The notes under the pieces are model-generated. The model was not told where the DNA came from. It did not search any database and saw only the letters and a program-made list of their open reading frames with translations. A DNA stretch of 64,000 bases, from positions 5,359,501 to 5,423,500 of the forward strand of contig NZ_CP109009.1 in the NCBI RefSeq assembly GCF_036226685.1. Reading direction: 5' to 3'. The number at the start of each line of letters is the position of its first letter. Position 1 is the stretch's first letter. The DNA comes from Streptomyces sp. NBC_00690 (lineage in GTDB: Bacteria > Actinomycetota > Actinomycetes > Streptomycetales > Streptomycetaceae). This document shows positions 1 through 64,000 of this stretch, piece by piece. The translations under genes were made by a program, and so were the position numbers.

Positions 1-1
1 G

Positions 2-31
2 TTCGCGGCGCTCGCCGAACGTCTGGACTGA
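2..31 (+). CDS. C-terminal end of an upstream gene (partial)
   Basis: One reading frame runs from the window edge and ends FAALAERLD-stop. The codons look Streptomyces-like (mostly G or C at the third position). Only nine residues are visible, so no function can be given. The other frames stay open too, so this is only the likeliest reading of the edge. Confidence 0.35.
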   Translation, partial: FAALAERLD

Positions 32-544
32 AAGCCCGCGCACGGTGAAGGCGGCGGGAGCGCGAGGTGCTCGGACGGGTCCGAACATGACCGTCGGCAG
101 GGGTACGGGGTCCTACGACCGGTGGCGTTCAAGCGGGAGTCGAGGCCCGATCCGGGTCGACGCGACGCCACGGAAGCATCCGGTCAGCGGGGTGCGGCGC
201 GAGTCCGCCCGGGGGTGTGCGGACTCGCACCGCTGCTTCCCGGGAGCCCGCAGGAACGATGCACCGTCCCGTCAATCGAGCTCCAGGTGCGCAGAATGTA
301 ACAGAAGTGTGGTGCAAGTGTGTATGGGTAGTGCTCACTTGATAAATCGTGATGTGGGGCGTCCAAGACCGCTCAGCTCCGCCCAAACGTGGCGGACGGG
401 GCTTGGATGGGAGTAGTTTGCGCCAAGCAGCCCGAGACCCATGCTGATGAGCGGTTCGTAGTACCGCCCTGCAAGGACCCGGTTCTCCGGTGCCTTCGGC
501 ATGACGCGATTGAGCCACGGGGCTCAGGTGTGCGCGGTAATGAC
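32..544. other. Noncoding stretch upstream of the first complete gene
   Basis: About 500 bases with no convincing gene. Open frames on both strands are arginine/serine-rich, which is typical of non-coding high-GC DNA. A locally AT-richer patch lies around 295-360 and could hold the promoter of the gene at 545, but I could not pick out clean -35/-10 boxes. Confidence 0.4.
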
Positions 545-1165
545 ATGCGTGCGCGATGGGAGGCGTCAGTGGCGTCGAAGAGCCTGAGGGAACTGATCGC
601 ACAGGCGGACGAGCGGGGATTGGCCGCGAGCGGGCTCGCCTGCCTGGAGCGCTGTCTGCCCCTGCTCGCCTCCGAGACCGATCCACTCGGTCCGTTGTGG
701 GATGGACTCGCCGAAGGTGCGGAGGGCTGGCCGGGACGGCTGGCCGAAGCCAGGGACACGCTGGCAGGGGCCGCACCCCCGGGCGATGGCGAGGCGGACG
801 GGGCCGCCGCTCTGATCCGGCACATGCTCGATGCCGCACCGGACGACTGGCAGGTCGAGCCGCTGCGCGAGTGGGCCGACGACTGCTCGGTGGCGGCGCT
901 CGAACTCCACCACCGACTCGACGCCGGTCCGGCCGGCGAGCCGACCGCGTCCGCCGTGATCGAGGTGCTCAAGGGGTGCCGCGAGGGCGAGCCGACCCAT
1001 GCGGGACCGCTGGTGACCGCCGAACTACGCCGTCAACTGCGGGTCCTGGAGATCCTGGCCCAAGGGGAGGGCCGGATCGGGCTGAGACAGGTGCAGCGCG
1101 TCTCCACCGAGGGGCAGCGGGTGCTGCGCGCGGTGGTGTCCCGCCGGGCCAGGGTCCAGCGCTGA
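545..1165 (+). CDS. Conserved helical protein of unknown function
   Basis: A 206-residue, soluble, leucine/alanine/glutamate-rich protein with no signal peptide and no membrane segment. The start is ATG at 545, giving MRARWEASVASKSLREL. The frame is open further upstream, but the extension (from 389) has poor coding character and no ribosome site. I do not recognise a family. It is the last host gene before the prophage, separated from attL by about 470 bases. Confidence 0.7.
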   Translation: MRARWEASVASKSLRELIAQADERGLAASGLACLERCLPLLASETDPLGPLWDGLAEGAEGWPGRLAEARDTLAGAAPPGDGEADGAAALIRHMLDAAPDDWQVEPLREWADDCSVAALELHHRLDAGPAGEPTASAVIEVLKGCREGEPTHAGPLVTAELRRQLRVLEILAQGEGRIGLRQVQRVSTEGQRVLRAVVSRRARVQR

Positions 1166-1635
1166 TCCGGTCGCGCCCACGGTGAACCCGGCGCGCGGGC
1201 GGGTTCAGGCGTGGCGTCCGGGGCGACCGGCCGGCGCTTCGCTCGGGGGTGTGGCGATCGACGCTGCTTGCCCGGCCTGCGTCAGGGCTGTTTGTCCTGC
1301 TCGGCGTCGTGGTGCGTCAGCGCTGCTCTGCCGCTCGCTCGGCGCGTTGGCCCCCCGTCCTGCCCGGTACACCGATCCGCACATGGGTTCGATGGCCGGT
1401 GCAGGTCATATCGAGGGCGCGCTAGAGAACGGTGCCCTGTGAAGTCCGTTTGCTCGCCCGGATTCGTCAACCACAGACCAGCCGCAGACCAGCCGCAGAC
1501 CAGCTCAGACCAATCCAGACGGCCGCAGACCAGAGCAGTCGAGCGCGGTGGAAAGTGAGCGCGCTGGCGTTCCGAAGGCCGGTGGGCGCTCGCCCGCCAG
1601 GGGGTTTGCCCGCGCTCGGCGGTGGCAGACGGAGG
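1166..1635. other. Host intergenic region left of attL
   Basis: No gene is supported here. The notable content is the phased CAGACCAG repeat array at 1474-1533. The region would originally have been contiguous with the DNA after 55501, upstream of the ECF sigma factor gene. Confidence 0.5.
1474..1533. repeat. Helically phased CAGACCAG direct repeats
   Basis: Copies of CAGACCAG, or close variants, begin at 1474, 1485, 1496, 1506, 1516 and 1526. The first three and the last are exact; 1506 is CAGACCAA and 1516 starts CAGACGG. Spacing is 11, 11, 10, 10 and 10 bases, one helical turn, so all copies face the same side of the DNA. This suits cooperative protein binding. The array lies about 100 bases outside attL. 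Confidence 0.6.
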
Positions 1636-1657
1636 GACGACCGGGGCCGCCACCCCC
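1636..1657. repeat. attL core
   Basis: The 22 bases starting GACGACCGGGGCC are identical to 55479-55500. The flanking bases differ on both sides, so the identity is bounded. This is the left product of site-specific integration by the tyrosine recombinase at 54118-55392. Confidence 0.85.
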
Positions 1658-1958
1658 GGCCTGAGTAGTCCCCTAGAGGCCCCCTGAGCAGGCATTTTGC
1701 GCCCTGGTCGGGGGGCTTCAACCGTTGCGGGTGCGGCCTGTTTCTGGGTCTTTTCGGCCGCTCGTGACCGCTGCTGGTCATGCGTTGGTCACGGTGCCCA
1801 ACTGGAGTCCTCGCAAGTCGCGACGGACTCACTTGGCGTTCAGTAAAGCTGAGGGACCCCTTAAGGCGAAGCGAAAGATCAAATATCGGAAGGCCCTTTT
1901 TAAAGCCGCCCCCGGGTGCTAGAAGTGGAGCTACGAAATCCGCTTGAAAGGCTCTCCC
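1658..1958. other. Prophage left terminus, noncoding
   Basis: About 300 bases between attL and the first prophage gene. Besides the arm-type sites there is an AT-richer segment at 1840-1905, unusual for this genome, that may hold the promoter of the gene at 1959. I could not assign boxes. Confidence 0.4.
1764..1793. promoter_or_regulatory. Candidate integrase arm-type sites, left end
   Basis: TGGTCATG (1775-1782) and TGGTCACG (1786-1793) are direct copies 11 bases apart. An inverted copy, CGTGACCG, lies at 1764-1771. The same TGGTCA(C/T) pair with 12-base spacing is found inside attR at 55407-55426. Paired arm sites on both phage arms are expected for lambda-type integrases. This is an inference from spacing and position. 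Confidence 0.5.
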
Positions 1959-2819
1959 GTGTCACGTTCGCACACCCCCCTACCCGCAGAGGACCGCACG
2001 GTGGACGAGTGCAAGAAAAAAGGGAGGGGCAGAACTGCGGCCTGGGGGGCGCTAGGCGCAGTGATCCTTTACGTCGGTACTTTCGGATTCGCCCAGGCTC
2101 GAACGGAAGAAGGGTCTCCGAGCCCTCGACCCGAGGAAGCTGCCGAGGCTGGCGTATACCGTAATGACTCGGCCGCAGGGTATGTGCCGACCTACTTTGA
2201 CGGCGCGGGCGGAATCGCCGGAGTCCCGCTCACCGACGAACAGCGGCGAGCTGTGATGGCCGAGGCGGATCGCAGAGGAGCCTCAGAGCAGGAGGCTCGC
2301 CTCCTCGCGTATGGGGAGAGCGACCCCCCGACTCGCCTTGTGTACCCAATACACCCACCCCGCCCACAGCCAAAGGTGCCAAAGCTTCTTCATAGAGATG
2401 ACGCGACCTCCAAGGTGACCTATCGAGAAATGGCGCCCGGCGAGGACGCCCTATCGCACGGCAATTCGGCCGGTTCCGATTCGGGCGAGTCGAATGAGCG
2501 GGGCGGGCATCGCCCCGCAGCAGAAGATCACTCGTCGGGCTCCACGCTCTCTGCACTCATAGACGCGGTGCTTCCTGACCTGTTCGTTGAGACCGAGCCG
2601 CCCGCCACCACCAGGCGCTCCTTTCCAGACCCGAATGCAGTGATGCGGGCGTCCAAGGATTCAGGCCAGGCCGGAATCGGAAGCTCGGCACCAGCGGGCT
2701 TGACCGCCGCACCCCCGGACGCGGTACCGGTGGAAGGTGGAGCGCCCGGGGGTGTCCAGGAGGCCGAGGCTGGGGCGGCGGCTCATGGCGGTGTCACGAG
2801 TGCGCATGGCCCCGCCTAG
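1959..2819 (+). CDS. Single-pass membrane or secreted protein, unknown function
   Basis: A 286-residue protein starting at GTG 1959, behind AAAGG. A TTG at 1944 is the alternative start. A charged N-terminus (EDRTVDECKKKGRGR) is followed by one hydrophobic segment (AAWGALGAVILYVGTFGFA, about residues 28-46). A long Pro/Ala/Glu/Ser-rich, apparently disordered exterior follows, with no recognised domain. The layout suggests a membrane-anchored protein with the C-terminal part outside. It is the leftmost prophage gene, transcribed toward the graspetide operon (convergent). Lysogenic conversion is possible, but function is unknown. Confidence 0.6.
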   Translation: MSRSHTPLPAEDRTVDECKKKGRGRTAAWGALGAVILYVGTFGFAQARTEEGSPSPRPEEAAEAGVYRNDSAAGYVPTYFDGAGGIAGVPLTDEQRRAVMAEADRRGASEQEARLLAYGESDPPTRLVYPIHPPRPQPKVPKLLHRDDATSKVTYREMAPGEDALSHGNSAGSDSGESNERGGHRPAAEDHSSGSTLSALIDAVLPDLFVETEPPATTRRSFPDPNAVMRASKDSGQAGIGSSAPAGLTAAPPDAVPVEGGAPGGVQEAEAGAAAHGGVTSAHGPA

Positions 2820-2858
2820 GCCCCTTCGCAGTGGTTGCAGCGTGGCCCGCTGGGACCG

Positions 2859-3977
2859 TCAGACCAGTGCCCAGACGTCCGCTCCCGCAGGGTCCTCGAA
2901 CCACAGCACGTGGGCATCTTCAGGTGTCACGGTCAGGCCGAACCGGTCCCATGTCGGCTGGCCGTGGTCGGTGAACCACCTCCACCAGCGTTCGACGGAT
3001 TCCCAGACGCCTTGCCCTCCGGCCTCCGACCACGTCGAGGGCTTCGCGCCGTCGTACGTCACCTCGGCCCAATTGTCACCGGGCAGGACTACCCGCCTCG
3101 TGGCGACGTCCCCTTCGTAGCCGTACTGAAGTTCCGCTCCGGGAAGATGGGCCGCCAAGAGGAACTGGAAGTGGTAGTTGTCGAACGCCGCGATCGGAAC
3201 GTTCGTCGTGCCACTGGCGTACGACGACTGCCCAGCGTTGGGGGCTGGGGGGCCGCCGCGAGAGCGGGCGGCCATGAATGAGCCGCCGTCCCCGTGGAAG
3301 CGTCCCTCCAGGCAGCCGTTCGGCTGGCGGTCCAGAACGACGAGTGTGTTGTTCAGTGGAGGGAAGAGGTTGGCGATCAGGCGCCCCCCGTCCCGGACCG
3401 CGTTCCGGAGCGAGCCGTTGATCCGGGGGAGCGCGCAGGACGCGATGACCCTGTCGAAGGTGCACCCCCACTCCTCCACCATCGCGTCCACGGTCCGGAG
3501 CTGCGGAGTGTGTCCGAGCCGCGAGAGCACCTCGGCGGCGGCGCTCGTCAGCGCGGGGTCGATGTCCGCCGACACGAGCTGCTGGGAGCCGGTGAGCCGG
3601 TGAGCGAGCAACGCGGTCTGATAGCCGGTTCCCGTTCCCAGGTCCAAGACATCGTCGGTGGTCCGGACATTCAGGAGTTCGAGCATCCTCACTACAAGGC
3701 TCGGAGTGGTGCTCGACGAAGTCGGTACTCCGCTGCCCGGCTCGCTGAACTGGGTGACCAGCGTGCGGGTTTTGTAGGCCGTCGTCAGCCACTCGTCACC
3801 ATCCGCCTCGGTGAGCTTCCGCCAGGTGGTGAGCGTGCCGGCATCGGGGAGGTAGTACGAGGGGACGAAGTAGTGCCGTGGGGTTTCCTCCACAGCCCGG
3901 CGCCAGTGGGCAGAGGAGAGATCGCCACTCGCCTCCAGGGAGTCGGCGAGCGCATTGGCGAGAGTTCGCCAGCTCAT
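2859..3977 (-). CDS. PIMT-like SAM methyltransferase of ATP-grasp peptide system
   Basis: A 372-residue protein of the protein L-isoaspartyl O-methyltransferase superfamily. The SAM-binding motif I is visible as VLDLGTGTGYQTALLA (about 110-125), followed by SADID (136-140). The segment before it (TPSLVVRMLELL) matches the PIMT helix. The C-terminal 170 residues go beyond a plain PIMT, as in the methyltransferases of ATP-grasp peptide maturation systems. In characterised graspetide pathways such enzymes methylate an Asp side chain, which then closes to aspartimide. The ATG at 3977 overlaps the ligase stop by four bases. Function is inferred from family and context. Confidence 0.88.
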   Translation of the reverse strand: MSWRTLANALADSLEASGDLSSAHWRRAVEETPRHYFVPSYYLPDAGTLTTWRKLTEADGDEWLTTAYKTRTLVTQFSEPGSGVPTSSSTTPSLVVRMLELLNVRTTDDVLDLGTGTGYQTALLAHRLTGSQQLVSADIDPALTSAAAEVLSRLGHTPQLRTVDAMVEEWGCTFDRVIASCALPRINGSLRNAVRDGGRLIANLFPPLNNTLVVLDRQPNGCLEGRFHGDGGSFMAARSRGGPPAPNAGQSSYASGTTNVPIAAFDNYHFQFLLAAHLPGAELQYGYEGDVATRRVVLPGDNWAEVTYDGAKPSTWSEAGGQGVWESVERWWRWFTDHGQPTWDRFGLTVTPEDAHVLWFEDPAGADVWALV

Positions 3978-4927
3978 GTCTTGCACCATTTCTCCAGTGT
4001 GTGTACGAACATGGAAGTGAGGGGCAGTTCGTTGTGTAGCCAGGCCCACTGGCCCGAGGCGTTCGCCTCCAGGAAGATCCAAGCCCGGTCCGGTCGAACG
4101 ATGAAGTCCAGTGACGCATAGGCGAGGCCCATCGCGTCCATGTACCGGCGGACGCCTTCCTGGACGGCGCACGGGGTTCTGATGGGGGTGTACTTCAGCG
4201 AGTCGTAATCCGCTCGCCAATCGTGCTCGGCGGCGGCGCTGTCGGTGTCGATCCGCACGCTGTGACATGCCCCGTCAATGACGACGGTGCGAACTTCGAA
4301 TTCCTTGGGGACCTGTTCCTGGAACAGGTGCGCGGTCAGGTGGATTCCCTTCAAGTCGCCCAAGTCGACGGCCCGGGTATACATCGTCTCCAATCCGGTC
4401 TGGTGAACAACTGTCGGCATTCCGAGCGGTTTGGTGATGACCGGGGCCCCGCCAAGCCCGGCCGCGAATGCCCGGACTTGGTCGGTTGAGTTGGTGATCA
4501 GGGTGCGTGGCACGGACAGCCCGGACGCGCGGGCCACCTTGAGCTGCCGGGGCTTGAACTCGGCGGCCGACGCTCTGGCCGGATGATTCATCCACCGGGC
4601 CTCCAGGCTTGTCAGCACTCCGCCCAGCCCGATCCGGGCAGCCCCTCGCGCCCAGTGGGCGTCCGAGGCTGACAACTCGGGGAACTCGAACAGGCGCGGC
4701 CGATTCCAGTACACCGCCCGCACCTCGGCCAGATCGACTCGGCGGTGGGGGTTGCTAAGGCGCCCCGACCATTCGCCGTCCGTGAACGAGGCGCTCAGCT
4801 CCAGTGCGTGCGGGAAGTCAGCCGTGTCCATCCGGAAAACCGGAACGTTGGCTGCGGACAGCCCCTCCGCGACGAGGTCGGTACCCGCCTCGAAGGGGCC
4901 GTCCACGATCAGGACTGTTGAGTTCAC
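3974..4927 (-). CDS. tgmB: ATP-grasp graspetide ligase
   Basis: A 317-residue ATP-grasp enzyme of the TgmB type. In this family it activates Asp/Glu side chains of a precursor peptide with ATP and joins them to Ser/Thr hydroxyls or Lys amines, making omega-ester or omega-amide rings. Visible features: N-terminal pre-ATP-grasp domain (VLIVDGPFEAGTD), VYWNRPRLFEFP, the ATP-binding strand PVITKPLG, the EQVPKEFEVRTVVIDG strand, and the metal/ATP site ASLDFI...FLEANASGQWAW near the C-terminus. GTG at 4927 overlaps the precursor stop (GTGA), so the two are probably translationally coupled. The symbol follows family usage. Confidence 0.9.
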   Translation of the reverse strand: MNSTVLIVDGPFEAGTDLVAEGLSAANVPVFRMDTADFPHALELSASFTDGEWSGRLSNPHRRVDLAEVRAVYWNRPRLFEFPELSASDAHWARGAARIGLGGVLTSLEARWMNHPARASAAEFKPRQLKVARASGLSVPRTLITNSTDQVRAFAAGLGGAPVITKPLGMPTVVHQTGLETMYTRAVDLGDLKGIHLTAHLFQEQVPKEFEVRTVVIDGACHSVRIDTDSAAAEHDWRADYDSLKYTPIRTPCAVQEGVRRYMDAMGLAYASLDFIVRPDRAWIFLEANASGQWAWLHNELPLTSMFVHTLEKWCKT

Positions 4928-5208
4928 TCGAAGCAGCCAGGGTCCGCGCCTTCGTCATGCGGCGGAGGGTTCTTGATGTCCCCGTCCGGGTTCGTCTTCT
5001 TGGAGGTCGCCATCGTGGTCAGCGGAGTGCCGTCCTGGTAGGCGGCCGTCTGCCGTACGGGATCGTATGCCGGCAGACCCAGGCTCGACGCCGACGCGGG
5101 GGAGGCTGCGGTGAAGCGTGCGCCACCCAGCGCGTACGGGCGCGCGCCCGTGGGGGCGGCATCCATGGGAAGTACGGTCTGAAGGGGTAACTGTGCGATG
5201 AGTTCCAC
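4924..5208 (-). CDS. tgmA: Graspetide (omega-ester peptide) precursor
   Basis: A 94-residue peptide; GTG 5208 sits nine bases after GGAAGGAA. The leader has the family signature: RPYALGGARF (23-32), YDPVRQ (48-53) and DGTPLTTM (59-66). The C-terminal core, from about residue 67, starts ATSKKTNPDGDIKNPPP and ends HDEGADPGCFE. It supplies Ser/Thr/Lys acceptors followed by several Asp/Glu donors. The Asp75-Gly76 pair is the most reactive context for aspartimide formation and the likely methyltransferase target. Ring pattern cannot be read from sequence. It is the first gene of a three-gene overlapping operon. Confidence 0.85.
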   Translation of the reverse strand: MELIAQLPLQTVLPMDAAPTGARPYALGGARFTAASPASASSLGLPAYDPVRQTAAYQDGTPLTTMATSKKTNPDGDIKNPPPHDEGADPGCFE

Positions 5209-5261
5209 GAAGTTGTCTTCCTTCCATCCATTCTCGACTCGGCCCACGGTGGGCCGGGCGG

Positions 5262-5603
5262 TCAATACGCCGTCATGTCCAGTGAGGCGTAGCTGTGGGT
5301 GCACAAGCCGGGGTGGCTGGCGAACAGGACGCAGTCGTCGGGCTGCCCGTCGACCCAGATGCGTGAGCCGCAGTCCGGCCGGGCGCGCAACATGGTCCTG
5401 GTGGACGTGTCGGTCCACTCCGCCCAGACGGCGGCGGCGTGCATGAGGGGTACGACGAAGCCGCGGTGCGGGCCGTCGTGCTCCTCCAGTTCGCAGAGCG
5501 CGGCTGTGGTGATGTCGCCGTGCTCCGTATTGCTGAAGACCGGAAAGAGCTTCCGCGCGCACTCGATCTGAGCCGGTGAGAGCTTCCGGAGCGCGCCGCA
5601 CAT
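5262..5603 (-). CDS. Small protein of unknown function upstream of graspetide operon
   Basis: A 113-residue protein if ATG 5603 is used (MCGALRKLSPAQIECARKL); the frame is open to 5756, but that extension is arginine-rich and less likely. Five cysteines and several histidines and tryptophans (EEHDGPHRGFVVPLMHA, WAEWTD) suggest a compact, possibly metal-binding fold. I do not recognise the family. It is co-directional with the precursor and 53 bases upstream of its start, so it may share the transcript and assist peptide maturation or export. Confidence 0.6.
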   Translation of the reverse strand: MCGALRKLSPAQIECARKLFPVFSNTEHGDITTAALCELEEHDGPHRGFVVPLMHAAAVWAEWTDTSTRTMLRARPDCGSRIWVDGQPDDCVLFASHPGLCTHSYASLDMTAY

Positions 5604-5971
5604 CCGGCCGGTTTCCCGGCCGACGATGGCCGACTCGGACGAGACGGAGAACAGACGCCGCCTTGCCCCTTCAGCCAGGGGGCCTTCAGACTCGCGCGGG
5701 CTGCGGCGTCGCGACGGAAACGGGATCAAGTTGGTGAGCACGACCGGCCTCCGCACCTCTGCTCTAGCTCTGCCCGCGCTGGCGGCATCCTTCAGCGCGC
5801 CCTTCTTGGGAGAGTGATGTCCTGCCTATCACTGCGCTTTTCCTTCGTAATCGGTTTCTCTGACGTGCGCCCGACTCTGGCCGTCACGCCAGGTCGGGCA
5901 TCCGCTGCCGGTGGCGCGAGGTGTGAGTGTGGCCCCCACGCCCGGGACTTCCCCCAGCAGCGGAAGTCCTT
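5604..5971. other. Noncoding stretch, probable promoter region of graspetide operon
   Basis: About 370 bases between the small gene starting at 5603 and the end of the next upstream gene. The part 5815-5875 is locally AT-richer. No clear promoter boxes or hairpins were found. Confidence 0.35.
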
Positions 5972-6277
5972 TCAGTCGGCAGGCGGCTCGCTGGGGAGGC
6001 CCTCCGCGCGGGCGGAGGTGTTCCTTCGAGCCCGCCCCAGGCCCTCTTCGGGGGACCAGGGATGCTCAGGCGCCAGGAGACGCAGGCGGTCGAGCCGACG
6101 GCACGCTTCCCTGTCCGTGACGTGCCGAGCCCAGAACTGTTCCAAGCGCCACGCGGTGCGTCGGATGCGTTCGGCCAGGGGGACCGGGGGCGGCTCGCAC
6201 CAGATCAGGCAGATGTTCCTCTGCACGTTGGACTGAGCCCGGCCATGGATGGGGCAGCGAGCCCGCTGGCGGCTCAT
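5972..6277 (-). CDS. Small unknown protein with Cys/His pair
   Basis: A 101-residue basic protein (MSRQRARCPIHGRAQSNVQRN). CPIH near the N-terminus plus a later cysteine (CLIWCEP) could bind a metal. The ATG at 6277 overlaps the stop of the upstream gene (ATGA) behind AAGGAGG, so the pair is translated together. Function unknown. Confidence 0.6.
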   Translation of the reverse strand: MSRQRARCPIHGRAQSNVQRNICLIWCEPPPVPLAERIRRTAWRLEQFWARHVTDREACRRLDRLRLLAPEHPWSPEEGLGRARRNTSARAEGLPSEPPAD

Positions 6278-7143
6278 CCTGCCTCCTTGGACTGCTTGAC
6301 GGTGCGGTAGGCGAAGACCTCCGGCCTGTCCCGGTCGAAGGTCAGATTCCACGGTCGGGCCCGCTCTTTGGTCAGGTAGCCGTGTTCGTGCAGGAAGTGC
6401 TTGATCTTCACCATGGCCGCAGCCCAGTCCTTGGCGGTGGCATCCTGCGAGGCCCTCCAGAACACACGCAGGCACACGAAGGCGTACGGCGGCCACTCGA
6501 TACGGTCCACCTCCGCGCAGCCGTACGTCCCCCCGGAGATCGGCGTCCAGCGCCGCAGGTAGGTGTCCCGTCCGGCGAGGCCGGCCTTCTCCATCAGGCT
6601 TTCCAGGTGCCACAGGGACGACTCATCCGGCTCCCAAATCCTCCGCCGGACACCTGGCTTCGCATGGTGGTCCCACCCGTCATCAGGCCACTCAATTGGG
6701 TCCGCGCCCTCCATCAAGCGATAGATGAAGAACTTGGATGGAGCCCACGGCGTCTCGTGCTCCTGGAGTGGCCCCGGGATTCGCACCGTGTAGCCCAGCG
6801 ACTCCAGAGCCTCCAAGACGGCGGGTGTCCGTTTCTGACGGTGCTCCGCCAACTCCTCCGCATTGCCTCGCCGGGAGATGGCGTGGTCGGGGCTCCAGGT
6901 GACCACGGCGCACAGATCGGCACCTTTCGGCCACAGGGCCTCATCGACCGCGCGGGCCCGGCAGCAGCCCAGCCCAGGAGGTACCAAGTTGTCCACCATG
7001 GGCAACCCGTACGTGGTGCCCACGAGAGTCAGGTGATCCCCGATGCCCAGTTGGTCAAACTGGTAGGCGAGGAGGGCCGGGACGTCCCGGCTCGGGTCCT
7101 CCCCGTCGTAGGCCGACGGTTCCTGGCGGTACAAAGTGGACAC
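6274..7143 (-). CDS. Unknown protein, soluble, 289 residues
   Basis: Tryptophan- and proline-rich soluble protein starting MSTLYRQEPSAYDGED. It contains VTWSPDHAISRRGNAEELAEHRQKRTPAV and a C-terminal segment, VKIKHFLHEHGYLTKERARPW. No signal peptide or TM segment. I do not recognise the family and do not assign an activity. It is coupled to the 101-residue protein downstream. It lies in the accessory zone, whose genes resemble chromosomal Streptomyces genes more than phage genes. Confidence 0.6.
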   Translation of the reverse strand: MSTLYRQEPSAYDGEDPSRDVPALLAYQFDQLGIGDHLTLVGTTYGLPMVDNLVPPGLGCCRARAVDEALWPKGADLCAVVTWSPDHAISRRGNAEELAEHRQKRTPAVLEALESLGYTVRIPGPLQEHETPWAPSKFFIYRLMEGADPIEWPDDGWDHHAKPGVRRRIWEPDESSLWHLESLMEKAGLAGRDTYLRRWTPISGGTYGCAEVDRIEWPPYAFVCLRVFWRASQDATAKDWAAAMVKIKHFLHEHGYLTKERARPWNLTFDRDRPEVFAYRTVKQSKEAG

Positions 7144-7201
7144 GGTCTCTCCCGTTTTGCGAGTACAGCATTGGGCGCGGCTCCAGGGACGACGATGCTG
7201 A

Positions 7202-7747
7202 TCACGGACTGCTCCCCGGGTCGACTGCTCTAGGGCCCTCCCACCCCTCCTGCTTCATGAGGGTCAAGAGATCGCGGGCCGTCTTCGCCGCTTCGCGCAC
7301 CTCCGCGCTGTTGCGACCCCCCTCCCGGCCCGCGACGCCCCGGGCCCGGTCGACCATGGCCCGCACGACCACCCGGCCGAAGTCCAGAACTGCATCGGCC
7401 TCTTCGACCAGCGCTCCCAGGTATCCCCGGAGTGTGACCACCGCAGCGTCGAGGTCGCCCTCCTTCACCTCGTCGAGGTGGCTGCTCAACAGGTACTCGA
7501 CGCTTTCCTCGATCGCGACGACGGTCACACGGACCGGTGTCCTACCGGCTGTCAGGTCTCGCCGCATCGCTTCCAGGAACGTGCGTAACATCCCTGTTTC
7601 CGCAGCGACCCCGGGAGCTACCGCGAAGCCCGGCTCGGGGAGTCGGTGCGTCCAGCCTTCGCCTGTCGGCCGCTGCTCCAACGGAGGGGCGATTCCGCGG
7701 CGGGCGGGCTGGCCGATCAGGAAGAACCGTTGGCCTTGTTGCCCCAT
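7202..7747 (-). CDS. DUF6415-like helical protein
   Basis: A 181-residue protein (MGQQGQRFFLIGQPARR). The C-terminal 120 residues are helical, with VTLRGYLGALVEEADAVL and AKTARDLLTLMKQEG. This resembles small regulator-adjacent Streptomyces proteins of the DUF6415 type; the match is from memory of the pattern, so tentative. The start ATG shares a base with the ATPase stop (TGATG), indicating translational coupling to that anti-sigma-like protein. Confidence 0.6.
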   Translation of the reverse strand: MGQQGQRFFLIGQPARRGIAPPLEQRPTGEGWTHRLPEPGFAVAPGVAAETGMLRTFLEAMRRDLTAGRTPVRVTVVAIEESVEYLLSSHLDEVKEGDLDAAVVTLRGYLGALVEEADAVLDFGRVVVRAMVDRARGVAGREGGRNSAEVREAAKTARDLLTLMKQEGWEGPRAVDPGSSP

Positions 7748-8172
7748 CAGCCCTCCGCCTCCGGGACGCACAGCTCAGCCCACACCGTCTTGCTCTGGGG
7801 GTGTAGTTCGTATCCCCAGCGGGCGCAGAGGGCGTCGACGAGGTGGAGGCCCCGTCCGCCCAACGAGCTGTCGTCAGCGGCACGGCGGGCGGGAAGAACA
7901 TCGAGCGCAGAGTCCTCGGCGCTGATGCGGACCCCACCCTCTTGCAGCTCCACGGAGAACCGGAACGTCTGGCATTTCGTGTGAACGACGGCGTTCGTAG
8001 CCAGCTCAGAGGCGATCTGCGCCGCGTCGCTGCACAGATCCTGTATGCCCCACATCTCCAGGGCGGTGGCAACGAGGCGTCGTGCAGTGGAAGCGGCCTC
8101 GGGGCTGCACGCCACGACTTGCCTGTAGCTGGGCTCTCCTATGGCGGTTTTGCGGATCGCCGTCGTACTCAC
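7747..8172 (-). CDS. Anti-sigma-like histidine-kinase-type ATPase
   Basis: A 141-residue HATPase_c_2 protein of the RsbW/SpoIIAB type. Visible boxes: the N-box region ASELATNAVVHT (the Asn that binds Mg-ATP), and the G1/G2-like part DDSSLGGRGLHLVDALCARWGYE. Proteins of this kind in Streptomyces pair with XRE-DUF5753/DUF397 loci and are thought to bind sigma or anti-anti-sigma factors. GTG 8172 follows GGAGG with four-base spacing; ATG 8190 is the alternative start. It is divergent from the XRE gene, sharing a 217-bp promoter region. Confidence 0.8.
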   Translation of the reverse strand: MSTTAIRKTAIGEPSYRQVVACSPEAASTARRLVATALEMWGIQDLCSDAAQIASELATNAVVHTKCQTFRFSVELQEGGVRISAEDSALDVLPARRAADDSSLGGRGLHLVDALCARWGYELHPQSKTVWAELCVPEAEG

Positions 8173-8282
8173 GGGGCCTCCGAAGGTCATGCCGAAGCCC
8201 TGGGGGCAGGGCAGGCGGGACCGGCGACAACTGCCCTGCGGCTCAGGGACGTTGTCTCGACTTGGGCAACGATGCTCTATTA

Positions 8283-8321
8283 GAAACGTTGCGCGCAACC
8301 CCCCAGTATTCGAAACGTTGC
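8283..8321. promoter_or_regulatory. Candidate operator: two GAAACGTTGC direct repeats
   Basis: Exact copies of GAAACGTTGC occur at 8283-8292 and 8312-8321. A related GCAACG half-site in opposite sense lies near 8266, and the first copy runs into the palindrome GTTGCGCGCAAC. They sit in the divergent promoter region between the ATPase and the XRE regulator. Binding by that regulator is an inference. Confidence 0.5.
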
Positions 8322-8389
8322 TCAAAGCGAAGACCTGACGTGGGGCAGGGTCGGGCGTGGCGGTACGCTGCCTCGCGAGGAGGTGCGCC

Positions 8390-9259
8390 ATGCCCGAAGC
8401 GAGACCGAACGTCCACCGCAGGAGGCTCGGCTCGGCCCTGCGGTCTCTACGCCGCGCCGCCGGGCTTTCGATGGAAGAAGCCGCAGATCGTCTGGCACTC
8501 TCGGGCAAACCCACTCTCAGCAAGATCGAGAATGGCAAGCAGAGGGTTCAGGGGCTCGCCCTGACCGCGTTCCTTGAGGTCTACGGGGTGCGGGAGGAAG
8601 CGACCCGGCAGGCGATCAAGGCCATGGCCACTCTCGCGGCCAGCGGTCGGCGCACGAGCCTGCTCGACGAGTACCGCGAAGCCGTCGTGACCGAAGGGTT
8701 TGAGGAGTATCTGCACCTGGAGGAGCTGGCTTGTGCGACCGAGGGCTACCTCACGGTTGTCCCTGGCCTGCTCCAGACCGAGGACTACGCGCTCTCGATC
8801 GTGGAACGGAGTCAGGTGTGGCCTTCGCGGCGCGAGGTGGCCCGCTTCGTCGAGCTGAGGATGGCGCGCCAGGCCGCGCTTACTCGCGAGACGCCGCTCA
8901 CCTTCGCCTGCATTCTGGATGAAGCCGCCCTTCGGAGGGTCGTCGGAGGACGGGCAGTCATGAAAGCCCAACTCGAACGACTCCTCGAAGTGACCGAACA
9001 GCGCAACAATGTGGATGTGCGCGTCCTGCCGTTCGATGTTGGCGCCCACGCCAGTTCGGACGGCCCATTCCAGCTTCTACACTTCTCTGCGGGACCACCG
9101 GTCGTCGTGATCGAAGGCAAGACGAGATCGGTCTACCTGGAGGAGGCGGGAGACGTGGACCGGTATCGGTCTGCCCTCGACTCTCTGACTGAACAGACGC
9201 TCCCTGCGGACCAGACCCGTCGCTTCATCAGCGACTTGATCAAGGATTGCTACTCATGA
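8390..9259 (+). CDS. XRE-family regulator with DUF5753 domain
   Basis: A 289-residue protein. The N-terminal helix-turn-helix is at residues 12-65 (LRRAAGLSMEEAADRL...TLSKIENGKQRV). A DUF5753 effector domain follows from about 95 to 275, seen in GYLTVVPGLLQTEDYAL, VELRMARQAAL, DEAALRRVVGG and the C-terminal AGPPVVVIE. ATG 8390 is behind GGAGG. It overlaps the DUF397 gene by ATGA. In Streptomyces these pairs control development or antibiotic genes and have been compared with toxin-antitoxin systems. Finding one on a prophage next to a RiPP cassette suggests it controls cargo rather than phage immunity. Confidence 0.88.
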   Translation: MPEARPNVHRRRLGSALRSLRRAAGLSMEEAADRLALSGKPTLSKIENGKQRVQGLALTAFLEVYGVREEATRQAIKAMATLAASGRRTSLLDEYREAVVTEGFEEYLHLEELACATEGYLTVVPGLLQTEDYALSIVERSQVWPSRREVARFVELRMARQAALTRETPLTFACILDEAALRRVVGGRAVMKAQLERLLEVTEQRNNVDVRVLPFDVGAHASSDGPFQLLHFSAGPPVVVIEGKTRSVYLEEAGDVDRYRSALDSLTEQTLPADQTRRFISDLIKDCYS

Positions 9260-9477
9260 AAAAGCAGGTTGACCTGACCTCTGCCGACTGGGCCAAGAGT
9301 GAACTGAGCAACGGCGGCAACAATTGCCTGGAAGTCGCCTTCGTCGATGGCGTTGTGGCGCTGCGTGACTCCAAGGACGTCGGGGACCCCGATGCAAAGG
9401 TCCTGATCGTGTCCATGGAGGACTACCGGCTCTTTACGACGAGTGTGCGGGCGGGGCAGGCGACCCTTCTTCCCTGA
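9256..9477 (+). CDS. DUF397 protein
   Basis: A 73-residue DUF397 protein with the family pattern: AdWaKSELSNGGNNCLEVAF near the N-terminus, VALRDSKD in the middle and an acidic/hydrophobic end. The ATG lies in the stop of the XRE-DUF5753 gene. DUF397 partners are usually small modulators of the adjacent regulator. Family function is only partly known. Confidence 0.88.
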   Translation: MKKQVDLTSADWAKSELSNGGNNCLEVAFVDGVVALRDSKDVGDPDAKVLIVSMEDYRLFTTSVRAGQATLLP

Positions 9478-9500
9478 CCGCGCTACTGGAACTGCGCAAG

Positions 9501-9599
9501 CGCCCACTTTCCGTAGGAGAGTGGGCGTCGCCGGTTGGCGTCTTAGTGCCTACCGCCGACGACTCGCCCGATGGTCCGCGGGGCGCCGTCGACGGTAGG
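9501..9599. terminator. Two hairpins between accessory zone and phage early operon
   Basis: CGCCCACT pairs with AGTGGGCG (about 9503-9528), just after the DUF397 stop. A second inverted repeat pairs CCTACCGCCGACG with CGTCGACGGTAGG (9549-9599, one mismatch) around a long loop. They stand between the converging DUF397 and early operons and probably end both. Neither has a clean T-run. Confidence 0.5.
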
Positions 9600-9610
9600 G
9601 CTTCAGGGGC

Positions 9611-9997
9611 TCAGTCTCCTTCCTGCTCCAGCGACTCGTACCCGTCCACGTAGTCCCGCCCGGACAGCCAGCAGGCCATCTTCCCGATTCCCCGCTCCAG
9701 TCGGTACCGGACCGCTCGCCCCGTGATGCGGTCGCGGGCGGCGATCAGCTCGTCCGGCCAGTCGAGCGCGTACCGCAGGAACAGGGCGCGACGTTCGCCG
9801 CGCGACAGGGGACAGGACTTCCACGCTCGCCGGATATCTGCAAGGTGCGCGAAGAGGGCATCTGCGCTTCGTGGGTCGGTCGTCCCTTTCGGCATGTCGG
9901 CGTCCGGGGCAGTGGGGGAGCGGAGTCCGTACGCGGTCTCCGTGCTCCAGACGGCCGGCAGCAGGGTCTCGACGAGCCGACGATCGTACCCGCTCAC
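9611..9997 (-). CDS. Sigma-region-4-like small DNA-binding protein
   Basis: A 128-residue protein. GTG 9997 overlaps the previous stop (GTGA). LSRGERRALFLRYALDWPDELIAARDRITGRAVRYRLERGI resembles the helix-turn-helix of sigma factor region 4 (ERRALFLRY...). It could be a phage transcription regulator or a terminase-like DNA-binding protein. It is the last gene of the leftward early operon. Confidence 0.6.
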   Translation of the reverse strand: MSGYDRRLVETLLPAVWSTETAYGLRSPTAPDADMPKGTTDPRSADALFAHLADIRRAWKSCPLSRGERRALFLRYALDWPDELIAARDRITGRAVRYRLERGIGKMACWLSGRDYVDGYESLEQEGD

Positions 9998-10314
9998 AGG
10001 CGACCGCGCTCGGCTGCGTCGCAGGCCGCTTCGTACGAGGTGTGCCAGATACGGCGTGTGGCCTCGGTCTTCACGCGGTCGACGAGGTCGAGGACCAGGC
10101 GGTGGTAGAGGACGCCGAGCCCGAGGGAGGGTTCGGTGAGGCACTGGCTCACCATGTGCGGCTTCGTTGCCAGGATGATGAGCGCCTCCTGCCGGGCGTC
10201 CTCGTACTCCATGGTGAGCGTGTCCTCGTAGCCATCCGCGATTCGGCGGGCGGCCCGGCCCGCGAGCGCCGTCACCTCGGGCGTGAGAACCGTCCAGTCC
10301 GCGACATCGGTCAT
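9994..10314 (-). CDS. Small helical protein, possibly sigma-region-2-like
   Basis: A 106-residue protein (MTDVADWTVLTPEVTALAG). The segment TMEYEDARQEALIILAT is like the region-2 helix of sigma-like proteins (YEDARQEA), and the following gene is region-4-like. The two together may be halves of a split phage sigma-type regulator; this is an inference. It overlaps both neighbours by four bases. Confidence 0.55.
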   Translation of the reverse strand: MTDVADWTVLTPEVTALAGRAARRIADGYEDTLTMEYEDARQEALIILATKPHMVSQCLTEPSLGLGVLYHRLVLDLVDRVKTEATRRIWHTSYEAACDAAERGRL

Positions 10315-11507
10315 CGGACCACCTCCTTGACAGGGACCGAGCCGTCCTTCGTCACGGCAACCACCAGGCCGGGGGCGCCCGTGGTGCCCTTCGCGTGCCG
10401 CCACCACGTCGACTCGGACTCCATGGCCGGGGGCTGGATGAAGGTCCGCGGGCCGTCGGTGTCGACGTGTTCGTGGTGCAGATGTCCTGCGAGGAGCACG
10501 TCGGCCTGGTGCATCGCGGACTGCTTGTTGAATGCCTGGCCGCGCCACCACTCCCAGTGCTTGCCAGGCCGCCACTGATGGCCGTGGGCATGGGCCACGA
10601 CGGTGCCAGAGCAGTCGACGACGACGGTCAGTTCGTCGGAGTCCGGCACGAAGCACTCGACGTGCCCGTACACCTCCGGGGCCAGGGCGAGAGCGTCGCG
10701 AACCGCGACAAGGGCTTCCGTGTCGTGAGAGTCGTCGTAGCGGGTGATGCCCCGGCCGTTGAAGCGCACGGCTTCGCCGTGGTTGCCGGGTACGGCGGCC
10801 ATCGTGACTCGCCGGGCAAGGGGGGCCAGGGTCATGGCTGCGTGCAGCATGACCCTGCGGGCGAGGCGGATCTGTTCGGTGAGGGTGAGCGAGGTACGCC
10901 AGCTCTGCGCGCCCCCCTGGGACACGAACCCTTCGATGTGATCTCCGAGCCAGGCGACGTGCACGTGGCCGATGGAGAACCGGTCGCGGTAGACCTCCAA
11001 GAGGTCAGCCGCGCGGTTCAGGCAGTCGATCGTGCGCCGGAGAGTGCCGGCCGGGCCGTCGCCGTCCGCCTTGCCGAACTGCATGTCTCCGAGCGCGATC
11101 ACGAAGGTGTGGTCGCCGTCGGGAGGGCCTCCAACTGGCCAGCGGGGTATGTACGCCTCCACCGCGCTGATCAGCTCCGAGATGTCCTCCCGGTCTCCTT
11201 CCAGGGTGAGTGGGCGGCGAGTGAAGGAGAAGCGTGTGCTCAGGCCGATCTCGCCGTTCGGCATGGTCCACTCCGAGGAGCGGAAGCCCTTCACCTCCCA
11301 GTGCTCCGGGTCGAGGCCCTGCGATCGCAGGACGGTGGCCGCAGTGCCCTTGGGGTCCATCTCGGCAGGGCCTCGAACGGTGACCTCGGCCGCGTCCTCG
11401 GTGACCTCGATCTGTCGAGTGAAGTCGCGCTCGGGGTCGGTCTGGCGAGTTGGCGTGGAGGGGCCCACGGGCTTCGCGAGCAGGTCGTCGAGGAGGGTGT
11501 CACTCAA
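10311..11507 (-). CDS. Calcineurin-like metallophosphoesterase
   Basis: A 398-residue protein. The dimetal site motifs are present in order: GDMQ (about 142), GDHIEG (about 188), GNHGE (about 239), HAHGHQW (about 308) and AGHLHHEH (about 341). The N-terminal 130 residues are a phage-specific extension. In phages such enzymes sit with replication genes and may act as DNA exonucleases (SbcD-like) or nucleotide phosphatases. Substrate is unknown. Confidence 0.85.
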   Translation of the reverse strand: MSDTLLDDLLAKPVGPSTPTRQTDPERDFTRQIEVTEDAAEVTVRGPAEMDPKGTAATVLRSQGLDPEHWEVKGFRSSEWTMPNGEIGLSTRFSFTRRPLTLEGDREDISELISAVEAYIPRWPVGGPPDGDHTFVIALGDMQFGKADGDGPAGTLRRTIDCLNRAADLLEVYRDRFSIGHVHVAWLGDHIEGFVSQGGAQSWRTSLTLTEQIRLARRVMLHAAMTLAPLARRVTMAAVPGNHGEAVRFNGRGITRYDDSHDTEALVAVRDALALAPEVYGHVECFVPDSDELTVVVDCSGTVVAHAHGHQWRPGKHWEWWRGQAFNKQSAMHQADVLLAGHLHHEHVDTDGPRTFIQPPAMESESTWWRHAKGTTGAPGLVVAVTKDGSVPVKEVVR

Positions 11508-11722
11508 GCTTGCTTGCTCTCTTCCTGGCGCAGTCGGCGCCGGTACGTACGGATCGTGGATGCGGACACGCGGTGTCCGTAGCGGGCGAGAATCCAGACG
11601 AGATCCTCGGCCGCAGTGCCTTCGAGGAGGTGCCGCTCGAAGACGGCGCGCTCGTCAGGGTCGAGCGATTCCCATATGCCGAGGAGGCGGGGGCCGGGGC
11701 TTCCCGGCAGCGCGGCACTCAT
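11504..11722 (-). CDS. Small HTH-like protein
   Basis: A 72-residue protein (ESLDPDERAVFERHLLEGTAAEDLVWILARYGHRVSASTIRTYRRRL). The last 35 residues look like a helix-turn-helix for DNA binding (SASTIRTYRRRL recognition helix). It overlaps both flanking genes by ATGA. Role unknown; probably regulatory. Confidence 0.65.
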   Translation of the reverse strand: MSAALPGSPGPRLLGIWESLDPDERAVFERHLLEGTAAEDLVWILARYGHRVSASTIRTYRRRLRQEESKQA

Positions 11723-11970
11723 CGGCCCCATTTGGCGAGGTGATCGCGGTGCGCCTTGGCGAGAAGCCGCCGGGCGGTGTCCAGCGATCTCGGTTTGGCT
11801 TGGCGGGCAGCTCGTTCGGCTTGCTCCCTCGTCCACATGTAACCGCCGTGCCTACCTTGCAGGTGATTCCGTAGGGCGGCCCGTGCGGCTGCGAGGTCGC
11901 CGTCGATCGGCTGAATGTGGCCGCACCCTCGGCCGTCCATGAAGTCAGGGCAGGTCAGGGCCGTGCTCAT
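11719..11970 (-). CDS. Small Cys/His-containing phage protein
   Basis: An 83-residue protein starting MSTALTCPDFMDGRGCGHIQ. Cys7, Cys16 and His18 with a later His suggest a zinc site. The C-terminus is basic and helical (ERAARQAKPRSLDTARRLLAKAHRDHLAKW), possibly for nucleic-acid binding. ATG 11970 overlaps the primase stop. Confidence 0.6.
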   Translation of the reverse strand: MSTALTCPDFMDGRGCGHIQPIDGDLAAARAALRNHLQGRHGGYMWTREQAERAARQAKPRSLDTARRLLAKAHRDHLAKWGR

Positions 11971-12680
11971 GCCACCTCCCTGTCGAGGCGGTTGGCGCCC
12001 GAGGTGGTGGTGAGCGCTCCCGCCTCGGCCAGGGCGAGGAGGGCCGGAGCACCCTCTTGCTGGTAGGTCTCGGACACATCGCCGAGCCGCAGCCGGATAC
12101 TGCGAGACGATCGTGGAAGCGACCGGCACACCTTCGAGGCGAACTCGGCACCCGCGTCGTCGGGATCTCCCCAGACGCGCACGCGGGAGAACCCGGCGAG
12201 CATTCGGCGATGCCGGCCGAGCCACAGAGCGGCGCCGGGGACGGCGACGGCATGGAGGCCGATCATTCGCAGGACGACGGCGTCGAGTTCGCCCTCGGTC
12301 ACGTCGATGGTGTCTCCGGCGCGGTGTACGTCGGCGATGCCGTAGAGCCTTGGCGGATCGTCCTTGATGGAGTTGTACTTGCCGTGGAAGTGCGCCCGGT
12401 GGTCGTGGTCCTCCAGGCAGCGAAATCGCAGCGTGAGGACTCGGCCGTCGTGACCGATGTATGGGATGGCAAGCATTCCGCGGAAACGCTCATGGCCGGG
12501 GAAGGGGATGTCAGCGACGACGCCAAGCCGGTGTATAGCCGCCTGATCGCGGCCTATTCCTCGGTCGAGCAGATACCGTGCGGCTTCCCGCGTAAGAGCT
12601 TCCTGATAGCTCGCCGTTGCTTCCTCCATCATCTCGCGCTGCGAGTCCGAGAGAGGCTGCAAGGGACTTCGCTCCGACAA
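11967..12680 (-). CDS. Primase, TOPRIM half
   Basis: A 237-residue frame (TTG 12680; ATG at about 12632 is an alternative). It covers the catalytic part of a DnaG-type phage primase: AARYLLDRGI, GMLAIPYIGHDGRVLTLRFR, then TOPRIM acidic motifs VTEGELDAVVL (Glu) and VWGDPDDAGAEFA (Asp-x-Asp). It lacks the zinc finger, which lies in the overlapping upstream frame (12511-12945). The 170-base overlap and the domain boundary falling in it suggest one protein split by a +1 frame change. Confidence 0.8.
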   Translation of the reverse strand: MSERSPLQPLSDSQREMMEEATASYQEALTREAARYLLDRGIGRDQAAIHRLGVVADIPFPGHERFRGMLAIPYIGHDGRVLTLRFRCLEDHDHRAHFHGKYNSIKDDPPRLYGIADVHRAGDTIDVTEGELDAVVLRMIGLHAVAVPGAALWLGRHRRMLAGFSRVRVWGDPDDAGAEFASKVCRSLPRSSRSIRLRLGDVSETYQQEGAPALLALAEAGALTTTSGANRLDREVA

Positions 12681-12945
12681 AGGTGATCTCTTTCTGGTTC
12701 ACGACGGTTTCATAGCGGATGATGAACTCGTACACGTCCCCTCCGGCGCCACAGGAGTGACATTTCCAGAGCTGTCGGTTGAGGTTGTACGAGAATGACG
12801 GCGTGCCGTCCTCATGGAAGGGGCAGCACGCCATCCCGATGGCTCGTTCCGGGTTGAAGTCGAGCCCGTAGTGCTCGTAGGCGGCCTCCAGCAGAGGCTT
12901 CTCGTCGGCTGGCGCTCTGTCGTGGTCAACGCGGGTGTACTTCAC
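12511..12945 (-). CDS. Primase, CHC2 zinc-finger half
   Basis: DnaG-type zinc-binding domain: CCPFHEDGTPSFSYN...WKCHSCGAGGDVYEFI (Cys-Cys/His and Cys-x2-Cys ligands), then KSLAASLGL. After that the frame continues about 45 residues in arginine/serine-rich sequence of low coding quality, while the neighbouring frame takes up primase homology. GTG 12945 overlaps the upstream stop by GTGA; ATG 12957 is also possible. It recognises template and primes DNA synthesis together with the TOPRIM half. Confidence 0.78.
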   Translation of the reverse strand: MKYTRVDHDRAPADEKPLLEAAYEHYGLDFNPERAIGMACCPFHEDGTPSFSYNLNRQLWKCHSCGAGGDVYEFIIRYETVVNQKEITFVGAKSLAASLGLAARDDGGSNGELSGSSYAGSRTVSARPRNRPRSGGYTPAWRRR

Positions 12946-13139
12946 GGGAGCATCCAATCCAGGTCGGCAATGGGAACCTGGTATAGCTCCTCGACAGCCA
13001 TCATCAGCGGCCCGTCGAATTCAGGGTCATTGAGGCAGTCGAGGAATGCCTCGAAAGCCCAATCGGGAGCGTCTAGCTGACACCCCCCGATGTTCGTCAC
13101 CGAGGGGGTCTTTCGGTCTCGTGTGAGAATTCTGATCAT
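12942..13139 (-). CDS. Small acidic phage protein
   Basis: A 65-residue protein (MIRILTRDRKTPSVTNIGG) with an acidic, hydrophobic C-terminus (EAFLDCLNDPEFDGPLMMAVEELYQV). The ATG lies in the stop of the nuclease gene. Unknown function; sits between nuclease and primase, so probably a replication accessory. Confidence 0.6.
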   Translation of the reverse strand: MIRILTRDRKTPSVTNIGGCQLDAPDWAFEAFLDCLNDPEFDGPLMMAVEELYQVPIADLDWMLP

Positions 13140-13510
13140 TCGGGGTCCAGGTCGAAATACTCTTCGACCGTAGTGAGGACGAAAGCCTTCCTCCAGCTCT
13201 TTCCGCGACGCTTGACCACGACGATGGACTCTACGATTTCAGGGTCTATCCCACGGTGCTTGGAAAAGTTTTCCCGCTCGCGCATTGCCTCGTCAAGAAA
13301 AGGCCCCGGCTCGAACTTCGCATTCTTGGCCTCGATGAGCAGGAAGGCGCCGTCCGCTTCCCGAATGACGAGGTCTCCCTCGTCTTCCGCCCCGGCCAGG
13401 CGCAGGCTCTCGACGTCCTCTCCAGCGGCCCGCAGCCCCTCCCGGAGGTCCGTCTCCCACTGGGCGCCCTTGCGCCGGTTCGACCGGTTGCGGCTTGTCA
13501 CGTTAGTCAC
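13136..13510 (-). CDS. Holliday-junction-resolvase-like PD-(D/E)XK nuclease
   Basis: A 124-residue protein with the archaeal Hjc/VRR type active-site order. It has RRKGAQWETDL (Glu), GAEDEGDLVI (Asp) and FLLIEAKNAK (Glu-x-Lys), within the first 65 residues. It likely resolves recombination or replication intermediates. The start region coincides with a copy of the phage operator (13505-13520). Confidence 0.75.
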   Translation of the reverse strand: MTNVTSRNRSNRRKGAQWETDLREGLRAAGEDVESLRLAGAEDEGDLVIREADGAFLLIEAKNAKFEPGPFLDEAMRERENFSKHRGIDPEIVESIVVVKRRGKSWRKAFVLTTVEEYFDLDPE

Positions 13511-13520
13511 AGGTTGACAC
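13505..13520 (-). promoter_or_regulatory. 16-bp operator/stoperator copy
   Basis: Plus-strand AGTCACAGGTTGACAC, so the minus strand reads GTGTCAACCTGTGACT along transcription. It overlaps the start codon region of the nuclease gene. No -10 box lies at the 18-base spacing used by the early promoters, so it is scored as a stoperator. Confidence 0.65.
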
Positions 13521-13553
13521 CTTGTCTCGAAATAATGCCCGCACTTGCGGGCG

Positions 13554-13569
13554 AGTTACATGTTAACAG
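13554..13569 (-). promoter_or_regulatory. 16-bp operator/stoperator copy
   Basis: Plus-strand AGTTACATGTTAACAG, in the gap between helicase stop and nuclease start, 34 bases from the previous copy. Same orientation relative to transcription as the other internal copies. Confidence 0.65.
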
Positions 13570-13570
13570 G

Positions 13571-14437
13571 CTAAGCGGCGTCGAGGATCTTCGTGGGGGA
13601 CCAAGGCCGCGTCGGCGACGCGGCGGGTACCAGCTTCTCCAGCCTGGAGAACTGAGTGATCTCCGGGTGACAGCGCATGGTCGCGTAGCGTTTCCCTGTC
13701 GGGTCGCACGGGCCCATCCTTTGCTTGATCACGGCCACCCGGTACTCGTGCGAGGTCGGGTCAAGGGCCACGCTCAAGCTCAGCTCAGGCTTTTCGCTGA
13801 GCCCACCTTTGACCTGGTCGCGGGATGGCGGAGCCCACGGATCACTCTTGGCCTCCCACGACTTGTCGGAAGCGTGATGCAGAACGATCACCGTGGCACC
13901 GGTCGCGCGGGCCAGCTCGGTCAGTCCGCTCATCACAGCCATCTGTGCGGTGTAGTCCGACTCGGCCTCGGCGAAGTCCATGAGGTTGTCGCAGACAACG
14001 ACCTGGGGGAACGCGTCCCACAGCTCGACGTGGGCCTCCAGCTCCTCGTCGATGGCCTCCCAGGTGATCGGGCTGCCGAACGCGAGCGTCAAAGGGATGC
14101 CGCTGAGCGCGTCGATGTAGTGGGCGCGGTGTCGGCCGCCGGCCGCCATCCCTGCCTCCACCATCGCGGTCGTGTCGCCTGTCATCATTGAGGCGAGTCG
14201 GGAGCTGGCTGTGAATGCGCTCATGTCCGCGCTGAGGTACAGCGTGGGCAAGCGCATCTGAGTGACCCAGTAGAGGGCGAAGCCGCTTTTCTGCGTGCCG
14301 CTTCTCCCCGCGATCATCACCACCTCTCCATGGCGAGGGCGACAGCCCAGGCCGTACAGCGCCTCGAAGGCGGGGACCCGGGGCAGCTCCTTGCCGCTTT
14401 CCGCGTTCATCGTGAGCGATCTTGCTGGGGTAAGCAG
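13571..14437 (-). CDS. DnaB/RepA-like replicative helicase ATPase
   Basis: An AAA_25/RecA-fold ATPase. The Walker A-like loop is MIAGRSGTQKSG, the Walker B VVVCDNLMDF, and the downstream sensor is VIVLHHASDK. It probably unwinds DNA with the adjacent primase. The first ATG is 14410 (279 residues). However, the residues just before it (LLTPARSLT) match the usual N-terminus of this family, and a CTG at 14437 sits six bases after AAGGAG. I therefore start at CTG (288 residues) with moderate certainty. Confidence 0.8.
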   Translation of the reverse strand: MLTPARSLTMNAESGKELPRVPAFEALYGLGCRPRHGEVVMIAGRSGTQKSGFALYWVTQMRLPTLYLSADMSAFTASSRLASMMTGDTTAMVEAGMAAGGRHRAHYIDALSGIPLTLAFGSPITWEAIDEELEAHVELWDAFPQVVVCDNLMDFAEAESDYTAQMAVMSGLTELARATGATVIVLHHASDKSWEAKSDPWAPPSRDQVKGGLSEKPELSLSVALDPTSHEYRVAVIKQRMGPCDPTGKRYATMRCHPEITQFSRLEKLVPAASPTRPWSPTKILDAA

Positions 14438-14456
14438 GGGATTCTCCTTACAGGGA

Positions 14457-14485
14457 GGGGCGGGCCGCGGACGGCGGCCCGCCCC
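14457..14485 (-). terminator. Strong hairpin between early genes
   Basis: GGGGCGGGCCGC (14457-14468) pairs perfectly with GCGGCCCGCCCC (14474-14485) over a five-base loop. There is no T-run, so it may attenuate or protect mRNA rather than fully terminate before the helicase. Confidence 0.6.
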
Positions 14486-14499
14486 GTCTATCCAGTCGT

Positions 14500-14937
14500 T
14501 CAGTCGAAGGCGGGCGCGGTCGCCGCGGCCTGCGTCACAGCGCTCTCGCGACGGGTGGCGTAGTCGATGACCTTCTGGCGCACGGCTGCGTCGTTCACGG
14601 GCCTCCACACCCACGCGGGGTGGGACCCCGGACGCTTCGGCGGAATCTGGTCGACCGTAACGATGGTCGCGGCGCCGACCATGCCTTCCAGGTCACGAGC
14701 GAGGAGTGTCTGCTCAACTCGCGTGGACGCGTTGATCTCGGGGGCGAGGGCGTCGAGAGCCTCGCGGTCCTTGAACACGGAGATCGTGCACAGCGCCGAG
14801 TCCTTCGGGCCGTTGGGGGTGGGGCGCTGGCGCTCGAAGTCGGCGACCTCGACCAGGATGGCCGGGGCGCCCTGGTGGTCGACGGGCTTGAACCAGCCGC
14901 CACCGACGGTGGGGATGTCCTTGAAGGTGAGGGTCAA
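14500..14937 (-). CDS. Phage early protein, possibly ssDNA-binding-like
   Basis: A 145-residue protein beginning at TTG 14937, eight bases after AAGGAG. Beta-rich N-terminal half (GGGWFKPVDHQGAPAILVEVADFER) and C-terminal Ala-rich tail ending APAFD. The acidic/hydrophobic tip recalls single-strand-binding proteins, and the position before the helicase fits. The fold is not certain. Confidence 0.6.
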   Translation of the reverse strand: MTLTFKDIPTVGGGWFKPVDHQGAPAILVEVADFERQRPTPNGPKDSALCTISVFKDREALDALAPEINASTRVEQTLLARDLEGMVGAATIVTVDQIPPKRPGSHPAWVWRPVNDAAVRQKVIDYATRRESAVTQAAATAPAFD

Positions 14938-14954
14938 AGGTTTGTCTCCTTGGG

Positions 14955-15089
14955 TTATTCGTTTGAGGGACGGGCGGCAACCCGCTCTGGGGCGAGATGG
15001 CGCTGGCGAACGGTCGCGCCCCGGGCCCAGATCGAGGCCGCGAGCCAGGTCGCGGCGAAGGCCACAGGCAGGGCGGGATGGCGGATCAC
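14955..15089 (-). CDS. Small membrane-like peptide, 44 residues
   Basis: A short frame with a clean GTGA overlap: GTG 15089 lies in the stop of the upstream gene. One hydrophobic stretch (LPVAFAATWLAASIWARG) precedes a basic tail ending RPSNE. Coding character and coupling support it, but it is short. Confidence 0.5.
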   Translation of the reverse strand: MIRHPALPVAFAATWLAASIWARGATVRQRHLAPERVAARPSNE

Positions 15090-15535
15090 GTGAGGGCTCG
15101 CCCCTTGGCCTTGTAGGCGGCCATCACCGACGGTTCTGCGAACGCCGCCTGGTTCGCGGCCCAGAGTCGCTGGAGGTCAGCGACGCTCTTCTGACGCTCG
15201 ATCTCGGCGACGATCCAGGCGCTTCCGCTGGAGGGCGCGGACTCCTGGGCCTGGTTCCAGGGGTCCTCTTTCCCTTCCGGGTCGGCGGGGGCTTCGGGCG
15301 GGACGATCCGACCGCCGAGAATGCCGGCGATATCCCCCGTCCCGTGCGCGATGCTGGTTGCCTCGACGATCAGCTCTGAGAGTGTCAGGTTAGTTACATG
15401 TTGACATTCGAAGCCAAAGAAGTCGATGATCTGGGCGCGCACATCTGCCGGTGGGCCATGAAAGGCGACCTGCGTGTCCTGGTAGCTCTGGCCGTACTTG
15501 ATGGTCACGCTCACGCCGTGGTGCTGCTGACTCAC
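15086..15535 (-). CDS. Phage early protein of unknown function
   Basis: A 149-residue protein (MSQQHHGVSVTIKYGQSYQDTQVAFHGPPADVRAQIIDFFG). The first half resembles a short beta/alpha domain and the C-terminal half is a helix (WIVAEIERQKSVADLQRLWAANQ) typical of RecT- or SSB-adjacent phage proteins. A copy of the phage operator lies inside the coding region (15392-15407). Confidence 0.65.
   Translation of the reverse strand: MSQQHHGVSVTIKYGQSYQDTQVAFHGPPADVRAQIIDFFGFECQHVTNLTLSELIVEATSIAHGTGDIAGILGGRIVPPEAPADPEGKEDPWNQAQESAPSSGSAWIVAEIERQKSVADLQRLWAANQAAFAEPSVMAAYKAKGRALT
15392..15407 (-). promoter_or_regulatory. 16-bp operator/stoperator copy, intragenic
   Basis: Plus-strand AGTTACATGTTGACAT, within the gene 15086-15535, encoding part of CQHVTN. 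It matches the consensus at all but the last base and keeps the fixed orientation. Confidence 0.6.
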
Positions 15536-15553
15536 TCGCTCCCTCTCTCTGCT

Positions 15554-15569
15554 AGTTACATGTTAACAC
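15554..15569 (-). promoter_or_regulatory. 16-bp operator/stoperator copy
   Basis: Plus-strand AGTTACATGTTAACAC, in the 45-base gap between the nuclease stop (15581) and the next gene start (15535). Confidence 0.7.
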
Positions 15570-15580
15570 TTGTGGCGCGG

Positions 15581-16519
15581 CTATGCGGCGGCAGGCGCGG
15601 TGACGCCGGTCACCCACGGGAGCATCGCATCCTTGCGGCTTCGGGTGGTCCGCACCTCCAGGGCCAGGCGCGCGGCGGCCCATCCGACCTGAAGGTCGAC
15701 CCAGTGCAGTGTGCAGTGGCCGGAGCCTGCGGGCAGGTGGATGATCACACCCCACTGCTGCGACACCTTGGGGAGTGCGCTGTACGCCCGCGCCGCCTCT
15801 TGCGGGGGGACGATCCGCCTCTTCCACGTCGCGAACGCTTTCGGATCTGCGGGGTCGACGGGCCAGAGGGTGTGGTCGTAGACCTCGCCTCGGCTGTAGA
15901 CGGCGAGCTGCATCGCCATCTTCAGCTTCCCGTACTCCACGCTGCCGGTCTTGATGTCGCCGATGAACAGGCCCTCGATGTGCTCGCCGTGCGGGCCCGG
16001 CCCTGCGTATGCAAGGGCCCGGTCGAGGGTGCCGGCCGTCCCCAGCTCGGGCACGACGACGAACTTCTCCACAGCTTTCACCTCGAAGACGGAGGTCTTC
16101 GTCAGGTATGCCGCCATGTCGCTGAGATCACTGTCCGGAGTGTCGAGAGGCAACGGCTCGCCCCTGTCGACACGCTCGGAGAGGGTGTGCAGATGGGTCC
16201 CTCGTTCGCGCTTCACGCTGGCTCCCGCGATGTCCTGCGCCTGCTGGGCGAGTGCGTTCAGCCTGCGCTTGTCCGCAGGGGCGGCCGGGTCGAGCTGCCG
16301 CGCCGCATCCAAAAGGGCGGGCCGGGCGGCTGCCCCCAGCAGGGTCATGCGGGACCGCCAGTCGGACAACGCGGCCTTGTCCTCTATGCAGTCGATGAAG
16401 GTCGTGGTCCTGGTGAGGGGTACCGGCTTGCCCCCCTGCTTCGGTATGACGAGTGGGCGCCCCCATCCGTCCCGGGGGATGTCCGGCGCTGCCGGTGCGA
16501 TGTTCACAATGCGCAGCAA
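15581..16519 (-). CDS. RecB/Cas4-like PD-(D/E)XK exonuclease
   Basis: A 312-residue protein. The nuclease core is in the middle: GTAGTLDRALAY followed by GLFIGDIKTGSV (Asp then Asp-x-Lys) and KMAMQLAVYS, the QxxxY helix of RecB-type nucleases. It likely processes phage DNA ends for recombination, paired with the small early proteins. ATG 16519, two bases after the stop of the first early gene. Confidence 0.8.
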   Translation of the reverse strand: MLRIVNIAPAAPDIPRDGWGRPLVIPKQGGKPVPLTRTTTFIDCIEDKAALSDWRSRMTLLGAAARPALLDAARQLDPAAPADKRRLNALAQQAQDIAGASVKRERGTHLHTLSERVDRGEPLPLDTPDSDLSDMAAYLTKTSVFEVKAVEKFVVVPELGTAGTLDRALAYAGPGPHGEHIEGLFIGDIKTGSVEYGKLKMAMQLAVYSRGEVYDHTLWPVDPADPKAFATWKRRIVPPQEAARAYSALPKVSQQWGVIIHLPAGSGHCTLHWVDLQVGWAAARLALEVRTTRSRKDAMLPWVTGVTAPAAA

Positions 16520-16521
16520 GG

Positions 16522-16785
16522 TTAAGCGGCTCCTTCGAAGTTGAACACGCGGGCCAGGTCCATGCGGATGCGGCCGTCGTCAAGGAAGTACGGGTCCCCC
16601 TCGCCTTCCTCCAGTGGCGCCAGACCGAGGGCTTGGGCGGCCTGGAGGGCTGAGCGCACCGCCTTCGGCCTTACGCCCCGGTCGAGGGTCAGGTGGTAGT
16701 GCCACTGGTCCTCGTCGACATACAGCACTGCGCCCGGAACAGGTGCAATGTGCAGGGTGCCCGCCAGGGGCACGGTTGCGCTCAT
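16522..16785 (-). CDS. First gene of leftward early operon, unknown
   Basis: An 87-residue protein (MSATVPLAGTLHIAPVPGAVLYVDEDQWHYHLTLDRGVRPKAV). No known domain recognised. It follows the early promoter by about 40 bases, so it should be the earliest leftward product. Confidence 0.65.
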   Translation of the reverse strand: MSATVPLAGTLHIAPVPGAVLYVDEDQWHYHLTLDRGVRPKAVRSALQAAQALGLAPLEEGEGDPYFLDDGRIRMDLARVFNFEGAA

Positions 16786-16800
16786 CGGGTGGTGGTCTTT

Positions 16801-16816
16801 CTGTAAACCTGTAACT
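16801..16816. promoter_or_regulatory. 16-bp operator copy near early-left transcription start
   Basis: Plus-strand CTGTAAACCTGTAACT, two changes from consensus. It lies just downstream of the -10 box of the leftward promoter, where a bound repressor would block RNA polymerase. Confidence 0.65.
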
Positions 16817-16822
16817 AACACC

Positions 16823-16861
16823 GTTCTATGCCCTGCGTTAGTCAGGTGTCAACCTGTAGCA
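16823..16861 (-). promoter_or_regulatory. Leftward early promoter (PL) with operator on -35
   Basis: On the minus strand TTGACA (16852-16847), an 18-base spacer, then TAGAAC (16828-16823). The -35 box is part of an operator copy (GTGTCAACCTGTAGCA on the plus strand, 16846-16861). The rightward promoter at 42068 has the same layout and the same spacer. Confidence 0.75.
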
Positions 16862-16971
16862 CGATCCTGACCCCCTCGCTCCAAGTCTTCTGACGGATCG
16901 CCTGGCGGCATCCGGCTGAGCTGATCCACCGTAAGGGGAATATGAGCTTCCGTTTCTCCGCCTCAAGAATG

Positions 16972-17002
16972 AAAAACCCCCCGCCGGGGCTCCGACGGGG
17001 GG
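16972..17002 (-). terminator. Terminator of the candidate repressor gene
   Basis: On the minus strand CCCCCCGTCGG pairs with CCGGCGGGGGG (one mismatch), followed by TTTTT. It isolates the gene at 17030-17452 as a single-gene transcript. Confidence 0.8.
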
Positions 17003-17029
17003 ACGATGCGAGGGGGAGGGGGATAGGCG

Positions 17030-17452
17030 TCACTCGGGAGGGTGGATCAGCTCGTCATCCCCATCAGATCGGGGGACGTAGAACCAACCCGACTCGGTGT
17101 CTGGGTCGTAATGGACGACGAGATCCTTCCGCTCCAACTCAGTCTTCCAGCTGGCCAGACGCTTTTCGTCCTCCTTGGTCAGCTCCTTGCCTGCCAGGCG
17201 TCGACCCTCGGCCCTCAGCATCATCACCGGGTACTCGTACCGGTGCTCCTCCCGCACCTTCCACGGGATCAAGTCGGTGTTGCGTACGTTCCGGGTGGGG
17301 ATCTTCTTGCGCCGACGATAGGTCGACCACATGGATCGCGTGGTCTCTACGTTGTACTTCGTCTTGTATCGCTCGATAATCTCGTCGTAGGGGACGCCCG
17401 ACCTCAGCCATTTCATAGCCTCGTTGTCGTCTTGCACCTTCTTGGCACCCAC
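17030..17452 (-). CDS. Candidate immunity repressor (HTH protein)
   Basis: A 140-residue basic/acidic mixed protein; GTG 17452 is behind GGGAGGAGG. The N-terminal part, EAMKWLRSGVPYDEIIERYKTKYNVETTRSMWSTYRRRKKI (about 11-52), has helix-turn-helix character with a basic recognition-like helix. The C-terminus (VHYDPDTESGWFYVPRSDGDDELI) is compact. It is transcribed alone, with two operator copies upstream (17469, 17513) and two downstream at PL (16801, 16846). This is the densest operator cluster in the prophage. Repressor function is inferred from this context. Confidence 0.65.
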   Translation of the reverse strand: MGAKKVQDDNEAMKWLRSGVPYDEIIERYKTKYNVETTRSMWSTYRRRKKIPTRNVRNTDLIPWKVREEHRYEYPVMMLRAEGRRLAGKELTKEDEKRLASWKTELERKDLVVHYDPDTESGWFYVPRSDGDDELIHPPE

Positions 17453-17468
17453 GGGCCCTCCTCCCTCG

Positions 17469-17484
17469 GTGTCAGCCTGTGATC
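17469..17484. promoter_or_regulatory. 16-bp operator copy upstream of repressor
   Basis: Plus-strand GTGTCAGCCTGTGATC (three changes from consensus), directly upstream of the ribosome site of the repressor gene. Suggests autoregulation. Confidence 0.55.
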
Positions 17485-17512
17485 AACTCATGGTTGCGCA
17501 AAGTTGACGGCT

Positions 17513-17528
17513 GTGTCAAGCTGTAACC
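17513..17528. promoter_or_regulatory. 16-bp operator copy, possible repressor promoter -35
   Basis: Plus-strand GTGTCAAGCTGTAACC. On the minus strand its TTGACA is followed after 18 bases by AACCAT, a weak -10, which would start the repressor transcript. It also lies 139 bases upstream of the rightward gene at 17667. Confidence 0.6.
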
Positions 17529-17666
17529 TCACAAGATCGTCAGCGGCACAACACGCTGCGAGAAACAGAGCAGGCCCCGGAAGCGCTGGAAACGCCTACC
17601 CGGGGCCCCGACCGACCTGCGCTGGAACGCTGGCCGGTCACCACACGTAGGAGATGAGACCTCCCA

Positions 17667-18548
17667 GTGCGTATCAAGCGTACCCCCAGGCGTGCATCCT
17701 TCACGGTCCTGGGAAACGACGTGCTTCGCGACTCCCGACTGTCCTTCACCGCCCGGGGCATCCTGGTCTACCTGCTGAGCCTTCCGGACGGTGCTGACAT
17801 CGATGTCCGCAAGCTGGCCGACCGACACCCTCGCGTTGGCCGACGCGGAGTGCAGTCCGCCGTGGACGAGCTGATCGCGGCCGGTTACTACGTCCGGCGC
17901 ACCCGACGGGATGACCATGGCCGTCTGCGCACCGAGACTTTCGTGACCGACACCCCGCAGGTCCGCGTCGCCGCATCCGACCACCAGCCGGGAACCGGTG
18001 ATCCGGGAACCCAGGCCGCAGGAACGCTCCCTTCGGTCGACAAGAACTCCGGAAAGAACGAGGACAAGACCCCTCCCGCCTCCCCTCCGAGGGAGGGCGG
18101 AGACGAGCACCTGACCCAGGCGTCCCGACTCCTCGCCCGCCTCGCGGCGGTCGACAGCCGACTCCGCCTCTCAGGCAAGCAGGTGACCGCCCTCGCACCC
18201 TTTGCGGCTGAGTGGCTGCGCCGTGGTGCCACCGTTGCGGAGCTGACGGACGCCCTCTGCCAGGGCCTTCCCACCCGCGTGTACTCCGCGGCACGGCTCG
18301 TCGGCGACCGGCTGCACAGAAAACTGCCCGACCCTCGCCGCCAGTGGCAGAGCTACGCCGATTGCGCAGGTGACTGCGGTCGACCCCTCCCCGCAAACCA
18401 GGACCAGGGCATCTGTGCGGCCTGCGCCGGACTCGCCCCCACCCCTGAGCCGACGCCCACACCGGGCTCCGCCGCCGACCTCACCGGAGCCGGGGCGCAA
18501 CTCGTCGCGTCCATCCGCGCCCGCCGAGCGCTGACCGCACGCGCCTGA
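17667..18548 (+). CDS. Helix-turn-helix protein (replication-initiator-like)
   Basis: A 293-residue protein from GTG 17667. The N-terminal winged-helix-like domain is RRASFTVLGNDVLRDSRLSFTARGILVYLLSLPDGADIDVRKLADRHPRVGRRGVQSAVDELIAAGYYVRR (about 9-78), typical of HTH proteins of actinobacterial plasmids, integrative elements and phages. A Pro/Ser-rich linker, a helical middle and a C-terminal Cys cluster (CAGDCGRPLPANQDQGICAAC, zinc-ribbon-like) follow. It could be a regulator or replication factor. It is the first gene of a rightward island between two leftward operons. Confidence 0.7.
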   Translation: MRIKRTPRRASFTVLGNDVLRDSRLSFTARGILVYLLSLPDGADIDVRKLADRHPRVGRRGVQSAVDELIAAGYYVRRTRRDDHGRLRTETFVTDTPQVRVAASDHQPGTGDPGTQAAGTLPSVDKNSGKNEDKTPPASPPREGGDEHLTQASRLLARLAAVDSRLRLSGKQVTALAPFAAEWLRRGATVAELTDALCQGLPTRVYSAARLVGDRLHRKLPDPRRQWQSYADCAGDCGRPLPANQDQGICAACAGLAPTPEPTPTPGSAADLTGAGAQLVASIRARRALTARA

Positions 18549-18589
18549 GCCTCCCCCCGCACGCCCCGCAGCTCGACAGGACCAGCGCC

Positions 18590-19273
18590 ATGCCCGAACG
18601 TACTCGCCTGCCCCGCTACGCCCCCGCCGTGGGTCGCTTTGTACTCGTTATCGCTCTCGCTATGTCCGCGCCAGGTGAGTACCAACTCGCTCGCGCCGCC
18701 GGATGGGGGCCTCTGACCGCTGCCGGAATGCCGGCCTGCATGAGCGTCTACGCCTGCTTCGCAGTCTGGTTCGTCGAGACCCGGAAGAAGGGCGAGAAGG
18801 GCCACAGCACCGCCGTCGCGGGCGCGGTAGGCGCCCTGTCCATGGTCGTTGTCGGGCAGATCGTCGCCCACTGGATAGCCGCTGGGTACATGTACTCGTC
18901 CATGACGTTGACGGCCGCAGTCTCCACCGTTCCGGGCATAGTCGCGGGCCATGTCGCTCACATGATCATCCGCGCCCGGGTGCCGGGGGACGCACGTCCC
19001 CAGGAACCAGAAGAGCAGGAGGACCAGAGCCACGAGACAGGCGAAGCGCCGGTGCAGCCCACCTTGGATGGCGAGTGCGAAGCCGACGAGGTGACGCGGG
19101 CACGAAAGAGGCGCCCCGGCCGCCCCGGACCGAGCCTTGACGAACTACGTGCGGCTGCCGAGGCCATCGCAGAGGCCGGGGAGAAGGTCACCGGCCCCGC
19201 CCTCGCGAAGTTCATGGGCCGAGACCGCCGCCAAGGCTCCCGATACCTGACAAAGCTCAACAAGGCAGCCTGA
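18590..19273 (+). CDS. Four-TM protein with C-terminal DNA-binding-like tail (DUF2637/Spd-like)
   Basis: A 227-residue protein. Four hydrophobic segments: about 15-33, 42-62, 70-93 and 100-123. A charged linker follows, and then RPGRPGPSLDELRAAAEAIAEAGEKVTGPALAKFMGRDRRQGSRYLTKL, an HTH-like end. This layout resembles the Spd/DUF2637 membrane proteins of Streptomyces conjugative elements, which is unusual next to phage genes. Role unknown. Confidence 0.65.
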   Translation: MPERTRLPRYAPAVGRFVLVIALAMSAPGEYQLARAAGWGPLTAAGMPACMSVYACFAVWFVETRKKGEKGHSTAVAGAVGALSMVVVGQIVAHWIAAGYMYSSMTLTAAVSTVPGIVAGHVAHMIIRARVPGDARPQEPEEQEDQSHETGEAPVQPTLDGECEADEVTRARKRRPGRPGPSLDELRAAAEAIAEAGEKVTGPALAKFMGRDRRQGSRYLTKLNKAA

Positions 19274-19283
19274 CCGCACGCCC

Positions 19284-19326
19284 CCTCGCCGTACGGGACA
19301 ATCCAGACCCGATCCGTACGGCGAGG
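19284..19326 (+). promoter_or_regulatory. Perfect 13-bp inverted repeat covering a ribosome site
   Basis: CCTCGCCGTACGG (19284-19296) pairs with CCGTACGGCGAGG (19314-19326) across 17 bases. The right arm overlaps the Shine-Dalgarno GAGGAG of the gene at 19338. It may terminate upstream transcription or hide the ribosome site. Confidence 0.6.
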
Positions 19327-19337
19327 AGACATCACGA

Positions 19338-19796
19338 GTGGAAATCGAAGTGACCACGACCCTGATCATCTGCGACGTCTGCGAACGGCGCGATGCTCCC
19401 GCCTACCGGTACACGATCACAGTCGGAGACAGTCCACCAGTACGGCGGGACCTCTGCGCACAGGACGCCGAGCCCATCGTGGCGGTGTTCGGCCTCCGTA
19501 TCTCGGAGGCTGCGCTCTCGGCGCTGCCAGACGACCAGCCTGACATCACCGACACGGAGGGAGCGTCGGCCGATGACGAAGAGCCAGCACCCGCCGCCCC
19601 GAAGAAGGCCGCCGCGAGGAAGGCCGCAGTCAGCAAGACAGCGGCCGAGAAGACCTCTCCACGGAAGGCCGCCGCGAAGAAGACGGCAGCCAACGCAAGC
19701 CGGAGAGGGAGCCGTCGTGGGCCGGGCGGGGCCCCGGTCATGACCCTGGAGGAAATCGAGGCCATGAAGAAGGGGACCGCGCCGTCGGACGACTGA
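19338..19796 (+). CDS. Zinc-finger protein with histone-like basic tail
   Basis: A 152-residue protein from GTG 19338. An N-terminal beta-rich domain has IICDVCERRDAPAYRYTI (Cys-x2-Cys) and a later Cys. Then comes a Lys/Ala-rich tail (PKKAAARKAAVSK, PRKAAAKKTAAN, SRRGSRRGPGG) like H1-type or Lsr2-partner DNA-compacting tails. It probably binds nucleic acid. Confidence 0.65.
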   Translation: MEIEVTTTLIICDVCERRDAPAYRYTITVGDSPPVRRDLCAQDAEPIVAVFGLRISEAALSALPDDQPDITDTEGASADDEEPAPAAPKKAAARKAAVSKTAAEKTSPRKAAAKKTAANASRRGSRRGPGGAPVMTLEEIEAMKKGTAPSDD

Positions 19797-19807
19797 AACA
19801 GAAGAAG

Positions 19808-19842
19808 AGCCCCCGCCGACCGTTGACTGGTCTGCGGGGGCT
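19808..19842. terminator. Bidirectional terminator
   Basis: AGCCCCCGC (19808-19816) pairs with GCGGGGGCT (19834-19842). It separates the rightward island from the converging leftward late operon. Confidence 0.7.
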
Positions 19843-19851
19843 TTGAGGGTT

Positions 19852-20061
19852 CTACCCCTGGGGCTCGCTCTCGTCCGGCGCCACGACACCGAGGGCGGTA
19901 AGGAGCTGAATGATGACAGCCACCTCCGGAGAGTCTGCGTACACGATGGCGGCGACGCTGACGAGCACGCCGAGAGCGGCGAGAGCCGCTCCGACGCGAG
20001 AGCGGTAGCGGACAGGCAAGGAGGCTACGAGAGCGGCCATCGGACCGCGCAGCTTACTCAT
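19852..20061 (-). CDS. Holin-like two-TM protein
   Basis: A 69-residue protein: basic N-terminus (MSKLRGPMAALVASLPVRYRSR), TM1 VGAALAALGVLVSVAAIVYA, short acidic loop, TM2 VAVIIQLLTALGVVAP, acidic end. Size, topology and overlap with the lysin gene (stop at 20058) fit a holin that opens the membrane for the amidase. Last gene of the late operon. Confidence 0.75.
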   Translation of the reverse strand: MSKLRGPMAALVASLPVRYRSRVGAALAALGVLVSVAAIVYADSPEVAVIIQLLTALGVVAPDESEPQG

Positions 20062-20843
20062 CGGCGTCCCGCCTGCTTCTGGAGGGCGGCGAAGCCCTTC
20101 GGCCCGATCCGCGGGTCGTGGGCCACGCCAGCCGAGCGGTGCTTCGGGTTTCGGTCGTGCCAGCGGGCGACGGCACGCTGGGTCTCCGGGCCGTACAGGT
20201 CGGTGACGGCGCCCTTGATCGGCCCGTGGCCGGTCTTGATGAGGAGCTGTTGAAGGTCGCGGACCTGGGCGTGCCGGGCCCCGGGCCGTACGCCGCTGTG
20301 GAGAGCGACGATCTTCGAGGAGGGCTTCGGGGCGGGTGGCTTCGGCTTCACCGTTCCGCCCGGGGCGGGCATTCCGGCCTTGACCCAGGCGTAGAGGGGG
20401 CCGCCGGGGCAGAGCGTGGGGATGCCGTCCTTGTGGCCGCGCTTGGCGAGGGTCCGGCCGGTGCGCCGGCACGCCTCGTCGTACAGGGTCCGCGCCGAGC
20501 GGAGAGCCGCGTCGGACGGCTTCTGGTCACCTCCGATCGCGATCTGGACACCAATCCCGGTCCGGTTGTGACCGGGGCAGTGTGCGCCCTGATGGCCCCA
20601 GCCGCGCCCCTCGTAAATGGTCCCGTTCTGGTCGATCACGAAGTTGTAGCCGATGCCGGACCACTTCTGGGCGAGGTGGGCACGCTCGATGGCCTTCGGC
20701 ACCGACGGTCCGGTCCGGCCCACGGAGTGGGCGCCGTCGTAGTGGATGAAGAACTCGCGTCGTTCCTGGAGCGGGACAGAGCCGGGGGTGCTGGTCCAGG
20801 GCTTTGCGCCCCAGGTCTTTCGGGACGTGATGCTGATGGTCAG
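20058..20843 (-). CDS. Endolysin: N-acetylmuramoyl-L-alanine amidase
   Basis: About 261 residues. PGRP/Amidase_2 catalytic domain: FFIHYDGAHS (His), WSGIGYNFVIDQNGTIYEGRGWGHQGAHCPGHN (zinc His residues) and RGHKDGIPTLCPG (His, Cys), residues 1-155. A Pro/Lys linker follows, then a peptidoglycan-binding domain (VRDLQQLLIKTG...DLYGPETQRAVARW). It cuts the peptide stem from glycan. The first plausible residue is at CTG 20843, five bases after GGAGG. The only other in-frame start (ATG 20879) lies inside the terminator hairpin. Confidence 0.85.
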   Translation of the reverse strand: MTISITSRKTWGAKPWTSTPGSVPLQERREFFIHYDGAHSVGRTGPSVPKAIERAHLAQKWSGIGYNFVIDQNGTIYEGRGWGHQGAHCPGHNRTGIGVQIAIGGDQKPSDAALRSARTLYDEACRRTGRTLAKRGHKDGIPTLCPGGPLYAWVKAGMPAPGGTVKPKPPAPKPSSKIVALHSGVRPGARHAQVRDLQQLLIKTGHGPIKGAVTDLYGPETQRAVARWHDRNPKHRSAGVAHDPRIGPKGFAALQKQAGRR

Positions 20844-20865
20844 GGGTGCCTCCGGGCATGAAGAA

Positions 20866-20888
20866 GGCCCCCGGGGCATCCGGGGGCC
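20866..20888 (-). terminator. Hairpin upstream of endolysin
   Basis: GGCCCCCGG (20866-20874) pairs with CCGGGGGCC (20880-20888), and on the minus strand is followed by TTCTTC. Probably a partial terminator between tail and lysis genes. Confidence 0.7.
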
Positions 20889-20907
20889 TGGCGGGGTGGG
20901 GCGGGGG

Positions 20908-21237
20908 TTAGATGTCCCGTGGGACAGAAGTCAGGTGTTGGTCGAGACGTTCGGCGACCGCGAGCCGCTCGGCGCGTTCGTGGGCCACCTCGGTACGCAG
21001 GTGCCGGATGTCCCGGCCGTGTTCGGCCTGGCCTTCGAGGACTTGGTCGAGTCCGGCGATCACGCGGTCGAGGTCGTCCCGCAGGTTGCTGGAGTGGTCG
21101 TTGGAGACCTGGTCGCGGACTTCGCCGAGGGCGGCGCCCTGGCGGCGCACCAGCTCGACGAGAACGCCGACGAGTGCGGCGGTGACGACTCCTCCGGCAG
21201 AGACGAGGGCGACCTGCACGGTGGGGTCGAGGGTCAG
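20908..21237 (-). CDS. DUF2746-like membrane protein with coiled coil
   Basis: A 109-residue protein: one TM segment (VQVALVSAGGVVTAALVGVLVELV), then a coiled-coil-like charged region (VRDQVSNDHSSNLRDDLDRVIAGLDQVLEG). Such proteins lie beside lysis genes of actinophages and may be an accessory holin. CTG 21237 overlaps the fibre stop (CTGA) five bases after GGGGAG. GTG 21219 is possible but has no ribosome site. Confidence 0.7.
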   Translation of the reverse strand: MTLDPTVQVALVSAGGVVTAALVGVLVELVRRQGAALGEVRDQVSNDHSSNLRDDLDRVIAGLDQVLEGQAEHGRDIRHLRTEVAHERAERLAVAERLDQHLTSVPRDI

Positions 21238-22547
21238 GACGACTCCCCGATGCGGGCCTCCAGTGCCGCGATGCGGGCCTCCTGGGCCTTCACGACGGAC
21301 ACGAGGGCGACAGACAGGAGGTCGTACCGCAGGCCGTCGACCTCCCCGTCCAGGTAGTTGATGAGCCAGGGGAGATGTGTCTCGACCTCCTCGGCGATGA
21401 GTCCCACCTCGCCCTCGCGGCCCTTGGCGACCGTGCCGTCCTCGGCCGTCTGGTCCTTCCGGTCGTAGATCACGGGACGAAGGGACAGAACCGCGTCGGG
21501 ACTGATCTCGTAGTCCCTGATGTTCTGCTTGAACTTTCGCGAGCTGACGTTGCGGGCGAAGGTCCCGTCCCCCTGGACCCAGACGGCGTAATACGTCCCG
21601 GAGCCGCTCACGCTGTCGTTGTGAACGCGCTTCGTTCCGTTGGCCCACGCGATCGTGTCCCCGGACTCCAGATACGAGCCGTGCGAGTGCGAGGACGGGG
21701 GAAAGCTGCCGGGCCTGCCGGTGATGCTGGACCACGAGTGCGCATGGGAGGAAGGGGCGAAAGTGGAGGGACGGCCGGTGATGTTGTCCCAGTCGTGCCC
21801 GTGCGAAGACGGGGGAAAGGACGACGGCTTGCCGGTGACCTGGGTCCAGCTGTGGGTGTGCGCGGCGGGAGGAAGACTCGACGGGGCATCGCTGATGTCC
21901 GCCCACCTGTGTGTATGGGCGGTGGGGACGAAACTGTTCGGCTTGCCGGTGAGGCTGGCCCAGTCGACCGTGGAGACGAGCGGCGACCACGCGGTGCCGG
22001 TCCAGAACTCCCAGGTCGAGCTGTCCGTGTTCAGGCCGAGGCGTCCCCGGCGGGGTCCGGTCGGGCGGGTCGCGGTCGTCCATGTACCGATCCGGTGTCC
22101 CACGACGGGACGGGTCGAGACGATGTCCCCGGCGCTGATCGTGGTGGCGTTCGCGGCGACGGTGAACTGGGCGAGCGGCAGCTCGAAGACGGCGGTGTCG
22201 GTCTGGGTCAGGGACGGCGGGGCCGATGTCCCGGCCGTACCCGTCTTCACGGCGAGGCCGATCGAGTTGGCGGCGGGGTCGAGCCGCAGAACGACCCGGT
22301 CGACGCGGCTGGAGGTGCCGGCCGCCGGGACGGGGAGGGTCTCGGTCGCCGTCGAGTGCACCATGTGCCCGCGCAGGATGGCGGTACCGGACTGGACGGT
22401 GACCGCGAGCCCGCTACCGGGGGCGACCTGGAATCCGGCCGAGTCGGCTGAGGCGACTACGCCGGAGTCCTGGAACTCCCGGAACAACCGGCTGAACTCG
22501 GTCTCGGTGACGGCCTGGCCGTCGAAGGGGTAGGCGGTGATCGCCAA
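21234..22547 (-). CDS. Tail fibre with S74 intramolecular chaperone domain
   Basis: A 437-residue protein from TTG 22547, after AAGGAG. An N-terminal beta-rich attachment domain is followed (about 205-310) by tandem repeats of roughly 21 residues, pattern HxHxWxxITGRPSSFPPSS. The HxH motifs in trimeric phage fibres can hold metal ions. The C-terminus is a Peptidase_S74 domain: SSRKFKQNIRDYEIS (Ser/Lys catalytic region), VGLIAEEVETHLP, LSVALVSVVKAQEARIAALEA. That domain trimerises the fibre and cuts itself off. Host receptor binding is the likely role. Confidence 0.85.
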   Translation of the reverse strand: MAITAYPFDGQAVTETEFSRLFREFQDSGVVASADSAGFQVAPGSGLAVTVQSGTAILRGHMVHSTATETLPVPAAGTSSRVDRVVLRLDPAANSIGLAVKTGTAGTSAPPSLTQTDTAVFELPLAQFTVAANATTISAGDIVSTRPVVGHRIGTWTTATRPTGPRRGRLGLNTDSSTWEFWTGTAWSPLVSTVDWASLTGKPNSFVPTAHTHRWADISDAPSSLPPAAHTHSWTQVTGKPSSFPPSSHGHDWDNITGRPSTFAPSSHAHSWSSITGRPGSFPPSSHSHGSYLESGDTIAWANGTKRVHNDSVSGSGTYYAVWVQGDGTFARNVSSRKFKQNIRDYEISPDAVLSLRPVIYDRKDQTAEDGTVAKGREGEVGLIAEEVETHLPWLINYLDGEVDGLRYDLLSVALVSVVKAQEARIAALEARIGESS

Positions 22548-22558
22548 AGAGGGGCTCC

Positions 22559-24757
22559 TTAGAGGGCTGCGCCCGCGTCCTCGACGACCAGGGTGGAGAG
22601 GCCGCCCGGTAGGAAACGGACCTGCCCGTAGGTGGCTGCCGGGCGGCGCGCGTAGAGGGTGACTCCGATGGTCACGGGGCCGGGCGGGGGGTTGTTGATG
22701 TAGCAGGCCATGTCGAGACCTGTGGACGTGAGCGAGTCGTCGTCGAAGGTCGTGCTGTAGAAGTCGCCGACCATCCGGCTGTTGGTGGTCACGGAGGTGC
22801 CGGACGCCCATCGGACAGTCGTGTAGGCAGTCTGCTTGGCGTACCGGAGCGTGGCGTGGTCTCCGGTGCCGTCGGTGTCGACGGACGCGACCCGGAGCGC
22901 GACCTTGTAGCAGCGGCCCGCCTCTGCGGTGAACTGCTGGGTATAGACGACGGTCGCGGAGTCCCCGACATACGGGGTGGTACCGAGTTCCTGCATGGCG
23001 ACGACGCCCTTGGCCGACTTCTCGTTGTGGGCCGAGGTGCGCCACGCGGTCCAGCCGGAGGCGCTGCTCCCGGAACGGGTCCACTCCTCGGTGACGGTGG
23101 GGCTGAGCCGTAGCCAGGTCTGGTGGGCGTATGTCGCGCTCGCGGGCCGGATGGTGCGCAGGACGCCGTACCGGCTGCCGGTGCCGAAGGCCCAGCCCCC
23201 GGCCGCTGCTTCGGCGGACTCCAGCACGAGGGTCGATGTGCCGAAGGGGTACGCGGACGGCAAGGACGACTGCGTGACGGATGTCGGGGTCAGCGTGTGC
23301 TCGAAGGCGGTCTGCCGCCAGGGCGACCAGCCGGAGGCTTGGCCACCGCGTACCCACACTTCGTGCGACGTGCTGCCGGAGTGGACGCGGCGCCAGGTCT
23401 GGAGAGCGTCGCCGCCTGCCCACACCTGGGTCTCGACGATGCCCCACTTCCCGGCGAAGTCCCATCCGCCGACCGTGGACGCCTCCGCGCTCAAGTAGAA
23501 CTGGACGGTCTCACCCTGGGGGTAGCCGCTGGGCGGAGTGGCCTGGGTGATGCCCGTGTACGACGGACTGATCACGCGCGGACCGGGCGGAGTGGCCTCC
23601 GCCGTCCGCTCCAGCGAGGAGACCCGCGACTCCAGCCCCGTGTGAGCGGAGGCGGCTGCCGCGTCGGCCGACAGCGGCGCCGGGTCCCCCAGGGCCGCGC
23701 CGAGCCGGTATCCGTCCTCGGTGACCTTCAGGACCATGCCCGTGACGACGGCTGCCATCTCGGTGCCGCCGACAATGACCGTCACCCGGTCCCCGAGACC
23801 CCAGTCCTTCCCGAAGGTCAGCGCGGAGTCCTCCATGGGTACGGCCTGCGCCGATCTCAGGGTGGCGCCCCCGTCGGCGAGGGCCTCGGTGCCCTTCTGG
23901 GTGAGTTCGGCGGTGTCCTTGGAGGAGCGCTCGTCGATGAACCGCTCGATGCGGCGGCCCCAGTCGGCCTCGGAGGCGATGGAGCCCGGGTTGTCGACGG
24001 GGACGACGACGCGGTGAGAGCCGTCTCCGTCGCCACCGACGATCACCCGCGTCTTCTGCGGAGTGGAGGTGGAGGTCCGCTGTCCTGCGAGGGTGTTGTT
24101 CACGACGCCGAGCCGGGTGTCCTTCGTGCGGTCGGCGACCGCGTACGTCTCGAACACGAGCTGCGGCCCCCGCTGGACGATCCGGAAGCCGAGGTTGTTC
24201 GGTTCGGCCAGTTCCTTGCACAGCTCGCCGAGCGGCTGGAAGCGCGGGCTCTTGGAGACGATGCCGCCGCGCTTGCCGTTGGTCCCCAGGGTCAGACCGG
24301 CCCGGCGCCTGGCGGCCGGGGCGTTGGGGCCGCAGTTCGCCGAGACGTAGTAGTGCATCAGCGTCTCGGCCGCGTCCGTCTTGTCGTCGGTTCCGACCGT
24401 CTGCGTGGCCGCGTCGCCGTTGGACGGCTGGGGCCAGGCGAGCATGTCGGCCAGGATCACCGTGTCGTCCACGCCCTCAACCGTCAGGGTGCCGAGCGGG
24501 TCGGTCGCGGTGACGGCGCTCTCGGTGCGGGTGACCGGTCCGGAGAACAGCACGTCCGTCGGGCCGGTGACGATCAGGCCCGCGCCGGGCGTCGACAGCA
24601 CGTCGGCCAGGGGGTGATCGGCGCCGAGCTGGAGTTTCCAGGTGCCGACGTTGTTGTGGATGTTCTCCGCTTCGAGCAGCAGGAGATCCGCGGGGATGGT
24701 CCCGACGCGCGACAGAGACTTGTCGCGCACCTCGACCAGGAGGTCATCCTGCTTCAT
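22559..24757 (-). CDS. Minor tail protein (Gp37-like baseplate/tip)
   Basis: A 732-residue protein. The N-terminal 380 residues have the tail-tip fold of siphophage Gp37/Tal-like proteins (LSRVGTIPADLLLLEAENIHNNVGTWKLQLGADHPLADVL, then GPTDVLFSGPVTR). Two repeats of a receptor-type beta domain follow, each with an AYPFGTSTLVLESAEA or GYPQGETVQFYLSAEA start and a W-rich end, then a C-terminal jelly-roll-like region. ATG 24757 overlaps the upstream stop (TAATG). Confidence 0.8.
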   Translation of the reverse strand: MKQDDLLVEVRDKSLSRVGTIPADLLLLEAENIHNNVGTWKLQLGADHPLADVLSTPGAGLIVTGPTDVLFSGPVTRTESAVTATDPLGTLTVEGVDDTVILADMLAWPQPSNGDAATQTVGTDDKTDAAETLMHYYVSANCGPNAPAARRRAGLTLGTNGKRGGIVSKSPRFQPLGELCKELAEPNNLGFRIVQRGPQLVFETYAVADRTKDTRLGVVNNTLAGQRTSTSTPQKTRVIVGGDGDGSHRVVVPVDNPGSIASEADWGRRIERFIDERSSKDTAELTQKGTEALADGGATLRSAQAVPMEDSALTFGKDWGLGDRVTVIVGGTEMAAVVTGMVLKVTEDGYRLGAALGDPAPLSADAAAASAHTGLESRVSSLERTAEATPPGPRVISPSYTGITQATPPSGYPQGETVQFYLSAEASTVGGWDFAGKWGIVETQVWAGGDALQTWRRVHSGSTSHEVWVRGGQASGWSPWRQTAFEHTLTPTSVTQSSLPSAYPFGTSTLVLESAEAAAGGWAFGTGSRYGVLRTIRPASATYAHQTWLRLSPTVTEEWTRSGSSASGWTAWRTSAHNEKSAKGVVAMQELGTTPYVGDSATVVYTQQFTAEAGRCYKVALRVASVDTDGTGDHATLRYAKQTAYTTVRWASGTSVTTNSRMVGDFYSTTFDDDSLTSTGLDMACYINNPPPGPVTIGVTLYARRPAATYGQVRFLPGGLSTLVVEDAGAAL

Positions 24758-25602
24758 TAGATGACCACCCACTTCCGGGGACGCCAGGAGACGACGATCC
24801 GCGAGGCGGCCGTCGTGTTCAGCAGAGCGACAGAGGCTGTCGAAGTCCCCGGTGGGACCGACCAGAACCGGGGGGCGGTGGCGAGGTAGCGGTAGACGTT
24901 GGCGCCGGAGCCGTCACGGACGATGCCCGCGCCCATGTCGACGGTGATGCTCCCGGTCGACGTGATCGCCCCGGTGTAGTGGAGGGCCTGGCCGTCCGGC
25001 CCGATGGCCTTGAAGTTGTCGCCCGGCCCGTACACCTGGAACACGGGGTAGGCGGCCACGTCACCATCGTTGGTGAGCTGTACGTCGCCGATCGCCTGCG
25101 AGGCGGCGAGCGGCATGGCAGCGAGCGCGGAAAGGAACGGGGCGGCGGTGGCGCCGCCGATGGTGACCGTCTGCCCGGCCTCCGCCAGGAAGTACGGGCT
25201 GGGGGCGCGGAGCGTGATGACGGTCTGGGTGTCCCGCTGCCCGGCGCCCGGGTCGATCGCTCCTCCACCGGTCCATCGCACGGGGGTGCTCCAGCGGGTG
25301 CCGGTGCTGTCGGTCACCGTGAGGGTGCACTCGTCGGCCAGGACGCGCACCAGCCGGGTCACCAGCTCGGAGAGGTGCGCCCGGTCGCGGCCGACGATGT
25401 CGAGGGGGATATCGATGTCCCGGGGCAGAACCCTGCGGCCCCGGTAAGACGCGCCGTCCCCGGCGCCTTCGAGCCACTGCGCGGAGAGCTGGGGCAGACC
25501 CATGCCGGTGATCCCGGCAAGGGCCTGATAGCCCACTCCGCCCGCCTCCCCCTCGGACAGGTCCAGCGAATCCGAGGGGGAGTTGAGTGAGAGCGTTACC
25601 AA
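24757..25602 (-). CDS. Distal tail (Dit-like) protein
   Basis: A 281-residue protein from TTG 25602, overlapping the tape-measure stop. A phage tail-component pattern is visible (DIDIPLDIVGRDRAHLSELVTRLVRVL and VVSWRPRKWVVI at the end). It forms the ring joining tail tube and tip. Position directly after the tape measure is standard. Confidence 0.85.
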   Translation of the reverse strand: MVTLSLNSPSDSLDLSEGEAGGVGYQALAGITGMGLPQLSAQWLEGAGDGASYRGRRVLPRDIDIPLDIVGRDRAHLSELVTRLVRVLADECTLTVTDSTGTRWSTPVRWTGGGAIDPGAGQRDTQTVITLRAPSPYFLAEAGQTVTIGGATAAPFLSALAAMPLAASQAIGDVQLTNDGDVAAYPVFQVYGPGDNFKAIGPDGQALHYTGAITSTGSITVDMGAGIVRDGSGANVYRYLATAPRFWSVPPGTSTASVALLNTTAASRIVVSWRPRKWVVI

Positions 25603-28600
25603 CCGACCATCCTTGCCCGCGAGGCAGCCGCGAACAGCTCCTCCTCGGACGAGAGAGAGGAACTGGCGTTGCCCGCGTAGTAGTTGAGTACCTTCGACAC
25701 CGGGGCCTGCTGGCCGCCGGGGCGGGCCAGACCGGTGGACACGGCCGCTGTGATCTCGCCGGACGCGCCGGTCGCGGCGCCGTGGGCCAGTGCCCGGCCG
25801 GCACGCTCGATGCGCTGCGTCTCGTCCTCGACACCGAGGCCGAACCCGCGCCCCGCGAAGGAGCCGATCCGGCGCAGCAGCCGGGATGGGCTGCGGATGT
25901 CGAGGGCCTTCTTGATCGCTGCGACCATGCTCGTGGCGATCTTGAGCATGGTCTTCTCGATGACGGCCTGCTTGGCTTCGAGGCCCTTCACCAGGCCCTC
26001 GGCGGCTGCGAGGCCCGCTTCGTACATGTGCTTCGAGGCGGTCGCCCCGGCAGCGTTGGCGTGCTTCTCCAACTCCTTCTGGAGCTGGTTGATCTCGTTC
26101 ACGCCGCTGTGGCCCGCGTTGGCGATGGCGTCGGCTGCGGCGAGACCCGCCTCCGGCCCGGCCATGGCGATCTGGCCGAAGGTGGCCTGGTTGAGGCCGA
26201 GCTTCTTGAGCTTCGCCAGGACGGCCGCGAACTTCTTCGCCTGCTCGACCGCGTTCTTGAGCGAGTCGGTGATCGAGGAGAAGGAAGCGTCCTTGACCTT
26301 GGTCACGTCCCCGGTGGCTAGGACCCGGTCGGCGACCTGGGCCGCGTAGCCCCGGGCTTCCTCGCGCAGCCGGTCAAGCTGGTCGCGGGCGGCCTCCAGC
26401 CGCTTCGCTCCGGCCTCCCACTGGGCGGCCAGCTTGAGCAGCTCGGTGCGGTCCCGGTTCACCCGGTCCTTGAGCCCCTTGGACGCGTCCTTCGGGATCT
26501 TCGCCGTCAGCTCGGCGAGGGACTGCTTCACCTTGTCGTACTGCGACTCCAGACCCTTGACGAGGCCGGAGATGATGAGCCGTCCCGCGTCGTAGAGGAG
26601 TCGGGCGTCCTTTTTCGGAGGGCCCTTCCAGTCGGTCAGCTTGTCGGTGAGTTCGCCGAGCTTGCCCTTGACGGCCCCGAACATCGACTTGATGCCGTCG
26701 ATGAGTCCCTGGATGAGCTTCTTGCCCGCGTCGATGAGAGTTGAGCCGAGACTTCCGAGGGCCGACTTCGCCTTGCCCGGCAGCTCCTTGAGGACTGTGA
26801 GCACGCGGCCGATGCCGTCCGAGACTGCTGTCCGCAGAGAGGTCATCGCGGTTCCGGCGACGGACTTGATCGAGTCCCAGGTGCTGGAGAAGAAGCTCTT
26901 GATCGAGTTCCAGATCGAGGACCAGATGCCCTTGATCGCATTCAGCCCGTCGTCGATGTAGCCACGGACGCCCGTCATGAAGACGCCCGCCGCACCCCTG
27001 ATGCTGTTCCACAGGCCGATCGCGAAGGATTTGATTCCGTTCCAGATGTCGTCCCACAGGGACTTCACTCCGGAGAGGATCTTCTTCCCGACGCCGAGGA
27101 TTCCGACGCTCAGGAAGACCATGAACAAACCCTTGATGGTGTCCCACAGGCCGGAGAGGAATCCCTTGATTCCGTTCCAGATTTGCTTCAGGCCGTCGGA
27201 GAACATCGACCAGTCGCCGGTCAGGGTTCCCTTGAAGAATCCGACGACCACCTTGAAGTAGCCGACGATGTAGTCCCAGACGCCGACGAAAATCTTCTGC
27301 AATCCCTCAAGGACATTGGCTACGCCGTTGATGGCGGTCACCAGCACGTCCAGAAAGAGCCCGGCTATGAATTCGATCGCCGGAGCCAGGATCGGCATCA
27401 GGAAATCGACTATCGCCTCCAGCGCCTCAAGGAAGGGCTGGAGCGCTTCCATGACGGCCGAGAAAGCGGCCGAAATCTGAGGCAGATATTCGGCGGCGAG
27501 CGATTGGACGACCGGGATCAGCGGCAGAATCGCAGCCGTCAAAATCCGCATCAGGATTTCGACGACGGGCTGAAGCGCCTCCGACATCACCGCGAAGGCG
27601 GCAGTGATCAGCGGGATGATCGGGGCCAGCCCGGCGACGAGGGCCTCGACGAGCGGGACGACGGCCGCGACCACCGTCATGAAAAGCGGGGTCAGCGCCG
27701 CGACGATCCCCATCAGCCCGTCACCGAGCAGCCCGATCAGCGGAAGAACCGCAGCTCCGAGCAGAGTGAACGTTTCTGCAAGGGGGGTTAGAACGGCGGC
27801 TGCGAGGGGGCCGAGGATGGCCGCGAGGGCGCCCGCGATCTCCAGCAGGGTGCCGAGGGCGGCTCCGGCCGGCATCATCGCGGGGGCGAGCGCCTCGACG
27901 GCGGACTGAATCCCGTCGAACAGGGACTTGACCCCGTCGACCACCGCGGGCTGGGACAGCGCCGAGGCGATGGCGCCGAGCGCGGTTCCGATGATCGCAC
28001 CGACCTGCGGGAGGATGTCCCGCAGCAGACGGCCGAACGTCTTGAGGAACTCTTCGACCGCTGGGCCGGAAACGGTGGCGATTTCCCGCATCGCCTCATG
28101 GGCGGCGTAAAAGAGCTGCGTCAGTCCGGACTGGAACGACGGGCTGTCCACAGTCCTGTGGACACGCTCCAGCCCGCTCGCCATGGAGTCGAGCGTGGAA
28201 CCCCCGGCCGCAGTCGCGGCCCGGGAGAACCCGGCGAGGATTCCGCCCGTGTGGAAAAGGACCGAGCCGAGATCCTTGAGGGCGTTAATTCCCTCGTCGA
28301 TCTCCTTCTTGAGCCCGATCTCACCCTTGCGCTTCAGGAAGGCGTCGAACTTCTCCGAAATGGTGACGAACCACTGCGCCAGCTCGGGAAGATAGGAAGT
28401 GCCGACCTTCCCCAGAATGGCGATGACCGACGCGAAAGTATCCGTCCCGGCCGTCGCAATTCCGATGGACTCGGAAAGGTCCGAGAACATCTGGCCGAGC
28501 GCGGGAACGAGTGCGCCTTCGAGGCCGGTGGCGAGGCCGCCGAAAAAGCCGCCGAGCTGAGTCGCGGTCTGCTCGACCCCGTCCCGGAACTTCGGGAGCA

Positions 28601-29870
28601 GCTCCTCGACGAGGGAGCGGATCGGCTCCCGCGCCTTCTCCCAGAAGTTGCCCGAGATCGCGTCCTGGAGACCGGCGAGCGCCTGCTTCGCCTCCGGGAT
28701 CTCCTTGTTGAAGTCCTTGAGGGCGGCGACCGTGACACCCAGGCCGACCGCGATACCGCCGAGGAGACCGGGGAGAAGGAGGGCGGTGTAGCCGATCTGC
28801 GCCAGCGACGCGGAGAGGGCGGCCAGGTTGGACGCGGCGGCGATGCCCCACCCGGCGAGGCCCGCGATGGCGGTCGCCATCGTCCCGATGACCGGCACAC
28901 TCTTGTCGAGGTTGCTGATCGTCCGGCCGAGACGCTCGAACATGCTGTTGATGACCCGAGCGCCGGAGAGGGCCTGGAGCATGGAGGACGCGGTAGCCGC
29001 AGCCGACAGCCGCACCCGGGGGACCAGATGAACGATCCGGTCCCGGGCGAGCGCGGCAATGTGGGCGAAGGCCGCCATCATCCCGGTGCGGGACACCTCG
29101 GGCTCGATCTCGGCCCGCAGCCCGTCGATCCGCTCCTGGAGGTCTTCCATGTCCCGCTCGACGGCGCGGACCGCGAGCGCGTCCAGCTCGGGCGTGATCT
29201 TGGCGCGCAGCTCCCGCATCCGGGCGAACGCCGCCTCCAGCTCGCGCTTGGTCTTGGCGACGTGCGCGTGGTCCAGCTCGGGGCGGATGTCGATGCCGTC
29301 CAGCTCGGCCTGGATCTCGTCGGCGGCCTGCTGTGCGGCGGCCCGCGAAGCGGCCAGCAGATCCCGCCTGGCCTCCTCCAGCGAATCCCGGTCGAGCCGT
29401 ACGGTCAGCTCGGTCTCGGCGATCCGCTCCAGCTCGCGGTCGAGACGGGCGACCGCGCTGCGGACGGACGACTCGGAGGCGCGGTCGACCTGGACGGAGA
29501 CCGTCCCGATGTCGTCGAGCTGCTCCTCGAACATGTCGACGGCTGCCTGCAACGAGGCTTCGTTCAGGTCGACCTCGATGGTCGTCTCGCGCAGGGTGTC
29601 GAGCGCCCGGCGTGTGCGGGCGATGGCAGCCCGGACGGAGTCCTGGTTGTCGAGGTTGACCCGCAGTCGGAGATCCTTCATCTCCCGCTGGGCGTCGCGC
29701 CGGGCGGAGCGGGCCTGCCGGCCGAGTTCCTCGCCGTCGAGGCGGGCGTCCACCGTGACATCAAGGTCCCGCTCGATCCTCTTGAGTTTGTCCTTGAGGT
29801 CGTCCTTGAACCCGGCGGTGTCCGGCATGACCTTGACCGCGACCCGGCCGACTATGTTCGCGTCCGACAA
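25596..29870 (-). CDS. Tape measure protein
   Basis: A 1424-residue protein, the longest in the phage. It has an N-terminal helical charged region with heptad-like repeats, a hydrophobic stretch with many Gly/Ala/Ile segments (about 330-860), Trp-rich repeats such as SLWDTIKGLFMVF and SIWNSIKSFFSSTWDSIK, and a coiled-coil C-terminus. It sets tail length and reaches into the cell membrane at infection. TTG 29870 follows GGAGG. Confidence 0.95.
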   Translation of the reverse strand: MSDANIVGRVAVKVMPDTAGFKDDLKDKLKRIERDLDVTVDARLDGEELGRQARSARRDAQREMKDLRLRVNLDNQDSVRAAIARTRRALDTLRETTIEVDLNEASLQAAVDMFEEQLDDIGTVSVQVDRASESSVRSAVARLDRELERIAETELTVRLDRDSLEEARRDLLAASRAAAQQAADEIQAELDGIDIRPELDHAHVAKTKRELEAAFARMRELRAKITPELDALAVRAVERDMEDLQERIDGLRAEIEPEVSRTGMMAAFAHIAALARDRIVHLVPRVRLSAAATASSMLQALSGARVINSMFERLGRTISNLDKSVPVIGTMATAIAGLAGWGIAAASNLAALSASLAQIGYTALLLPGLLGGIAVGLGVTVAALKDFNKEIPEAKQALAGLQDAISGNFWEKAREPIRSLVEELLPKFRDGVEQTATQLGGFFGGLATGLEGALVPALGQMFSDLSESIGIATAGTDTFASVIAILGKVGTSYLPELAQWFVTISEKFDAFLKRKGEIGLKKEIDEGINALKDLGSVLFHTGGILAGFSRAATAAGGSTLDSMASGLERVHRTVDSPSFQSGLTQLFYAAHEAMREIATVSGPAVEEFLKTFGRLLRDILPQVGAIIGTALGAIASALSQPAVVDGVKSLFDGIQSAVEALAPAMMPAGAALGTLLEIAGALAAILGPLAAAVLTPLAETFTLLGAAVLPLIGLLGDGLMGIVAALTPLFMTVVAAVVPLVEALVAGLAPIIPLITAAFAVMSEALQPVVEILMRILTAAILPLIPVVQSLAAEYLPQISAAFSAVMEALQPFLEALEAIVDFLMPILAPAIEFIAGLFLDVLVTAINGVANVLEGLQKIFVGVWDYIVGYFKVVVGFFKGTLTGDWSMFSDGLKQIWNGIKGFLSGLWDTIKGLFMVFLSVGILGVGKKILSGVKSLWDDIWNGIKSFAIGLWNSIRGAAGVFMTGVRGYIDDGLNAIKGIWSSIWNSIKSFFSSTWDSIKSVAGTAMTSLRTAVSDGIGRVLTVLKELPGKAKSALGSLGSTLIDAGKKLIQGLIDGIKSMFGAVKGKLGELTDKLTDWKGPPKKDARLLYDAGRLIISGLVKGLESQYDKVKQSLAELTAKIPKDASKGLKDRVNRDRTELLKLAAQWEAGAKRLEAARDQLDRLREEARGYAAQVADRVLATGDVTKVKDASFSSITDSLKNAVEQAKKFAAVLAKLKKLGLNQATFGQIAMAGPEAGLAAADAIANAGHSGVNEINQLQKELEKHANAAGATASKHMYEAGLAAAEGLVKGLEAKQAVIEKTMLKIATSMVAAIKKALDIRSPSRLLRRIGSFAGRGFGLGVEDETQRIERAGRALAHGAATGASGEITAAVSTGLARPGGQQAPVSKVLNYYAGNASSSLSSEEELFAAASRARMVGW

Positions 29871-29876
29871 AAGCGC

Positions 29877-30589
29877 CTACCTCCGCTGGAAGTGCTGGTA
29901 AATCTCCGCAACGGAGCGCGGCTTGGCCGGAGTTTCCTCCGAAGCCGTCTTTGCCTGCGGGCGCGGGTAGGCGGGAATCTTCGGGGCCTTGCCCTTTTCC
30001 CACTGCCCGGTCGCCCGAGTGTTCTGGTTGATTGCGTCGTACAAGTCGGCGGCCAGGTGGCGGTCCTGGCCCCAGCCGAATTGCTCACGGCCCCCGGACG
30101 CGAGGGCGGTTGTCAAAGAGGTGTCGGGGAGCCTCTGCACGAGCAGGAGGACGAGGGCGGGGGTGGGGCCCCGGCCCGCTATCACTTCGAGGAGATCGAC
30201 GCCGAAATGAAAGAGCAGGTCCGGATAGAGCCCCTCCCCGTATTCGTCTATCAGCCGTGCGAGGCCGAGGCTTCCCCCGCCTGGGTGCTCTCCCCGTATC
30301 GGCCGAACACCTCGGCGAGGACGGCGAGATCGCCGCCGATCTCGGTGAGGAGGGAATCCGCGGCCGTCTCCGACTGGGCCACGGTGCGGATCGCCTCCGA
30401 CAGAAGCGCGGCCTGGTCGGCGTCGTCGCGGACCATCTCCTCCTGGAGGCCGAGGAGCGAGTCCCGCTTGGCCTTGGTCAGCCGCAGGGGGTTGAGGAGC
30501 CGGACGGTCTCCCCGCTCACCTCGATGTCGGTGGAGCCGTACTTGCGGTCGGCGGCGGAGCGGATGTCGTCGAGGGTGTACGAAGCCAA
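29877..30589 (-). CDS. Tail assembly chaperone, -1 frameshift product (gpGT-like)
   Basis: The long chaperone reads the first frame from 30589 to about 30274 and then shifts -1 into the second frame (GSLGLARLIDEYGEGLYPDLLFHFGVDLLEV...), ending at 29877. The overlap region contains GCGGGGGAA (30280-30272), a slippery run that lets GGG re-pair. No start codon or ribosome site is found for the second frame. The tape measure follows at once, as in other siphophages. The frameshift is inferred, not proven. Confidence 0.75.
30251..30589 (-). CDS. Tail assembly chaperone, short form (gpG-like)
   Basis: A 112-residue protein (MASYTLDDIRSAADRKYGSTDIEVSGETVRLLNPLRLTKAKRDSLLGLQEEM), acidic and helical, ending GEASASHG. 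It binds the tape measure during tail assembly. It is the unshifted product of the frameshift pair. Confidence 0.85.
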   Translation of the reverse strand: MASYTLDDIRSAADRKYGSTDIEVSGETVRLLNPLRLTKAKRDSLLGLQEEMVRDDADQAALLSEAIRTVAQSETAADSLLTEIGGDLAVLAEVFGRYGESTQAGEASASHG

Positions 30590-30694
30590 GGGGGCAGACC
30601 TCCGGGAGCTGGGGGAAGGGGGTGAGGTGTTGCGGACCTGGTGGGGGAGGGGTCCGCGCAGGCCCTGGTCCGCAGGGGTCCGCGCAGGGAGCTG

Positions 30695-31435
30695 TCAGAC
30701 GGCCTGGCCGGCGGCCCACGCAGTGCCGGTCCAATGGGCCTTCGCGGCGTCGCCGAGAACGACGTGCTGACCGGTGGCCCATGCCGCCGTCGGGGTGGCG
30801 ATCACGGACGCGAGGGCTCCGAGATCGGCCGGAACGGTGGCCCCGTCCGGGGTGAATGCACCCGGGGACCCTGCGGTCGCGCCGGTCGCCAGGACGCCGC
30901 CGAGCGGCGTGATCGCATACGTCCACGAATTCGAGCCGTGAGCCATGGGCTTCACGCCGAGGGGGAGGCCCGCAAGGGACTCCGTATCCGCGATTGCCAT
31001 GTCGTCCGCCCGGTAAATCTCCGAACGCGGCGCGTAGAAGGCGAAATGGTTCTCGCCGTCGACGAAGATGGCGAGAAACCCCGACTGTGTCGGCTCCGGA
31101 TTCGTGGGAACGCCCACCGAACCATCCGGGAGAATAGGTGAGTTGGCGCCGAAGTACAGTCGAAGGGCGGCGGTGTCGAACTGCTGGAGGGTGAAAGTCA
31201 TGGTCTCCGTGCGCGCCGAATATTTCGTGCGGAGAGACTTGTTCTGGAGCGATCCGATGGTGGTCGCTTCGCCGCCCTCTGACGTGATGCCGAAAACGTC
31301 CTCAAGTGAGGTATGGCCGACGGTCTGCCAGGGGGAAGTGGGGGTCAGAAGGTCGGCGGGCATAGGCGTCCCGACGGGCGCCGTAAGGTAGTTGCCACTG
31401 CCAACGACGAGCGTTGCAGAATCATTGATCGGCAA
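30695..31435 (-). CDS. Major tail tube protein
   Basis: About 246 residues. The typical actinophage tube start is INDSATLVVGSGNYLTAPVGTPMPADL, followed by a beta-rich body (ATTIGSLQNKSLRTKYSARTETMTFTLQQFDT) and a C-terminal Ig-like/decoration part (ATPTAAWATGQHVVLGD). TTG 31435, after GAGGAAA, best matches the family; TTG 31453 is also in frame. Confidence 0.85.
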   Translation of the reverse strand: MPINDSATLVVGSGNYLTAPVGTPMPADLLTPTSPWQTVGHTSLEDVFGITSEGGEATTIGSLQNKSLRTKYSARTETMTFTLQQFDTAALRLYFGANSPILPDGSVGVPTNPEPTQSGFLAIFVDGENHFAFYAPRSEIYRADDMAIADTESLAGLPLGVKPMAHGSNSWTYAITPLGGVLATGATAGSPGAFTPDGATVPADLGALASVIATPTAAWATGQHVVLGDAAKAHWTGTAWAAGQAV

Positions 31436-31466
31436 GAAGAAACGTTTCCTCAATCGGGCACAAAAA

Positions 31467-31493
31467 AGGGCCCGACGGGGAGCGTCGGGCCCT
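31467..31493 (-). terminator. Terminator after connector genes
   Basis: AGGGCCCGACG (31467-31477) pairs with CGTCGGGCCCT (31483-31493); on the minus strand it runs into TTTTTT. Splits the head and tail parts of the late operon. Confidence 0.85.
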
Positions 31494-31511
31494 TCGTGTT
31501 GTGTAAGTCGT

Positions 31512-32009
31512 TCAGGGGAGGGGGTAGGGGCGGCGGCGTGGCTTGCGGATCTGTACGTCGAAGATGGCCTCGTAGCGCCAGACCCCGGTCGGGAGGTCCG
31601 CGTACTGCACCGGACCTGTCGCCGAGGCCCAGTCCGCCGACCGGCGCGGAGCGCTGTTCATGTCCACGCGGATGATGTGGCCGAGCTGGGGATAGACCTG
31701 CTGGTTGAGCCAGGCGTCGCGGAGGACGACCCGCACGGCCTCGCTCAGGATCGCGGCGTCCTGGTCGCCGTCGGGGTCCGGCGCGAACGCGTTGATCACC
31801 ACGCGGGCGGCGTCGGTGAACCGGGGGTCACCGGCCCATTCGCCCCAGGTGGGGTCGCGGCGGACCAGGACCAGCGGGAACTTCTCGTGGCGGTCGATCA
31901 GGGACTTCACGCGGACGCCGGGCAGGCCATCCCTCAACACGGCCAGGAGAAGATCCTCGACCGGGAACAGTTCGGCGAGGGCCTTGATGTGGTCGGGGAT
32001 GCCGGCCAT
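31512..32009 (-). CDS. Tail terminator protein
   Basis: A 165-residue protein (MAGIPDHIKALAELFPVEDLLLAVLRDGLPGVRVKSLIDRHEKFPLVLVRRDP). The alpha/beta start and the conserved FPLVLVRR strand fit siphophage tail terminators that cap the tube and join it to the head. It overlaps the upstream gene by ATGA-type coupling. Confidence 0.75.
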   Translation of the reverse strand: MAGIPDHIKALAELFPVEDLLLAVLRDGLPGVRVKSLIDRHEKFPLVLVRRDPTWGEWAGDPRFTDAARVVINAFAPDPDGDQDAAILSEAVRVVLRDAWLNQQVYPQLGHIIRVDMNSAPRRSADWASATGPVQYADLPTGVWRYEAIFDVQIRKPRRRPYPLP

Positions 32010-32389
32010 CAGAGGTGCACCTTCCCCTTCCGCTTCTTCGGCAGGTTCGCGGCGCGGGCCAGGATGAACAGGCCCTCGCTCGCCGGCAGCACGTCGAGGT
32101 AGGTGGAGCCGTCACGGGCGCGGCGAACGACGATCGACTCAGCGCGGCCGAACTCGATCGACAGGGCGGCTCGCTTGCCGCGTTCGTCGTCGAGGACCAC
32201 GTACTTGTCGACCCGGCCGTCCTCCACGTCGATGGAGGCGTGGCCCTCCCTGCGGTGCTGGAGGAGTAGCTCCTCAGCGCGGGCGGCAATCTCGAACCGC
32301 GCTGCGTCGAGCGCGTCTTGGACGCCGGGCAGCAGGGCGAGAACCTTCTCCAACTGTCCACCGCGGACTCGGTCGTAGACCTCAGCCAT
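32009..32389 (-). CDS. Neck protein (HK97 gp10-like / DUF5403-like)
   Basis: A 126-residue protein: a long amphipathic helix (LLPGVQDALDAARFEIAARAEELLLQHRREGHASIDVE) and a basic C-terminus (PKKRKGKVHL). Position between head closure and tail terminator fits a neck component. ATG overlaps the previous stop. Confidence 0.7.
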   Translation of the reverse strand: MAEVYDRVRGGQLEKVLALLPGVQDALDAARFEIAARAEELLLQHRREGHASIDVEDGRVDKYVVLDDERGKRAALSIEFGRAESIVVRRARDGSTYLDVLPASEGLFILARAANLPKKRKGKVHL

Positions 32390-32727
32390 CAGGGACGCTC
32401 CCGCAGGTCCATGCTCCAGTGCCGGGTGCGGCGGTCCCCGTGGTGGTAGGCGGGCGGGGACACGATGTCCCACTGGCGGCCCGCGTACTCGACCCGGGAC
32501 CACAGCGATACGCCCGGCAGGTGGCTGTCGACGATCATCCGGACAACGTTGATCTGCTGCTGACCGGTGACCTCCGCGCGGGCGGACCGCTGGGGAACGA
32601 ACGCGGCCCGCACCGAGATGGGCCCGGCTGGATCGGCCATGGCGACGGTGTTTCCGCGCTGATCGGTGACCTCGACCGTGCGCCACACGCGAGCCTTCTG
32701 GCCTCGGCGGCGCTGCACGCTCACCAC
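32389..32727 (-). CDS. Head closure protein
   Basis: A 112-residue beta-rich protein (ARVWRTVEVTDQRGNTVAMADP ... WSRVEYAGRQWDIVSPPAYHHGDRRTRHWSMDLRERP), the pattern of SPP1 gp16/HK97 head-closure proteins. Overlaps the adaptor gene by seven bases. Confidence 0.75.
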   Translation of the reverse strand: MVSVQRRRGQKARVWRTVEVTDQRGNTVAMADPAGPISVRAAFVPQRSARAEVTGQQQINVVRMIVDSHLPGVSLWSRVEYAGRQWDIVSPPAYHHGDRRTRHWSMDLRERP

Positions 32728-33179
32728 GGCCCCCGGTCGTCGGAGAAGAACGGGAACGAGGACCCGGGTCCCTCAACGGGGACGCGGCCGGTGCCGACGG
32801 CCGAGCCGAGGACGGTGCCCCAGGCCATCACGGGGACGCTCGCCAGGGTCGGCCGACGCCCAGCCAGCTCCTCCAGAAGGCGGATCTCCTCGCGGGTGAA
32901 GTACACCGACCCGGCGTCACGGCCGTGGGCGTCGCCCCAGGCCAGCGTCTCGTCACCGGCCCTCGACTGGACGTATCCGTTCGGATTGCGCAGGTAGCGG
33001 GCAGCGGCCTTGAGGACGAGAGTCTTCACCAGGCGGGGAACGGTGGGCGCCGGCCACTCGCGGCCGTAGGACATTGCCAGGTCGGACGCGTCCTGGAGCG
33101 CCGAGGCGGCGATCCGCAGCTCGTCGGCGTCCAGCTCCCAGTCCATCCGATCCGTCAGCTCATCGAGAGTCGCGTACAC
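32721..33179 (-). CDS. Head-tail adaptor (gp6-like)
   Basis: A 152-residue helical protein (MYATLDELTDRMDWELDADELRIAASALQDASDLAMSYG) as in HK97 gp6/SPP1 gp15 adaptors, which bind the portal ring. GTG or ATG at 33179. Confidence 0.8.
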   Translation of the reverse strand: MYATLDELTDRMDWELDADELRIAASALQDASDLAMSYGREWPAPTVPRLVKTLVLKAAARYLRNPNGYVQSRAGDETLAWGDAHGRDAGSVYFTREEIRLLEELAGRRPTLASVPVMAWGTVLGSAVGTGRVPVEGPGSSFPFFSDDRGPW

Positions 33180-33208
33180 GGCAGCTTCCCTTCAAGCAGA
33201 CGGCTACG

Positions 33209-33231
33209 GCCCGGCGCCAGGGGCGCCGGGC
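33209..33231 (-). terminator. Hairpin after major capsid gene
   Basis: GCCCGGCGCC (33209-33218) pairs with GGCGCCGGGC (33222-33231) over three bases. No T-run; probably slows transcription or stabilises capsid mRNA. Confidence 0.6.
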
Positions 33232-33245
33232 CTGCCGGGCGGAGG

Positions 33246-34328
33246 TCACGCGTTGGCCGGGTCGTTCTCCGGCTTCGAGCCGGTCGGGGTCCACACCTTC
33301 GCGTCACTGATGCCGGTGATCGTCGCCAGCTCGGATGCGGCTGGCGGGTAGTCCGACTTGCCGTCGAGGGTGAGCTTGATGCCGCGAACGAAGTGCTCGT
33401 CCGTGGAGATGATTTCCTTCTCCGCGACCGGGTCCCAGCCGACGAGAATGTCTTCGACGGAGCGGAAACCCTGGTAGCAGTTCACGATGCTGCGGTCCTG
33501 GAAATACTCGGAGTCGTAGTCCCGGAGCCAGCGCAGCGCCAGGCCCTCGAAGGATGTGGTAGCGCCGAAAGGAACGCTCTGCGGCACCGAAGGAGCGGCG
33601 GACGCGAAAATGAACGCCGAGGACGCGAACGCGAATGCCGAGTCAGCCGGGATCGTCTGGTCCACGATGAACTTGAAGCCGTACCGGCTGCCGAGAGTCG
33701 CGTTCACGAGAGCGGATTCGGCCTGGTTGTCGCCGACGTTCGAGGCCAGATTCAGATCCGGATCGGAAAGCAGCACGGTCTCGAAATCCGAGCCGACGAC
33801 CATGTACCAGGCGCCCTCGGGGACGTTGAACTTCCGCAGGACACGGCGGGCCTCGATGAGTGCCTTCCGCATAGCCTGAGCAGTGTTGCCGATGGTGACC
33901 GCGTAGGGCTGGTCGACCAGGGTCTTCACAGCCCTGCGCTGGAGGCCGCGTGCCACCGCCTTCACCTGCGGGCGCAGGAGCTTGCCCCACTGCGTGATAT
34001 CGAAATCGTTCTGCTCGTCCGTCAGCTTGACGCCGTTGTAGACGTTGCCGCCGAACTTCACGGGAATGGTGCGCTCGGCGTACTCGTCGAACACAACCCG
34101 CTGACGGACACCGGGGGTCGAGCTGCCCGCCGAACCGGAGCGCCACTCGTAGTCGTGAAAGGGAAGAACACCCTCCACGGTGACATTCACCGTGTCGTTC
34201 TTGGCGCCCTTGAACCGGTCGACGCCTTCCTTTATAAACAGGTTCGGAACGGTGAGTTCCTGCTCAAGCATTCCGATGGCGGTCGCAATGAGCTTTTCGG
34301 GCTTGACTACCTGGTGTTCGGCTGTCAC
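33246..34328 (-). CDS. Major capsid protein
   Basis: A 360-residue protein of the P22-coat-like HK97 fold group: TVNVTVEGVLPFHDYEWRSG, GGNVYNGVKLTDEQNDFDITQWGKLLRPQVKAVARGLQR and an internal I-domain-like insertion near FIVDQTIPADSAFAFASSAFIFAS. GTG 34328 is behind AGGAGG. It forms the icosahedral head with the scaffold encoded upstream. Confidence 0.9.
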   Translation of the reverse strand: MTAEHQVVKPEKLIATAIGMLEQELTVPNLFIKEGVDRFKGAKNDTVNVTVEGVLPFHDYEWRSGSAGSSTPGVRQRVVFDEYAERTIPVKFGGNVYNGVKLTDEQNDFDITQWGKLLRPQVKAVARGLQRRAVKTLVDQPYAVTIGNTAQAMRKALIEARRVLRKFNVPEGAWYMVVGSDFETVLLSDPDLNLASNVGDNQAESALVNATLGSRYGFKFIVDQTIPADSAFAFASSAFIFASAAPSVPQSVPFGATTSFEGLALRWLRDYDSEYFQDRSIVNCYQGFRSVEDILVGWDPVAEKEIISTDEHFVRGIKLTLDGKSDYPPAASELATITGISDAKVWTPTGSKPENDPANA

Positions 34329-34347
34329 TTAGCCTCCTGGGGGCATG

Positions 34348-34372
34348 AAAAAAGCCCCCGGATACCGGAGGC
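34348..34372 (-). terminator. Terminator between scaffold and capsid genes
   Basis: On the minus strand GCCTCCGG pairs with CCGGGGGC (one G-T pair) and is followed by TTTTTT. Placed just upstream of the capsid ribosome site, it may tune scaffold:capsid ratio together with a new start for the capsid message. Confidence 0.7.
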
Positions 34373-34394
34373 GAGCTAATGGAAAGGGGAAGGG

Positions 34395-34895
34395 TCAGCG
34401 GCGGGTGAGACGCGCGAGCTTGCGCGGGTCCATCTCGCCGTCGTCCTCGTCGGAGGGATCGAGCCCGCCAGACAGGACCGGAGGGGCGACCGGAGCGAGA
34501 AGCGACTGAAGCGCCTTCGCGTCGGCCTCCAGCTCCTCGGCGGACTCGCCGCGCAGACGGCCGGCCAGCTCGTCGGGGAGGTCGAAGCGCCGAGCGACCG
34601 AAGCGACCACGAGGGAACGCTCCAGGGCGGCGTTCTGCGCCTTGACCTCGGTGAGCGCGGTCTCGAACTCCTCGGCCGACTTCGCGCCGGACAGCCGGTT
34701 CTCGGCGTCACGGAGCCGGGTGCGGTACGACGCGGCCTCCGACCGAATCTTGGTCAGCTCCTTGCGGGCCCACTCCGGGAGGGCATCCTCCGGAGCGCCG
34801 GCCGCAGGCTGCTCATCCTGGATGGCGGCGGCCTCGGGCGCTTGCTCGGCCGGGGAGGTCTCATCGTCGGGCGCGGGGGTGTTCTGTTCAGACAG
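34395..34895 (-). CDS. Scaffolding protein, CTG start
   Basis: A 166-residue acidic helical protein: disordered N-terminus (SEQNTPAPDDETSPAEQAP), then ALPEWARKELTKIRSEAASYRTRLRDAENRLSGAKSAEEFETAL and a basic tail DPRKLARLTRR. This is the standard make-up of actinophage scaffolds. In its frame a stop (the MuF gene TGA) lies two codons before CTG 34895. No ATG, GTG or TTG occurs until 34610, far inside the protein. CTG 34895 is eight bases after GGAGG, so CTG initiation is strongly supported. Confidence 0.85.
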   Translation of the reverse strand: MSEQNTPAPDDETSPAEQAPEAAAIQDEQPAAGAPEDALPEWARKELTKIRSEAASYRTRLRDAENRLSGAKSAEEFETALTEVKAQNAALERSLVVASVARRFDLPDELAGRLRGESAEELEADAKALQSLLAPVAPPVLSGGLDPSDEDDGEMDPRKLARLTRR

Positions 34896-34898
34896 GGG

Positions 34899-35951
34899 TC
34901 ACGCCTCCTGGGCTGTGATCGTGGACTGCCGCTCGGCCTCCTGGGCTTCTGCGGCTCTGTGCTTCTGGCGGATGAACCGGCGCCACGCCGAGACGGCGGC
35001 CTTGCCGGACAGACCCTTGGTGACCTTGGGCCACAGGGCCCCGTACTCGCGGGACAGGGCCATCAGCTCGGAGCCCTGGAACTGCTGCCGGTTGAAGACC
35101 GGGGCGGCGTAGCAGACGCAGTTGTCGTGGTAGCGGTCACCGTCGGCGAAGGTCGCGGACTCGCGGGACTTGTAGACGGCGCCCCGGCTGATCAACATCG
35201 CGCACCAGCCGCACGGCGTGCCCGACTTGGAAAGCCGGACGTAGCCGAGGGCCCGCCCATCCCGCCGCATGTGGTTCCACGTCGCTGACCGGGCACCGTT
35301 CATCGCGACCCGGGACGCGGCGGCGGCCTGCTGCGCACCGGCCTGCCGATGGGCCTCGGCCCGCTCGCGGTCGGCGACCCGGGCGGGCTGCCCGTCGTCT
35401 ACCTCGGCCACCTTGCGATGCAGGTTCAGAATGCCGAGCGCTTCGAGGACCGTGGCGAGTTCCTCCTCGGCCTGGCGCTCGATCGCCTCCTCGGCCTCCC
35501 GGAGACCAGGCAGCTCTTCGACAAGAACCCGCTCGTCCTCGACGGCCGGACGCGGGGCTTCCCCGGACTCGCCGGTCGCGGCCCCACCCCCGGCCGGAGC
35601 CATGGGACGAGCGGCCCCCGCCAGCGCCGCGAACTCCCGGCGCAGATCGGCCAGGGTGACGTGCGTCGGTTCGGGGTGGTAGGGATCGGCCACCGTACGG
35701 CCGGTCTGGAGAGCACGGGCGAGACGGTAGAACGCCCTGGCGAGATCCCTCGACCGCCGCCGCTGACCCATGACGAGCGTGATCGCCCGCCGCAGCCAGC
35801 CCCCGGCCGTCGCCGCACGCAGATCGGTCGGCACATCCGCCCACAGGGCCATCGCCCCGACGGCCGTCTCCGCGCCGATCTGCGCCAGCGCCACATGGAA
35901 AGCCGCGGTGGCCTCGTCCGTCTCGGTGGACCGGGCGGCGGACACCGTCAC
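34899..35951 (-). CDS. MuF-like / VG15-type minor head protein
   Basis: A 350-residue protein. The C-terminal domain has GTPCGWCAMLISRGAVYKS and DRYHDNCVCYAAPVF, the Cys/His pattern of MuF-type minor capsid proteins. The N-terminal half is helical with an Ala/Glu-rich middle (VLVEELPGLREAEEAIERQAEEELATVLEAL). It is ejected with or bound to DNA at the portal vertex. It overlaps the portal stop by four bases. Confidence 0.8.
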   Translation of the reverse strand: MTVSAARSTETDEATAAFHVALAQIGAETAVGAMALWADVPTDLRAATAGGWLRRAITLVMGQRRRSRDLARAFYRLARALQTGRTVADPYHPEPTHVTLADLRREFAALAGAARPMAPAGGGAATGESGEAPRPAVEDERVLVEELPGLREAEEAIERQAEEELATVLEALGILNLHRKVAEVDDGQPARVADRERAEAHRQAGAQQAAAASRVAMNGARSATWNHMRRDGRALGYVRLSKSGTPCGWCAMLISRGAVYKSRESATFADGDRYHDNCVCYAAPVFNRQQFQGSELMALSREYGALWPKVTKGLSGKAAVSAWRRFIRQKHRAAEAQEAERQSTITAQEA

Positions 35952-37369
35952 GCCGCCACCGCTTCAACCGGGCGGGACTCGGGGGTCGCGCGGGTGATCG
36001 CGCCCGCGAGCTGCCCCACCGAGTCGTCGTCCTCCCGCATCTCCTCCCAGTCCTCAAGTTCGGTCTGGGTCACACCCGGCACGCGGCGCCACAGGCCCCG
36101 CTCAGGGATGCCGAGCTGTTCGCGCAACTTGCCGAGGGCGTCGGCGGCCTGGGCGAGCGACCGGGACTCCATGTCCCGCCACACGACCTCGCCCCGGTGG
36201 TCCTCGGCCGACGCCGTGTTGCCGGACAGCTCGCCCGCGAGCCTGAAAACTCTTTCCCACGACTCGCCGAAGCCCGTCCGGAACTCCGCGATCATCCGGG
36301 ACAGCGAAGTCTCGGCCGCTTGGAGCGCCTCGGCGCTCAAGTTGGCGATCTGCCCCAGCATCGCGTGGGGAGGCACCTGCGCGAGCGCGCTGAGATGCCG
36401 GATGCTCATCTCCAGGGACTCAACGAAACCAGCGAGTGGCGTCTCGTCGAGGCTCCCGAATCTTGTGTCGGGATCTTCGGCGAACAAGAATCGGCGGGCG
36501 TTGTGGTTGATCGACAGGGGTATGGGGTTGCCGGATTCGTCGAGGACCGGCTCACCAGTCTCGGGGTCCCGCCGGACTGGCGGCGCCATGCCCGTAACGG
36601 TCCTGACCTTGGTGGAGCCGTAACTCTGCGCCAGGAGCAAGTCGAACGACGTTTGATTGATTCGATCTTGAGTGGCGATCATCGGCTCGATCACGCCGAC
36701 AGTCCGACCCTCCAGATCCACGGAGGCCGCGAACCGGGTCACCGGACACTCGCTCGCCCCGTGGACGAGCCCACCGTCGACCCGCACCGAGTCCTCGTCA
36801 GCCGCAGACCGGAAGACCACCTCGTACACCCGGCGGGCGTCCCACAGCCGGGCCCGGCCCAGCGACTCACCCACCGGCCAGGCGGTCACCGTCAGTGCGG
36901 CGGCCGGCACGTCATCGTTCGCCGGGTCCTCATACAGCGCGCTCGTCCGCAACGCGGACAGACCCCGTGTACGCACCTGGCCGTCCCGGGACCGCTCGGT
37001 CACGGTGAAGCTGTGCCCGTACGCGAGCGCACCCCTATATACAGCGGCCTGCCGAGCATCCAGCCGGGACCGCTGCCAGTGCTCCCACTCCGGCGTCGCC
37101 GAATCCGGCTGCACCGCAGACTCTCCGCTCCGACCCGGCCGGTGCCCATCCACGTAGAGGGCCTGCGCCGGGGTCGAGACGAGCAGGGGCATCCAATTTG
37201 ACACCGACCTGCGAGCCAGCAGCCGATACTCGTCGTCCGCCTGGGGCGGCATGTACGGATCGCCATGTCGACCGTGCAGATAGTCGTCGATCCGGCGCAG
37301 CCGGTCACCGTCACGATGAAGGACGCCGAGAAGCTGTCGAGCGAGCGACATGGGGGAAGAAGCGGCCAC
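35948..37369 (-). CDS. Portal protein (SPP1 gp6-like)
   Basis: A 473-residue protein: N-terminal wing (IDDYLHGRHGDPYMPPQADDEYRLLARRSVSNWMPLLVSTPAQALYVDG), core MIATQDRINQTSFDLLLAQSYGS and the stem/clip region near LSALAQVPPHAMLGQIANLSAEALQAAETSL. It forms the dodecameric DNA gate. GTG 37369 follows GAGGTGG. Confidence 0.9.
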   Translation of the reverse strand: MAASSPMSLARQLLGVLHRDGDRLRRIDDYLHGRHGDPYMPPQADDEYRLLARRSVSNWMPLLVSTPAQALYVDGHRPGRSGESAVQPDSATPEWEHWQRSRLDARQAAVYRGALAYGHSFTVTERSRDGQVRTRGLSALRTSALYEDPANDDVPAAALTVTAWPVGESLGRARLWDARRVYEVVFRSAADEDSVRVDGGLVHGASECPVTRFAASVDLEGRTVGVIEPMIATQDRINQTSFDLLLAQSYGSTKVRTVTGMAPPVRRDPETGEPVLDESGNPIPLSINHNARRFLFAEDPDTRFGSLDETPLAGFVESLEMSIRHLSALAQVPPHAMLGQIANLSAEALQAAETSLSRMIAEFRTGFGESWERVFRLAGELSGNTASAEDHRGEVVWRDMESRSLAQAADALGKLREQLGIPERGLWRRVPGVTQTELEDWEEMREDDDSVGQLAGAITRATPESRPVEAVAA

Positions 37370-37383
37370 GGTTCACCACCTCT

Positions 37384-37399
37384 AGTTACATGTTGACAC
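37384..37399 (-). promoter_or_regulatory. 16-bp operator/stoperator copy in late operon
   Basis: Plus-strand AGTTACATGTTGACAC, an exact family member, in the 35-base gap between terminase and portal genes. It is the only copy in the late operon and has no -10 at the early spacing. Confidence 0.7.
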
Positions 37400-37404
37400 T
37401 TGGT

Positions 37405-39054
37405 TCAAATGAAGAAGCCCCGGCCGGTCCGCTTGCGGACGCGCTTGCCGCGGGCACGGAGATCGGTGAGAGCCTCGTGCGCCAACATGAGCGCCGCGTA
37501 CGCGTCGACCTTCTTCGGGCTCTCCCGGCTTTCCTTGCCGAACGAGACGCCGTAGTTGTTCACCCGGCGCCGCGCATTGAGCGCGTGCCGACGCAGCTTC
37601 AGGTCGCCGTCGTGGCGGAGCTTCCTGTCGAAGATGGAGCGCATGAGCCGTTCGTGCGCGAGGGTCGAGGACTTGAGGCTCGACCGCATGTCCCAGCCGA
37701 TCGCGTCCTTGCCGGGCGCCTTCACGGCCAGGCCCTCGCCGTACGCCTCCGACCACTCGGAGATGTACGACTCCCAGAGGGCAACGTCGGCATACATGCC
37801 CTGCACCGAGAAGACACGGAAGGTGTCGTGCACGGCCGAGTCAACCTCGGCCTTCGGAACCTCCCAGTTCGCCCCGGCCGGGCCGTCTGGCTTCTCCCAC
37901 AGGCCGATCAGGAAGGCGGCCATGTCGGAGACGCGAACGGCAACCAAGGCGGTCGCGTCGTCCCGGAGGCCGCCGTCGAAGCCGACTGTGATCTCGTCGC
38001 CGGGCTTCAGCGAAAGCGAGGTGTCCCGTAGGACATCCCACTCGGCCGGACCGTGCACCGCGTCCTCTTCGGCGACGATCTGATTCAAGTACATGCGCCG
38101 CGAACGCGCGGCGGAGATCGTCAGGTTGAGGACAGACTTGATGATCGTTTCGACTTTGAGCCACACCGCGTCACCCCTGATTTTCGGGATGACGATGCGC
38201 AGGGCCTCGGCCGTCAGGGGCGTCGCAGGGTGAGCCTCGATCGAGTCGTACAGCGCGCCGACATCGGCCGCCAAGCCCTCCCGGACCTTCTCGTACGCCT
38301 CGCGCATCCGCTCGGCGACGCTGTCCTCGCCCGGCATGAAGGCGTTGGTGATGCTGAGATAGCGGGAGTCCATTTTTGTGGCGTTGCCGTCGATGGTCTC
38401 GTACATCTTGACGCCGCCGTTGCCCAAGACCCAGTGATGAGTTTCATTGAGCAAGGTGAAAGTTGTTCTCTTGCCCTCGATCGCGCGATACGAGCTGGTC
38501 ACGGCCTGGAGGCGCTTGCGCCCCCGGTCCGCCCGGATCAGCTCGGCGCCAAGCTTGATGCCGTACGTCGAGATCAGCTTCTCGGACATCAGGACCGGCA
38601 GGTAGCCCATGGTGTTCACCGTCTGCTCTTGGCTGACGGCCGTCACCTGCACCCACGCCTGTGGGTGTGGCTTGGCTACCGGCTCGCCGTTCTCGTCCCA
38701 GTGGGAGAAGCGCGACGGCCCGACGAACTCCACGAGCGAGATCACCGCGAGAAGCGGGTCCTTGCCCCAGCCCTTGAGTCTCTGCAAGACGCCGGTTCTG
38801 TAGACGAACTCGCCGTCCTCGCCGATGGCGTACCACCACAGGAGGAAGCGGAGCTGCTCGCGGGTGAAGCGCCAGGGGACACGCTTCTCGTCGGTCGAGC
38901 CCTCGCCGTCGAGGTACTCCGCGCACCAGCCGGCGACCTGCCAGCCGAGAGTGCGCGCCGGCAACTTCCACTGTCCGAAGGCATCCTTCCGCCAGGTCGG
39001 CCCGTGGAACTCGGGCTCCAGGGCCTCGATCTCTTCGTCGGTGAGGGTAGGGAT
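37405..39054 (-). CDS. Terminase large subunit
   Basis: ATPase and nuclease of DNA packaging. ATPase part: VLQRLKGWGKDPLLAVISLVEF (Walker A variant with Lys), then KRTTFTLLNETHHW. Nuclease part: EITVGFDGGLRDDATALVAVRV and the C-terminal KKVDAYAALMLAHEAL. The first ordinary start is TTG 38964 with a weak ribosome site. The frame extends to 39069 and codes PTLTDEEIEALEPEFHGPTW, typical for the family N-terminus. A strong GGGAGGAG is six bases before ATC 39054, so I place the start there with caution. Confidence 0.85.
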   Translation of the reverse strand: MPTLTDEEIEALEPEFHGPTWRKDAFGQWKLPARTLGWQVAGWCAEYLDGEGSTDEKRVPWRFTREQLRFLLWWYAIGEDGEFVYRTGVLQRLKGWGKDPLLAVISLVEFVGPSRFSHWDENGEPVAKPHPQAWVQVTAVSQEQTVNTMGYLPVLMSEKLISTYGIKLGAELIRADRGRKRLQAVTSSYRAIEGKRTTFTLLNETHHWVLGNGGVKMYETIDGNATKMDSRYLSITNAFMPGEDSVAERMREAYEKVREGLAADVGALYDSIEAHPATPLTAEALRIVIPKIRGDAVWLKVETIIKSVLNLTISAARSRRMYLNQIVAEEDAVHGPAEWDVLRDTSLSLKPGDEITVGFDGGLRDDATALVAVRVSDMAAFLIGLWEKPDGPAGANWEVPKAEVDSAVHDTFRVFSVQGMYADVALWESYISEWSEAYGEGLAVKAPGKDAIGWDMRSSLKSSTLAHERLMRSIFDRKLRHDGDLKLRRHALNARRRVNNYGVSFGKESRESPKKVDAYAALMLAHEALTDLRARGKRVRKRTGRGFFI

Positions 39055-39199
39055 GAGACTCCTCCCCCCTCACAGGCGCACAACCTACTGCCCGATTAAT
39101 CATTAGCCGATTTCCATCCGTAAGCCGCAGCTCAGGCGCTACGCTCGGAGCTAATGCGTGACGAGAGGTGGCGCAGACCTTGAGCTGGAGAGAGCCCAA

Positions 39200-39319
39200 A
39201 TGCCTAAGGGATTCAAGTGCCCCGTGTGCGGTACGAACACCGTTCAGCGGGTCAGCACCAACAAGTTGCAGTGCACGAAGTGCAAGTCGCGCTACGACAA
39301 GAGCGTCTTCGGGCTCTGA
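39200..39319 (+). CDS. Tiny zinc-ribbon protein, 39 residues
   Basis: MPKGFKCPVCGTNTVQRVST... with CPVC and CTKC knuckles 15 residues apart, a minimal zinc ribbon. ATG 39200 has GGAGAGAG ten bases upstream. It lies on the plus strand between the two leftward terminase genes, so it needs its own promoter in 39075-39190. Possible transcription or anti-host factor; no function known. Confidence 0.7.
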   Translation: MPKGFKCPVCGTNTVQRVSTNKLQCTKCKSRYDKSVFGL

Positions 39320-39328
39320 CCTGGTGCC

Positions 39329-39757
39329 TTACTCGGCGAGTCCGAGATCCTTCTTGTAGTCAGCGATAGCGAGGACCGCCGCAGATTGCTCGTCGGGCAC
39401 AGGCTCGTGCAGTTCGATACGCACACGGCGCCGGTCGCCCTCGGCAACGAGGAGCCGCTCGAAAGCGGAGTAGATCGTCTGAAGCATCTGACCACTGCGC
39501 TTCCCCGACGCCTTGTAGTAGGACAGGTCTTCACACAGCGAGTAGGCGAGGGCCCAGTCGCTCGCCTGGTAGAAATCCGCCTGACCGGACTCCTTCAGGG
39601 AGTCCCACAAGCGCTTCGCGATCGGGTGCCAGGAGCGGTCGCCGTTCGGGACCTTCGCGGGCCGGGCGACCCCGCGCGACACCGACTGGACATCGCCACC
39701 CTTGCGCTCGCGGGGGCGGGCGAGGTCGTCCTCGCGATTGGGTACGGGGCCGGGCAT
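39329..39757 (-). CDS. Terminase small subunit
   Basis: A 142-residue protein, MPGPVPNREDDLARPRERKGGDV..., the usual start of actinophage TerS. A helical DNA-binding middle (WHPIAKRLWDSLKESGQADFYQASDWALAYSLCEDLSYY) and an acidic/charged end follow. It recognises packaging sites and loads TerL. Confidence 0.85.
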   Translation of the reverse strand: MPGPVPNREDDLARPRERKGGDVQSVSRGVARPAKVPNGDRSWHPIAKRLWDSLKESGQADFYQASDWALAYSLCEDLSYYKASGKRSGQMLQTIYSAFERLLVAEGDRRRVRIELHEPVPDEQSAAVLAIADYKKDLGLAE

Positions 39758-39830
39758 GAGCCTCACCCCCAAGCGTGCAAGCGGTCCTGGCCGGGGCCTG
39801 GTTGTCAGTGGTGCGCGTTAGCCTCACGGC

Positions 39831-40364
39831 ATGGCACAAGTTCGAAAGGCTGTCCCCGCGGAAGTGAAGCGGGCCGTGCTCGTTGAGGCGGGGCACCGAT
39901 GCGCGATCCCAACGTGCAAGACCAGTACGACGGAGATCGCGCACATCAAGCCGTGGCGCGTCGTGCGCGAGCACAAGTTCGAGAACCTCATTGCGCTCTG
40001 CCCGACGTGTCACACGCGCTTCGACGGCGGAGAGATCGATCGCAAGGCGATGCTCCAGTACAAGGCGAACCTCGGCGTGATCAACGGACGGTACGGAGAG
40101 ATCGAGCGCCGTGTCTTGGCGCTGTTCGCCGAGAATCCAGAGATCAACTCGGTGCCGATGCCCGCTGCCTCCGACATCGCAATGATGCACCTGGTGAAAG
40201 ACGGGCTTTTTGCGCGCGGGCTGAAGCCCAACTTGGGCATCATGATCGCCAACGGGGCTTGCGCAACGATCGACTTCACGGGGAAGACCCAGGAGTTCTA
40301 CACCATCACCGAGAAGGGCCGAGACCTTGTGTCTAGGCTCACGGAGGCGCGCTCACTGAACTGA
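39831..40364 (+). CDS. HNH endonuclease domain protein
   Basis: A 177-residue protein. The N-terminal HNH site is EAGHRCAIPTCKTSTTEIAHIKPWR...FENLIALCPTCHTRFDGGEID (His, Asn, His plus four Cys for zinc), residues 16-65. A C-terminal helical domain follows (IMIANGACATIDFTGKTQEFYTITEKGRDLVSRL). It is rightward and divergent from TerS. It may be a homing-type or regulatory nuclease rather than the packaging HNH, which is encoded at 40601. Confidence 0.8.
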   Translation: MAQVRKAVPAEVKRAVLVEAGHRCAIPTCKTSTTEIAHIKPWRVVREHKFENLIALCPTCHTRFDGGEIDRKAMLQYKANLGVINGRYGEIERRVLALFAENPEINSVPMPAASDIAMMHLVKDGLFARGLKPNLGIMIANGACATIDFTGKTQEFYTITEKGRDLVSRLTEARSLN

Positions 40365-40366
40365 CA

Positions 40367-40597
40367 TCAGAACGTCCCGCCCGTCAGGAAGTGCGCGGAG
40401 AGCCAAGCGAGGAACGCGACCAGGACGAAGCGGCGCAGTCGGGTGGTCCGGTCCGGCGCAGTGTCCTTCGCGGTGTGGAACCAGCGCCAGACGTGCTCGG
40501 ACAGGGTGTCGCCCGGCTGCTTCCGGTAGAGGGCGATGCCCTCGATCACGCAGAACGCGACGATCCACCCGGCCCATGCGGCAGTGAACACGGCCAC
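40367..40597 (-). CDS. Small two-TM protein
   Basis: A 76-residue protein. TM1 FTAAWAGWIVAFCVIEGIALY, a polar middle (RKQPGDTLSEHVWRWFHTAKDTAPDRTTRLRR) and TM2 FVLVAFLAWLSAHFLTGG. Found beside packaging genes in related phages; possibly a lysis or superinfection protein. Unproven. Confidence 0.7.
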   Translation of the reverse strand: MAVFTAAWAGWIVAFCVIEGIALYRKQPGDTLSEHVWRWFHTAKDTAPDRTTRLRRFVLVAFLAWLSAHFLTGGTF

Positions 40598-40600
40598 CCC

Positions 40601-40945
40601 CTATATCAGGCCCGGGTGGGCTTCCGTCCGCCTGAAGCGCTTGTTCATCTGGCGCCGCCGCGCCGCGAGTGCGAGGGCTCCCTCGCGAGAGGACTTGGCC
40701 TGGTGATGATGCCCGCAGAGCGCTCGTAGGTTGATCTCTCGATGGTCATCACCAGGCACGATGTGGTCAACGTCCGTGGCCAACTCCTCGCAGCGGTCCC
40801 CGTACTGATCGCGGTGAGTGCAACGGTGGCCGTCTCGCCGCAGAACGCGCACGCGTTTCTCCGGCCAGTCCTGCGGAAGTCCGTCACGCCTGCTGGAGCC
40901 CTCCCAGTTTGGGATGACGATCTCCAGCCTGCGAAGTACGTACAT
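40601..40945 (-). CDS. Packaging-type HNH endonuclease
   Basis: A 114-residue protein with PNWEGSSRRDGLPQDWPEKRVRVLRRDGHRCTHRDQYGDRCEELATDVDHIVPGDDHREINLRALCGHHHQAKS. This is the HNH type that works with terminase at cos ends (HK97 gp74-like). ATG 40945 falls inside a 24-bp palindrome. The family usually begins at PNWEGS, and an ATC six bases after GGAG there is another non-standard start candidate. Confidence 0.82.
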   Translation of the reverse strand: MYVLRRLEIVIPNWEGSSRRDGLPQDWPEKRVRVLRRDGHRCTHRDQYGDRCEELATDVDHIVPGDDHREINLRALCGHHHQAKSSREGALALAARRRQMNKRFRRTEAHPGLI

Positions 40946-40955
40946 ACGTACTTCG
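40932..40955. repeat. 24-bp palindrome at HNH gene start
   Basis: CGAAGTACGTA, CA, TACGTACTTCG: eleven-base perfect arms. It contains the ATG 40945 of the HNH gene. Could bind a dimeric regulator or mask the start in mRNA. Confidence 0.6.
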
Positions 40956-41281
40956 TCTTCATCGGGCGAGCCCCGTCAGGGGCTCAAGCCTTGCGGCTAA
41001 CGTACTTACACTTATAAGTCGCTAAACGATCTTGATTTCGGAAACGGGAACGTGCGTGATCGTGCTCACACTCACGTGAGGCAGCGGCGAAGAGCAGTGG
41101 CACCCGAAGGGTGCCCAGCAGCGAAGACGAAGGGCCGCCCGGAGGGCGGCGCAGAGGCAAGTCGCCCAACGTACATATGTGCTTGAGGCTTCGGCGACCG
41201 TCCTTCGGGCAGGATGGCCCTTCGGCGCCACCGCCCGGCCGGCGGCCCGCTGACACCCTGGGGATCAAGGAGAGGGAACTC
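40956..41281. other. Noncoding stretch with stacked hairpins
   Basis: No gene. Contains the palindrome CTCACGTGAG (41071-41080) and two tight hairpins: GGCACCC-GAA-GGGTGCC (41099-41115) and GCCGCCC-GGA-GGGCGGC (41134-41150). It must hold the promoter(s) for the leftward packaging genes and the rightward gene at 41282. Confidence 0.5.
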
Positions 41282-41512
41282 ATGGAAGATGACGCCAATC
41301 TCAATGCGCAAATCCATCGCACGAGGGCGGCGGCGCACCGCATGGCGGCCTCCGCACACGACCTCTCAGCGACGGCTATCGCCATGGCCGCCTCGATGAA
41401 AAAGGTCGTCGACATTCAGACCGCCGCCGAAGCTCAACAGGTGGCAGCGCATCCGGACCTGGCCGAGCTGAATGTTCGCCTGGATGGCTTCTATGGCGAG
41501 GCCGGCGAGTGA
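41282..41512 (+). CDS. Small helical protein
   Basis: A 76-residue, Ala/Met-rich helical protein (MEDDANLNAQIHRTRAAAHRMAASAHDLSATAIAMAASMKKVVDIQ), probably a coiled-coil oligomer. ATG follows AAGGAG. Function unknown. Confidence 0.65.
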   Translation: MEDDANLNAQIHRTRAAAHRMAASAHDLSATAIAMAASMKKVVDIQTAAEAQQVAAHPDLAELNVRLDGFYGEAGE

Positions 41513-42058
41513 GTGGCCCTTCGGCCGGCCTCCGGCTGTGAGCGTTCCCGTGCAGTGATGGCGGCAGTGCAAAAGGCCACCAAGGTCCCCTGACCTGCCG
41601 TTTCGCTGTGCGGGGCGTAGCGTTCGGAGTGATTCGGCGACCTTGGAACCGTGGCAGTTTTCGAGCTGCTAAGACATGGCGGTGCGGGCTTTCGGCCGTC
41701 GGGGGTCACCCCCCACACCCCCCAGGGGGAACGCGTGCGCGTACGCGACGCGCGGTGCCGAGGAACGCGCGCACTCTGGGCACCGTGGGGCGGGGATGGG
41801 GTGCAGTGCCGTTTGCGGCCCGTTCTTGCTCCGCGAGGGGTGGAAATGAGGTCAAGCGAGCTAACGAAAAGGAGCTCTGACCTGCACGTTTGGACAGAGT
41901 GCCAACATGTGACTAATGTTCTCCATGTCGCCACCACCGACCGGCCGAAAGGCAGACAGGGGGAAGCGGCAGGCAGACCGCCCACAGGGAGCGTCCTACG
42001 CAGCCAGTACCCACGGGCAACCGGAGCGCGTTTACGCTGGTCAGCCAAGGCAGGCAGG
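41513..42058. other. Noncoding stretch upstream of rightward promoter
   Basis: No convincing gene on either strand. Contains an operator-like site (41899-41914) and GC-rich repeats around 41700-41760. Possible packaging/cos or replication-origin region, given its position between early and late modules; no origin motif was recognised. Confidence 0.4.
41899..41914. promoter_or_regulatory. Degenerate 16-bp operator copy
   Basis: GTGCCAACATGTGACT, three changes from GTGTCAACCTGTAACT, all but one of them seen in other copies. About 155 bases upstream of the rightward promoter. Confidence 0.5.
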
Positions 42059-42097
42059 AGTCACAGGTTGACACTCGCCGGACCGACCGCCTAGAGT
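42059..42097 (+). promoter_or_regulatory. Rightward early promoter (PR) with operator on -35
   Basis: TTGACA (42068-42073), 18-base spacer, TAGAGT (42092-42097). The operator AGTCACAGGTTGACAC (42059-42074) includes the -35 box. Same architecture, spacer and orientation as the leftward promoter at 16823-16861. Confidence 0.75.
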
Positions 42098-42099
42098 CG

Positions 42100-42950
42100 G
42101 AACCACCGCAAGGCCGCTGAGAACGGGGCTCCTGAGAGTCGCCGCCGGTTGGTCCCACGGGAAACCGCCCCCTCGGGGGTATCGATCGGCCGCAGGTGTT
42201 AACCTGTAACTGATCAAATCGCCGGGCTTCACAGCCCAGCGCACCAACGTTGCATGGGCGCTCGATCCGGCCCCTGTCCCGCAAGCGGGACACCGGATGT
42301 CGCAACCGGGTCTCTCCGGTGTGGATCGAGCGTAAGGGCTGAAAGCCGCACCCCTCCGGGGGTGTAGCTCAAGCTCGCGGACCCTTCGGGGTCTGAGGAA
42401 TCATCGCCCGGCCAAGGGGCGTGGAAGGTCTAGCGGGGTGACCCTGCGTAGTACGGACTGGAAGCGCGCTGGACTGTTCGGGTACGAGGTTCGGGTACAG
42501 ATCGCAAGTGAACGCAACTGCCGTACCGGCCGGGACTATCCATCCCGGCGCGACGGGAGCGTACTTCTTCGGCTGAACCCATGCTGACCTGCGGAGGGCA
42601 CCCGATGCAGGCGCGGTATGGGGTCGAGGGGTGCGTGAGGTAGGGGCCTGATTGTCGATCCAGGGCTCACCGTCCAACGGACGGCCGGATACGGACCGAC
42701 CGGGAGGGAAACCACCTGGAAGGAACGTGAACGGCAAGACTGCGGACGGTGAGACGGGCGCTGAGTGGGCGTCCGTCCCAAAAGCGAAATCACTCACTCT
42801 GTTCTACCGGTCAGCGACAGCGGCCGGGGTCGCTCGCCTCTGGCGAGTGGCCGCATAGCCCCCCACAGGGTCACACCTCTGGGGGGTACGGGCTCCCTCC
42901 GCCTTCGGGCGGGGGTTCGAGCCGGGCCTCGCGGCCCCTTTTCTTCGATT
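42100..42950 (+). ncRNA. Long structured noncoding leader after PR
   Basis: About 850 bases with no credible gene but many tight hairpins: GTCCCG-CAAG-CGGGAC (about 42286), CACCCC-TCCG-GGGGTG (about 42347), GACCC-TTCG-GGGTC (about 42379), GCCGGGA-n7-TCCCGGC (about 42529), CCGTCC-AAC-GGACGG (about 42671), CCGCC-TTCG-GGCGG (about 42898) and GGGCC-TCGC-GGCCC followed by CTTTT (about 42923-42942). UUCG-type loops are frequent. It is transcribed from PR if that promoter is real. Whether it is a leader, a separate RNA or a DNA-level element is unknown. Confidence 0.45.
42196..42211 (+). promoter_or_regulatory. 16-bp operator/stoperator copy
   Basis: GTGTTAACCTGTAACT, one change from consensus, about 100 bases downstream of the PR -10 box, in the stoperator orientation. 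Confidence 0.7.
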
Positions 42951-42954
42951 CAAA

Positions 42955-42970
42955 GTGTCAACCTGTAACT
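42955..42970 (+). promoter_or_regulatory. 16-bp operator/stoperator copy
   Basis: Exact consensus GTGTCAACCTGTAACT, just upstream of the first right-arm gene and after the weak terminator that ends the noncoding leader. Confidence 0.75.
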
Positions 42971-42986
42971 GAAAGGCTTGGTTCAC

Positions 42987-43382
42987 ATGGCTGTCTCCCT
43001 GATCAAGGACAACCCCCTCGCATACTCCGGTCGTTCCCTGCTGGACGTGGCCATGGAGTCCGCGCACAACACCAGCGAGCGTGCATTCCAGCTCGGTCGG
43101 GAACTGGACGCCACCCGCCGCGAGCTTGAGGGCGCCGAGGCACTGCTCGACCTGCACCGCTTGGCGGGCTTGTGTCTGGTCACCGAACTCGACCGTTCCG
43201 ACTCGAACTTGACGCACGCGGAGGCCGAGGTCGCGGCTCTCAGCGACGCACTGGCCGAGGCTGAGAGCGTGATCGCGATCCTTCGGGATGTCCTGGTCGA
43301 GGTCCGCCGTACCCGCGACGAGCGGGAACAGGTACTCCGCGACGAGCTGGAGTGCTACCGGGCGCTCGCGTCCTCCTCCTAG
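42987..43382 (+). CDS. Coiled-coil protein, first right-arm gene
   Basis: A 131-residue protein with a long heptad-rich region (SERAFQLGRELDATRRELEGAEALLDLHR ... TLTHAEAEVAALSDALAEAESVIAILRDVLVEVRRTRDEREQVLRDELE). Likely oligomeric. TTG 42978 is an alternative start. Unknown function. Confidence 0.7.
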   Translation: MAVSLIKDNPLAYSGRSLLDVAMESAHNTSERAFQLGRELDATRRELEGAEALLDLHRLAGLCLVTELDRSDSNLTHAEAEVAALSDALAEAESVIAILRDVLVEVRRTRDEREQVLRDELECYRALASSS

Positions 43383-43389
43383 CCGTCAT

Positions 43390-43429
43390 GGCCCGCCCCT
43401 CCCGCGTTGGAGGCATGGAGGGGCGGGCC
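43390..43429 (+). repeat. Covarying hairpin repeat, copy 1
   Basis: Thirteen-base stem GGCCCGCCCCTCC with GGAGGGGCGGGCC, loop CGCGTTGGAGGCAT. Same loop in copies at 45435, 47142 and 48098 with different stems. Confidence 0.7.
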
Positions 43430-43447
43430 CCGAACGATTGCGACCCC

Positions 43448-44251
43448 ATGTACTTCAGGACTGATCCGCCATCCGACGAGGCGATGGCCCAATACGCCGA
43501 GCTGCTCAGCGACGCTAACCGCTCCTGGCCTTCGTACTACACGGGACCGCTCCCCGGAGACGAGCCCACGCACGTCGAGATGTTCTTCTGGCGCGGCGAC
43601 GAGGCCGGGTGGATCGGCGACAAGTCGAACTTCGAGACTGCCCGCGACCTGATTCGCGGGGTAGCCGATGAGCGCCGCACCGATACGGAGCTGTCGGACG
43701 AGCAGGTCTACGAATGCGGCGGAGGCTCCTCCGCATGGGACGTGGCACAGCTCTACGTCCAGGTCTACGAGGGCGGGTGTCCCGCGGAATGCCCCGGGAC
43801 ACACACGGAGGAATGCCGGCCTGGGTGTGACCCGTACGTCGACTTCTGCCACGGGCAGGAATGCGAGGGGGACTGCCACGGAACCCAGACGTTCACCCCC
43901 GCCTTCCGCACGGCCGTTGCCCTCGCCGAGTACGTCAAGAACGATCATCCGTTCCTCAGTGAGGACGACTACCACGAGCAGCGGCGCGACGTATTTGAGG
44001 CGAACCTCGACGAGGTGCTGGAAGACGTCAAGCTGCACTACCCGTACGACACCGAGGGCGACCATCGGAGCATCGTCGAGCACGCCTCCGATGCCTTGTG
44101 GGAGCTGTACCACTACGAGCCAGACGGCTATGTGGACTGGGACGCCGCGCGAGACGCGTATGACCAGGGTCGCTCGGAGCACTTCCTCGACCTGGGCCGC
44201 ACAGTCCTGCGCAACGAGATTCCCGGGCAGACCGCCCTCATGCCCGCCTGA
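43448..44251 (+). CDS. Cys-rich acidic protein, unknown
   Basis: A 267-residue acidic protein. The central Cys/His cluster is GGCPAECPGTHTEECRPGCDPYVDFCHGQECEGDCHGTQ, about residues 118-155, likely binding several metal ions. C-terminal helical region EYVKNDHPFLSEDDYHEQRRDVFEANLDEVLEDVKLHYPYD. ATG 43448. Not recognised. Confidence 0.65.
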   Translation: MYFRTDPPSDEAMAQYAELLSDANRSWPSYYTGPLPGDEPTHVEMFFWRGDEAGWIGDKSNFETARDLIRGVADERRTDTELSDEQVYECGGGSSAWDVAQLYVQVYEGGCPAECPGTHTEECRPGCDPYVDFCHGQECEGDCHGTQTFTPAFRTAVALAEYVKNDHPFLSEDDYHEQRRDVFEANLDEVLEDVKLHYPYDTEGDHRSIVEHASDALWELYHYEPDGYVDWDAARDAYDQGRSEHFLDLGRTVLRNEIPGQTALMPA

Positions 44252-44263
44252 CTCCCCTGTTCC

Positions 44264-44296
44264 GCCGCCCCTTCCGCCCCCGTCGGGAGGGGCGGC
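44264..44296 (+). terminator. Stable intergenic hairpin
   Basis: GCCGCCCCTTCC pairs with GGGAGGGGCGGC (one G-T pair), loop of nine bases. Similar size to the repeat family but with a different loop. Confidence 0.55.
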
Positions 44297-44320
44297 CCCT
44301 AGCCACGAATGTGAGGACAT

Positions 44321-44638
44321 ATGCCTACCATCGCCCGCCCCTACGAGGTCCGCGTCTGGAACGAATCCTCGGACCTCATCGGCCTGTGGAACATCCGGCG
44401 AGCCGGACGCGGCCGGTACGTCGTCACCGACGATCGGCACGAGGAGACCCCGTTCGAAGACGAGGGTGCCGCGCTGGACTTCGCCCGTTTCGGCGCGGAG
44501 GCGCTCGCCGAGACCTCCCGCCGAGACTGCCCGTGTGAAGGCGACCCCGAGTGTGGCGTGTGGGAGCCGCACGGCATCTCGGTCCAAGAAGTGGACGGCG
44601 AGGTCTCGCTGATCACGCCGCCGTTGCTCTGCCTCTAA
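44321..44638 (+). CDS. Small unknown protein
   Basis: A 105-residue protein (MPTIARPYEVRVWNESSDLIGLWNIRRAGRGRYVVTDDRHEETPFEDEGAALDFARFGAEAL), alpha/beta in appearance, with CPCEGDPEC near the end. Unknown. Confidence 0.65.
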   Translation: MPTIARPYEVRVWNESSDLIGLWNIRRAGRGRYVVTDDRHEETPFEDEGAALDFARFGAEALAETSRRDCPCEGDPECGVWEPHGISVQEVDGEVSLITPPLLCL

Positions 44639-44663
44639 CTCTCCCTGAAAGAAAGGCATACCT

Positions 44664-45092
44664 GTGCGCAACTTCAAGCGCGCCTGGTCCTACTCGCTCT
44701 TCCCCAAGCTGAAGCACCTGGTGGGGATCGCGTCGGCCGCCACGGCTAGATCTAACCTCACCCTGAACCCCTGGGCTGAGCTGCGCAGACAGCGCAAGGC
44801 GATCATGGCGCTGGTCCGCGCTTCCGGCGAGATCGTCAACAGCTACGAGCGGGAGATCAGCAGCCTGCGCACCGCGACGGACACCCTCTCCGCCCTCTTT
44901 GACGACTCCATGCTCGCGTGCCATCTTGCCGCAGGGCTCACCTGTGCCGAGGTGGATCAGCTCGCCGACGGCTTCCTTGCCGCCGGGCGTGAGGACATCG
45001 CCGATCTCTGGCTGACCTGCCACGCGGAAGGCGACACCGACGAGGGTGACCTGCACATCAAGGAGCCCGCCGAGTACGCCGTGGCGGCCTGA
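44664..45092 (+). CDS. Unknown right-arm protein
   Basis: A 142-residue protein, basic N-terminus (MRNFKRAWSYSLFPKLKHLVGIASAATARSN) and helical acidic rest (SYEREISSLRTATDTLSALFDDSMLACHLAAGLTCAEVDQLADGFLAAGREDIADLWL). GTG 44664. Unknown. Confidence 0.65.
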   Translation: MRNFKRAWSYSLFPKLKHLVGIASAATARSNLTLNPWAELRRQRKAIMALVRASGEIVNSYEREISSLRTATDTLSALFDDSMLACHLAAGLTCAEVDQLADGFLAAGREDIADLWLTCHAEGDTDEGDLHIKEPAEYAVAA

Positions 45093-45093
45093 G

Positions 45094-45414
45094 ATGACTG
45101 TCACCACTTGCGACTTCTGCGGCTCCCGGTCCGCGACCTTGCTCTACACCGTGCCCGAGGAGAACATCCCACTCCTGGTCGCGGAGGGCCAGTCGAGTGC
45201 CGTCGCCCTGCCCGCTGACGACGGTCTGTGGGCGGCCTGCGCCACCTGCGCGTCCTTTGTGGATCGGAAGGACATGGCTGGGCTGCTGGCCCATGTCCTC
45301 GCCAGCGCCCGTGCCCGCCGAGTGGCGTTTGTCGAGGACCCCCTCTTCCACGCACTTCTCATCGGCAAATACGCCCCCCTCATGGTCGAGGGCACGAGCA
45401 AGGTCGACCTCTGA
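45094..45414 (+). CDS. Zinc-ribbon-like small protein
   Basis: A 106-residue protein with CDFCGSRSATLLYTV near the start and WAACATCASFVDRKDMAGLLAHVL in the middle: two Cys-x2-Cys pairs, a zinc-ribbon pattern. It begins one base after the previous stop (TGAG-ATG). Possibly a transcription modulator. Confidence 0.7.
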   Translation: MTVTTCDFCGSRSATLLYTVPEENIPLLVAEGQSSAVALPADDGLWAACATCASFVDRKDMAGLLAHVLASARARRVAFVEDPLFHALLIGKYAPLMVEGTSKVDL

Positions 45415-45419
45415 CCAGG

Positions 45420-45435
45420 GTGTCAACTTGTAACA
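45420..45435 (+). promoter_or_regulatory. 16-bp operator/stoperator copy
   Basis: GTGTCAACTTGTAACA, two changes, six bases after a stop codon and directly abutting hairpin repeat copy 2. Confidence 0.7.
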
Positions 45436-45472
45436 ACAGCCCCTCCCGCGTTGGAGGCAGGGAGGGGCTGTT
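45435..45472 (+). repeat. Covarying hairpin repeat, copy 2
   Basis: Twelve-base stem AACAGCCCCTCC with GGAGGGGCTGTT, loop CGCGTTGGAGGCAG. The outer stem differs from copy 1 but stays paired. Confidence 0.7.
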
Positions 45473-45496
45473 TCCCGACAGAGCCAGGAGAAGAAC

Positions 45497-45838
45497 ATGA
45501 ACCCCCCTGCCCCCGAGGCCGAGAAGGCCGCCCGCGAGGTCACCAAGCGTCTCGTCCGTGAAGGCCGGATGCGCCGGGCCGAGGCAGCGCGCCTCCTCCG
45601 CGACGGCTTGCCCATCATCTTGAACGGATTCGCCGTGGCTCGGATCAACGGAAGGCCAGAGGCGGCCATCACCGCCGAGCTGGAGGCCGCCCACGCCGAG
45701 GCCGAGCATCGATTCTCCACTGCCCGGACCGCCTTCTCCCGCAGCCTCGCGGAGAAGGACCGCACGGTGGCCGATTTCGCCATCGCAGCCTGGGGCGGAA
45801 TCCGCCGCGACCTGGCTAACCACCTCGCGGCCAACTGA
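45497..45838 (+). CDS. Small helical protein
   Basis: A 113-residue, Ala/Arg/Glu-rich helical protein (EAEKAAREVTKRLVREGRMRRAEAARLLRDGLPIILNGFAVARINGRPEAAITAELEAAHAEAEHRF). Could be a coiled-coil DNA or protein binder. Unknown. Confidence 0.65.
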   Translation: MNPPAPEAEKAAREVTKRLVREGRMRRAEAARLLRDGLPIILNGFAVARINGRPEAAITAELEAAHAEAEHRFSTARTAFSRSLAEKDRTVADFAIAAWGGIRRDLANHLAAN

Positions 45839-45958
45839 TCACAGGCGCAAAGGCGAAACCCCCTTCGGGGGTCGGCGGGAGGCGGTTCCTCCCCCCTGAA
45901 GATGCCAGCCCGCATACCGCCGTGCTCGGCGGGCCTGTACCGAAGCGAGGAACATGCG

Positions 45959-46495
45959 ATGTCCACAACCACCACCGTCCGGCCCCGCGCCTGGATCGGC
46001 TGTCTGGCCTGCTACAACGCGGGCCGACTCGTCGGCGACTGGCACGACGGCGATGTAGCCGGTCTTGTCACGCCCGAAGACCTCCATGGCCGCCCCACCA
46101 CCCACGAAGAGATGTGGGTCATGGACCACGAGAACTACTGCGGCGCGATCACGGGCGAGTGCTCTCCCTCGCACGCCGCAGAGGTCGCCGAGGCCCTGGC
46201 TGAACTCGACGAAGGGGATGCGGAGGCGTTCGCCATCTGGATGCGCCATTGGGGCATGTACGCGGATCGAGACGAGTGGGTGGATCAATTCCGCGACGCC
46301 TACCGCGGATTCCATCGGAGCGAGGCCGAATATGCCCAGGAGTGGGCCGAGGAGATGGCCAGCCCGGAGGAGGTGGCCCGTATGAACACCTGGCCGTTCA
46401 GCGAGATCGACTGGGACCGCGCTGCCGAAGTCCTCTTTGCCGACCTTCACGCCGAGGCGTCGGCCGGCGGCGTCCACGTCTTCTGGTGCGAATGA
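45959..46495 (+). CDS. ardA: ArdA-family antirestriction protein
   Basis: A 178-residue acidic protein. The family pattern is clear: PRAWIGCLACYNAGRLVGDWHD near the start, MWVMDHENYCGAITGE, and DQFRDAYRGFHRSEAEYAQEWAEEM in the C-terminal half (the usual antirestriction-motif area). ArdA proteins mimic B-form DNA and block type I restriction-modification enzymes. It likely protects incoming phage DNA, matching its early position. ATG 45959; it overlaps the next gene by ATGA. Confidence 0.88.
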   Translation: MSTTTTVRPRAWIGCLACYNAGRLVGDWHDGDVAGLVTPEDLHGRPTTHEEMWVMDHENYCGAITGECSPSHAAEVAEALAELDEGDAEAFAIWMRHWGMYADRDEWVDQFRDAYRGFHRSEAEYAQEWAEEMASPEEVARMNTWPFSEIDWDRAAEVLFADLHAEASAGGVHVFWCE

Positions 46496-46818
46496 TCACC
46501 GAGCCCTGCGTCGAGTGCGGCCACACGCCCGAATTGCTTGACGAAGACCTGACCTGCACCCCTTGCCGCACCCGCATCCATCTGGAGGGAATCCCTGTGA
46601 AGAAGACTGTCAAGTTCCCGGTCGAGATCGTCACACACGGCGAGATCGAGATCACCGTCGCAGTGCCCGAGGACTTCCTCACCGAGGAAGGCGAGGTCTT
46701 CGACGAAGACGGCCTCCGCGACTGGCTCAACGACAACCCGAGCACATGGCATGACATCGTCCCGGCTTTCGAGGAGATCCAGTCCCAGGAAGTCATCGAG
46801 ATCGCCAACGTCTACTGA
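46492..46818 (+). CDS. Small Cys-finger protein with acidic domain
   Basis: A 108-residue protein. N-terminal MITEPCVECGHTPELLDEDLTCTPCRTRIHLEG (two Cys-x2-Cys pairs, zinc finger), then a beta-rich acidic domain (VKKTVKFPVEIVTHGEIEITVAVPEDFLTEEGEVFDEDGLRDWL). Coupled to ArdA, so possibly part of counter-defence. An internal GTG could give a second, shorter protein. Confidence 0.65.
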   Translation: MITEPCVECGHTPELLDEDLTCTPCRTRIHLEGIPVKKTVKFPVEIVTHGEIEITVAVPEDFLTEEGEVFDEDGLRDWLNDNPSTWHDIVPAFEEIQSQEVIEIANVY

Positions 46819-47132
46819 TGCGCCCGGCGATCCCCGTGACCGAACAGATCAAGCATCTCGTCAACGAGCTGGACGAGACCATCAAGGCCATGCGCCAGGA
46901 GCCCGAAGAAGGGCAGTCCTGGTCCTGGGCGGACGAGCACGCGGCGGGGCTGAATGTTGCCGACGCGGCTGAGGCGCTGATCCTCGCCCTCCCCTCCGGC
47001 ATCTGGCCGTCGTCATGGTTCGTCGAGCCGGAAACCGAGTCGCAGGAACGTTCCGTCGATGTCGATGTCGATGCCGATGCCGATGCCGAAACGCCGACAG
47101 TCGGCGAGCTTCACCGGCTGCTCTTCCCCTGA
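46818..47132 (+). CDS. Acidic protein with Asp repeat
   Basis: A 104-residue acidic protein starting MRPAIPVTEQIKHLVNELDETIKAMRQEPEEG. The C-terminal DVDVDADADAE is encoded by tandem hexamers (GATGTC, GATGCC) at about 47058-47090, prone to length change. It overlaps the upstream stop (TGATG). Unknown. Confidence 0.65.
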   Translation: MRPAIPVTEQIKHLVNELDETIKAMRQEPEEGQSWSWADEHAAGLNVADAAEALILALPSGIWPSSWFVEPETESQERSVDVDVDADADAETPTVGELHRLLFP

Positions 47133-47141
47133 AACCGACAC

Positions 47142-47180
47142 GCCCTCGTCCCTCCCGTTGGAGGAGGGAAGGACGAGGGC
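47142..47180 (+). repeat. Covarying hairpin repeat, copy 3
   Basis: Outer stem GCCCTCGTCC with GGACGAGGGC, inner TCCC with GGGA after one mismatch, loop GTTGGAGGA. The stem sequence differs fully from copies 1 and 2, while the GTTGGAGG loop is kept. Confidence 0.65.
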
Positions 47181-47197
47181 TGCCCGAAAGGATACCC

Positions 47198-47542
47198 ATG
47201 AGCGAGATGACCTGCCGAGACTGTGACCTCGGAGGGTACTTGGTACGCCCCGGCGGCCTAGTCCAATGCACCGAGTGCAGGCGAACGACGGCCATCAGCG
47301 ACCTCTACCAAAACCCCGACACGACCTGGGACGTGTCCGATTCCATGCTGCTTCAGCAGTACCTCAACCCAGATGCCTGCCTGGCCGCGCTGGACGACAT
47401 CGCCCGCTGGGACACGGGGGACTGGGCCAAGGCCCAAGAAGCCCTGGGTCACTACAGGCGCCTCGTCGCCGAACTGTCCGCGTCGCTACACGTCGGCCTG
47501 CGCCCTGCCCTAGCGCCACACCGAGGACCCGCCCATGACTGA
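47198..47542 (+). CDS. Zinc-finger-like small protein
   Basis: A 114-residue protein: MSEMTCRDCDLGGYLVRPGGLVQCTECRRT (two Cys-x2-Cys pairs), then helices (LLQQYLNPDACLAALDDIARWDTGDWAKAQEALGHYRRLVAEL). ATG 47198. Unknown. Confidence 0.65.
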   Translation: MSEMTCRDCDLGGYLVRPGGLVQCTECRRTTAISDLYQNPDTTWDVSDSMLLQQYLNPDACLAALDDIARWDTGDWAKAQEALGHYRRLVAELSASLHVGLRPALAPHRGPAHD

Positions 47543-48083
47543 CCCCGAGTACGAAGCCGTGTACGAGTTCCCCGAGGGGAAGCTCTACATCAACATCCTC
47601 CCTGCGAGGTCCGGCAAGGAGCATTGGGGCGACGAGTGGCAGCGCGTGACAAACCACCGGCTGTCTGTCAGCTCGTCCGGCCGGGACGATGAGCCCCTCA
47701 AGATCCGCGGGCGCCGCTACCAGCTCGGTATCGCCTTCGCTCGAATTCCCGCCCAGGCAGAGGTCTGGCTACGAGCCCGGAGCGACGAGCCCGAGCTGTT
47801 CCAGTGGGACAACTCCCTCCGGCGCTGGTCGATGACGAACGGGGACGGCAAGGAGCTGGGCTGGAACACCGCCGCCCGGGAGCGCTTGGCGGAGATTGCC
47901 GCAGAAGCCGCCCTGCGCTTCGAGAACGACCACCCCGAATGGCGCCTCACCAGCGAACGCCTGGAGATCGAGAACGAACTCCGTGAGGCCGAGGCCGCCA
48001 TCAGCATCGCCCGAGAGTCCGTGGTGAAGGCGGAGTCTCGCGCTGTCAGACTCCGCGTCCAGATTGCCATGTACCCCGTCTGA
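47535..48083 (+). CDS. Unknown right-arm protein
   Basis: A 182-residue protein: beta-rich N-terminus (EYEAVYEFPEGKLYINILPARSGKEHWGDEWQRVTNHRL), C-terminal coiled coil (RLTSERLEIENELREAEAAISIARESVVKAESRAVRLRVQIA). It overlaps the previous gene by eight bases. Unknown. Confidence 0.65.
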   Translation: MTDPEYEAVYEFPEGKLYINILPARSGKEHWGDEWQRVTNHRLSVSSSGRDDEPLKIRGRRYQLGIAFARIPAQAEVWLRARSDEPELFQWDNSLRRWSMTNGDGKELGWNTAARERLAEIAAEAALRFENDHPEWRLTSERLEIENELREAEAAISIARESVVKAESRAVRLRVQIAMYPV

Positions 48084-48097
48084 TCGACACCGCGCGT

Positions 48098-48137
48098 GGC
48101 CCGCCCCTCCCGCGTTGGAGGCATGGAGGGGCGGGCC
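48098..48137 (+). repeat. Covarying hairpin repeat, copy 4
   Basis: Thirteen-base stem GGCCCGCCCCTCC with GGAGGGGCGGGCC, loop CGCGTTGGAGGCAT. Identical to copy 1, upstream of the methyltransferase. Confidence 0.7.
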
Positions 48138-48155
48138 GCGCTGGAGAAGCCCTTC

Positions 48156-49409
48156 ATGTTCACCCTTGTCAATGCCCCCTGCCCGGACGCGCCCTGGCTG
48201 GCGGAACAGTGGACCACCAAGCAGCTCGAAGCCGTCGCCGGACCATGGCCCGTGCGCTGGCTCTTCCCCCCGAATCCCGGCGACCCGCCACGGGTCGTGT
48301 ACCCCTTCAGCGGACCCGGCGGCCTGGAGACCGGCATCAGGGACGTGCTTGGGATGGACCTCGACATCGTCGGCATCGAACTGAAGGCCGACGCATCCGC
48401 CACCGCCGTCAGCGCCGGGTTCCAGCGGATCGTCGCGGACATCCGGACACTTGACCCCCACCATCCGGCCCTCCGATGGACTACCGGACTCCTGCTCACT
48501 GCCCCGTGCCAGTGCTGGACCCCGGCCGGCAAGCGCGCCGGACTCGACCCTCACAACCAGCAGATTTTCCTCGACATGCTCACCTGCGCATGGGAGGCGA
48601 CCATCGGTGTCTGGCAGGACCAGGAGTGCTCCGAAGACTGCCCGACCACCTGCTTCGACTGCTTTGAAGGCTGGTCGGGCCCGATCTATGGGCTCGATGA
48701 AGTACGAGGTATGGCAGTCGAGTTGACCGACGCTCGCATTGGCCTCCTCGCCGAAGTGGTCATCTGGGGCCTCGGCCTCTCCGTCGCCAGCGACGACTTC
48801 CGCTGGATCGCCATGGAGCAGTCCAGCGCCCTTCCCGAGGAGATCATCGAAGGCATCCGCGACGAGTTCGTCTGCGCCGGGTGGCTCTCCACCGACTTCC
48901 ACGTCCTCGACGCCGTCGACTACGGGCTTGCCAGCCGCCGGAAGCGGGCGTTCATGCTCGCCTCCCGGCACACCTTCCTCGACCCTGACCACGTCAAGCC
49001 CGTCGCGGACATCCCCACCACCAGCGCGGCCAGCGCCCTTGGCTGGCCCGAAGGCATCCGCGTCAACACGAGGGGCGAGCGCAAGACGGCTGGCGGGAAC
49101 TGCTGGTCGGCGGACAAGCCCGCCACCGCCATCACCAGCAAGATCAGGGGCTGGTACTGGGAGCACGACCCGGCACGCAGGTTCAGCCTTGACGAGGCCG
49201 CCCTTCTCGTCGGCTTCCGCCCTGGATACCCGTGGACCGGCTCCCGGTCCGGCTGTACCCAGCAGATCGGCGACGTGGTCGCTCCGCCCATGGGCGCCGT
49301 CGTTGTCGGCAGCCTCCTCTCACGCCCGTGGGAAGACCGGCTCCGTCAGTACCTCGCCGACATCTATGACCACACGCCCAGCGAGCGTGGACACGCGCTC
49401 GCCGCATGA
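48156..49409 (+). CDS. C5 cytosine DNA methyltransferase
   Basis: A 417-residue protein. Motif I PFSGPGGLETGI (50-61), motif IV TAPCQCWTPAGKR with catalytic Cys118, motif VI-like IAMEQSS, motif VIII YGLASRRKRAFMLA and a C-terminal RRFSLDEAALLVGFRPGYPW. The usual PPCQ is APCQ and the ENV is MEQ, so the enzyme is divergent. A Cys-rich insert (ECSEDCPTTCFDCF) is unusual. No restriction partner nearby: probably an orphan that protects phage DNA. Confidence 0.85.
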   Translation: MFTLVNAPCPDAPWLAEQWTTKQLEAVAGPWPVRWLFPPNPGDPPRVVYPFSGPGGLETGIRDVLGMDLDIVGIELKADASATAVSAGFQRIVADIRTLDPHHPALRWTTGLLLTAPCQCWTPAGKRAGLDPHNQQIFLDMLTCAWEATIGVWQDQECSEDCPTTCFDCFEGWSGPIYGLDEVRGMAVELTDARIGLLAEVVIWGLGLSVASDDFRWIAMEQSSALPEEIIEGIRDEFVCAGWLSTDFHVLDAVDYGLASRRKRAFMLASRHTFLDPDHVKPVADIPTTSAASALGWPEGIRVNTRGERKTAGGNCWSADKPATAITSKIRGWYWEHDPARRFSLDEAALLVGFRPGYPWTGSRSGCTQQIGDVVAPPMGAVVVGSLLSRPWEDRLRQYLADIYDHTPSERGHALAA

Positions 49410-49422
49410 CCGAAGAGAGATC

Positions 49423-49842
49423 ATGTCCGGCTTCCGGCACCGCCCGAACCTGCTGCTCATGTCCATCGCCCGAGCCCCGCTGGACTGCGCTGTGTGTGAG
49501 GCCGACCGCCTCACATCCATGGCCGACGCCCGTACAGCGATCTGTACGGCGACCGGCGTCGCCATCGACGACATCGACCCGACCACCGGCTACAACCACT
49601 CCCACAGCGCGTACCGGCGTGCGCGGCAGTCCTGGATCGACCTCATACGCCAGCACGGTGCCAGCGAGTTCCACGAGGTCTGCGACATCGCCGAGGCCCG
49701 CGATAAGTGGACCGGGATACGCGCCGACTTCGTCGAGGACGACTGGCTGACCGCCGCGTACGACGCCCACCGCGAGCACGTCGCCGCCCTCGGCCGTCCG
49801 TGCCGCAGGGACAACTGCGTCGTTCACTACCCCACCCCCTGA
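49423..49842 (+). CDS. Unknown right-arm protein
   Basis: A 139-residue protein (MSGFRHRPNLLLMSIARAPLDCAVCEADRLTSMADARTAICTATGVAIDDIDPTTGYNHSHSAYRRARQSW) with CAVC near the start and CRRDNCVVHY at the end. Possible metal-binding. Follows the methyltransferase by 13 bases. Unknown. Confidence 0.65.
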   Translation: MSGFRHRPNLLLMSIARAPLDCAVCEADRLTSMADARTAICTATGVAIDDIDPTTGYNHSHSAYRRARQSWIDLIRQHGASEFHEVCDIAEARDKWTGIRADFVEDDWLTAAYDAHREHVAALGRPCRRDNCVVHYPTP

Positions 49843-49856
49843 TCGAGAGGAACGCC

Positions 49857-50426
49857 ATGACCGAGATCATCACCTCTGGCGATGCCCGACTCCGGGCCCG
49901 ACTCGTCACCGACGAGTACGCCACGAACCCGCGGCAGAACCACGACCACCTGGGCTACGTGATCACTATCGACACCCATCTTGGCCACTACGCCCCCGTG
50001 GACGAGGAAGGCGGCCCCCTGGCGCACGGCTGGAGCCGGGTGAGCTGGAACCGGTGGAAGGGAGTCGAGATATTCACTCGCTGGGCTCGGATCTTCCACG
50101 GCGCCATCGTTGTTGAGTCCCGTCCCCCGCAGGGCGCCGTCTCCCTCTGGTACCTGATGCCCGAAGACGCTCAAGACCTCGGGCTCTTGCCCGAGGCGTA
50201 CCTCAACGCCGAGCGCGAAGAGTACGAGGCATGGGCCGCAGGAGAGGCATTCGGCATCATCATCGAGCAGTCCGTCGAATGGCAGCGGACGGACGGCCGC
50301 AGCGGGGCCCTCACCACCTGGGCCGAAGTCGACTCCACCTGGGGGTACTACGGGTACACCTGGGCGTCCGCCGAAGCCCGGCGAACCCTCGCGCGCCACG
50401 CCGGCACCCCGGAGCTGGCCGCATGA
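49857..50426 (+). CDS. Unknown right-arm protein
   Basis: A 189-residue, aromatic-rich protein (HLGYVITIDTHLGHYAPVDEEGGPLAHGWSRVSWNRWKGVEIFTRWARIFHGAIVVESRPPQGAVSLWYLM). Mixed alpha/beta. Overlaps the next gene by four bases (ATGA). Unknown. Confidence 0.65.
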   Translation: MTEIITSGDARLRARLVTDEYATNPRQNHDHLGYVITIDTHLGHYAPVDEEGGPLAHGWSRVSWNRWKGVEIFTRWARIFHGAIVVESRPPQGAVSLWYLMPEDAQDLGLLPEAYLNAEREEYEAWAAGEAFGIIIEQSVEWQRTDGRSGALTTWAEVDSTWGYYGYTWASAEARRTLARHAGTPELAA

Positions 50427-50929
50427 ACACCACCGCACACCTCGGCTGCCCGAAGTGCCGATCAACCGCCATTGCCCTCCAGCCCCGCGAGTGGGCCCGC
50501 TGCGCCGCCTGCTCGTACGGCGGCACATGGGGTGAGTTCCAAGTCTGCGAATGCTGGGGTTACGAGTGCCCGCCCATCACCGTCCATCGCGAATCTCATC
50601 AGACCGTCCCCCTCTCGACCGGAGCCTTCCTCGGCGTCCGCGTCGAGCAGGGACTTGCCGGGGACGTGATGCTTCACGAGAGGAATCCATACCACCTGGC
50701 CGGCCGCAGCCGGATCTACTGGTGCGGCGGCAGGCTCCACCTAGCGGTGGGCGACGAGACCCCCCTCATCCCCATGAAGAACCCTCGCTTCGAGACTGCG
50801 GGTACCGCCGATGACGCCGCAGAGCTGGCCATCGCCTTCTTCGCGGAGTGCGCAGAGGTCAGCATCCAGCACGCCCGAGCCGAAGGCATCCCCGTTGAGC
50901 ACTGCTACGCCCACTATGTCAACCTGTAA
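50423..50929 (+). CDS. Zinc-ribbon-containing unknown protein
   Basis: A 168-residue protein: GCPKCRSTAIALQPREWARCAACSYGG (zinc ribbon, residues 8-34), then CECWGYECPP and an alpha/beta body. Its last codons, YVNL-stop, are formed by the phage operator at 50916-50931, so the regulatory site is built into the coding end. Confidence 0.68.
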   Translation: MNTTAHLGCPKCRSTAIALQPREWARCAACSYGGTWGEFQVCECWGYECPPITVHRESHQTVPLSTGAFLGVRVEQGLAGDVMLHERNPYHLAGRSRIYWCGGRLHLAVGDETPLIPMKNPRFETAGTADDAAELAIAFFAECAEVSIQHARAEGIPVEHCYAHYVNL

Positions 50930-50931
50930 CA
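50916..50931 (+). promoter_or_regulatory. 16-bp operator/stoperator copy overlapping a stop codon
   Basis: ATGTCAACCTGTAACA; encodes VNL and contains the TAA stop of the gene above. Next gene starts at 50946. Confidence 0.7.
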
Positions 50932-50945
50932 AGCGCGAGGTTTAC

Positions 50946-51308
50946 ATGAGCCCGAACCGCGACACCTGGACCACCGAACAGATCCGTGCCGAAGACCTCC
51001 AGCCCAACGATGTGGCCCTCTTGGCTGGACGATGGCGCGAGGTGCTCTATCACTACCGTTGGAACGACGACCCCACGTACGACTTTTGCGATTGGGACCC
51101 AGCGCTCCAGCAGGTTTTCGGGATCATCAGCCGCGCCGGGAACAGATGGATAGCAGTCGCACTGATTGACGACAGTCCCAGCGCGACCGACGAACCTGAG
51201 AGGGAGATCGTCGCCTTCCTCTGGTGCGACCTCGTCACCGTGCAGAAGAGGGTGCCCCGCGAGCCGTCAGCGGGCAAGGCGTCCCCTCCCGGTGACGCAG
51301 CCTCCTAG
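50946..51308 (+). CDS. Unknown right-arm protein
   Basis: A 120-residue protein (MSPNRDTWTTEQIRAEDLQPNDVALLAGRWREVLYHYRWNDDPTYDFCDWDPALQQVFGIISRAGNRWIAVALIDD), beta-rich. ATG 50946 lies 14 bases after the operator. Unknown. Confidence 0.65.
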   Translation: MSPNRDTWTTEQIRAEDLQPNDVALLAGRWREVLYHYRWNDDPTYDFCDWDPALQQVFGIISRAGNRWIAVALIDDSPSATDEPEREIVAFLWCDLVTVQKRVPREPSAGKASPPGDAAS

Positions 51309-51360
51309 TCAGCTCCCGCCTGACACCCCCCGCACCCCCTACACCCTGAAGAGAGAGATC

Positions 51361-51570
51361 GTGAACGTGCACGAGAAGCTCGCGGCGGCGCTGGACCACC
51401 TGAGCGAAGACGAGCGCCAGACGCTGATGAAGGACTTTCGCAACGCGATTCTTGAGAAGGCCGCGAGTGTCCTCGACTACACCGACGACGGCAGGTGCGG
51501 GCTGGCTGACTGCTGCGGCCTGCACGCTGATGACTTCGCTTCGATCATCCGCGCAATGAAGGCCAAGTGA
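51361..51570 (+). CDS. Small helical protein
   Basis: A 69-residue protein from GTG 51361 (VNVHEKLAAALDHLSEDERQTLMKDFRNAILEKAASVLDYTDDGRCGLADCCGLHADDF), helical with a C-terminal Cys/His group. Overlaps the next gene (GTGA). Unknown. Confidence 0.6.
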   Translation: MNVHEKLAAALDHLSEDERQTLMKDFRNAILEKAASVLDYTDDGRCGLADCCGLHADDFASIIRAMKAK

Positions 51571-51923
51571 GTCATCACCTGCGGAAGCGCCCCGAAGGCC
51601 GCCTTCAGTGCACCCGATGCCGGGCGGCTTTCGTCACCCGCGAGAGCGCCGGCCGGGCTCGCTTCGACTGCCCCGATGAGGCGCTGGCGCACGGACTCCT
51701 TGGCCAGCGCGAGCACGTTGTGTACCCGACCTGGTCGAAGGACCGCTCCTGCTCAACCTGGGGCTGCCCCGACCCCGACCCCGCCCACGACTTCCACGGG
51801 CCCGACCCGTTCTGCGACGAGACCGCCTGCGGCACCTGCCTGCACGACTGCGACTGCGACGTGTGCGAGGGCCGCGCCACCGCCCCCGGCCTGTACCGGC
51901 TCATCGACAGCCGCGAAGTCTGA
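51567..51923 (+). CDS. Cys-rich unknown protein
   Basis: A 118-residue protein with several Cys pairs (CTRCRAAFVTRESAGRARFDCPDEAL; CSTWGCPDPDPAHDFHG; CDETACGTCLHDCDCDVCEG). Probably binds two or more metal ions. GTG 51567 sits in the upstream stop. Unknown. Confidence 0.63.
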   Translation: MSHHLRKRPEGRLQCTRCRAAFVTRESAGRARFDCPDEALAHGLLGQREHVVYPTWSKDRSCSTWGCPDPDPAHDFHGPDPFCDETACGTCLHDCDCDVCEGRATAPGLYRLIDSREV

Positions 51924-51940
51924 CACCGAAAGGGACCACC

Positions 51941-52192
51941 ATGCCCACCCCGAAGTACCGCCTCCACCTCCCGCCGTTCAGCAGCCCCGAAGAAGCGCTC
52001 GAATGGTTCGACGGCCTCCGCCGCAGCGGCGCGTTCCCGGAGGCGGCCGAGCTGTTCGAGCCGGACTCGCTAGACAAGGCACGGCACGGATACACCTCCC
52101 GGGACCTCATCATCGGTCGGCGCGGGGATCGAGCCCCTCAGCTCGCCGTCCGCAACCATCCCCGGCCGCGGCAGGCAAGGACGCAGAAGTAG
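51941..52192 (+). CDS. Small unknown protein
   Basis: An 83-residue protein (MPTPKYRLHLPPFSSPEEALEWFDGLRRSGAFPEAAELFEPDSLDKARHGYTSRDLI) with a basic tail. It precedes the nucleotide kinase by five bases and may be co-translated with it. Unknown. Confidence 0.6.
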   Translation: MPTPKYRLHLPPFSSPEEALEWFDGLRRSGAFPEAAELFEPDSLDKARHGYTSRDLIIGRRGDRAPQLAVRNHPRPRQARTQK

Positions 52193-52197
52193 GGAAC

Positions 52198-52788
52198 ATG
52201 AACGTGATCACAGGCACCCCCACTCTCATCGGCTTCGCGGGCGCCGCCCGCTCAGGGAAGGACACCGCCGCCTCCGTTCTCGTCGAGCGCGGCTGGCAAC
52301 GGAGAGCCTTCGCGGACAAAGTGCGGGACATGCTGTACGCCCTCGACCCGGTCCTTATTGACCGGCATGACGCCTTCGGCGGACGCGGCCTGCGTGAGCT
52401 GGTGGACGCGTACGGCTGGGAGAAGGTCAAGCAGGTCCACCCGGAGGTGCGCGGCTACCACCAGCGCCTCGGCACCGAGGGAGGGCGGGAAGTCCTCGGC
52501 CAGGACGTATGGGTCGATGCGCTCTTCCGCGACCTCGACACATGGCGGGGCCGGCCGACTGTGGTCACCGACGTGCGGTTTCCCAACGAGGCGGAGGCGA
52601 TCAAGAGCAGGGGAGGGCTCGTTGTCCTCCTTCACCGCCCGGGACAGTTGCTCATCGACGGGTCGGACCATGTCAGCGAGAACGCACTCGGGGGCTGGGC
52701 CTTCGACGCCACTGTGATCAACGGCGGCGACATCGGAAGCCTCCGTCGATCCGTGATCAGTCTCACCAGCATGTCAACCTGTGACTGA
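52198..52788 (+). CDS. Deoxynucleoside monophosphate kinase
   Basis: A 196-residue P-loop kinase: GFAGAARSGKDTAASVL (Walker A, 12-28), then a lid/base-binding region (FADKVRDMLYALDPVLI), VVTDVRFPNEAEAIKSRGGLVVLLHRPG. Converts dNMP to dNDP for phage DNA synthesis. Its C-terminus (SMSTCD) is encoded by an operator copy, as if the gene end were trimmed to fit it. Confidence 0.82.
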   Translation: MNVITGTPTLIGFAGAARSGKDTAASVLVERGWQRRAFADKVRDMLYALDPVLIDRHDAFGGRGLRELVDAYGWEKVKQVHPEVRGYHQRLGTEGGREVLGQDVWVDALFRDLDTWRGRPTVVTDVRFPNEAEAIKSRGGLVVLLHRPGQLLIDGSDHVSENALGGWAFDATVINGGDIGSLRRSVISLTSMSTCD

Positions 52789-52805
52789 TGTGTTAACCTG
52801 TGACA
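52771..52805 (+). promoter_or_regulatory. Tandem 16-bp operator/stoperator copies before integration module
   Basis: ATGTCAACCTGTGACT (52771-52786) and GTGTTAACCTGTGACA (52790-52805), 19 bases start to start. They separate the early right arm from the excisionase/integrase genes. Confidence 0.7.
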
Positions 52806-52813
52806 AGAAGGAA

Positions 52814-52833
52814 GGGGTCGTGAAAGCGACCCC
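52814..52833 (+). terminator. Hairpin after the kinase gene
   Basis: GGGGTCG-TGAAAG-CGACCCC. No T-run; sits right after the tandem operators and could be a terminator or processing site ahead of the integration genes. Confidence 0.5.
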
Positions 52834-52862
52834 CAGCAGAGACGGCTGAAGAAGGAAGACCC

Positions 52863-52931
52863 GTGTACCTGTCACCTGACGTAGATGCCCGTTGGCAGCC
52901 GGAGTCGGACGATCCGTTGGCGGCTGCGTGA
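52863..52931 (+). CDS. 22-residue leader-like peptide
   Basis: GTG 52863, seven bases after GAAGGAAG, encodes VYLSPDVDARWQPESDDPLA and ends TGA overlapping the next start (GTGA). Good ribosome site and coupling suggest real translation; perhaps it only couples expression of the next gene. Confidence 0.45.
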   Translation: MYLSPDVDARWQPESDDPLAAA

Positions 52932-53362
52932 GAATCACCCCCCGCAAGGAGGAGGTGGCCGCCGTGGTGGCGCTCTTGGAGGACGACTCCTTCGAGAGCG
53001 CCGGCCACCTGGCGAAGGCTGTAATCAAGGAAGTCGGCGAGATCCTCCAGATGAGGGACTGGGTCGCCCTGGTCCACACCTGGGAAAGCGGCCACCGCGG
53101 ACTGAACTTCGCTCCCTTCGCCTCCGAGGCCGAGGCTCGCTCCTTCGCCTCCAAGATGGCGTTCGGCGGCACGGGCCGCCTGGTGCCGCTCCACTCCCCA
53201 GGGGTGATGCTCGCCAACCACGACGGCAAGGGCAAGAAGTGGAAGGGCTACTGCCAGAACGAGCAGTGCACTCACGCCCCGTTCACTCACTCCGCCGCCA
53301 CGGCGGCCCGGGGCGCCTGTCAGATCCCCACCTGCCCCTGTAACAAGTACCAGCCCGCGTAG
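52928..53362 (+). CDS. Unknown protein of integration module
   Basis: A 144-residue protein from GTG 52928: helical start (RKEEVAAVVALLEDDSFESAGHLAKAVIKEVGEILQMRDW), then GKKWKGYCQNEQCTHAPFTHSAATAARGACQIPTCPCNKY, a Cys/His-rich zinc-like end. Unknown, but positioned with excision genes. Confidence 0.62.
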   Translation: MRITPRKEEVAAVVALLEDDSFESAGHLAKAVIKEVGEILQMRDWVALVHTWESGHRGLNFAPFASEAEARSFASKMAFGGTGRLVPLHSPGVMLANHDGKGKKWKGYCQNEQCTHAPFTHSAATAARGACQIPTCPCNKYQPA

Positions 53363-53378
53363 AACAGAGAGCCCCCTG

Positions 53379-53606
53379 ATGAAGCCCGTCGAGTGGCGGT
53401 CGTGCGGGTGCAGCCCGAAGCGCGGCTTTGCCGACCTCTTCGCCGCCGAGAAGGCCCTTGGCAGAGCGCAGGCGAAGCGCGATCGGCACGCCGAGCGCCT
53501 GGGCGTCCGCCGAGGACTCGCCCGCGAACACCGCATCTACGGATGCGAACACGGCCTTTTCCACCTCACCAAGCAGAACCGGCGTCACCGAGGAGTAGTC
53601 GCATGA
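53379..53606 (+). CDS. Small basic protein
   Basis: A 75-residue, strongly basic protein (MKPVEWRSCGCSPKRGFADLFAAEKALGRAQAKRDRHAERLGVRRGLAREHRIYGC), likely nucleic-acid binding. ATGA overlap with the next gene. Confidence 0.6.
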   Translation: MKPVEWRSCGCSPKRGFADLFAAEKALGRAQAKRDRHAERLGVRRGLAREHRIYGCEHGLFHLTKQNRRHRGVVA

Positions 53607-53872
53607 AGCCCACCCCCCAGGCCATCAACAACGGATGGAGCTGGGTTCTCGGCTTGTCGGGCGAGGAGTGTCGCGTGCGGCGGCACCCCGACCCCAGCCC
53701 CGTGCAGACCCTTGCCCAGGTCGCGGAACTCCTCGGCGTCGACGACCCGGCGCGAGTTCCGGCCGTCGTCCGTCAGCTTCAGCAGGATCGGAAGCGGGCT
53801 CTCGAATCAGCGGCGAAAGCTTGGTCAGCCGTACACCATCTCCTCCAGGAGGGAAGGGGGGAGACCGCGTGA
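53603..53872 (+). CDS. Small helical protein upstream of excisionase
   Basis: An 89-residue protein (MKPTPQAINNGWSWVLGLSGEECRVRRHPDPSPVQTLAQVAELLGVDDPARVPAVVRQLQQDRKRALESAAKAW). Overlaps the excisionase start (GTGA). May help regulate excision. Unknown. Confidence 0.6.
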   Translation: MKPTPQAINNGWSWVLGLSGEECRVRRHPDPSPVQTLAQVAELLGVDDPARVPAVVRQLQQDRKRALESAAKAWSAVHHLLQEGRGETA

Positions 53873-54051
53873 GCACTGCCGAACCTTCCGGGCTTATGTC
53901 GCTCGATGAGGTTGCCAGGTACCTGGCAGTACCGAAGAGCTGGGTCTACGGCAACTGGAAGGGGCGGGGAATCCCGTTCAAGAAGGTCGGGAATGCCCTT
54001 CGCTGCCGACCTTCAGACCTGGATGAGTGGCTCGACCGCCAAAGCCCCTAG
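53869..54051 (+). CDS. xis: Excisionase (MerR/HTH_17-type)
   Basis: A 60-residue protein from GTG 53869 after a GGAAGGGGGGAG site. SLDEVARYLAVPKSWVYGNWKGRGIPFKKVGNALRCRPSDLDEWLDRQ is a complete winged-helix HTH_17 excisionase fold. Directly upstream of the integrase; it bends att DNA to direct excision. Confidence 0.85.
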   Translation: MSTAEPSGLMSLDEVARYLAVPKSWVYGNWKGRGIPFKKVGNALRCRPSDLDEWLDRQSP

Positions 54052-54117
54052 AGAGAGGCAGCGGTCGAGCGTAAATCAGTCCGAGGCAATCGGGCGCGAG
54101 AGTAAGGAGGCCCATGG

Positions 54118-55392
54118 GTGGCGAGAAAGGGTAACGGCCTGGGAGGCTCCCCGGTCGAGATCATAAGGAGCGGCCGGCCGAACACCTGGGGGGTGAGGAC
54201 GCCCCTCCACTACGATCCGGTGCAGGGGAAGAAGATTCGTTTCTGGATCGGCCGCGACTACTCGACGAAGACCGAGGCGAGCCGAGCCCTCAACAAGTGG
54301 ATGGCAGAACACGACAGCGGAGCTGTCGTACCTCGCTCCGACATGAAGTTGGGCGACTGGCTGGACAAGTGGTTCGCCGGACATCGAGTTGAGGACACCA
54401 CTCGCTCCGGTTACGAGCCGAAGATCAGGCTCCACATCAAGCCGCACATCGGGTCCAAGAAGCTCAGGGACATTACCGATGACGATCTGGATGCCCTTTA
54501 TCGAATGCTCGAAACTGCGCCCTGCTCGTCGAACGGGGGAAAGCCCCTGGGGGCAAAGTCGGTTCGCCACATTCACAACATCCTTTCGGGTGCCTTCGAC
54601 GCCGCAGTCCAAAAGAAGTTGATCCCGGCGAACCCGGCGGCCACGGCCAACCCGCCCACGCTTCGGCAGATCAAGTCGCAGGGACGCAAATTCCAGACGC
54701 TCGACGATGCGGACACCTCCCGCTTCCTCACCGACATCTGGGCACCCTGCGGAAGGCGGGGGTGCGGCCCCCTGCACGGCTGCACGCGCGACGCGCCGCT
54801 GTGGACCGTCTACACCGCGACCGGCGTCCGGCGTAGCGAGGCTCTGGGGATGATGTGGGACCTCGTCCATTGGGACGAGTGCGCGATAGAGCTGGAGTGG
54901 GTCGTCGTCGAAGTCGGCAACCAGAGCGTCTTGCGCCGCCTGACCAAGGATGGCGACGACAACGCGATCATCTACGTTGATCAAGCCCTGATGAGTGTGC
55001 TGAAGGTTCAGCGCGAGCGTCAGGAGATGTGGAAGGAGAAGGTTGGCCCGCTCTGGACCGACCACGGCCTTGTCTTCGCCCGCGACGGGTACATGCCCCG
55101 CAAGGGCGGCCTGAGACCCGGCGATCCGCAGGACGCCGGCCAGGTGAGCGCCCGGTGGCGGACGGTTCGGAAGAGGCTGGGCCTGCCGGAGCGGTTCCGT
55201 GTTCACGACTGGAGACACAGCAAGGTGACCAACGACCTGGACGCCGGGGAGAACCCGGTGGAAGTATCGGCAAATGTGAGGCACCACTCACCCGGATACA
55301 CGATGGCCCAGTATGGCAAGCCCCGCGTCGCAGGTGCCCGAAAACTGGCGTCAGGAACGGCCCGGCGCATCGGCCTGGGGGAGGTCACGTGA
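54118..55392 (+). CDS. int: Tyrosine site-specific integrase
   Basis: A 424-residue protein: an N-terminal arm-binding part, a core-binding SAM-like domain (KLGDWLDKWFAGHRVEDTTRSGYEPKIRLHIKPHIG, about 77-112), then the catalytic domain. Active-site residues: Arg238 (TATGVRRSEAL), Lys277, His363 and Arg366 (HDWRHS), His390 and the nucleophile Tyr399 (MAQYGK). A Cys-rich insert (CGRRGCGPLHGC) is notable. It inserts the phage at the 22-bp core. GTG 54118 follows AAGGAGG. Confidence 0.93.
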   Translation: MARKGNGLGGSPVEIIRSGRPNTWGVRTPLHYDPVQGKKIRFWIGRDYSTKTEASRALNKWMAEHDSGAVVPRSDMKLGDWLDKWFAGHRVEDTTRSGYEPKIRLHIKPHIGSKKLRDITDDDLDALYRMLETAPCSSNGGKPLGAKSVRHIHNILSGAFDAAVQKKLIPANPAATANPPTLRQIKSQGRKFQTLDDADTSRFLTDIWAPCGRRGCGPLHGCTRDAPLWTVYTATGVRRSEALGMMWDLVHWDECAIELEWVVVEVGNQSVLRRLTKDGDDNAIIYVDQALMSVLKVQRERQEMWKEKVGPLWTDHGLVFARDGYMPRKGGLRPGDPQDAGQVSARWRTVRKRLGLPERFRVHDWRHSKVTNDLDAGENPVEVSANVRHHSPGYTMAQYGKPRVAGARKLASGTARRIGLGEVT

Positions 55393-55406
55393 GTCGCCTG
55401 ACGCGC

Positions 55407-55426
55407 TGGTCACGCTGCTGGTCATG
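55407..55426. promoter_or_regulatory. Candidate integrase arm-type sites, right end
   Basis: TGGTCACG (55407-55414) and TGGTCATG (55419-55426), direct, 12 bases apart; matches the pair at 1775-1793 near attL. Confidence 0.5.
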
Positions 55427-55478
55427 CCACCCCCGTGGGACCAGTAAAGCCGCAGGTCAGGGCCGCAGAATTAGTAAC

Positions 55479-55500
55479 GACGACCGGGGCCGCCACCCCC
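55479..55500. repeat. attR core
   Basis: Identical to attL (1636-1657). The identity is ended by different bases at both sides. Lies 87 bases after the integrase stop. Confidence 0.85.
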
Positions 55501-55520
55501 CACAGGAGAGGCCCCGGTCG
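55481..55520. terminator. Host hairpin whose left arm is the att core
   Basis: CGACCGGGGCC (55481-55491) pairs perfectly with GGCCCCGGTCG (55510-55520). The left arm belongs to the att core and the right arm to host DNA, so the phage inserts into and re-creates a hairpin, likely an intergenic terminator. Confidence 0.6.
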
Positions 55521-55698
55521 CCGTCCATCGGGGCCGCAAAGCGCCCCCGTACTCCATTCAGCGTCAAGCAGGCGATTTCTGTCACACACCCTTTCGTGTC
55601 GGGCGAGTCGGCATATTGTTGCAAGTTGTACAAGCCATGGACGTGGCCCCTGGGCAAGCCGTAGCGTGCTCACTCGCGTACAGGGGACGCGGGCAGTG

Positions 55699-56544
55699 AT
55701 GACCAGCTGCGAATCTGAACAGGTACAGGTAGAGGTAGTGCTGGGGGACGACGCGGAGCTGACCGCCGCAGTGCTCGCGGCGCAGGACGGGGACGAGTGC
55801 GCCTTCCGCACTGTGTACCGCGCCGTGCATCCGCGGCTGCTCGGCTATGTACGAACACTCGTCGGGGAGCACGATGCCGAGGACGTGGCGTCCGAGACGT
55901 GGTTGCAGATCGCCCGCGATCTCGACCGGTTCAACGGTGACGCGGACAGATTCCGGGGCTGGGCCGCCAGGATCGCCCGCAACCGGGCCCTCGACCACGT
56001 CCGCATGCGCGGTCGCCGCCCCGCGGTCGGAGGCGACGAGAGCGAACTCACCGGTCGACCGGCGGATTCCGACACCGCGGACGAGGCCATGGAGGCACTC
56101 TCCACCGGAAGCACCCTGGCGCTGATCGCCCAACTCCCACAGGATCAGGCGGAAGCCGTCGTACTGCGGGTGGTGGTGGGGCTCGACGCGAAGAGCGCCG
56201 CCCAGACCCTCGGGAAGCGGCCCGGAGCCGTGCGCACCGCCGCCCACCGCGGGCTCAAGCGGCTCGCCGAACTCCTGGGCGCCGACAGCCTGGAGGAAGC
56301 CGAGTTCACCGAAGGTCCGCCCGACTTCACCGCACAGGAGGCCGATTACCGGGAAAGGGCCACCAGCGCGTACGGTGCCAACGGTCCGGGTGGTGCCACG
56401 GACGCCGATGGGCAGCCGGTTGCCGACCCCGCGGAGTGCGGTGCGGATCTCAACGGCGTGCCTCCGCAGCGTGGACCACGGCCGGGTGCGACGGCACCCG
56501 CCGGTGTGACGCATACACGGCTGCGGACGCAGAAGGACATGTGA
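55699..56544 (+). CDS. ECF-type RNA polymerase sigma factor
   Basis: A 281-residue protein from ATG 55699. Region 2: LAAQDGDECAFRTVYRAVHPRLLGYVRTLVGEHDAEDVASETWLQIARDLDRFNGDADRFRGWAARIARNRALDHVR (about 27-102). Region 4: LALIAQLPQDQAEAVVLRVVVGLDAKSAAQTLGKRPGAVRTAAHRGLKRLAELL (about 140-195). A disordered C-terminal tail. It overlaps the membrane protein downstream (TGATG), a likely regulator. attR is 200 bases upstream, so integration may alter its promoter. Confidence 0.9.
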   Translation: MTSCESEQVQVEVVLGDDAELTAAVLAAQDGDECAFRTVYRAVHPRLLGYVRTLVGEHDAEDVASETWLQIARDLDRFNGDADRFRGWAARIARNRALDHVRMRGRRPAVGGDESELTGRPADSDTADEAMEALSTGSTLALIAQLPQDQAEAVVLRVVVGLDAKSAAQTLGKRPGAVRTAAHRGLKRLAELLGADSLEEAEFTEGPPDFTAQEADYRERATSAYGANGPGGATDADGQPVADPAECGADLNGVPPQRGPRPGATAPAGVTHTRLRTQKDM

Positions 56545-57710
56545 TGGCCGATGAGCGGTACGAGTGGCTCGACGAGGAAGCGGCGGAGCGACTGCTCCGC
56601 GGTGAGCCGGTCGACGTCCCCGACGAACCCGCTCGCACACAGGCCGCACGACTGACCGCAGCGCTGCGCAACGCGCGTCAACCGGAGGTTCCTGCCGGTG
56701 TCGACGACGGCGAGTTGGCGGGCGAGGCCGCCGCCCTGATCGCCTTCCGTCGAGCCCGGGACCGGAGCACTGCGGGCCAGGAACACGACTTCGGGATCGT
56801 ACGGGTCCTTCCCGCTCCCCGCCCCTCGCTCGCGGCCCGGTTGATGCAGCCCGTGCGGTACGGGGTGATCGCCGCGCTCGCCGGGTTCGCGTTCGGCGGG
56901 GTGGCCGTCGGGGCGACCACCGGACTGTTGCCCTCGCCCTTCGACGAGGGCTCGACGCCCGCGACCTCGGTGTCGGTCGCGCCCACCGGAGCACCTCCGG
57001 GGGAGGAGCCGCCGCGGGCCCGGGGCGGGCAACCGACCCCGCACGCCACCGAGGGGGGCGCTGCGCCCCCGAGGGTCCGGCCACACGAGGAGAGGACCAC
57101 CACCGAGCCCTCCGTACCGGGGGCCACTACCGAACCGGCCGAACCACCGCCCGGGACACCGGGCGTGACGGTGACCGAGGAGCCTCCGGCGAAGAGCGGC
57201 AAACAGCGCAAGCTGGAGGCCGCCTGCCGTGATCACCGGGCGGGCACGATCGACCGCAAGCGGCAGAAGCGGCTGGAGAAGGCCGCGCAGAAGCACGGCG
57301 TCACGGTGGACCAGTTCTGCGCCGACGTCCTCAATGGTGCCTCGGGCAGTGGCCAGAACGGTTCCCACGGCCAGAGCGATCAGAGCAGCCAGAACGGTCA
57401 GAGCAGCCAGAACGGTCAGAACGGCGGCAGCGGCCAGAGCAACCAAGGAGCGCCGGGCGGCCAGGGGATCCAGGGCGGGCCGAACACCAACGGCTCGCAC
57501 ACCAGCGGCTCTGCGACGGGCGCCGGCGCGACCGCCGTCGACCGCCCGTACGGCCGGCCCGACAAGAGTCACCCGAGAGACACCAGCAAGGTCAACGGCA
57601 AGCCGAAGCAGCATGCGAGCGGTTCGCAGAACGGCCGGAGTATTCGTGCCGCGGGCCCGGGCCCGGAAAGTGCCGACCCCGTTGTACGGATGTACCGGCC
57701 GCAGCGCTGA
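56544..57710 (+). CDS. Membrane protein, probable anti-sigma partner
   Basis: A 388-residue protein. Cytoplasmic N-terminus (MADERYEWLDEEAAERLLRGEPVDVPDEPARTQAARLTAALRNAR...) with an acidic helical region, one TM segment (YGVIAALAGFAFGGVAVGATTGLL, about 104-127), then a long low-complexity Pro/Thr/Gly/Gln/Ser exterior with repeats like QNGQSSQNGQNG. Coupling to the sigma gene suggests it holds or releases the sigma factor. No ZAS motif seen. Confidence 0.72.
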   Translation: MADERYEWLDEEAAERLLRGEPVDVPDEPARTQAARLTAALRNARQPEVPAGVDDGELAGEAAALIAFRRARDRSTAGQEHDFGIVRVLPAPRPSLAARLMQPVRYGVIAALAGFAFGGVAVGATTGLLPSPFDEGSTPATSVSVAPTGAPPGEEPPRARGGQPTPHATEGGAAPPRVRPHEERTTTEPSVPGATTEPAEPPPGTPGVTVTEEPPAKSGKQRKLEAACRDHRAGTIDRKRQKRLEKAAQKHGVTVDQFCADVLNGASGSGQNGSHGQSDQSSQNGQSSQNGQNGGSGQSNQGAPGGQGIQGGPNTNGSHTSGSATGAGATAVDRPYGRPDKSHPRDTSKVNGKPKQHASGSQNGRSIRAAGPGPESADPVVRMYRPQR

Positions 57711-57876
57711 GGTACTGGCCGAGCACTTCGCATCACGCGTGTGACCAGCGATTCTTTGCGACCGTACGGTCAGGTGTGACGTTTCTGGAGCCTACGGCGC
57801 AGTAGTAAGTGAGCCGACTGGTCATCGGCGGCGCCAGAAGCCGGGGTTCCCCCCGTACCTACGGCTGGGCGCATAA

Positions 57877-57915
57877 GGCGCGGGCGGGACACGTTCCCCC
57901 GGTCCCGCCCGCGCC
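57877..57915. terminator. Strong bidirectional terminator
   Basis: GGCGCGGGCGGGAC (57877-57890) pairs perfectly over 14 bases with GTCCCGCCCGCGCC (57902-57915). Separates the converging sigma operon and transpeptidase gene. Confidence 0.8.
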
Positions 57916-57955
57916 CTTCTCGACCATCTCTCGCAGCCCCGCGAGCGAGCAGCCC

Positions 57956-58855
57956 TCACCAGTGGATGACGACCTTGTCGCCGTTGCGCACCTGCGCGTA
58001 CAGAGCCGCGACGGCCTGCCGGTCGCGCACGTTCACACAGCCGTGCGAAGCGCCGTTGTAGCCGCGGGCAGCGAAGTCCGACGAGTAGTGCACCGCCTGG
58101 CCGCCGCTGAAGAACATGGCGAACGGCATGGGGGTGTCGTAGAGCGTGGACACATGGTCCTTCGACTTCAGGAAGACGCTGAAGGAGCCCTCGCGGGTGG
58201 GGGTGTACTGGGAGCCGAAGCGCACGTCCATCGTCGAGCGCACCGTGCCGTCGACCACCCAGGACAGGGTGCGCGTGGTCTTGCTGACGCACATCACCCG
58301 CCCGTTGAGACAGCGCGGATCGAGCTTGGTGGCCGGCTTGTTGACCGCCTTGCCGTCGAGTTCGCCGCGCGTCGGCTCGGTCGTCATCCCCAGCAGTCGC
58401 TGCCAGGTGATCGTGTCCGTCGCCCCGTCGGCGGGCAGTCCGCGCTTGGCCTGGAACCCCTTCACCGCGGCGACCGTGATCCGTCCGTAGACCCCGGTCG
58501 GCGCATCGTCGAACCAGCCGATCTGGGCGAGGCGGGCCTGTAGCTCCCGTACCCGACCGCCCTGGGCGCCCTCCGACATCAGCACCTCGGCCGGGCTGGC
58601 ACTCTGCTCCTCGCTCGGCTCAGGCCGTGCATCGACGGTCGGCGGACTCGACTGCGTCGCGCTCGGGGTCGGGGTCGGGGTCCCATCGGGCGCCGCCGAT
58701 TCCCGCGGTCTGTCATCCGTACGCACCGAAGGAGTGACGGCCGCCTGCGCCGAACAGCCCGCGGTCAGCGCGAGAACCGCCACCGCGGCCAGGCTCCGCC
58801 GAACGACGATGGTGGTGTGCCGACCCCGGACATCGAATCCTCGAAACCTCTTCAT
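57956..58855 (-). CDS. L,D-transpeptidase lipoprotein
   Basis: A 299-residue exported protein. Signal peptide with lipobox ([12 protein letters not shown], Cys lipidation site), a Pro/Thr-rich stalk, a peptidoglycan-binding domain ([39 protein letters not shown]) and a YkuD catalytic domain with HYSSDF and SHGCVNVRD (catalytic Cys). Makes 3-3 cross-links in the cell wall. ATG 58855. Confidence 0.9.
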
Positions 58856-59028
58856 CCTTTGTGTCCCCCCGTGAACCAAAGACGATGATCCATCCCGCAG
58901 AGTCTCTAGAAACCCGGAAATGGAGACTCTGCCCCAGGAGATGGATTCCCGTCCGGTTCGGTTGCAGAACCCCGTGCGATGCGGGAAGAGCTGTGATGAC
59001 GAGTTCGATTCCGGGGAGAGGCACAGCC

Positions 59029-60609
59029 ATGGCCCACCACTCCGAATCGGGACTGCCCATCGATCCGGTCTACGGACCGGACGCGCTCAGCGGGTGGGAT
59101 CCCGCCGAGCGCCTGGGCGAACCCGGTGCGTACCCCTACACCCGCGGTGTCTACCCCTCCATGTACACCGGCCGGCCCTGGACGATGCGCCAGTACGCAG
59201 GCTTCGGCACGGCCGCTGAGTCCAACGCCCGCTACCGGCAGCTCATCGCGCACGGAACCACCGGTCTGTCCGTCGCCTTCGATCTGCCCACCCAGATGGG
59301 CCACGACTCCGATGCGGAGATCGCCCACGGCGAGGTGGGCAAGGTCGGGGTCGCCGTCGACTCCATCGACGACGTGCGGGCACTCTTCGACGGGATCCCC
59401 CTGGATCGGGTCTCCACCTCGATGACCATCAACGCCCCCGCCGCACTGCTGCTCCTGCTCTACCAACTCGTCGGCGAGGAGCGGGGCATCCCGGCCGATC
59501 GGCTCACCGGCACGATCCAGAACGACGTGCTCAAGGAGTACATCGCCCGGGGCACGTACATCTTTCCCCCACAGCCGTCCCTCCGGCTGGTCGCCGATAT
59601 CTTCCGCCACTGCCGGACCGAGATCCCGCGCTGGAACACCATCTCCATCTCCGGCTACCACATGGCGGAGGCCGGCGCCTCACCCGTACAGGAGATCGCG
59701 TTCACCCTCGCCAATGGCATCGCGTACGTGCGCACGGCCCTGGCCGCGGGCATGGACGTGGACGACTTCGGCCCTCGGCTCTCCTTCTTCTTCGTCGCAC
59801 GGACCACCCTCCTCGAAGAAGTGGCCAAGTTCCGCGCGGCCCGCAGGATCTGGGCCAGGGTGATGCGGGAGGAGTTCGGGGCGCGTAACCCCAAGTCGAT
59901 GATGCTGCGCTTCCACACCCAGACCGCCGGCGTACAGCTGACCGCCCAGCAGCCCGAAGTGAATCTGGTACGGGTCGCGGTACAGGGCCTCGCCGCGGTC
60001 CTCGGTGGCACCCAGTCGCTCCACACCAACTCCTTCGACGAGGCGATCGCCCTGCCGACGGACAAGTCGGCCCGGCTGGCCCTGCGCACCCAACAGGTCC
60101 TCGCGTACGAGACCGATGTGACCGCGACCGTGGACCCCTTCGCCGGTTCGTACGCCGTGGAGAAGCTGACGGACGAGGTGGAGGAAGCCGCCCTGGCACT
60201 GATGGGACGGATCGAAGACCTCGGTGGTGCGGTCGGCGCGATCGAGCGGGGATTCCAGAAGGGGGAGATCGAGCGGAGCGCGTACCGCATCGCCCGGGAG
60301 ACGGACAGTGGCGAACGGGTCGTCGTGGGAGTCAACCGCTTCACCCTGGATGCCGAGGAGCCCTATGAGCCGCTGCGCGTCGACCCGCTCATCGAGGCGC
60401 GCCAGATCGAGCGGCTGGCGCGGCTGAGGGAAGAACGCGACGGATCCGCTGTCACGGCCGCGCTGGACGCGCTCAGACAGGTGGCTGCGGGCACCGACAA
60501 CGTCCTGCCTCCGATGAAGGAGGCTCTGCGGGCGCGGGCCACCGTGGGCGAGGTGTGCCACGCACTCCGTGATGTCTGGGGTGCCTATGTGCCGGCGGAC
60601 GCGTTCTGA
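59029..60609 (+). CDS. Coenzyme-B12-dependent acyl-CoA mutase, catalytic subunit
   Basis: A 526-residue methylmalonyl-CoA-mutase-type TIM-barrel subunit, with no B12-binding domain. Substrate region: [60 protein letters not shown]. The Tyr in RQYAGF and the Asn before SISGYH are the residues usual for methylmalonyl-CoA mutases rather than isobutyryl-CoA mutases (Phe/Gln). It needs a separate cobalamin-binding partner. ATG 59029 after GGGGAGAG. Confidence 0.87.
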
Positions 60610-60701
60610 CGCCGGTAATGAAGTCCGACCGTCCCGGCATCTCGGGGCGTGACCGGAAACACACTGATGAACCATCGCAACTCTGTGCGAAACTCCGCTT
60701 C

Positions 60702-61364
60702 ATGCTGGGTGTCACCGATCTTCCGACCTACTTGACGGGTCTCATACTGATCGTCCTCCTGCCAGGCCCGAACTCGCTCTATGTGCTCTCGGTCGCGGCC
60801 CGACGCGGCGTGCGTACGGGATACACCGCCGCAGCCGGCGTCTGGTGCGGCGACGCCGTGCTGATGGTGCTCTCCGCTGCGGGTGTCGCCTCCCTGCTCC
60901 AGGCGAACGCCGTCCTCTTCGGCATCGTGAAGTTCGCCGGTGCCGGATATCTGACCTGGCTGGCGATCGGGCTGCTGCGGGCGGCCTGGTCGATGTGGCG
61001 GGCGCGGCGCGAGTTGCCCGAGGCGACCATGTCCCAGCAGGGCGCAGAGGACGGCGCGAGCGTCGAACGCCCCTTCCGCAGGGCCCTGGTGATCAGCCTC
61101 CTCAACCCCAAGGCGATCCTCTTCTTCATCGCCTTCTTCGTACAGTTCGTCGATCCCGCTTACGCCTATCCCGCGCTGTCGTTCGTGGTCCTCGGAGCCT
61201 TCGCGCAACTGGCGTCCTTCCTCTATCTGACCCTGCTGATCTTCACCGGCACCCATCTCGCCGCAGCCTTCCGGCGCCGCAGGGCACTGTCCGCGGGGGC
61301 CACATCGGCGGCGGGCGCCCTGTTCCTCGGCTTCGCCGTGAAGCTCTCGCTCAGCAGCACCTGA
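60702..61364 (+). CDS. LysE/RhtB-family amino-acid exporter
   Basis: A 220-residue membrane protein with six hydrophobic segments. Family signature near the start: LTGLILIVLLPGPNSLYVLSVAARRGVRTGY; later LLNPKAILFFIAFFVQFVDP. Exports amino acids or similar compounds (LeuE-like). Start at ATG 60702 gives the usual length; the longer frame is not supported. Confidence 0.88.
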   Translation: MLGVTDLPTYLTGLILIVLLPGPNSLYVLSVAARRGVRTGYTAAAGVWCGDAVLMVLSAAGVASLLQANAVLFGIVKFAGAGYLTWLAIGLLRAAWSMWRARRELPEATMSQQGAEDGASVERPFRRALVISLLNPKAILFFIAFFVQFVDPAYAYPALSFVVLGAFAQLASFLYLTLLIFTGTHLAAAFRRRRALSAGATSAAGALFLGFAVKLSLSST

Positions 61365-61444
61365 ATCGGGCCCGGGTGCGATCCTGAAGGCAGGAACGCG
61401 CCCCGGCGGCTGACCAGGGCCGGGCGCGGTCGAGGAGGTGTGCC

Positions 61445-61744
61445 ATGACACGGACCCTGGAGTGGAAAGTCGATCTCGTTCTGTCGGAAGAGGACGGCAC
61501 GACCAGAGCCCGCGCGATGCTGGAGACCGGTTCGGGGCGGCTGACCGGACGCGGTACGGCCCGTTGCAGCCCGGCCGACGCCGACATCCCGAAGATCGGG
61601 GACGAACTGGCGGCTGCGCGGGCGATGCGGGACCTGTCCGGGCAACTGATGCGGGTGGCGGACCGCGATCTGGAGGCGATGGGCGCCGCACCGCCGGCAC
61701 AGCCCTCGGTGCCCGACACCGGCTGGTCACCGGCCGCCGGATAG
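61445..61744 (+). CDS. DUF1876 protein
   Basis: A 99-residue protein: TLEWKVDLVLSEEDGTTRARAMLETGSGRLTGRGTARCSPADADIPKIGDELAAARAMRDLSGQLM matches DUF1876, a small beta-alpha fold reminiscent of double-stranded RNA-binding domains. Often near stress genes (USP, Acg), as here. ATG 61445 after GAGGAGG. Confidence 0.85.
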   Translation: MTRTLEWKVDLVLSEEDGTTRARAMLETGSGRLTGRGTARCSPADADIPKIGDELAAARAMRDLSGQLMRVADRDLEAMGAAPPAQPSVPDTGWSPAAG

Positions 61745-61877
61745 GGCGCCCGGTCCGCCCGGCCTGCCGCCCGTAGCGGGCTCGACGCTCACGACCGGGT
61801 GCTCGGCATCGCACGCCCCGCGGCGCGGAGCCGGGCCACCGCCGACCGCGTTCGGATCGTGCGGTGCTGTCGAGCGC

Positions 61878-62885
61878 TCAGCGGATCTCCAGCATGTCGT
61901 CCACGGACCTTCGGGGGGTCGCCGTGCCGTGGGGGCCGTACCCCAACCTGATCACCATCTGGATCTGACCGCCCGATGCCGCACCCGGCTCCCGTACCGC
62001 CCACCGCAACTCAGGCCACTCCAGGGCCTGCGAGGTCAACGAGGTGGACAGCCCGTCGAGGGTGGCTTGGAGTAGTACGCGCTCCAGCGCCTGGCCCGCC
62101 CGCAGCCAGTCCACCGGCCGGTCCTCGGCGGTCCCGAGCAGCCCCAGCCGCGGATAGTGCTCGAACTCCACCGACTCCCGGCCGGGGATCGGCCGGCCCT
62201 GGGCGAAGTCCCGCATCGGGCCGGTGGTCCCGCGCGGCCGGGGCCCGAAGGCGCTCACGGGAATGCCGTCGCCCGGCTGGGGAGCGCCGTCTCCGGCTTC
62301 GGTCCGCACCTCGGTCCTGGTCCACGAGGCCAACTCCGCCCGAGCCTCGGGGTCCAGCACCGCGCGCTCCTCTGCCTCGTGCACCAGGTCCAGCACCGTC
62401 TGTACGTGCCAGTCGTCGGGGAAGACCAGACGGCACCCCTCCAGCAGTGCGGCGGCGCTGAGGCCGTCCAGCACCTCGACCGGAACAGCCTCGTGGGTGA
62501 AGGGGTGGCGGCTGGTGTGGCGAAGGCTGATGGCGGGGTGGAGCGGGGCCAGATCGTCATCGGCGCGGACCGGTTGATCGAGTCGCACCTCGGCGAGCAG
62601 CGCCGGGTCCGAGCCGTCGGGGAGCAGTGCGGTGACGGGTTCCCAACCCTGATGGGCCGCCGCGACCCGCAGGTTGAAGAGGGCGGCTCCGCAGCCCAGG
62701 TGGAGGGCCCGGTTCGCGGGGTCCTCGGCGGGCAGTGCCCTGGTGGGGTCGACCCGCACCTGGAGGACGCTGCGCTCGCGCAGCAGCCGGAACTTCCAGG
62801 GCTGGGCGTTGTGCAGTGAAGGGGCGGCTGCCGCGTCCTGGACGACGGCCGTCACCGTGGCCGGGTCGAGTGGTCGTGCGGGCAC
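61878..62885 (-). CDS. Acg-type nitroreductase-family protein
   Basis: A 335-residue protein: AAAAPSLHNAQPWKFRL (FMN-binding N-terminus), RALHLGCGAALFNLRVAA, SLTSQALEWPELRWAVREPGAASGGQIQMVIRLGYGP at the end. It belongs to the duplicated nitroreductase family of mycobacterial Acg (Rv2032), which binds FMN but may not reduce substrate. Usually dormancy or hypoxia induced. GTG 62885. Confidence 0.85.
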   Translation of the reverse strand: MPARPLDPATVTAVVQDAAAAPSLHNAQPWKFRLLRERSVLQVRVDPTRALPAEDPANRALHLGCGAALFNLRVAAAHQGWEPVTALLPDGSDPALLAEVRLDQPVRADDDLAPLHPAISLRHTSRHPFTHEAVPVEVLDGLSAAALLEGCRLVFPDDWHVQTVLDLVHEAEERAVLDPEARAELASWTRTEVRTEAGDGAPQPGDGIPVSAFGPRPRGTTGPMRDFAQGRPIPGRESVEFEHYPRLGLLGTAEDRPVDWLRAGQALERVLLQATLDGLSTSLTSQALEWPELRWAVREPGAASGGQIQMVIRLGYGPHGTATPRRSVDDMLEIR

Positions 62886-62970
62886 GGGTCCTCCTCGGGG
62901 TGAGCGGTTCTGCGCGTGCGGTCCGGGTGCGATCCCCGGAGTGGGTGGTGCCCTGCTGGGCGACAGCGGT

Positions 62971-62986
62971 GAAGAATCGTTTCTTC
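62971..62986. promoter_or_regulatory. Inverted repeat upstream of the nitroreductase gene
   Basis: GAAGAA-TCGT-TTCTTC, a perfect dyad about 85 bases before the Acg-type gene start. Candidate regulator site for stress control. Confidence 0.45.
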
Positions 62987-63043
62987 GCTAGGGGTGCCGC
63001 ACCCTCCGTGGTCTGCGGTGAAACCTTTCTTCTCGATGGGTCC

Positions 63044-63979
63044 TCAACCGTGCGCGATGATCGCCACCGGGGCGGTGGCATGGTGCATCACCGCATGGGC
63101 GACCGGGCCGATGTGGCCGCCCAGCGGAGACCGCCGGGCCCGTCGTCCCACGACCACCAGGGCCGCATCTCCCGTGGCGCCGAGCACGGCACGGGCGGCG
63201 GAACCGGCATGTGCCTCCTCGACCACCTTCACCGACGGATATCGCTGCCGCCACGGGAGCAGCAGATCGCGCAGGGTACGGGTGAACTCCCGCTCGACCT
63301 CCAGCCGGGTCGCCGCGTCGAAGGCCAGCCCATGGACGAAGGGTGGACGCCAGCCGTGCACGGCGCGGAGCTTGCAACCGCGGCGCGCGGCCTCCTCGAA
63401 GGCGAAGGCCAACGGTGCGTCCACGGGGTCGTGGACGTCCACGGCGACCACCACCTCGCCCAGGGGCTGGCCCGAATCGGCTGCCGTCCCGGTGTGTCCT
63501 TCCACCGCCTCGCCCGGGGCAGGAGTACCCCCGTTCACCGCGTCGGCGGTGCCCCCGTCGGCGCTGCGCACGAGGACCACCGGACGGGTGGTCGCCCCCA
63601 CCGTCGCCGTTCCGACCGAGCCAACGAGGAAACCCGACACCGAGCCCAGCCCGCGTGAACCCAGCACCAGCAGACCGGCCTCGTCGCCCTCCGACGCCAG
63701 GGCGGCGGGGGTCCGGCCCGAGCGTTTGCGGGTGGTGACCTCCAGCGCCGGGTGCCGTGCCCGCAGGTTCGCTGCGGCCTCCTGGAGGAGGGCGTCCCCA
63801 GCCGCGCTGTCGTCGCTCGCTGCGATCGCGAGCGCCGCCACGACCAGGGTGAGCGGTTTGTCCGCCACGTGCACCAGCCGCAGGGGCACATCGCGCAGCA
63901 GGGCCTCCGTCGCCGCCCACTCGGCCGCGGCGAAGCCCTCAGGGCTGCCATCCACTCCGACGGCCACATGGTGGGTCAT
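63044..63979 (-). CDS. Universal stress protein, two tandem UspA domains
   Basis: A 311-residue protein. Domain 1: VAVGVDGSPEGFAAAEWAATEAL, then LLVLGSRGLGSVSGFLVGSVG (G-x2-G-x9-G ATP motif). Domain 2: VVVAVDVHDPVDAPLAFAFEEAARRG, ALVVVGRRARRSPLGGHIGPVAHAVMHHATAPVAIIAHG. Binds ATP; stress adaptation, linked with the Acg and DUF1876 genes. ATG 63979; GTG 63988 is the alternative. Confidence 0.9.
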   Translation of the reverse strand: MTHHVAVGVDGSPEGFAAAEWAATEALLRDVPLRLVHVADKPLTLVVAALAIAASDDSAAGDALLQEAAANLRARHPALEVTTRKRSGRTPAALASEGDEAGLLVLGSRGLGSVSGFLVGSVGTATVGATTRPVVLVRSADGGTADAVNGGTPAPGEAVEGHTGTAADSGQPLGEVVVAVDVHDPVDAPLAFAFEEAARRGCKLRAVHGWRPPFVHGLAFDAATRLEVEREFTRTLRDLLLPWRQRYPSVKVVEEAHAGSAARAVLGATGDAALVVVGRRARRSPLGGHIGPVAHAVMHHATAPVAIIAHG

Positions 63980-64000
63980 CGCTCCCACCCCCCGCCCGCC

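Follow-up and report, generated by a model that had tools for sequence, protein, structure and literature searches.

A group 13 graspetide (graspimiditide) cassette as probable lysogenic-conversion cargo of a Streptomyces prophage

Three genes for a modified peptide lie just inside one end of a prophage of Streptomyces sp. NBC_00690 and raise the question of whether a temperate phage carries them as its own cargo, what they would make, and what such a peptide might do for the phage or its lysogen. The window analyzed here is the whole 64,000-nucleotide stretch in which they occur (contig NZ_CP109009.1, positions 5,359,501 to 5,423,500; features in Table 1). An earlier note, made from its letters alone, had read the genes as a precursor, ligase, and methyltransferase cassette of the "graspetide/imiditide" kind.

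Table 1. Cassette, neighboring genes, and phage features of the window (positions as in the window)
Feature	Position	Strand	Basis or remark
attL core, 22 nt	1636..1657		exact repeat of 55479-55500; left half of hairpin site
PIMT-like O-methyltransferase (tgmC type), 372 aa	2859..3977	-	TIGR04188 E 9.6e-77; Pfam PCMT
ATP-grasp peptide ligase (tgmB type), 317 aa	3974..4927	-	TIGR04187 E 3.4e-103; profile matches AMdnB, CdnC
Precursor peptide (tgmA type), 94 aa	4924..5208	-	TIGR04186 26.2 bits (cut-off 25); clade alignment
Predicted core, residues 64-94	4927..5019	-	conserved block in clade; leader end inferred
Asp75-Gly76, predicted aspartimide site	4981..4986	-	invariant in 6 distinct clade precursors
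HATPase_c_2 protein, possible regulator of cargo zone	7747..8538	-	Pfam PF13581; start provisional
XRE-type regulator with DUF5753	8357..9259	+	Pfam PF19054, PF13560; phrog_9908; start probably downstream of 8357
DUF397 protein	9247..9477	+	Pfam PF04149
Tail tape measure protein	25596..29870	-	phrog_305
Portal protein	35948..37369	-	phrog_104
Terminase large subunit	37405..38964	-	phrog_9
Tyrosine integrase	54118..55392	+	phrog_1 E 4.7e-42
attR core, 22 nt	55479..55500		hairpin site extends to about 55523

Positions 2859 to 5208 of the minus strand encode the precursor, an ATP-grasp peptide ligase, and a PIMT-like methyltransferase. They are joined, as the earlier note had said, by two four-base overlaps, namely GTGA, where the ligase gene overlaps the precursor stop, and ATGA, where the methyltransferase gene overlaps the ligase stop; the precursor itself starts with GTG and has GGAAGGAAG upstream. 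The identity proposed for the three genes was borne out by NCBIfam, in which the best model for each enzyme is the expected one (TIGR04187 for the ligase and TIGR04188 for the methyltransferase). The precursor scores above the naming cut-off of TIGR04186, the ligase just under its own (345.1 versus 350 bits), and the methyltransferase well under (258.8 versus 380 bits), these cut-offs being naming thresholds that do not define a group 13 graspetide. Profile searches recovered AMdnB (E = 4.6e-43) and CdnC (E = 9.6e-40) among the nearest solved graspetide ligases, so that the ligase is of the graspetide-type ATP-grasp kind expected of a group 13 graspetide (graspimiditide), and the methyltransferase matched solved PIMTs. 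Pfam PCMT covers residues 58 to 224 of the latter, with about 148 residues C-terminal to the domain; a C-terminal extension of >100 residues on the PIMT homolog is what the available sections of PMC10787088 give as the mark of group 13. Two other assignments were tried and rejected: a microviridin-type ligase (166.8 versus 425 bits for the MvdC equivalog and 156.2 versus 475 bits for MvdD), and an imiditide or type I pamtide, where the PIMT homolog would be the sole maturation enzyme. Imiditides and type I pamtides share with the cassette a PIMT homolog that targets an Asp in a small precursor but lack the ATP-grasp ligase that is present in this operon. Thus, the graspetide half of the original label stands, while its imiditide half gives way to graspimiditide as the term is used in PMC13001092. 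To judge from their sequences, the enzymes of the cassette group with those of the known group 13 graspetides.

The cassette resembles those of fuscimiditide, amycolimiditide, albusimiditide, and SsfA(BM) in comprising a precursor, one ATP-grasp ligase, and one C-terminally extended PIMT homolog, and it shares with group 13 graspetides the Thr donors, DG loop, and acidic acceptors described in PMC13001092 and PMC10787088. It differs from them in its distinct ligase clade, in a core block with NPP(P) and DEGxDPG, and in being prophage borne; the available portions of these two papers make no mention of phage. Across the clade, the core block takes the form TxMATSxKTNxDGDxxNPPxxDEGxDPGxxE-like, and the window core, TTMATSKKTNPDGDIKNPPPHDEGADPGCFE, has the Thr/Ser donors, the loop Asp before Gly, and the acidic acceptors of a group 13 core. 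The Asp75-Gly76 pair, singled out earlier as the likeliest aspartimide site, lies where it had been placed, is unchanged in all of the distinct clade precursors, and conforms to the loop-Asp-before-Gly (DG) rule for aspartimides given in PMC13001092. The last 36 precursor residues (from DGTPL) are 78 to 94% identical across the six distinct clade precursors, and core pN/pS values are 0.10 to 0.38 (15 pairs of 6 precursors; uncorrected counts), a sequence-level signature that the clade core is under purifying selection. A neighboring set of cassettes, chromosomal where their surroundings could be read, has THTPT.PDG...NPPPLDEGPKD-like cores, one of which carries PGG in place of PDG.

By analogy with fuscimiditide and amycolimiditide (PMC13001092 and PMC12291112, as far as their accessible text goes), the product is predicted to carry an aspartimide at Asp75-Gly76 enclosed by nested ester rings of the Thr-Asp/Glu type. 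The ligase would bind the precursor leader (RPYALxGARF ... YDPxxQTA ... DGTPL), phosphorylate core carboxylates, and then close nested side-chain esters between donors before the Asp75-Gly76 loop, which would be Thr64, Thr65, Thr68, Ser69, and Thr72, and acceptors after it, which would be Asp77, Asp85, Glu86, Asp89, and Glu94. The PIMT-like enzyme would then methylate Asp75 of the folded stem-loop, and Asp75 would close to the aspartimide. The sequences show the genes, the operon and the families to which they belong, the prophage with its att sites, and recurrence on other phage contigs; we infer that the cross-links form, how they pair, that an aspartimide arises, and that the lysogen expresses the cassette and benefits from it.

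That the cassette is phage cargo follows from its surroundings. Exact 22-nt att repeats enclose 53.9 kb, and the cassette starts 1,202 nt inside attL, in agreement with the 1.2 kb given earlier; with attL on one side, attR on the other, and an integrase and structural genes in the same element, it has the arrangement by which we recognized prophage cargo. The att core makes up one half of a hairpin-forming site of 45 nt ahead of an ECF-type sigma-factor gene, and relatives lacking the element have this site in its entirety. Each flank was searched against 61 genomes, and in six of them (G004, G013, G015, G025, G028, and G029) the chromosomal flanks match at most about 1.5 kb apart, so close that there is no room for the element; the left-flank match is a weak one (64 to 79% identity in 41 of the 61 genomes), the other genomes being uninformative or having other sequence there. 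We also looked for the same cassette at the same chromosomal place in strains lacking the prophage, which the earlier note had named as evidence against its reading. The six relatives leave no space for it, and among 392 evenly sampled genomes of the genus, close precursor matches besides that of the window genome occurred only in G380, G395, and G169, all with flanks unlike those of the window. A chromosomal island adjoining a misplaced attL might be entertained, given how common tgmB homologs are on Streptomyces chromosomes; the att core, the intact empty sites, and the closely spaced flanks in six relatives make it highly improbable. Because of these same three observations, we assign the cassette to the prophage, and we consider it very probable that a group 13 graspetide cassette here serves as lysogenic-conversion cargo of a temperate phage.

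The phage itself belongs with known Streptomyces phages in its head genes. The genes of the element include an integrase, terminase, portal, major head protein, tape measure, exonuclease (PHROGs), and primase. Its terminase has 84.8% identity to the protein of Urza, a Streptomyces phage, over residues 1 to 487 and 79.3% to the R4 protein, and a terminase and head module of this kind (terminase, 79 to 85% identity) is shared with R4, Urza, Endor1, and Alsaber. DNA matches to a 24-kb query from the structural region occur in 165 Streptomyces phage records, the best coverage among the matches listed being 15 to 18%; over that fraction, the R4-like phages are about 72% identical to the window. Unlike the window, these records lack the cargo-zone DNA, and positions 1658 to 9600 gave no DNA match in the phage collection. 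The integrase is about 25 to 27% identical to phage integrases among the matches listed, and circularization of the phage would place the 3' ends of the cassette and of the integrase gene 1.3 kb apart.

The genes beside the cassette bear on how its product might act. Three elements (the window prophage and, described below, a prophage in G169 and a relaxase-bearing element) have an XRE regulator with DUF5753 and a DUF397 protein near the cassette, and XRE homologs are present in 29 fetched loci. Together with the HATPase protein, these neighbors resemble WhiJ-type regulators, and the peptide could feed into host regulation or development through them. We regard this as unlikely; XRE/DUF397-type regulators are very common in Streptomyces, and only graspetide-bearing loci were compared, so that the linkage may be chance. 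The neighboring genes at 1944-2819, 5262-5756, 5972-6613, 6274-7143, and 7202-7771 gave no homolog in the other fetched loci. Phage-borne bacteriocins are known, e.g., sublancin in SPbeta, and a peptide secreted against the competitors of the lysogen has to be weighed. No transporter, peptidase, or immunity gene was recognized in the cargo zone, in which three proteins have no family match, whereas peptidase and transporter genes are often present in graspetide gene clusters according to the available text of PMC8939145; a secreted product is thus another reading that we hold to be rather improbable.

To see whether carriage by phage extends beyond this genome, we considered the relatives of the ligase. 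The window ligase and five others form a group with 100/100 support in a 65-ligase tree, and none of the remaining ligases compared exceeds 46.5% identity to the window ligase; the tree leaves out L156 (ligase identical to L155), L068 (a fragment), and L183 to L187, L189 to L198, and L200 to L202 (wider fetches of loci that the set already contained, second copies, or a fragment). The clade is carried by two prophages, one prophage-like element, a relaxase-bearing element found in two genomes, and two chromosomes. The second prophage, in G169, is a different one, with the cassette near its end and PHROG matches to terminase, endolysin, major tail protein, ribonucleotide reductase, ThyX, DNA polymerase, and helicase. 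IMG/VR independently lists this DNA as a provirus (a 52,635-base contig ending inside the ligase gene); its att pair is a candidate only (a 19-nt repeat at 129756 and 182886), and reading of the open frames by eye revealed no integrase. The prophage-like element is a G616 contig that starts at the cassette and has an integrase, an antirepressor, a RecE-like exonuclease, and a replication initiator, with no structural genes seen on it. A search for the same leader beside other phage genes, as had been proposed, was positive in G169 and G616. An identical ligase occurs in G525 and G463 on a stretch with a relaxase, a resolvase, and a ParA-like protein, and the remaining two members (G380, probably S. 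antioxidans, and G395, probably S. iranensis) have chromosomal surroundings, from which it follows that the module does not need a phage. Translated searches (tblastn) with the window and G169 prophage proteins against 22 neighborhood loci gave no match, a result that argues against no more than a close relationship between those elements and these two phages.

Searches of IMG/VR contigs extended this picture. Scans with the single window ligase or integrase sequence and with the precursor alignment (A2) found no relative, and a four-row ligase alignment and a methyltransferase alignment each recovered only the contig of the G169 prophage itself. A wide ligase alignment (A4), the only pattern to give a wide set, recovered such ligases in at least 32 contigs, a lower bound because reach depends on the patterns used. 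A phage-type gene (structural, lysis, integration, or phage DNA metabolism) was found by PHROGs within 6 kb of the match in 24 of the 26 loci examined (all but L233, L240, L250, L251, L253, and L254; L247 counted via its identical G169 copy), the proteins having been chosen by eye as likely phage genes and the counts standing without a matched control gene. These 24 comprise 21 of the actinobacterial kind and 3 distant ones (L252, L255, and L256); the other two loci gave only an "other" PHROG family (L243) and no PHROG match (L245). Firm phage genes flank the match on both sides in four loci: an endolysin and an integrase in L227 and L237, a terminase opposite a portal and major head protein in L229, and a replication protein and an integrase in L256, where no PIMT was seen. 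In L226 and L230, an integrase on one side is paired with a collagen-like tail-fiber match on the other; such matches, which are the left-hand evidence for these two and all of the evidence for L231 and L238, may be compositional. On the left of L225 and L241, PHROG matches were confined to families of unknown function, and a further L241 protein, like one from L242, had no PHROG match. An integrase lies within 2 kb of the cassette end in 8 of the 24 (L225, L226, L227, L230, L237, L239, L241, and L256), an arrangement shared with the circularized window phage; provirus ends in IMG/VR can include host DNA, and several cassettes are at contig ends. The cassettes of L225 to L228 and L231 share 86 to 91% DNA identity over 2.4 to 3.0 kb with mostly unlike flanks, which points to exchange of the module between phages; L240 repeats L239 (99.98% over 10.9 kb). 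That related cassettes occur in other phages as well suggests a use for such peptides by phages within their hosts.

Among isolated phages, ligase relatives were found in 2 of 50,697 records, both distant (a Leptospira phage and an unverified fecal scaffold), and no TgmB of the window kind was found in this set. Eight of these records, covering five named phages, all on S. venezuelae ATCC 10712, encode a PIMT homolog with 28 to 30% identity to that of the window. In these Austintatiousvirus phages, it stands beside a 48-residue candidate imiditide precursor: in the four phages examined, the PIMT gene is preceded, at a distance of 8 nt, by the end of a Gly- and Ser-rich reading frame of some 48 residues in which SSDGSG is invariant, and in PapayaSalad the PIMT homolog is about 2.5 kb from a serine integrase. 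The pair resembles the type I pamtide layout, in which, as outlined in PMC10787088, a Gly-rich precursor of about 45 residues has a conserved Asp.

The enzymes and the product class of the cassette are already known. Phage-borne bacteriocin clusters, likewise RiPP prophage cargo with another enzyme class, were reportedly described by Dragos in 2021. RiPP clusters in prophages are known but rare: PMC10023795, in its available part, gives antiSMASH clusters in 13 of 2,112 actinobacterial prophages and names class I lanthipeptides and T3PKS among them, not graspetides, so that class I lanthipeptide clusters of Streptomyces prophages are again RiPP cargo with a different enzyme class. The accessible literature that pairs graspetides with prophages or bacteriophages contained no report of phage-borne graspetides, and the word "phage" is absent from the text of PMC8939145. 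The earlier view that a modified peptide is unusual phage cargo is accordingly right as to rarity but overlooks its recurrence in the IMG/VR contigs.

The cassette might also be a mere passenger that travels with phages and plasmids and serves neither. Copies on chromosomes are frequent, with ligase matches in 37 of 61 relatives, and close clade members sit on chromosomes and on the relaxase-bearing element, but the conserved core and the repeated place beside an integrase point to selection, and we find this reading doubtful. Our leading guess, itself tentative, is that the peptide counters other phages from within the lysogen, i.e., in superinfection defense. The cassette is carried by prophages, and no exporter, transporter, or protease gene was recognized in it, for which reason intracellular action is favored. 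The nearest functional precedent is the intracellular anti-phage lanthipeptides of Streptomyces and other Actinomycetota (PMC12360287, in the part available), which offer a candidate mode of action for a RiPP kept in the cell; they belong to another RiPP class with other chemistry and lie in chromosomal defense islands, whereas PADLOC shows no defense island around the cassette. Applied to 10 other prophage proteins, PADLOC found no defense gene in 9, and the tenth was a DNA methyltransferase only.

More broadly, we tentatively propose that aspartimide-type RiPPs may be a recurrent class of phage-encoded effectors: temperate phages of Streptomyces and its kin would repeatedly capture graspimiditide cassettes, or in Austintatiousvirus an apparently imiditide-like pair, beside attP or the integrase, and the peptide, remaining intracellular, would control the lysogen by excluding rival phages or steering the host. 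The biological role of aspartimide-bearing RiPPs is described as an open problem in the accessible text of PMC13001092. Carriage by phages narrows it, since cargo that recurs beside integrases is likely to act in the lysogen, and the isolated, plaque-forming phages of S. venezuelae ATCC 10712, with their two-gene version, would allow a clean test of that role.

Isolated Austintatiousvirus phages (PapayaSalad, L129; further loci L258, L259, and L260) hold a candidate imiditide pair of the PIMT-only class (type I pamtides), in which an ORF of about 48 residues ends 8 nt ahead of the gene for the PIMT homologue; its predicted product is rich in Gly and Ser, and an SSDGSG motif is invariant across the four loci. 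Among IMG/VR or phage records, the precursors preceding distant ligases (L251, L252, L253, L255, L211, and L212) display repeated TKT...E(S/T)DDE-like cores. The gene that follows the ligase in L211 and L212 encodes a product that is membrane-bound by appearance, and the N terminus of the product encoded after the ligase in L255 resembles these proteins. The host chromosome itself (G000) encodes three additional ATP-grasp ligases of the same family as that of the cassette (L002, L003, and L004).

Coordinates of the features discussed (window, the 64,000-nt stretch)
Feature	Location	Remark
ATP-grasp ligase, L002	G000 at 2.86 Mb	40% identical
ATP-grasp ligase, L003	G000 at 4.56 Mb	34% identical
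ATP-grasp ligase, L004	G000 at 0.63 Mb	32% identical
ORF and PIMT homologue pair, PapayaSalad	L129:3816-5155	equivalent place in L258, L259, L260
44-nt repeat, three copies in prophage	window 43389-43432, 45433-45476, 48097-48140	internal symmetry
DNA methyltransferase gene, prophage	window 48096-49409	matches PADLOC type II methyltransferase models
Hairpin site before sigma-factor gene	window 55479-55523	loci L011, L026, L027, L028, L030, L032

Within the window prophage, promoter-like TAGTTACATGTTgACA-like stretches recur ahead of phage genes (positions 15391, 15553, and 37383), and the copies of the 44-nt repeat are 75-98% identical to the reference copy.

In G169, the genome with a second, different prophage bearing a related cassette, the right end of that prophage lies at a host gene whose 3' part recurs as a partial, 70%-identical copy some 59 kb to the left (G169:C1:123662-123880), perhaps a trace of integration. 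As for the prophage of the window, its two flanks match 5-23 kb apart in five relatives (G005, G006, G019, G030, and G034), and the hairpin site preceding the ECF-type sigma-factor gene may therefore be an integration hot spot.
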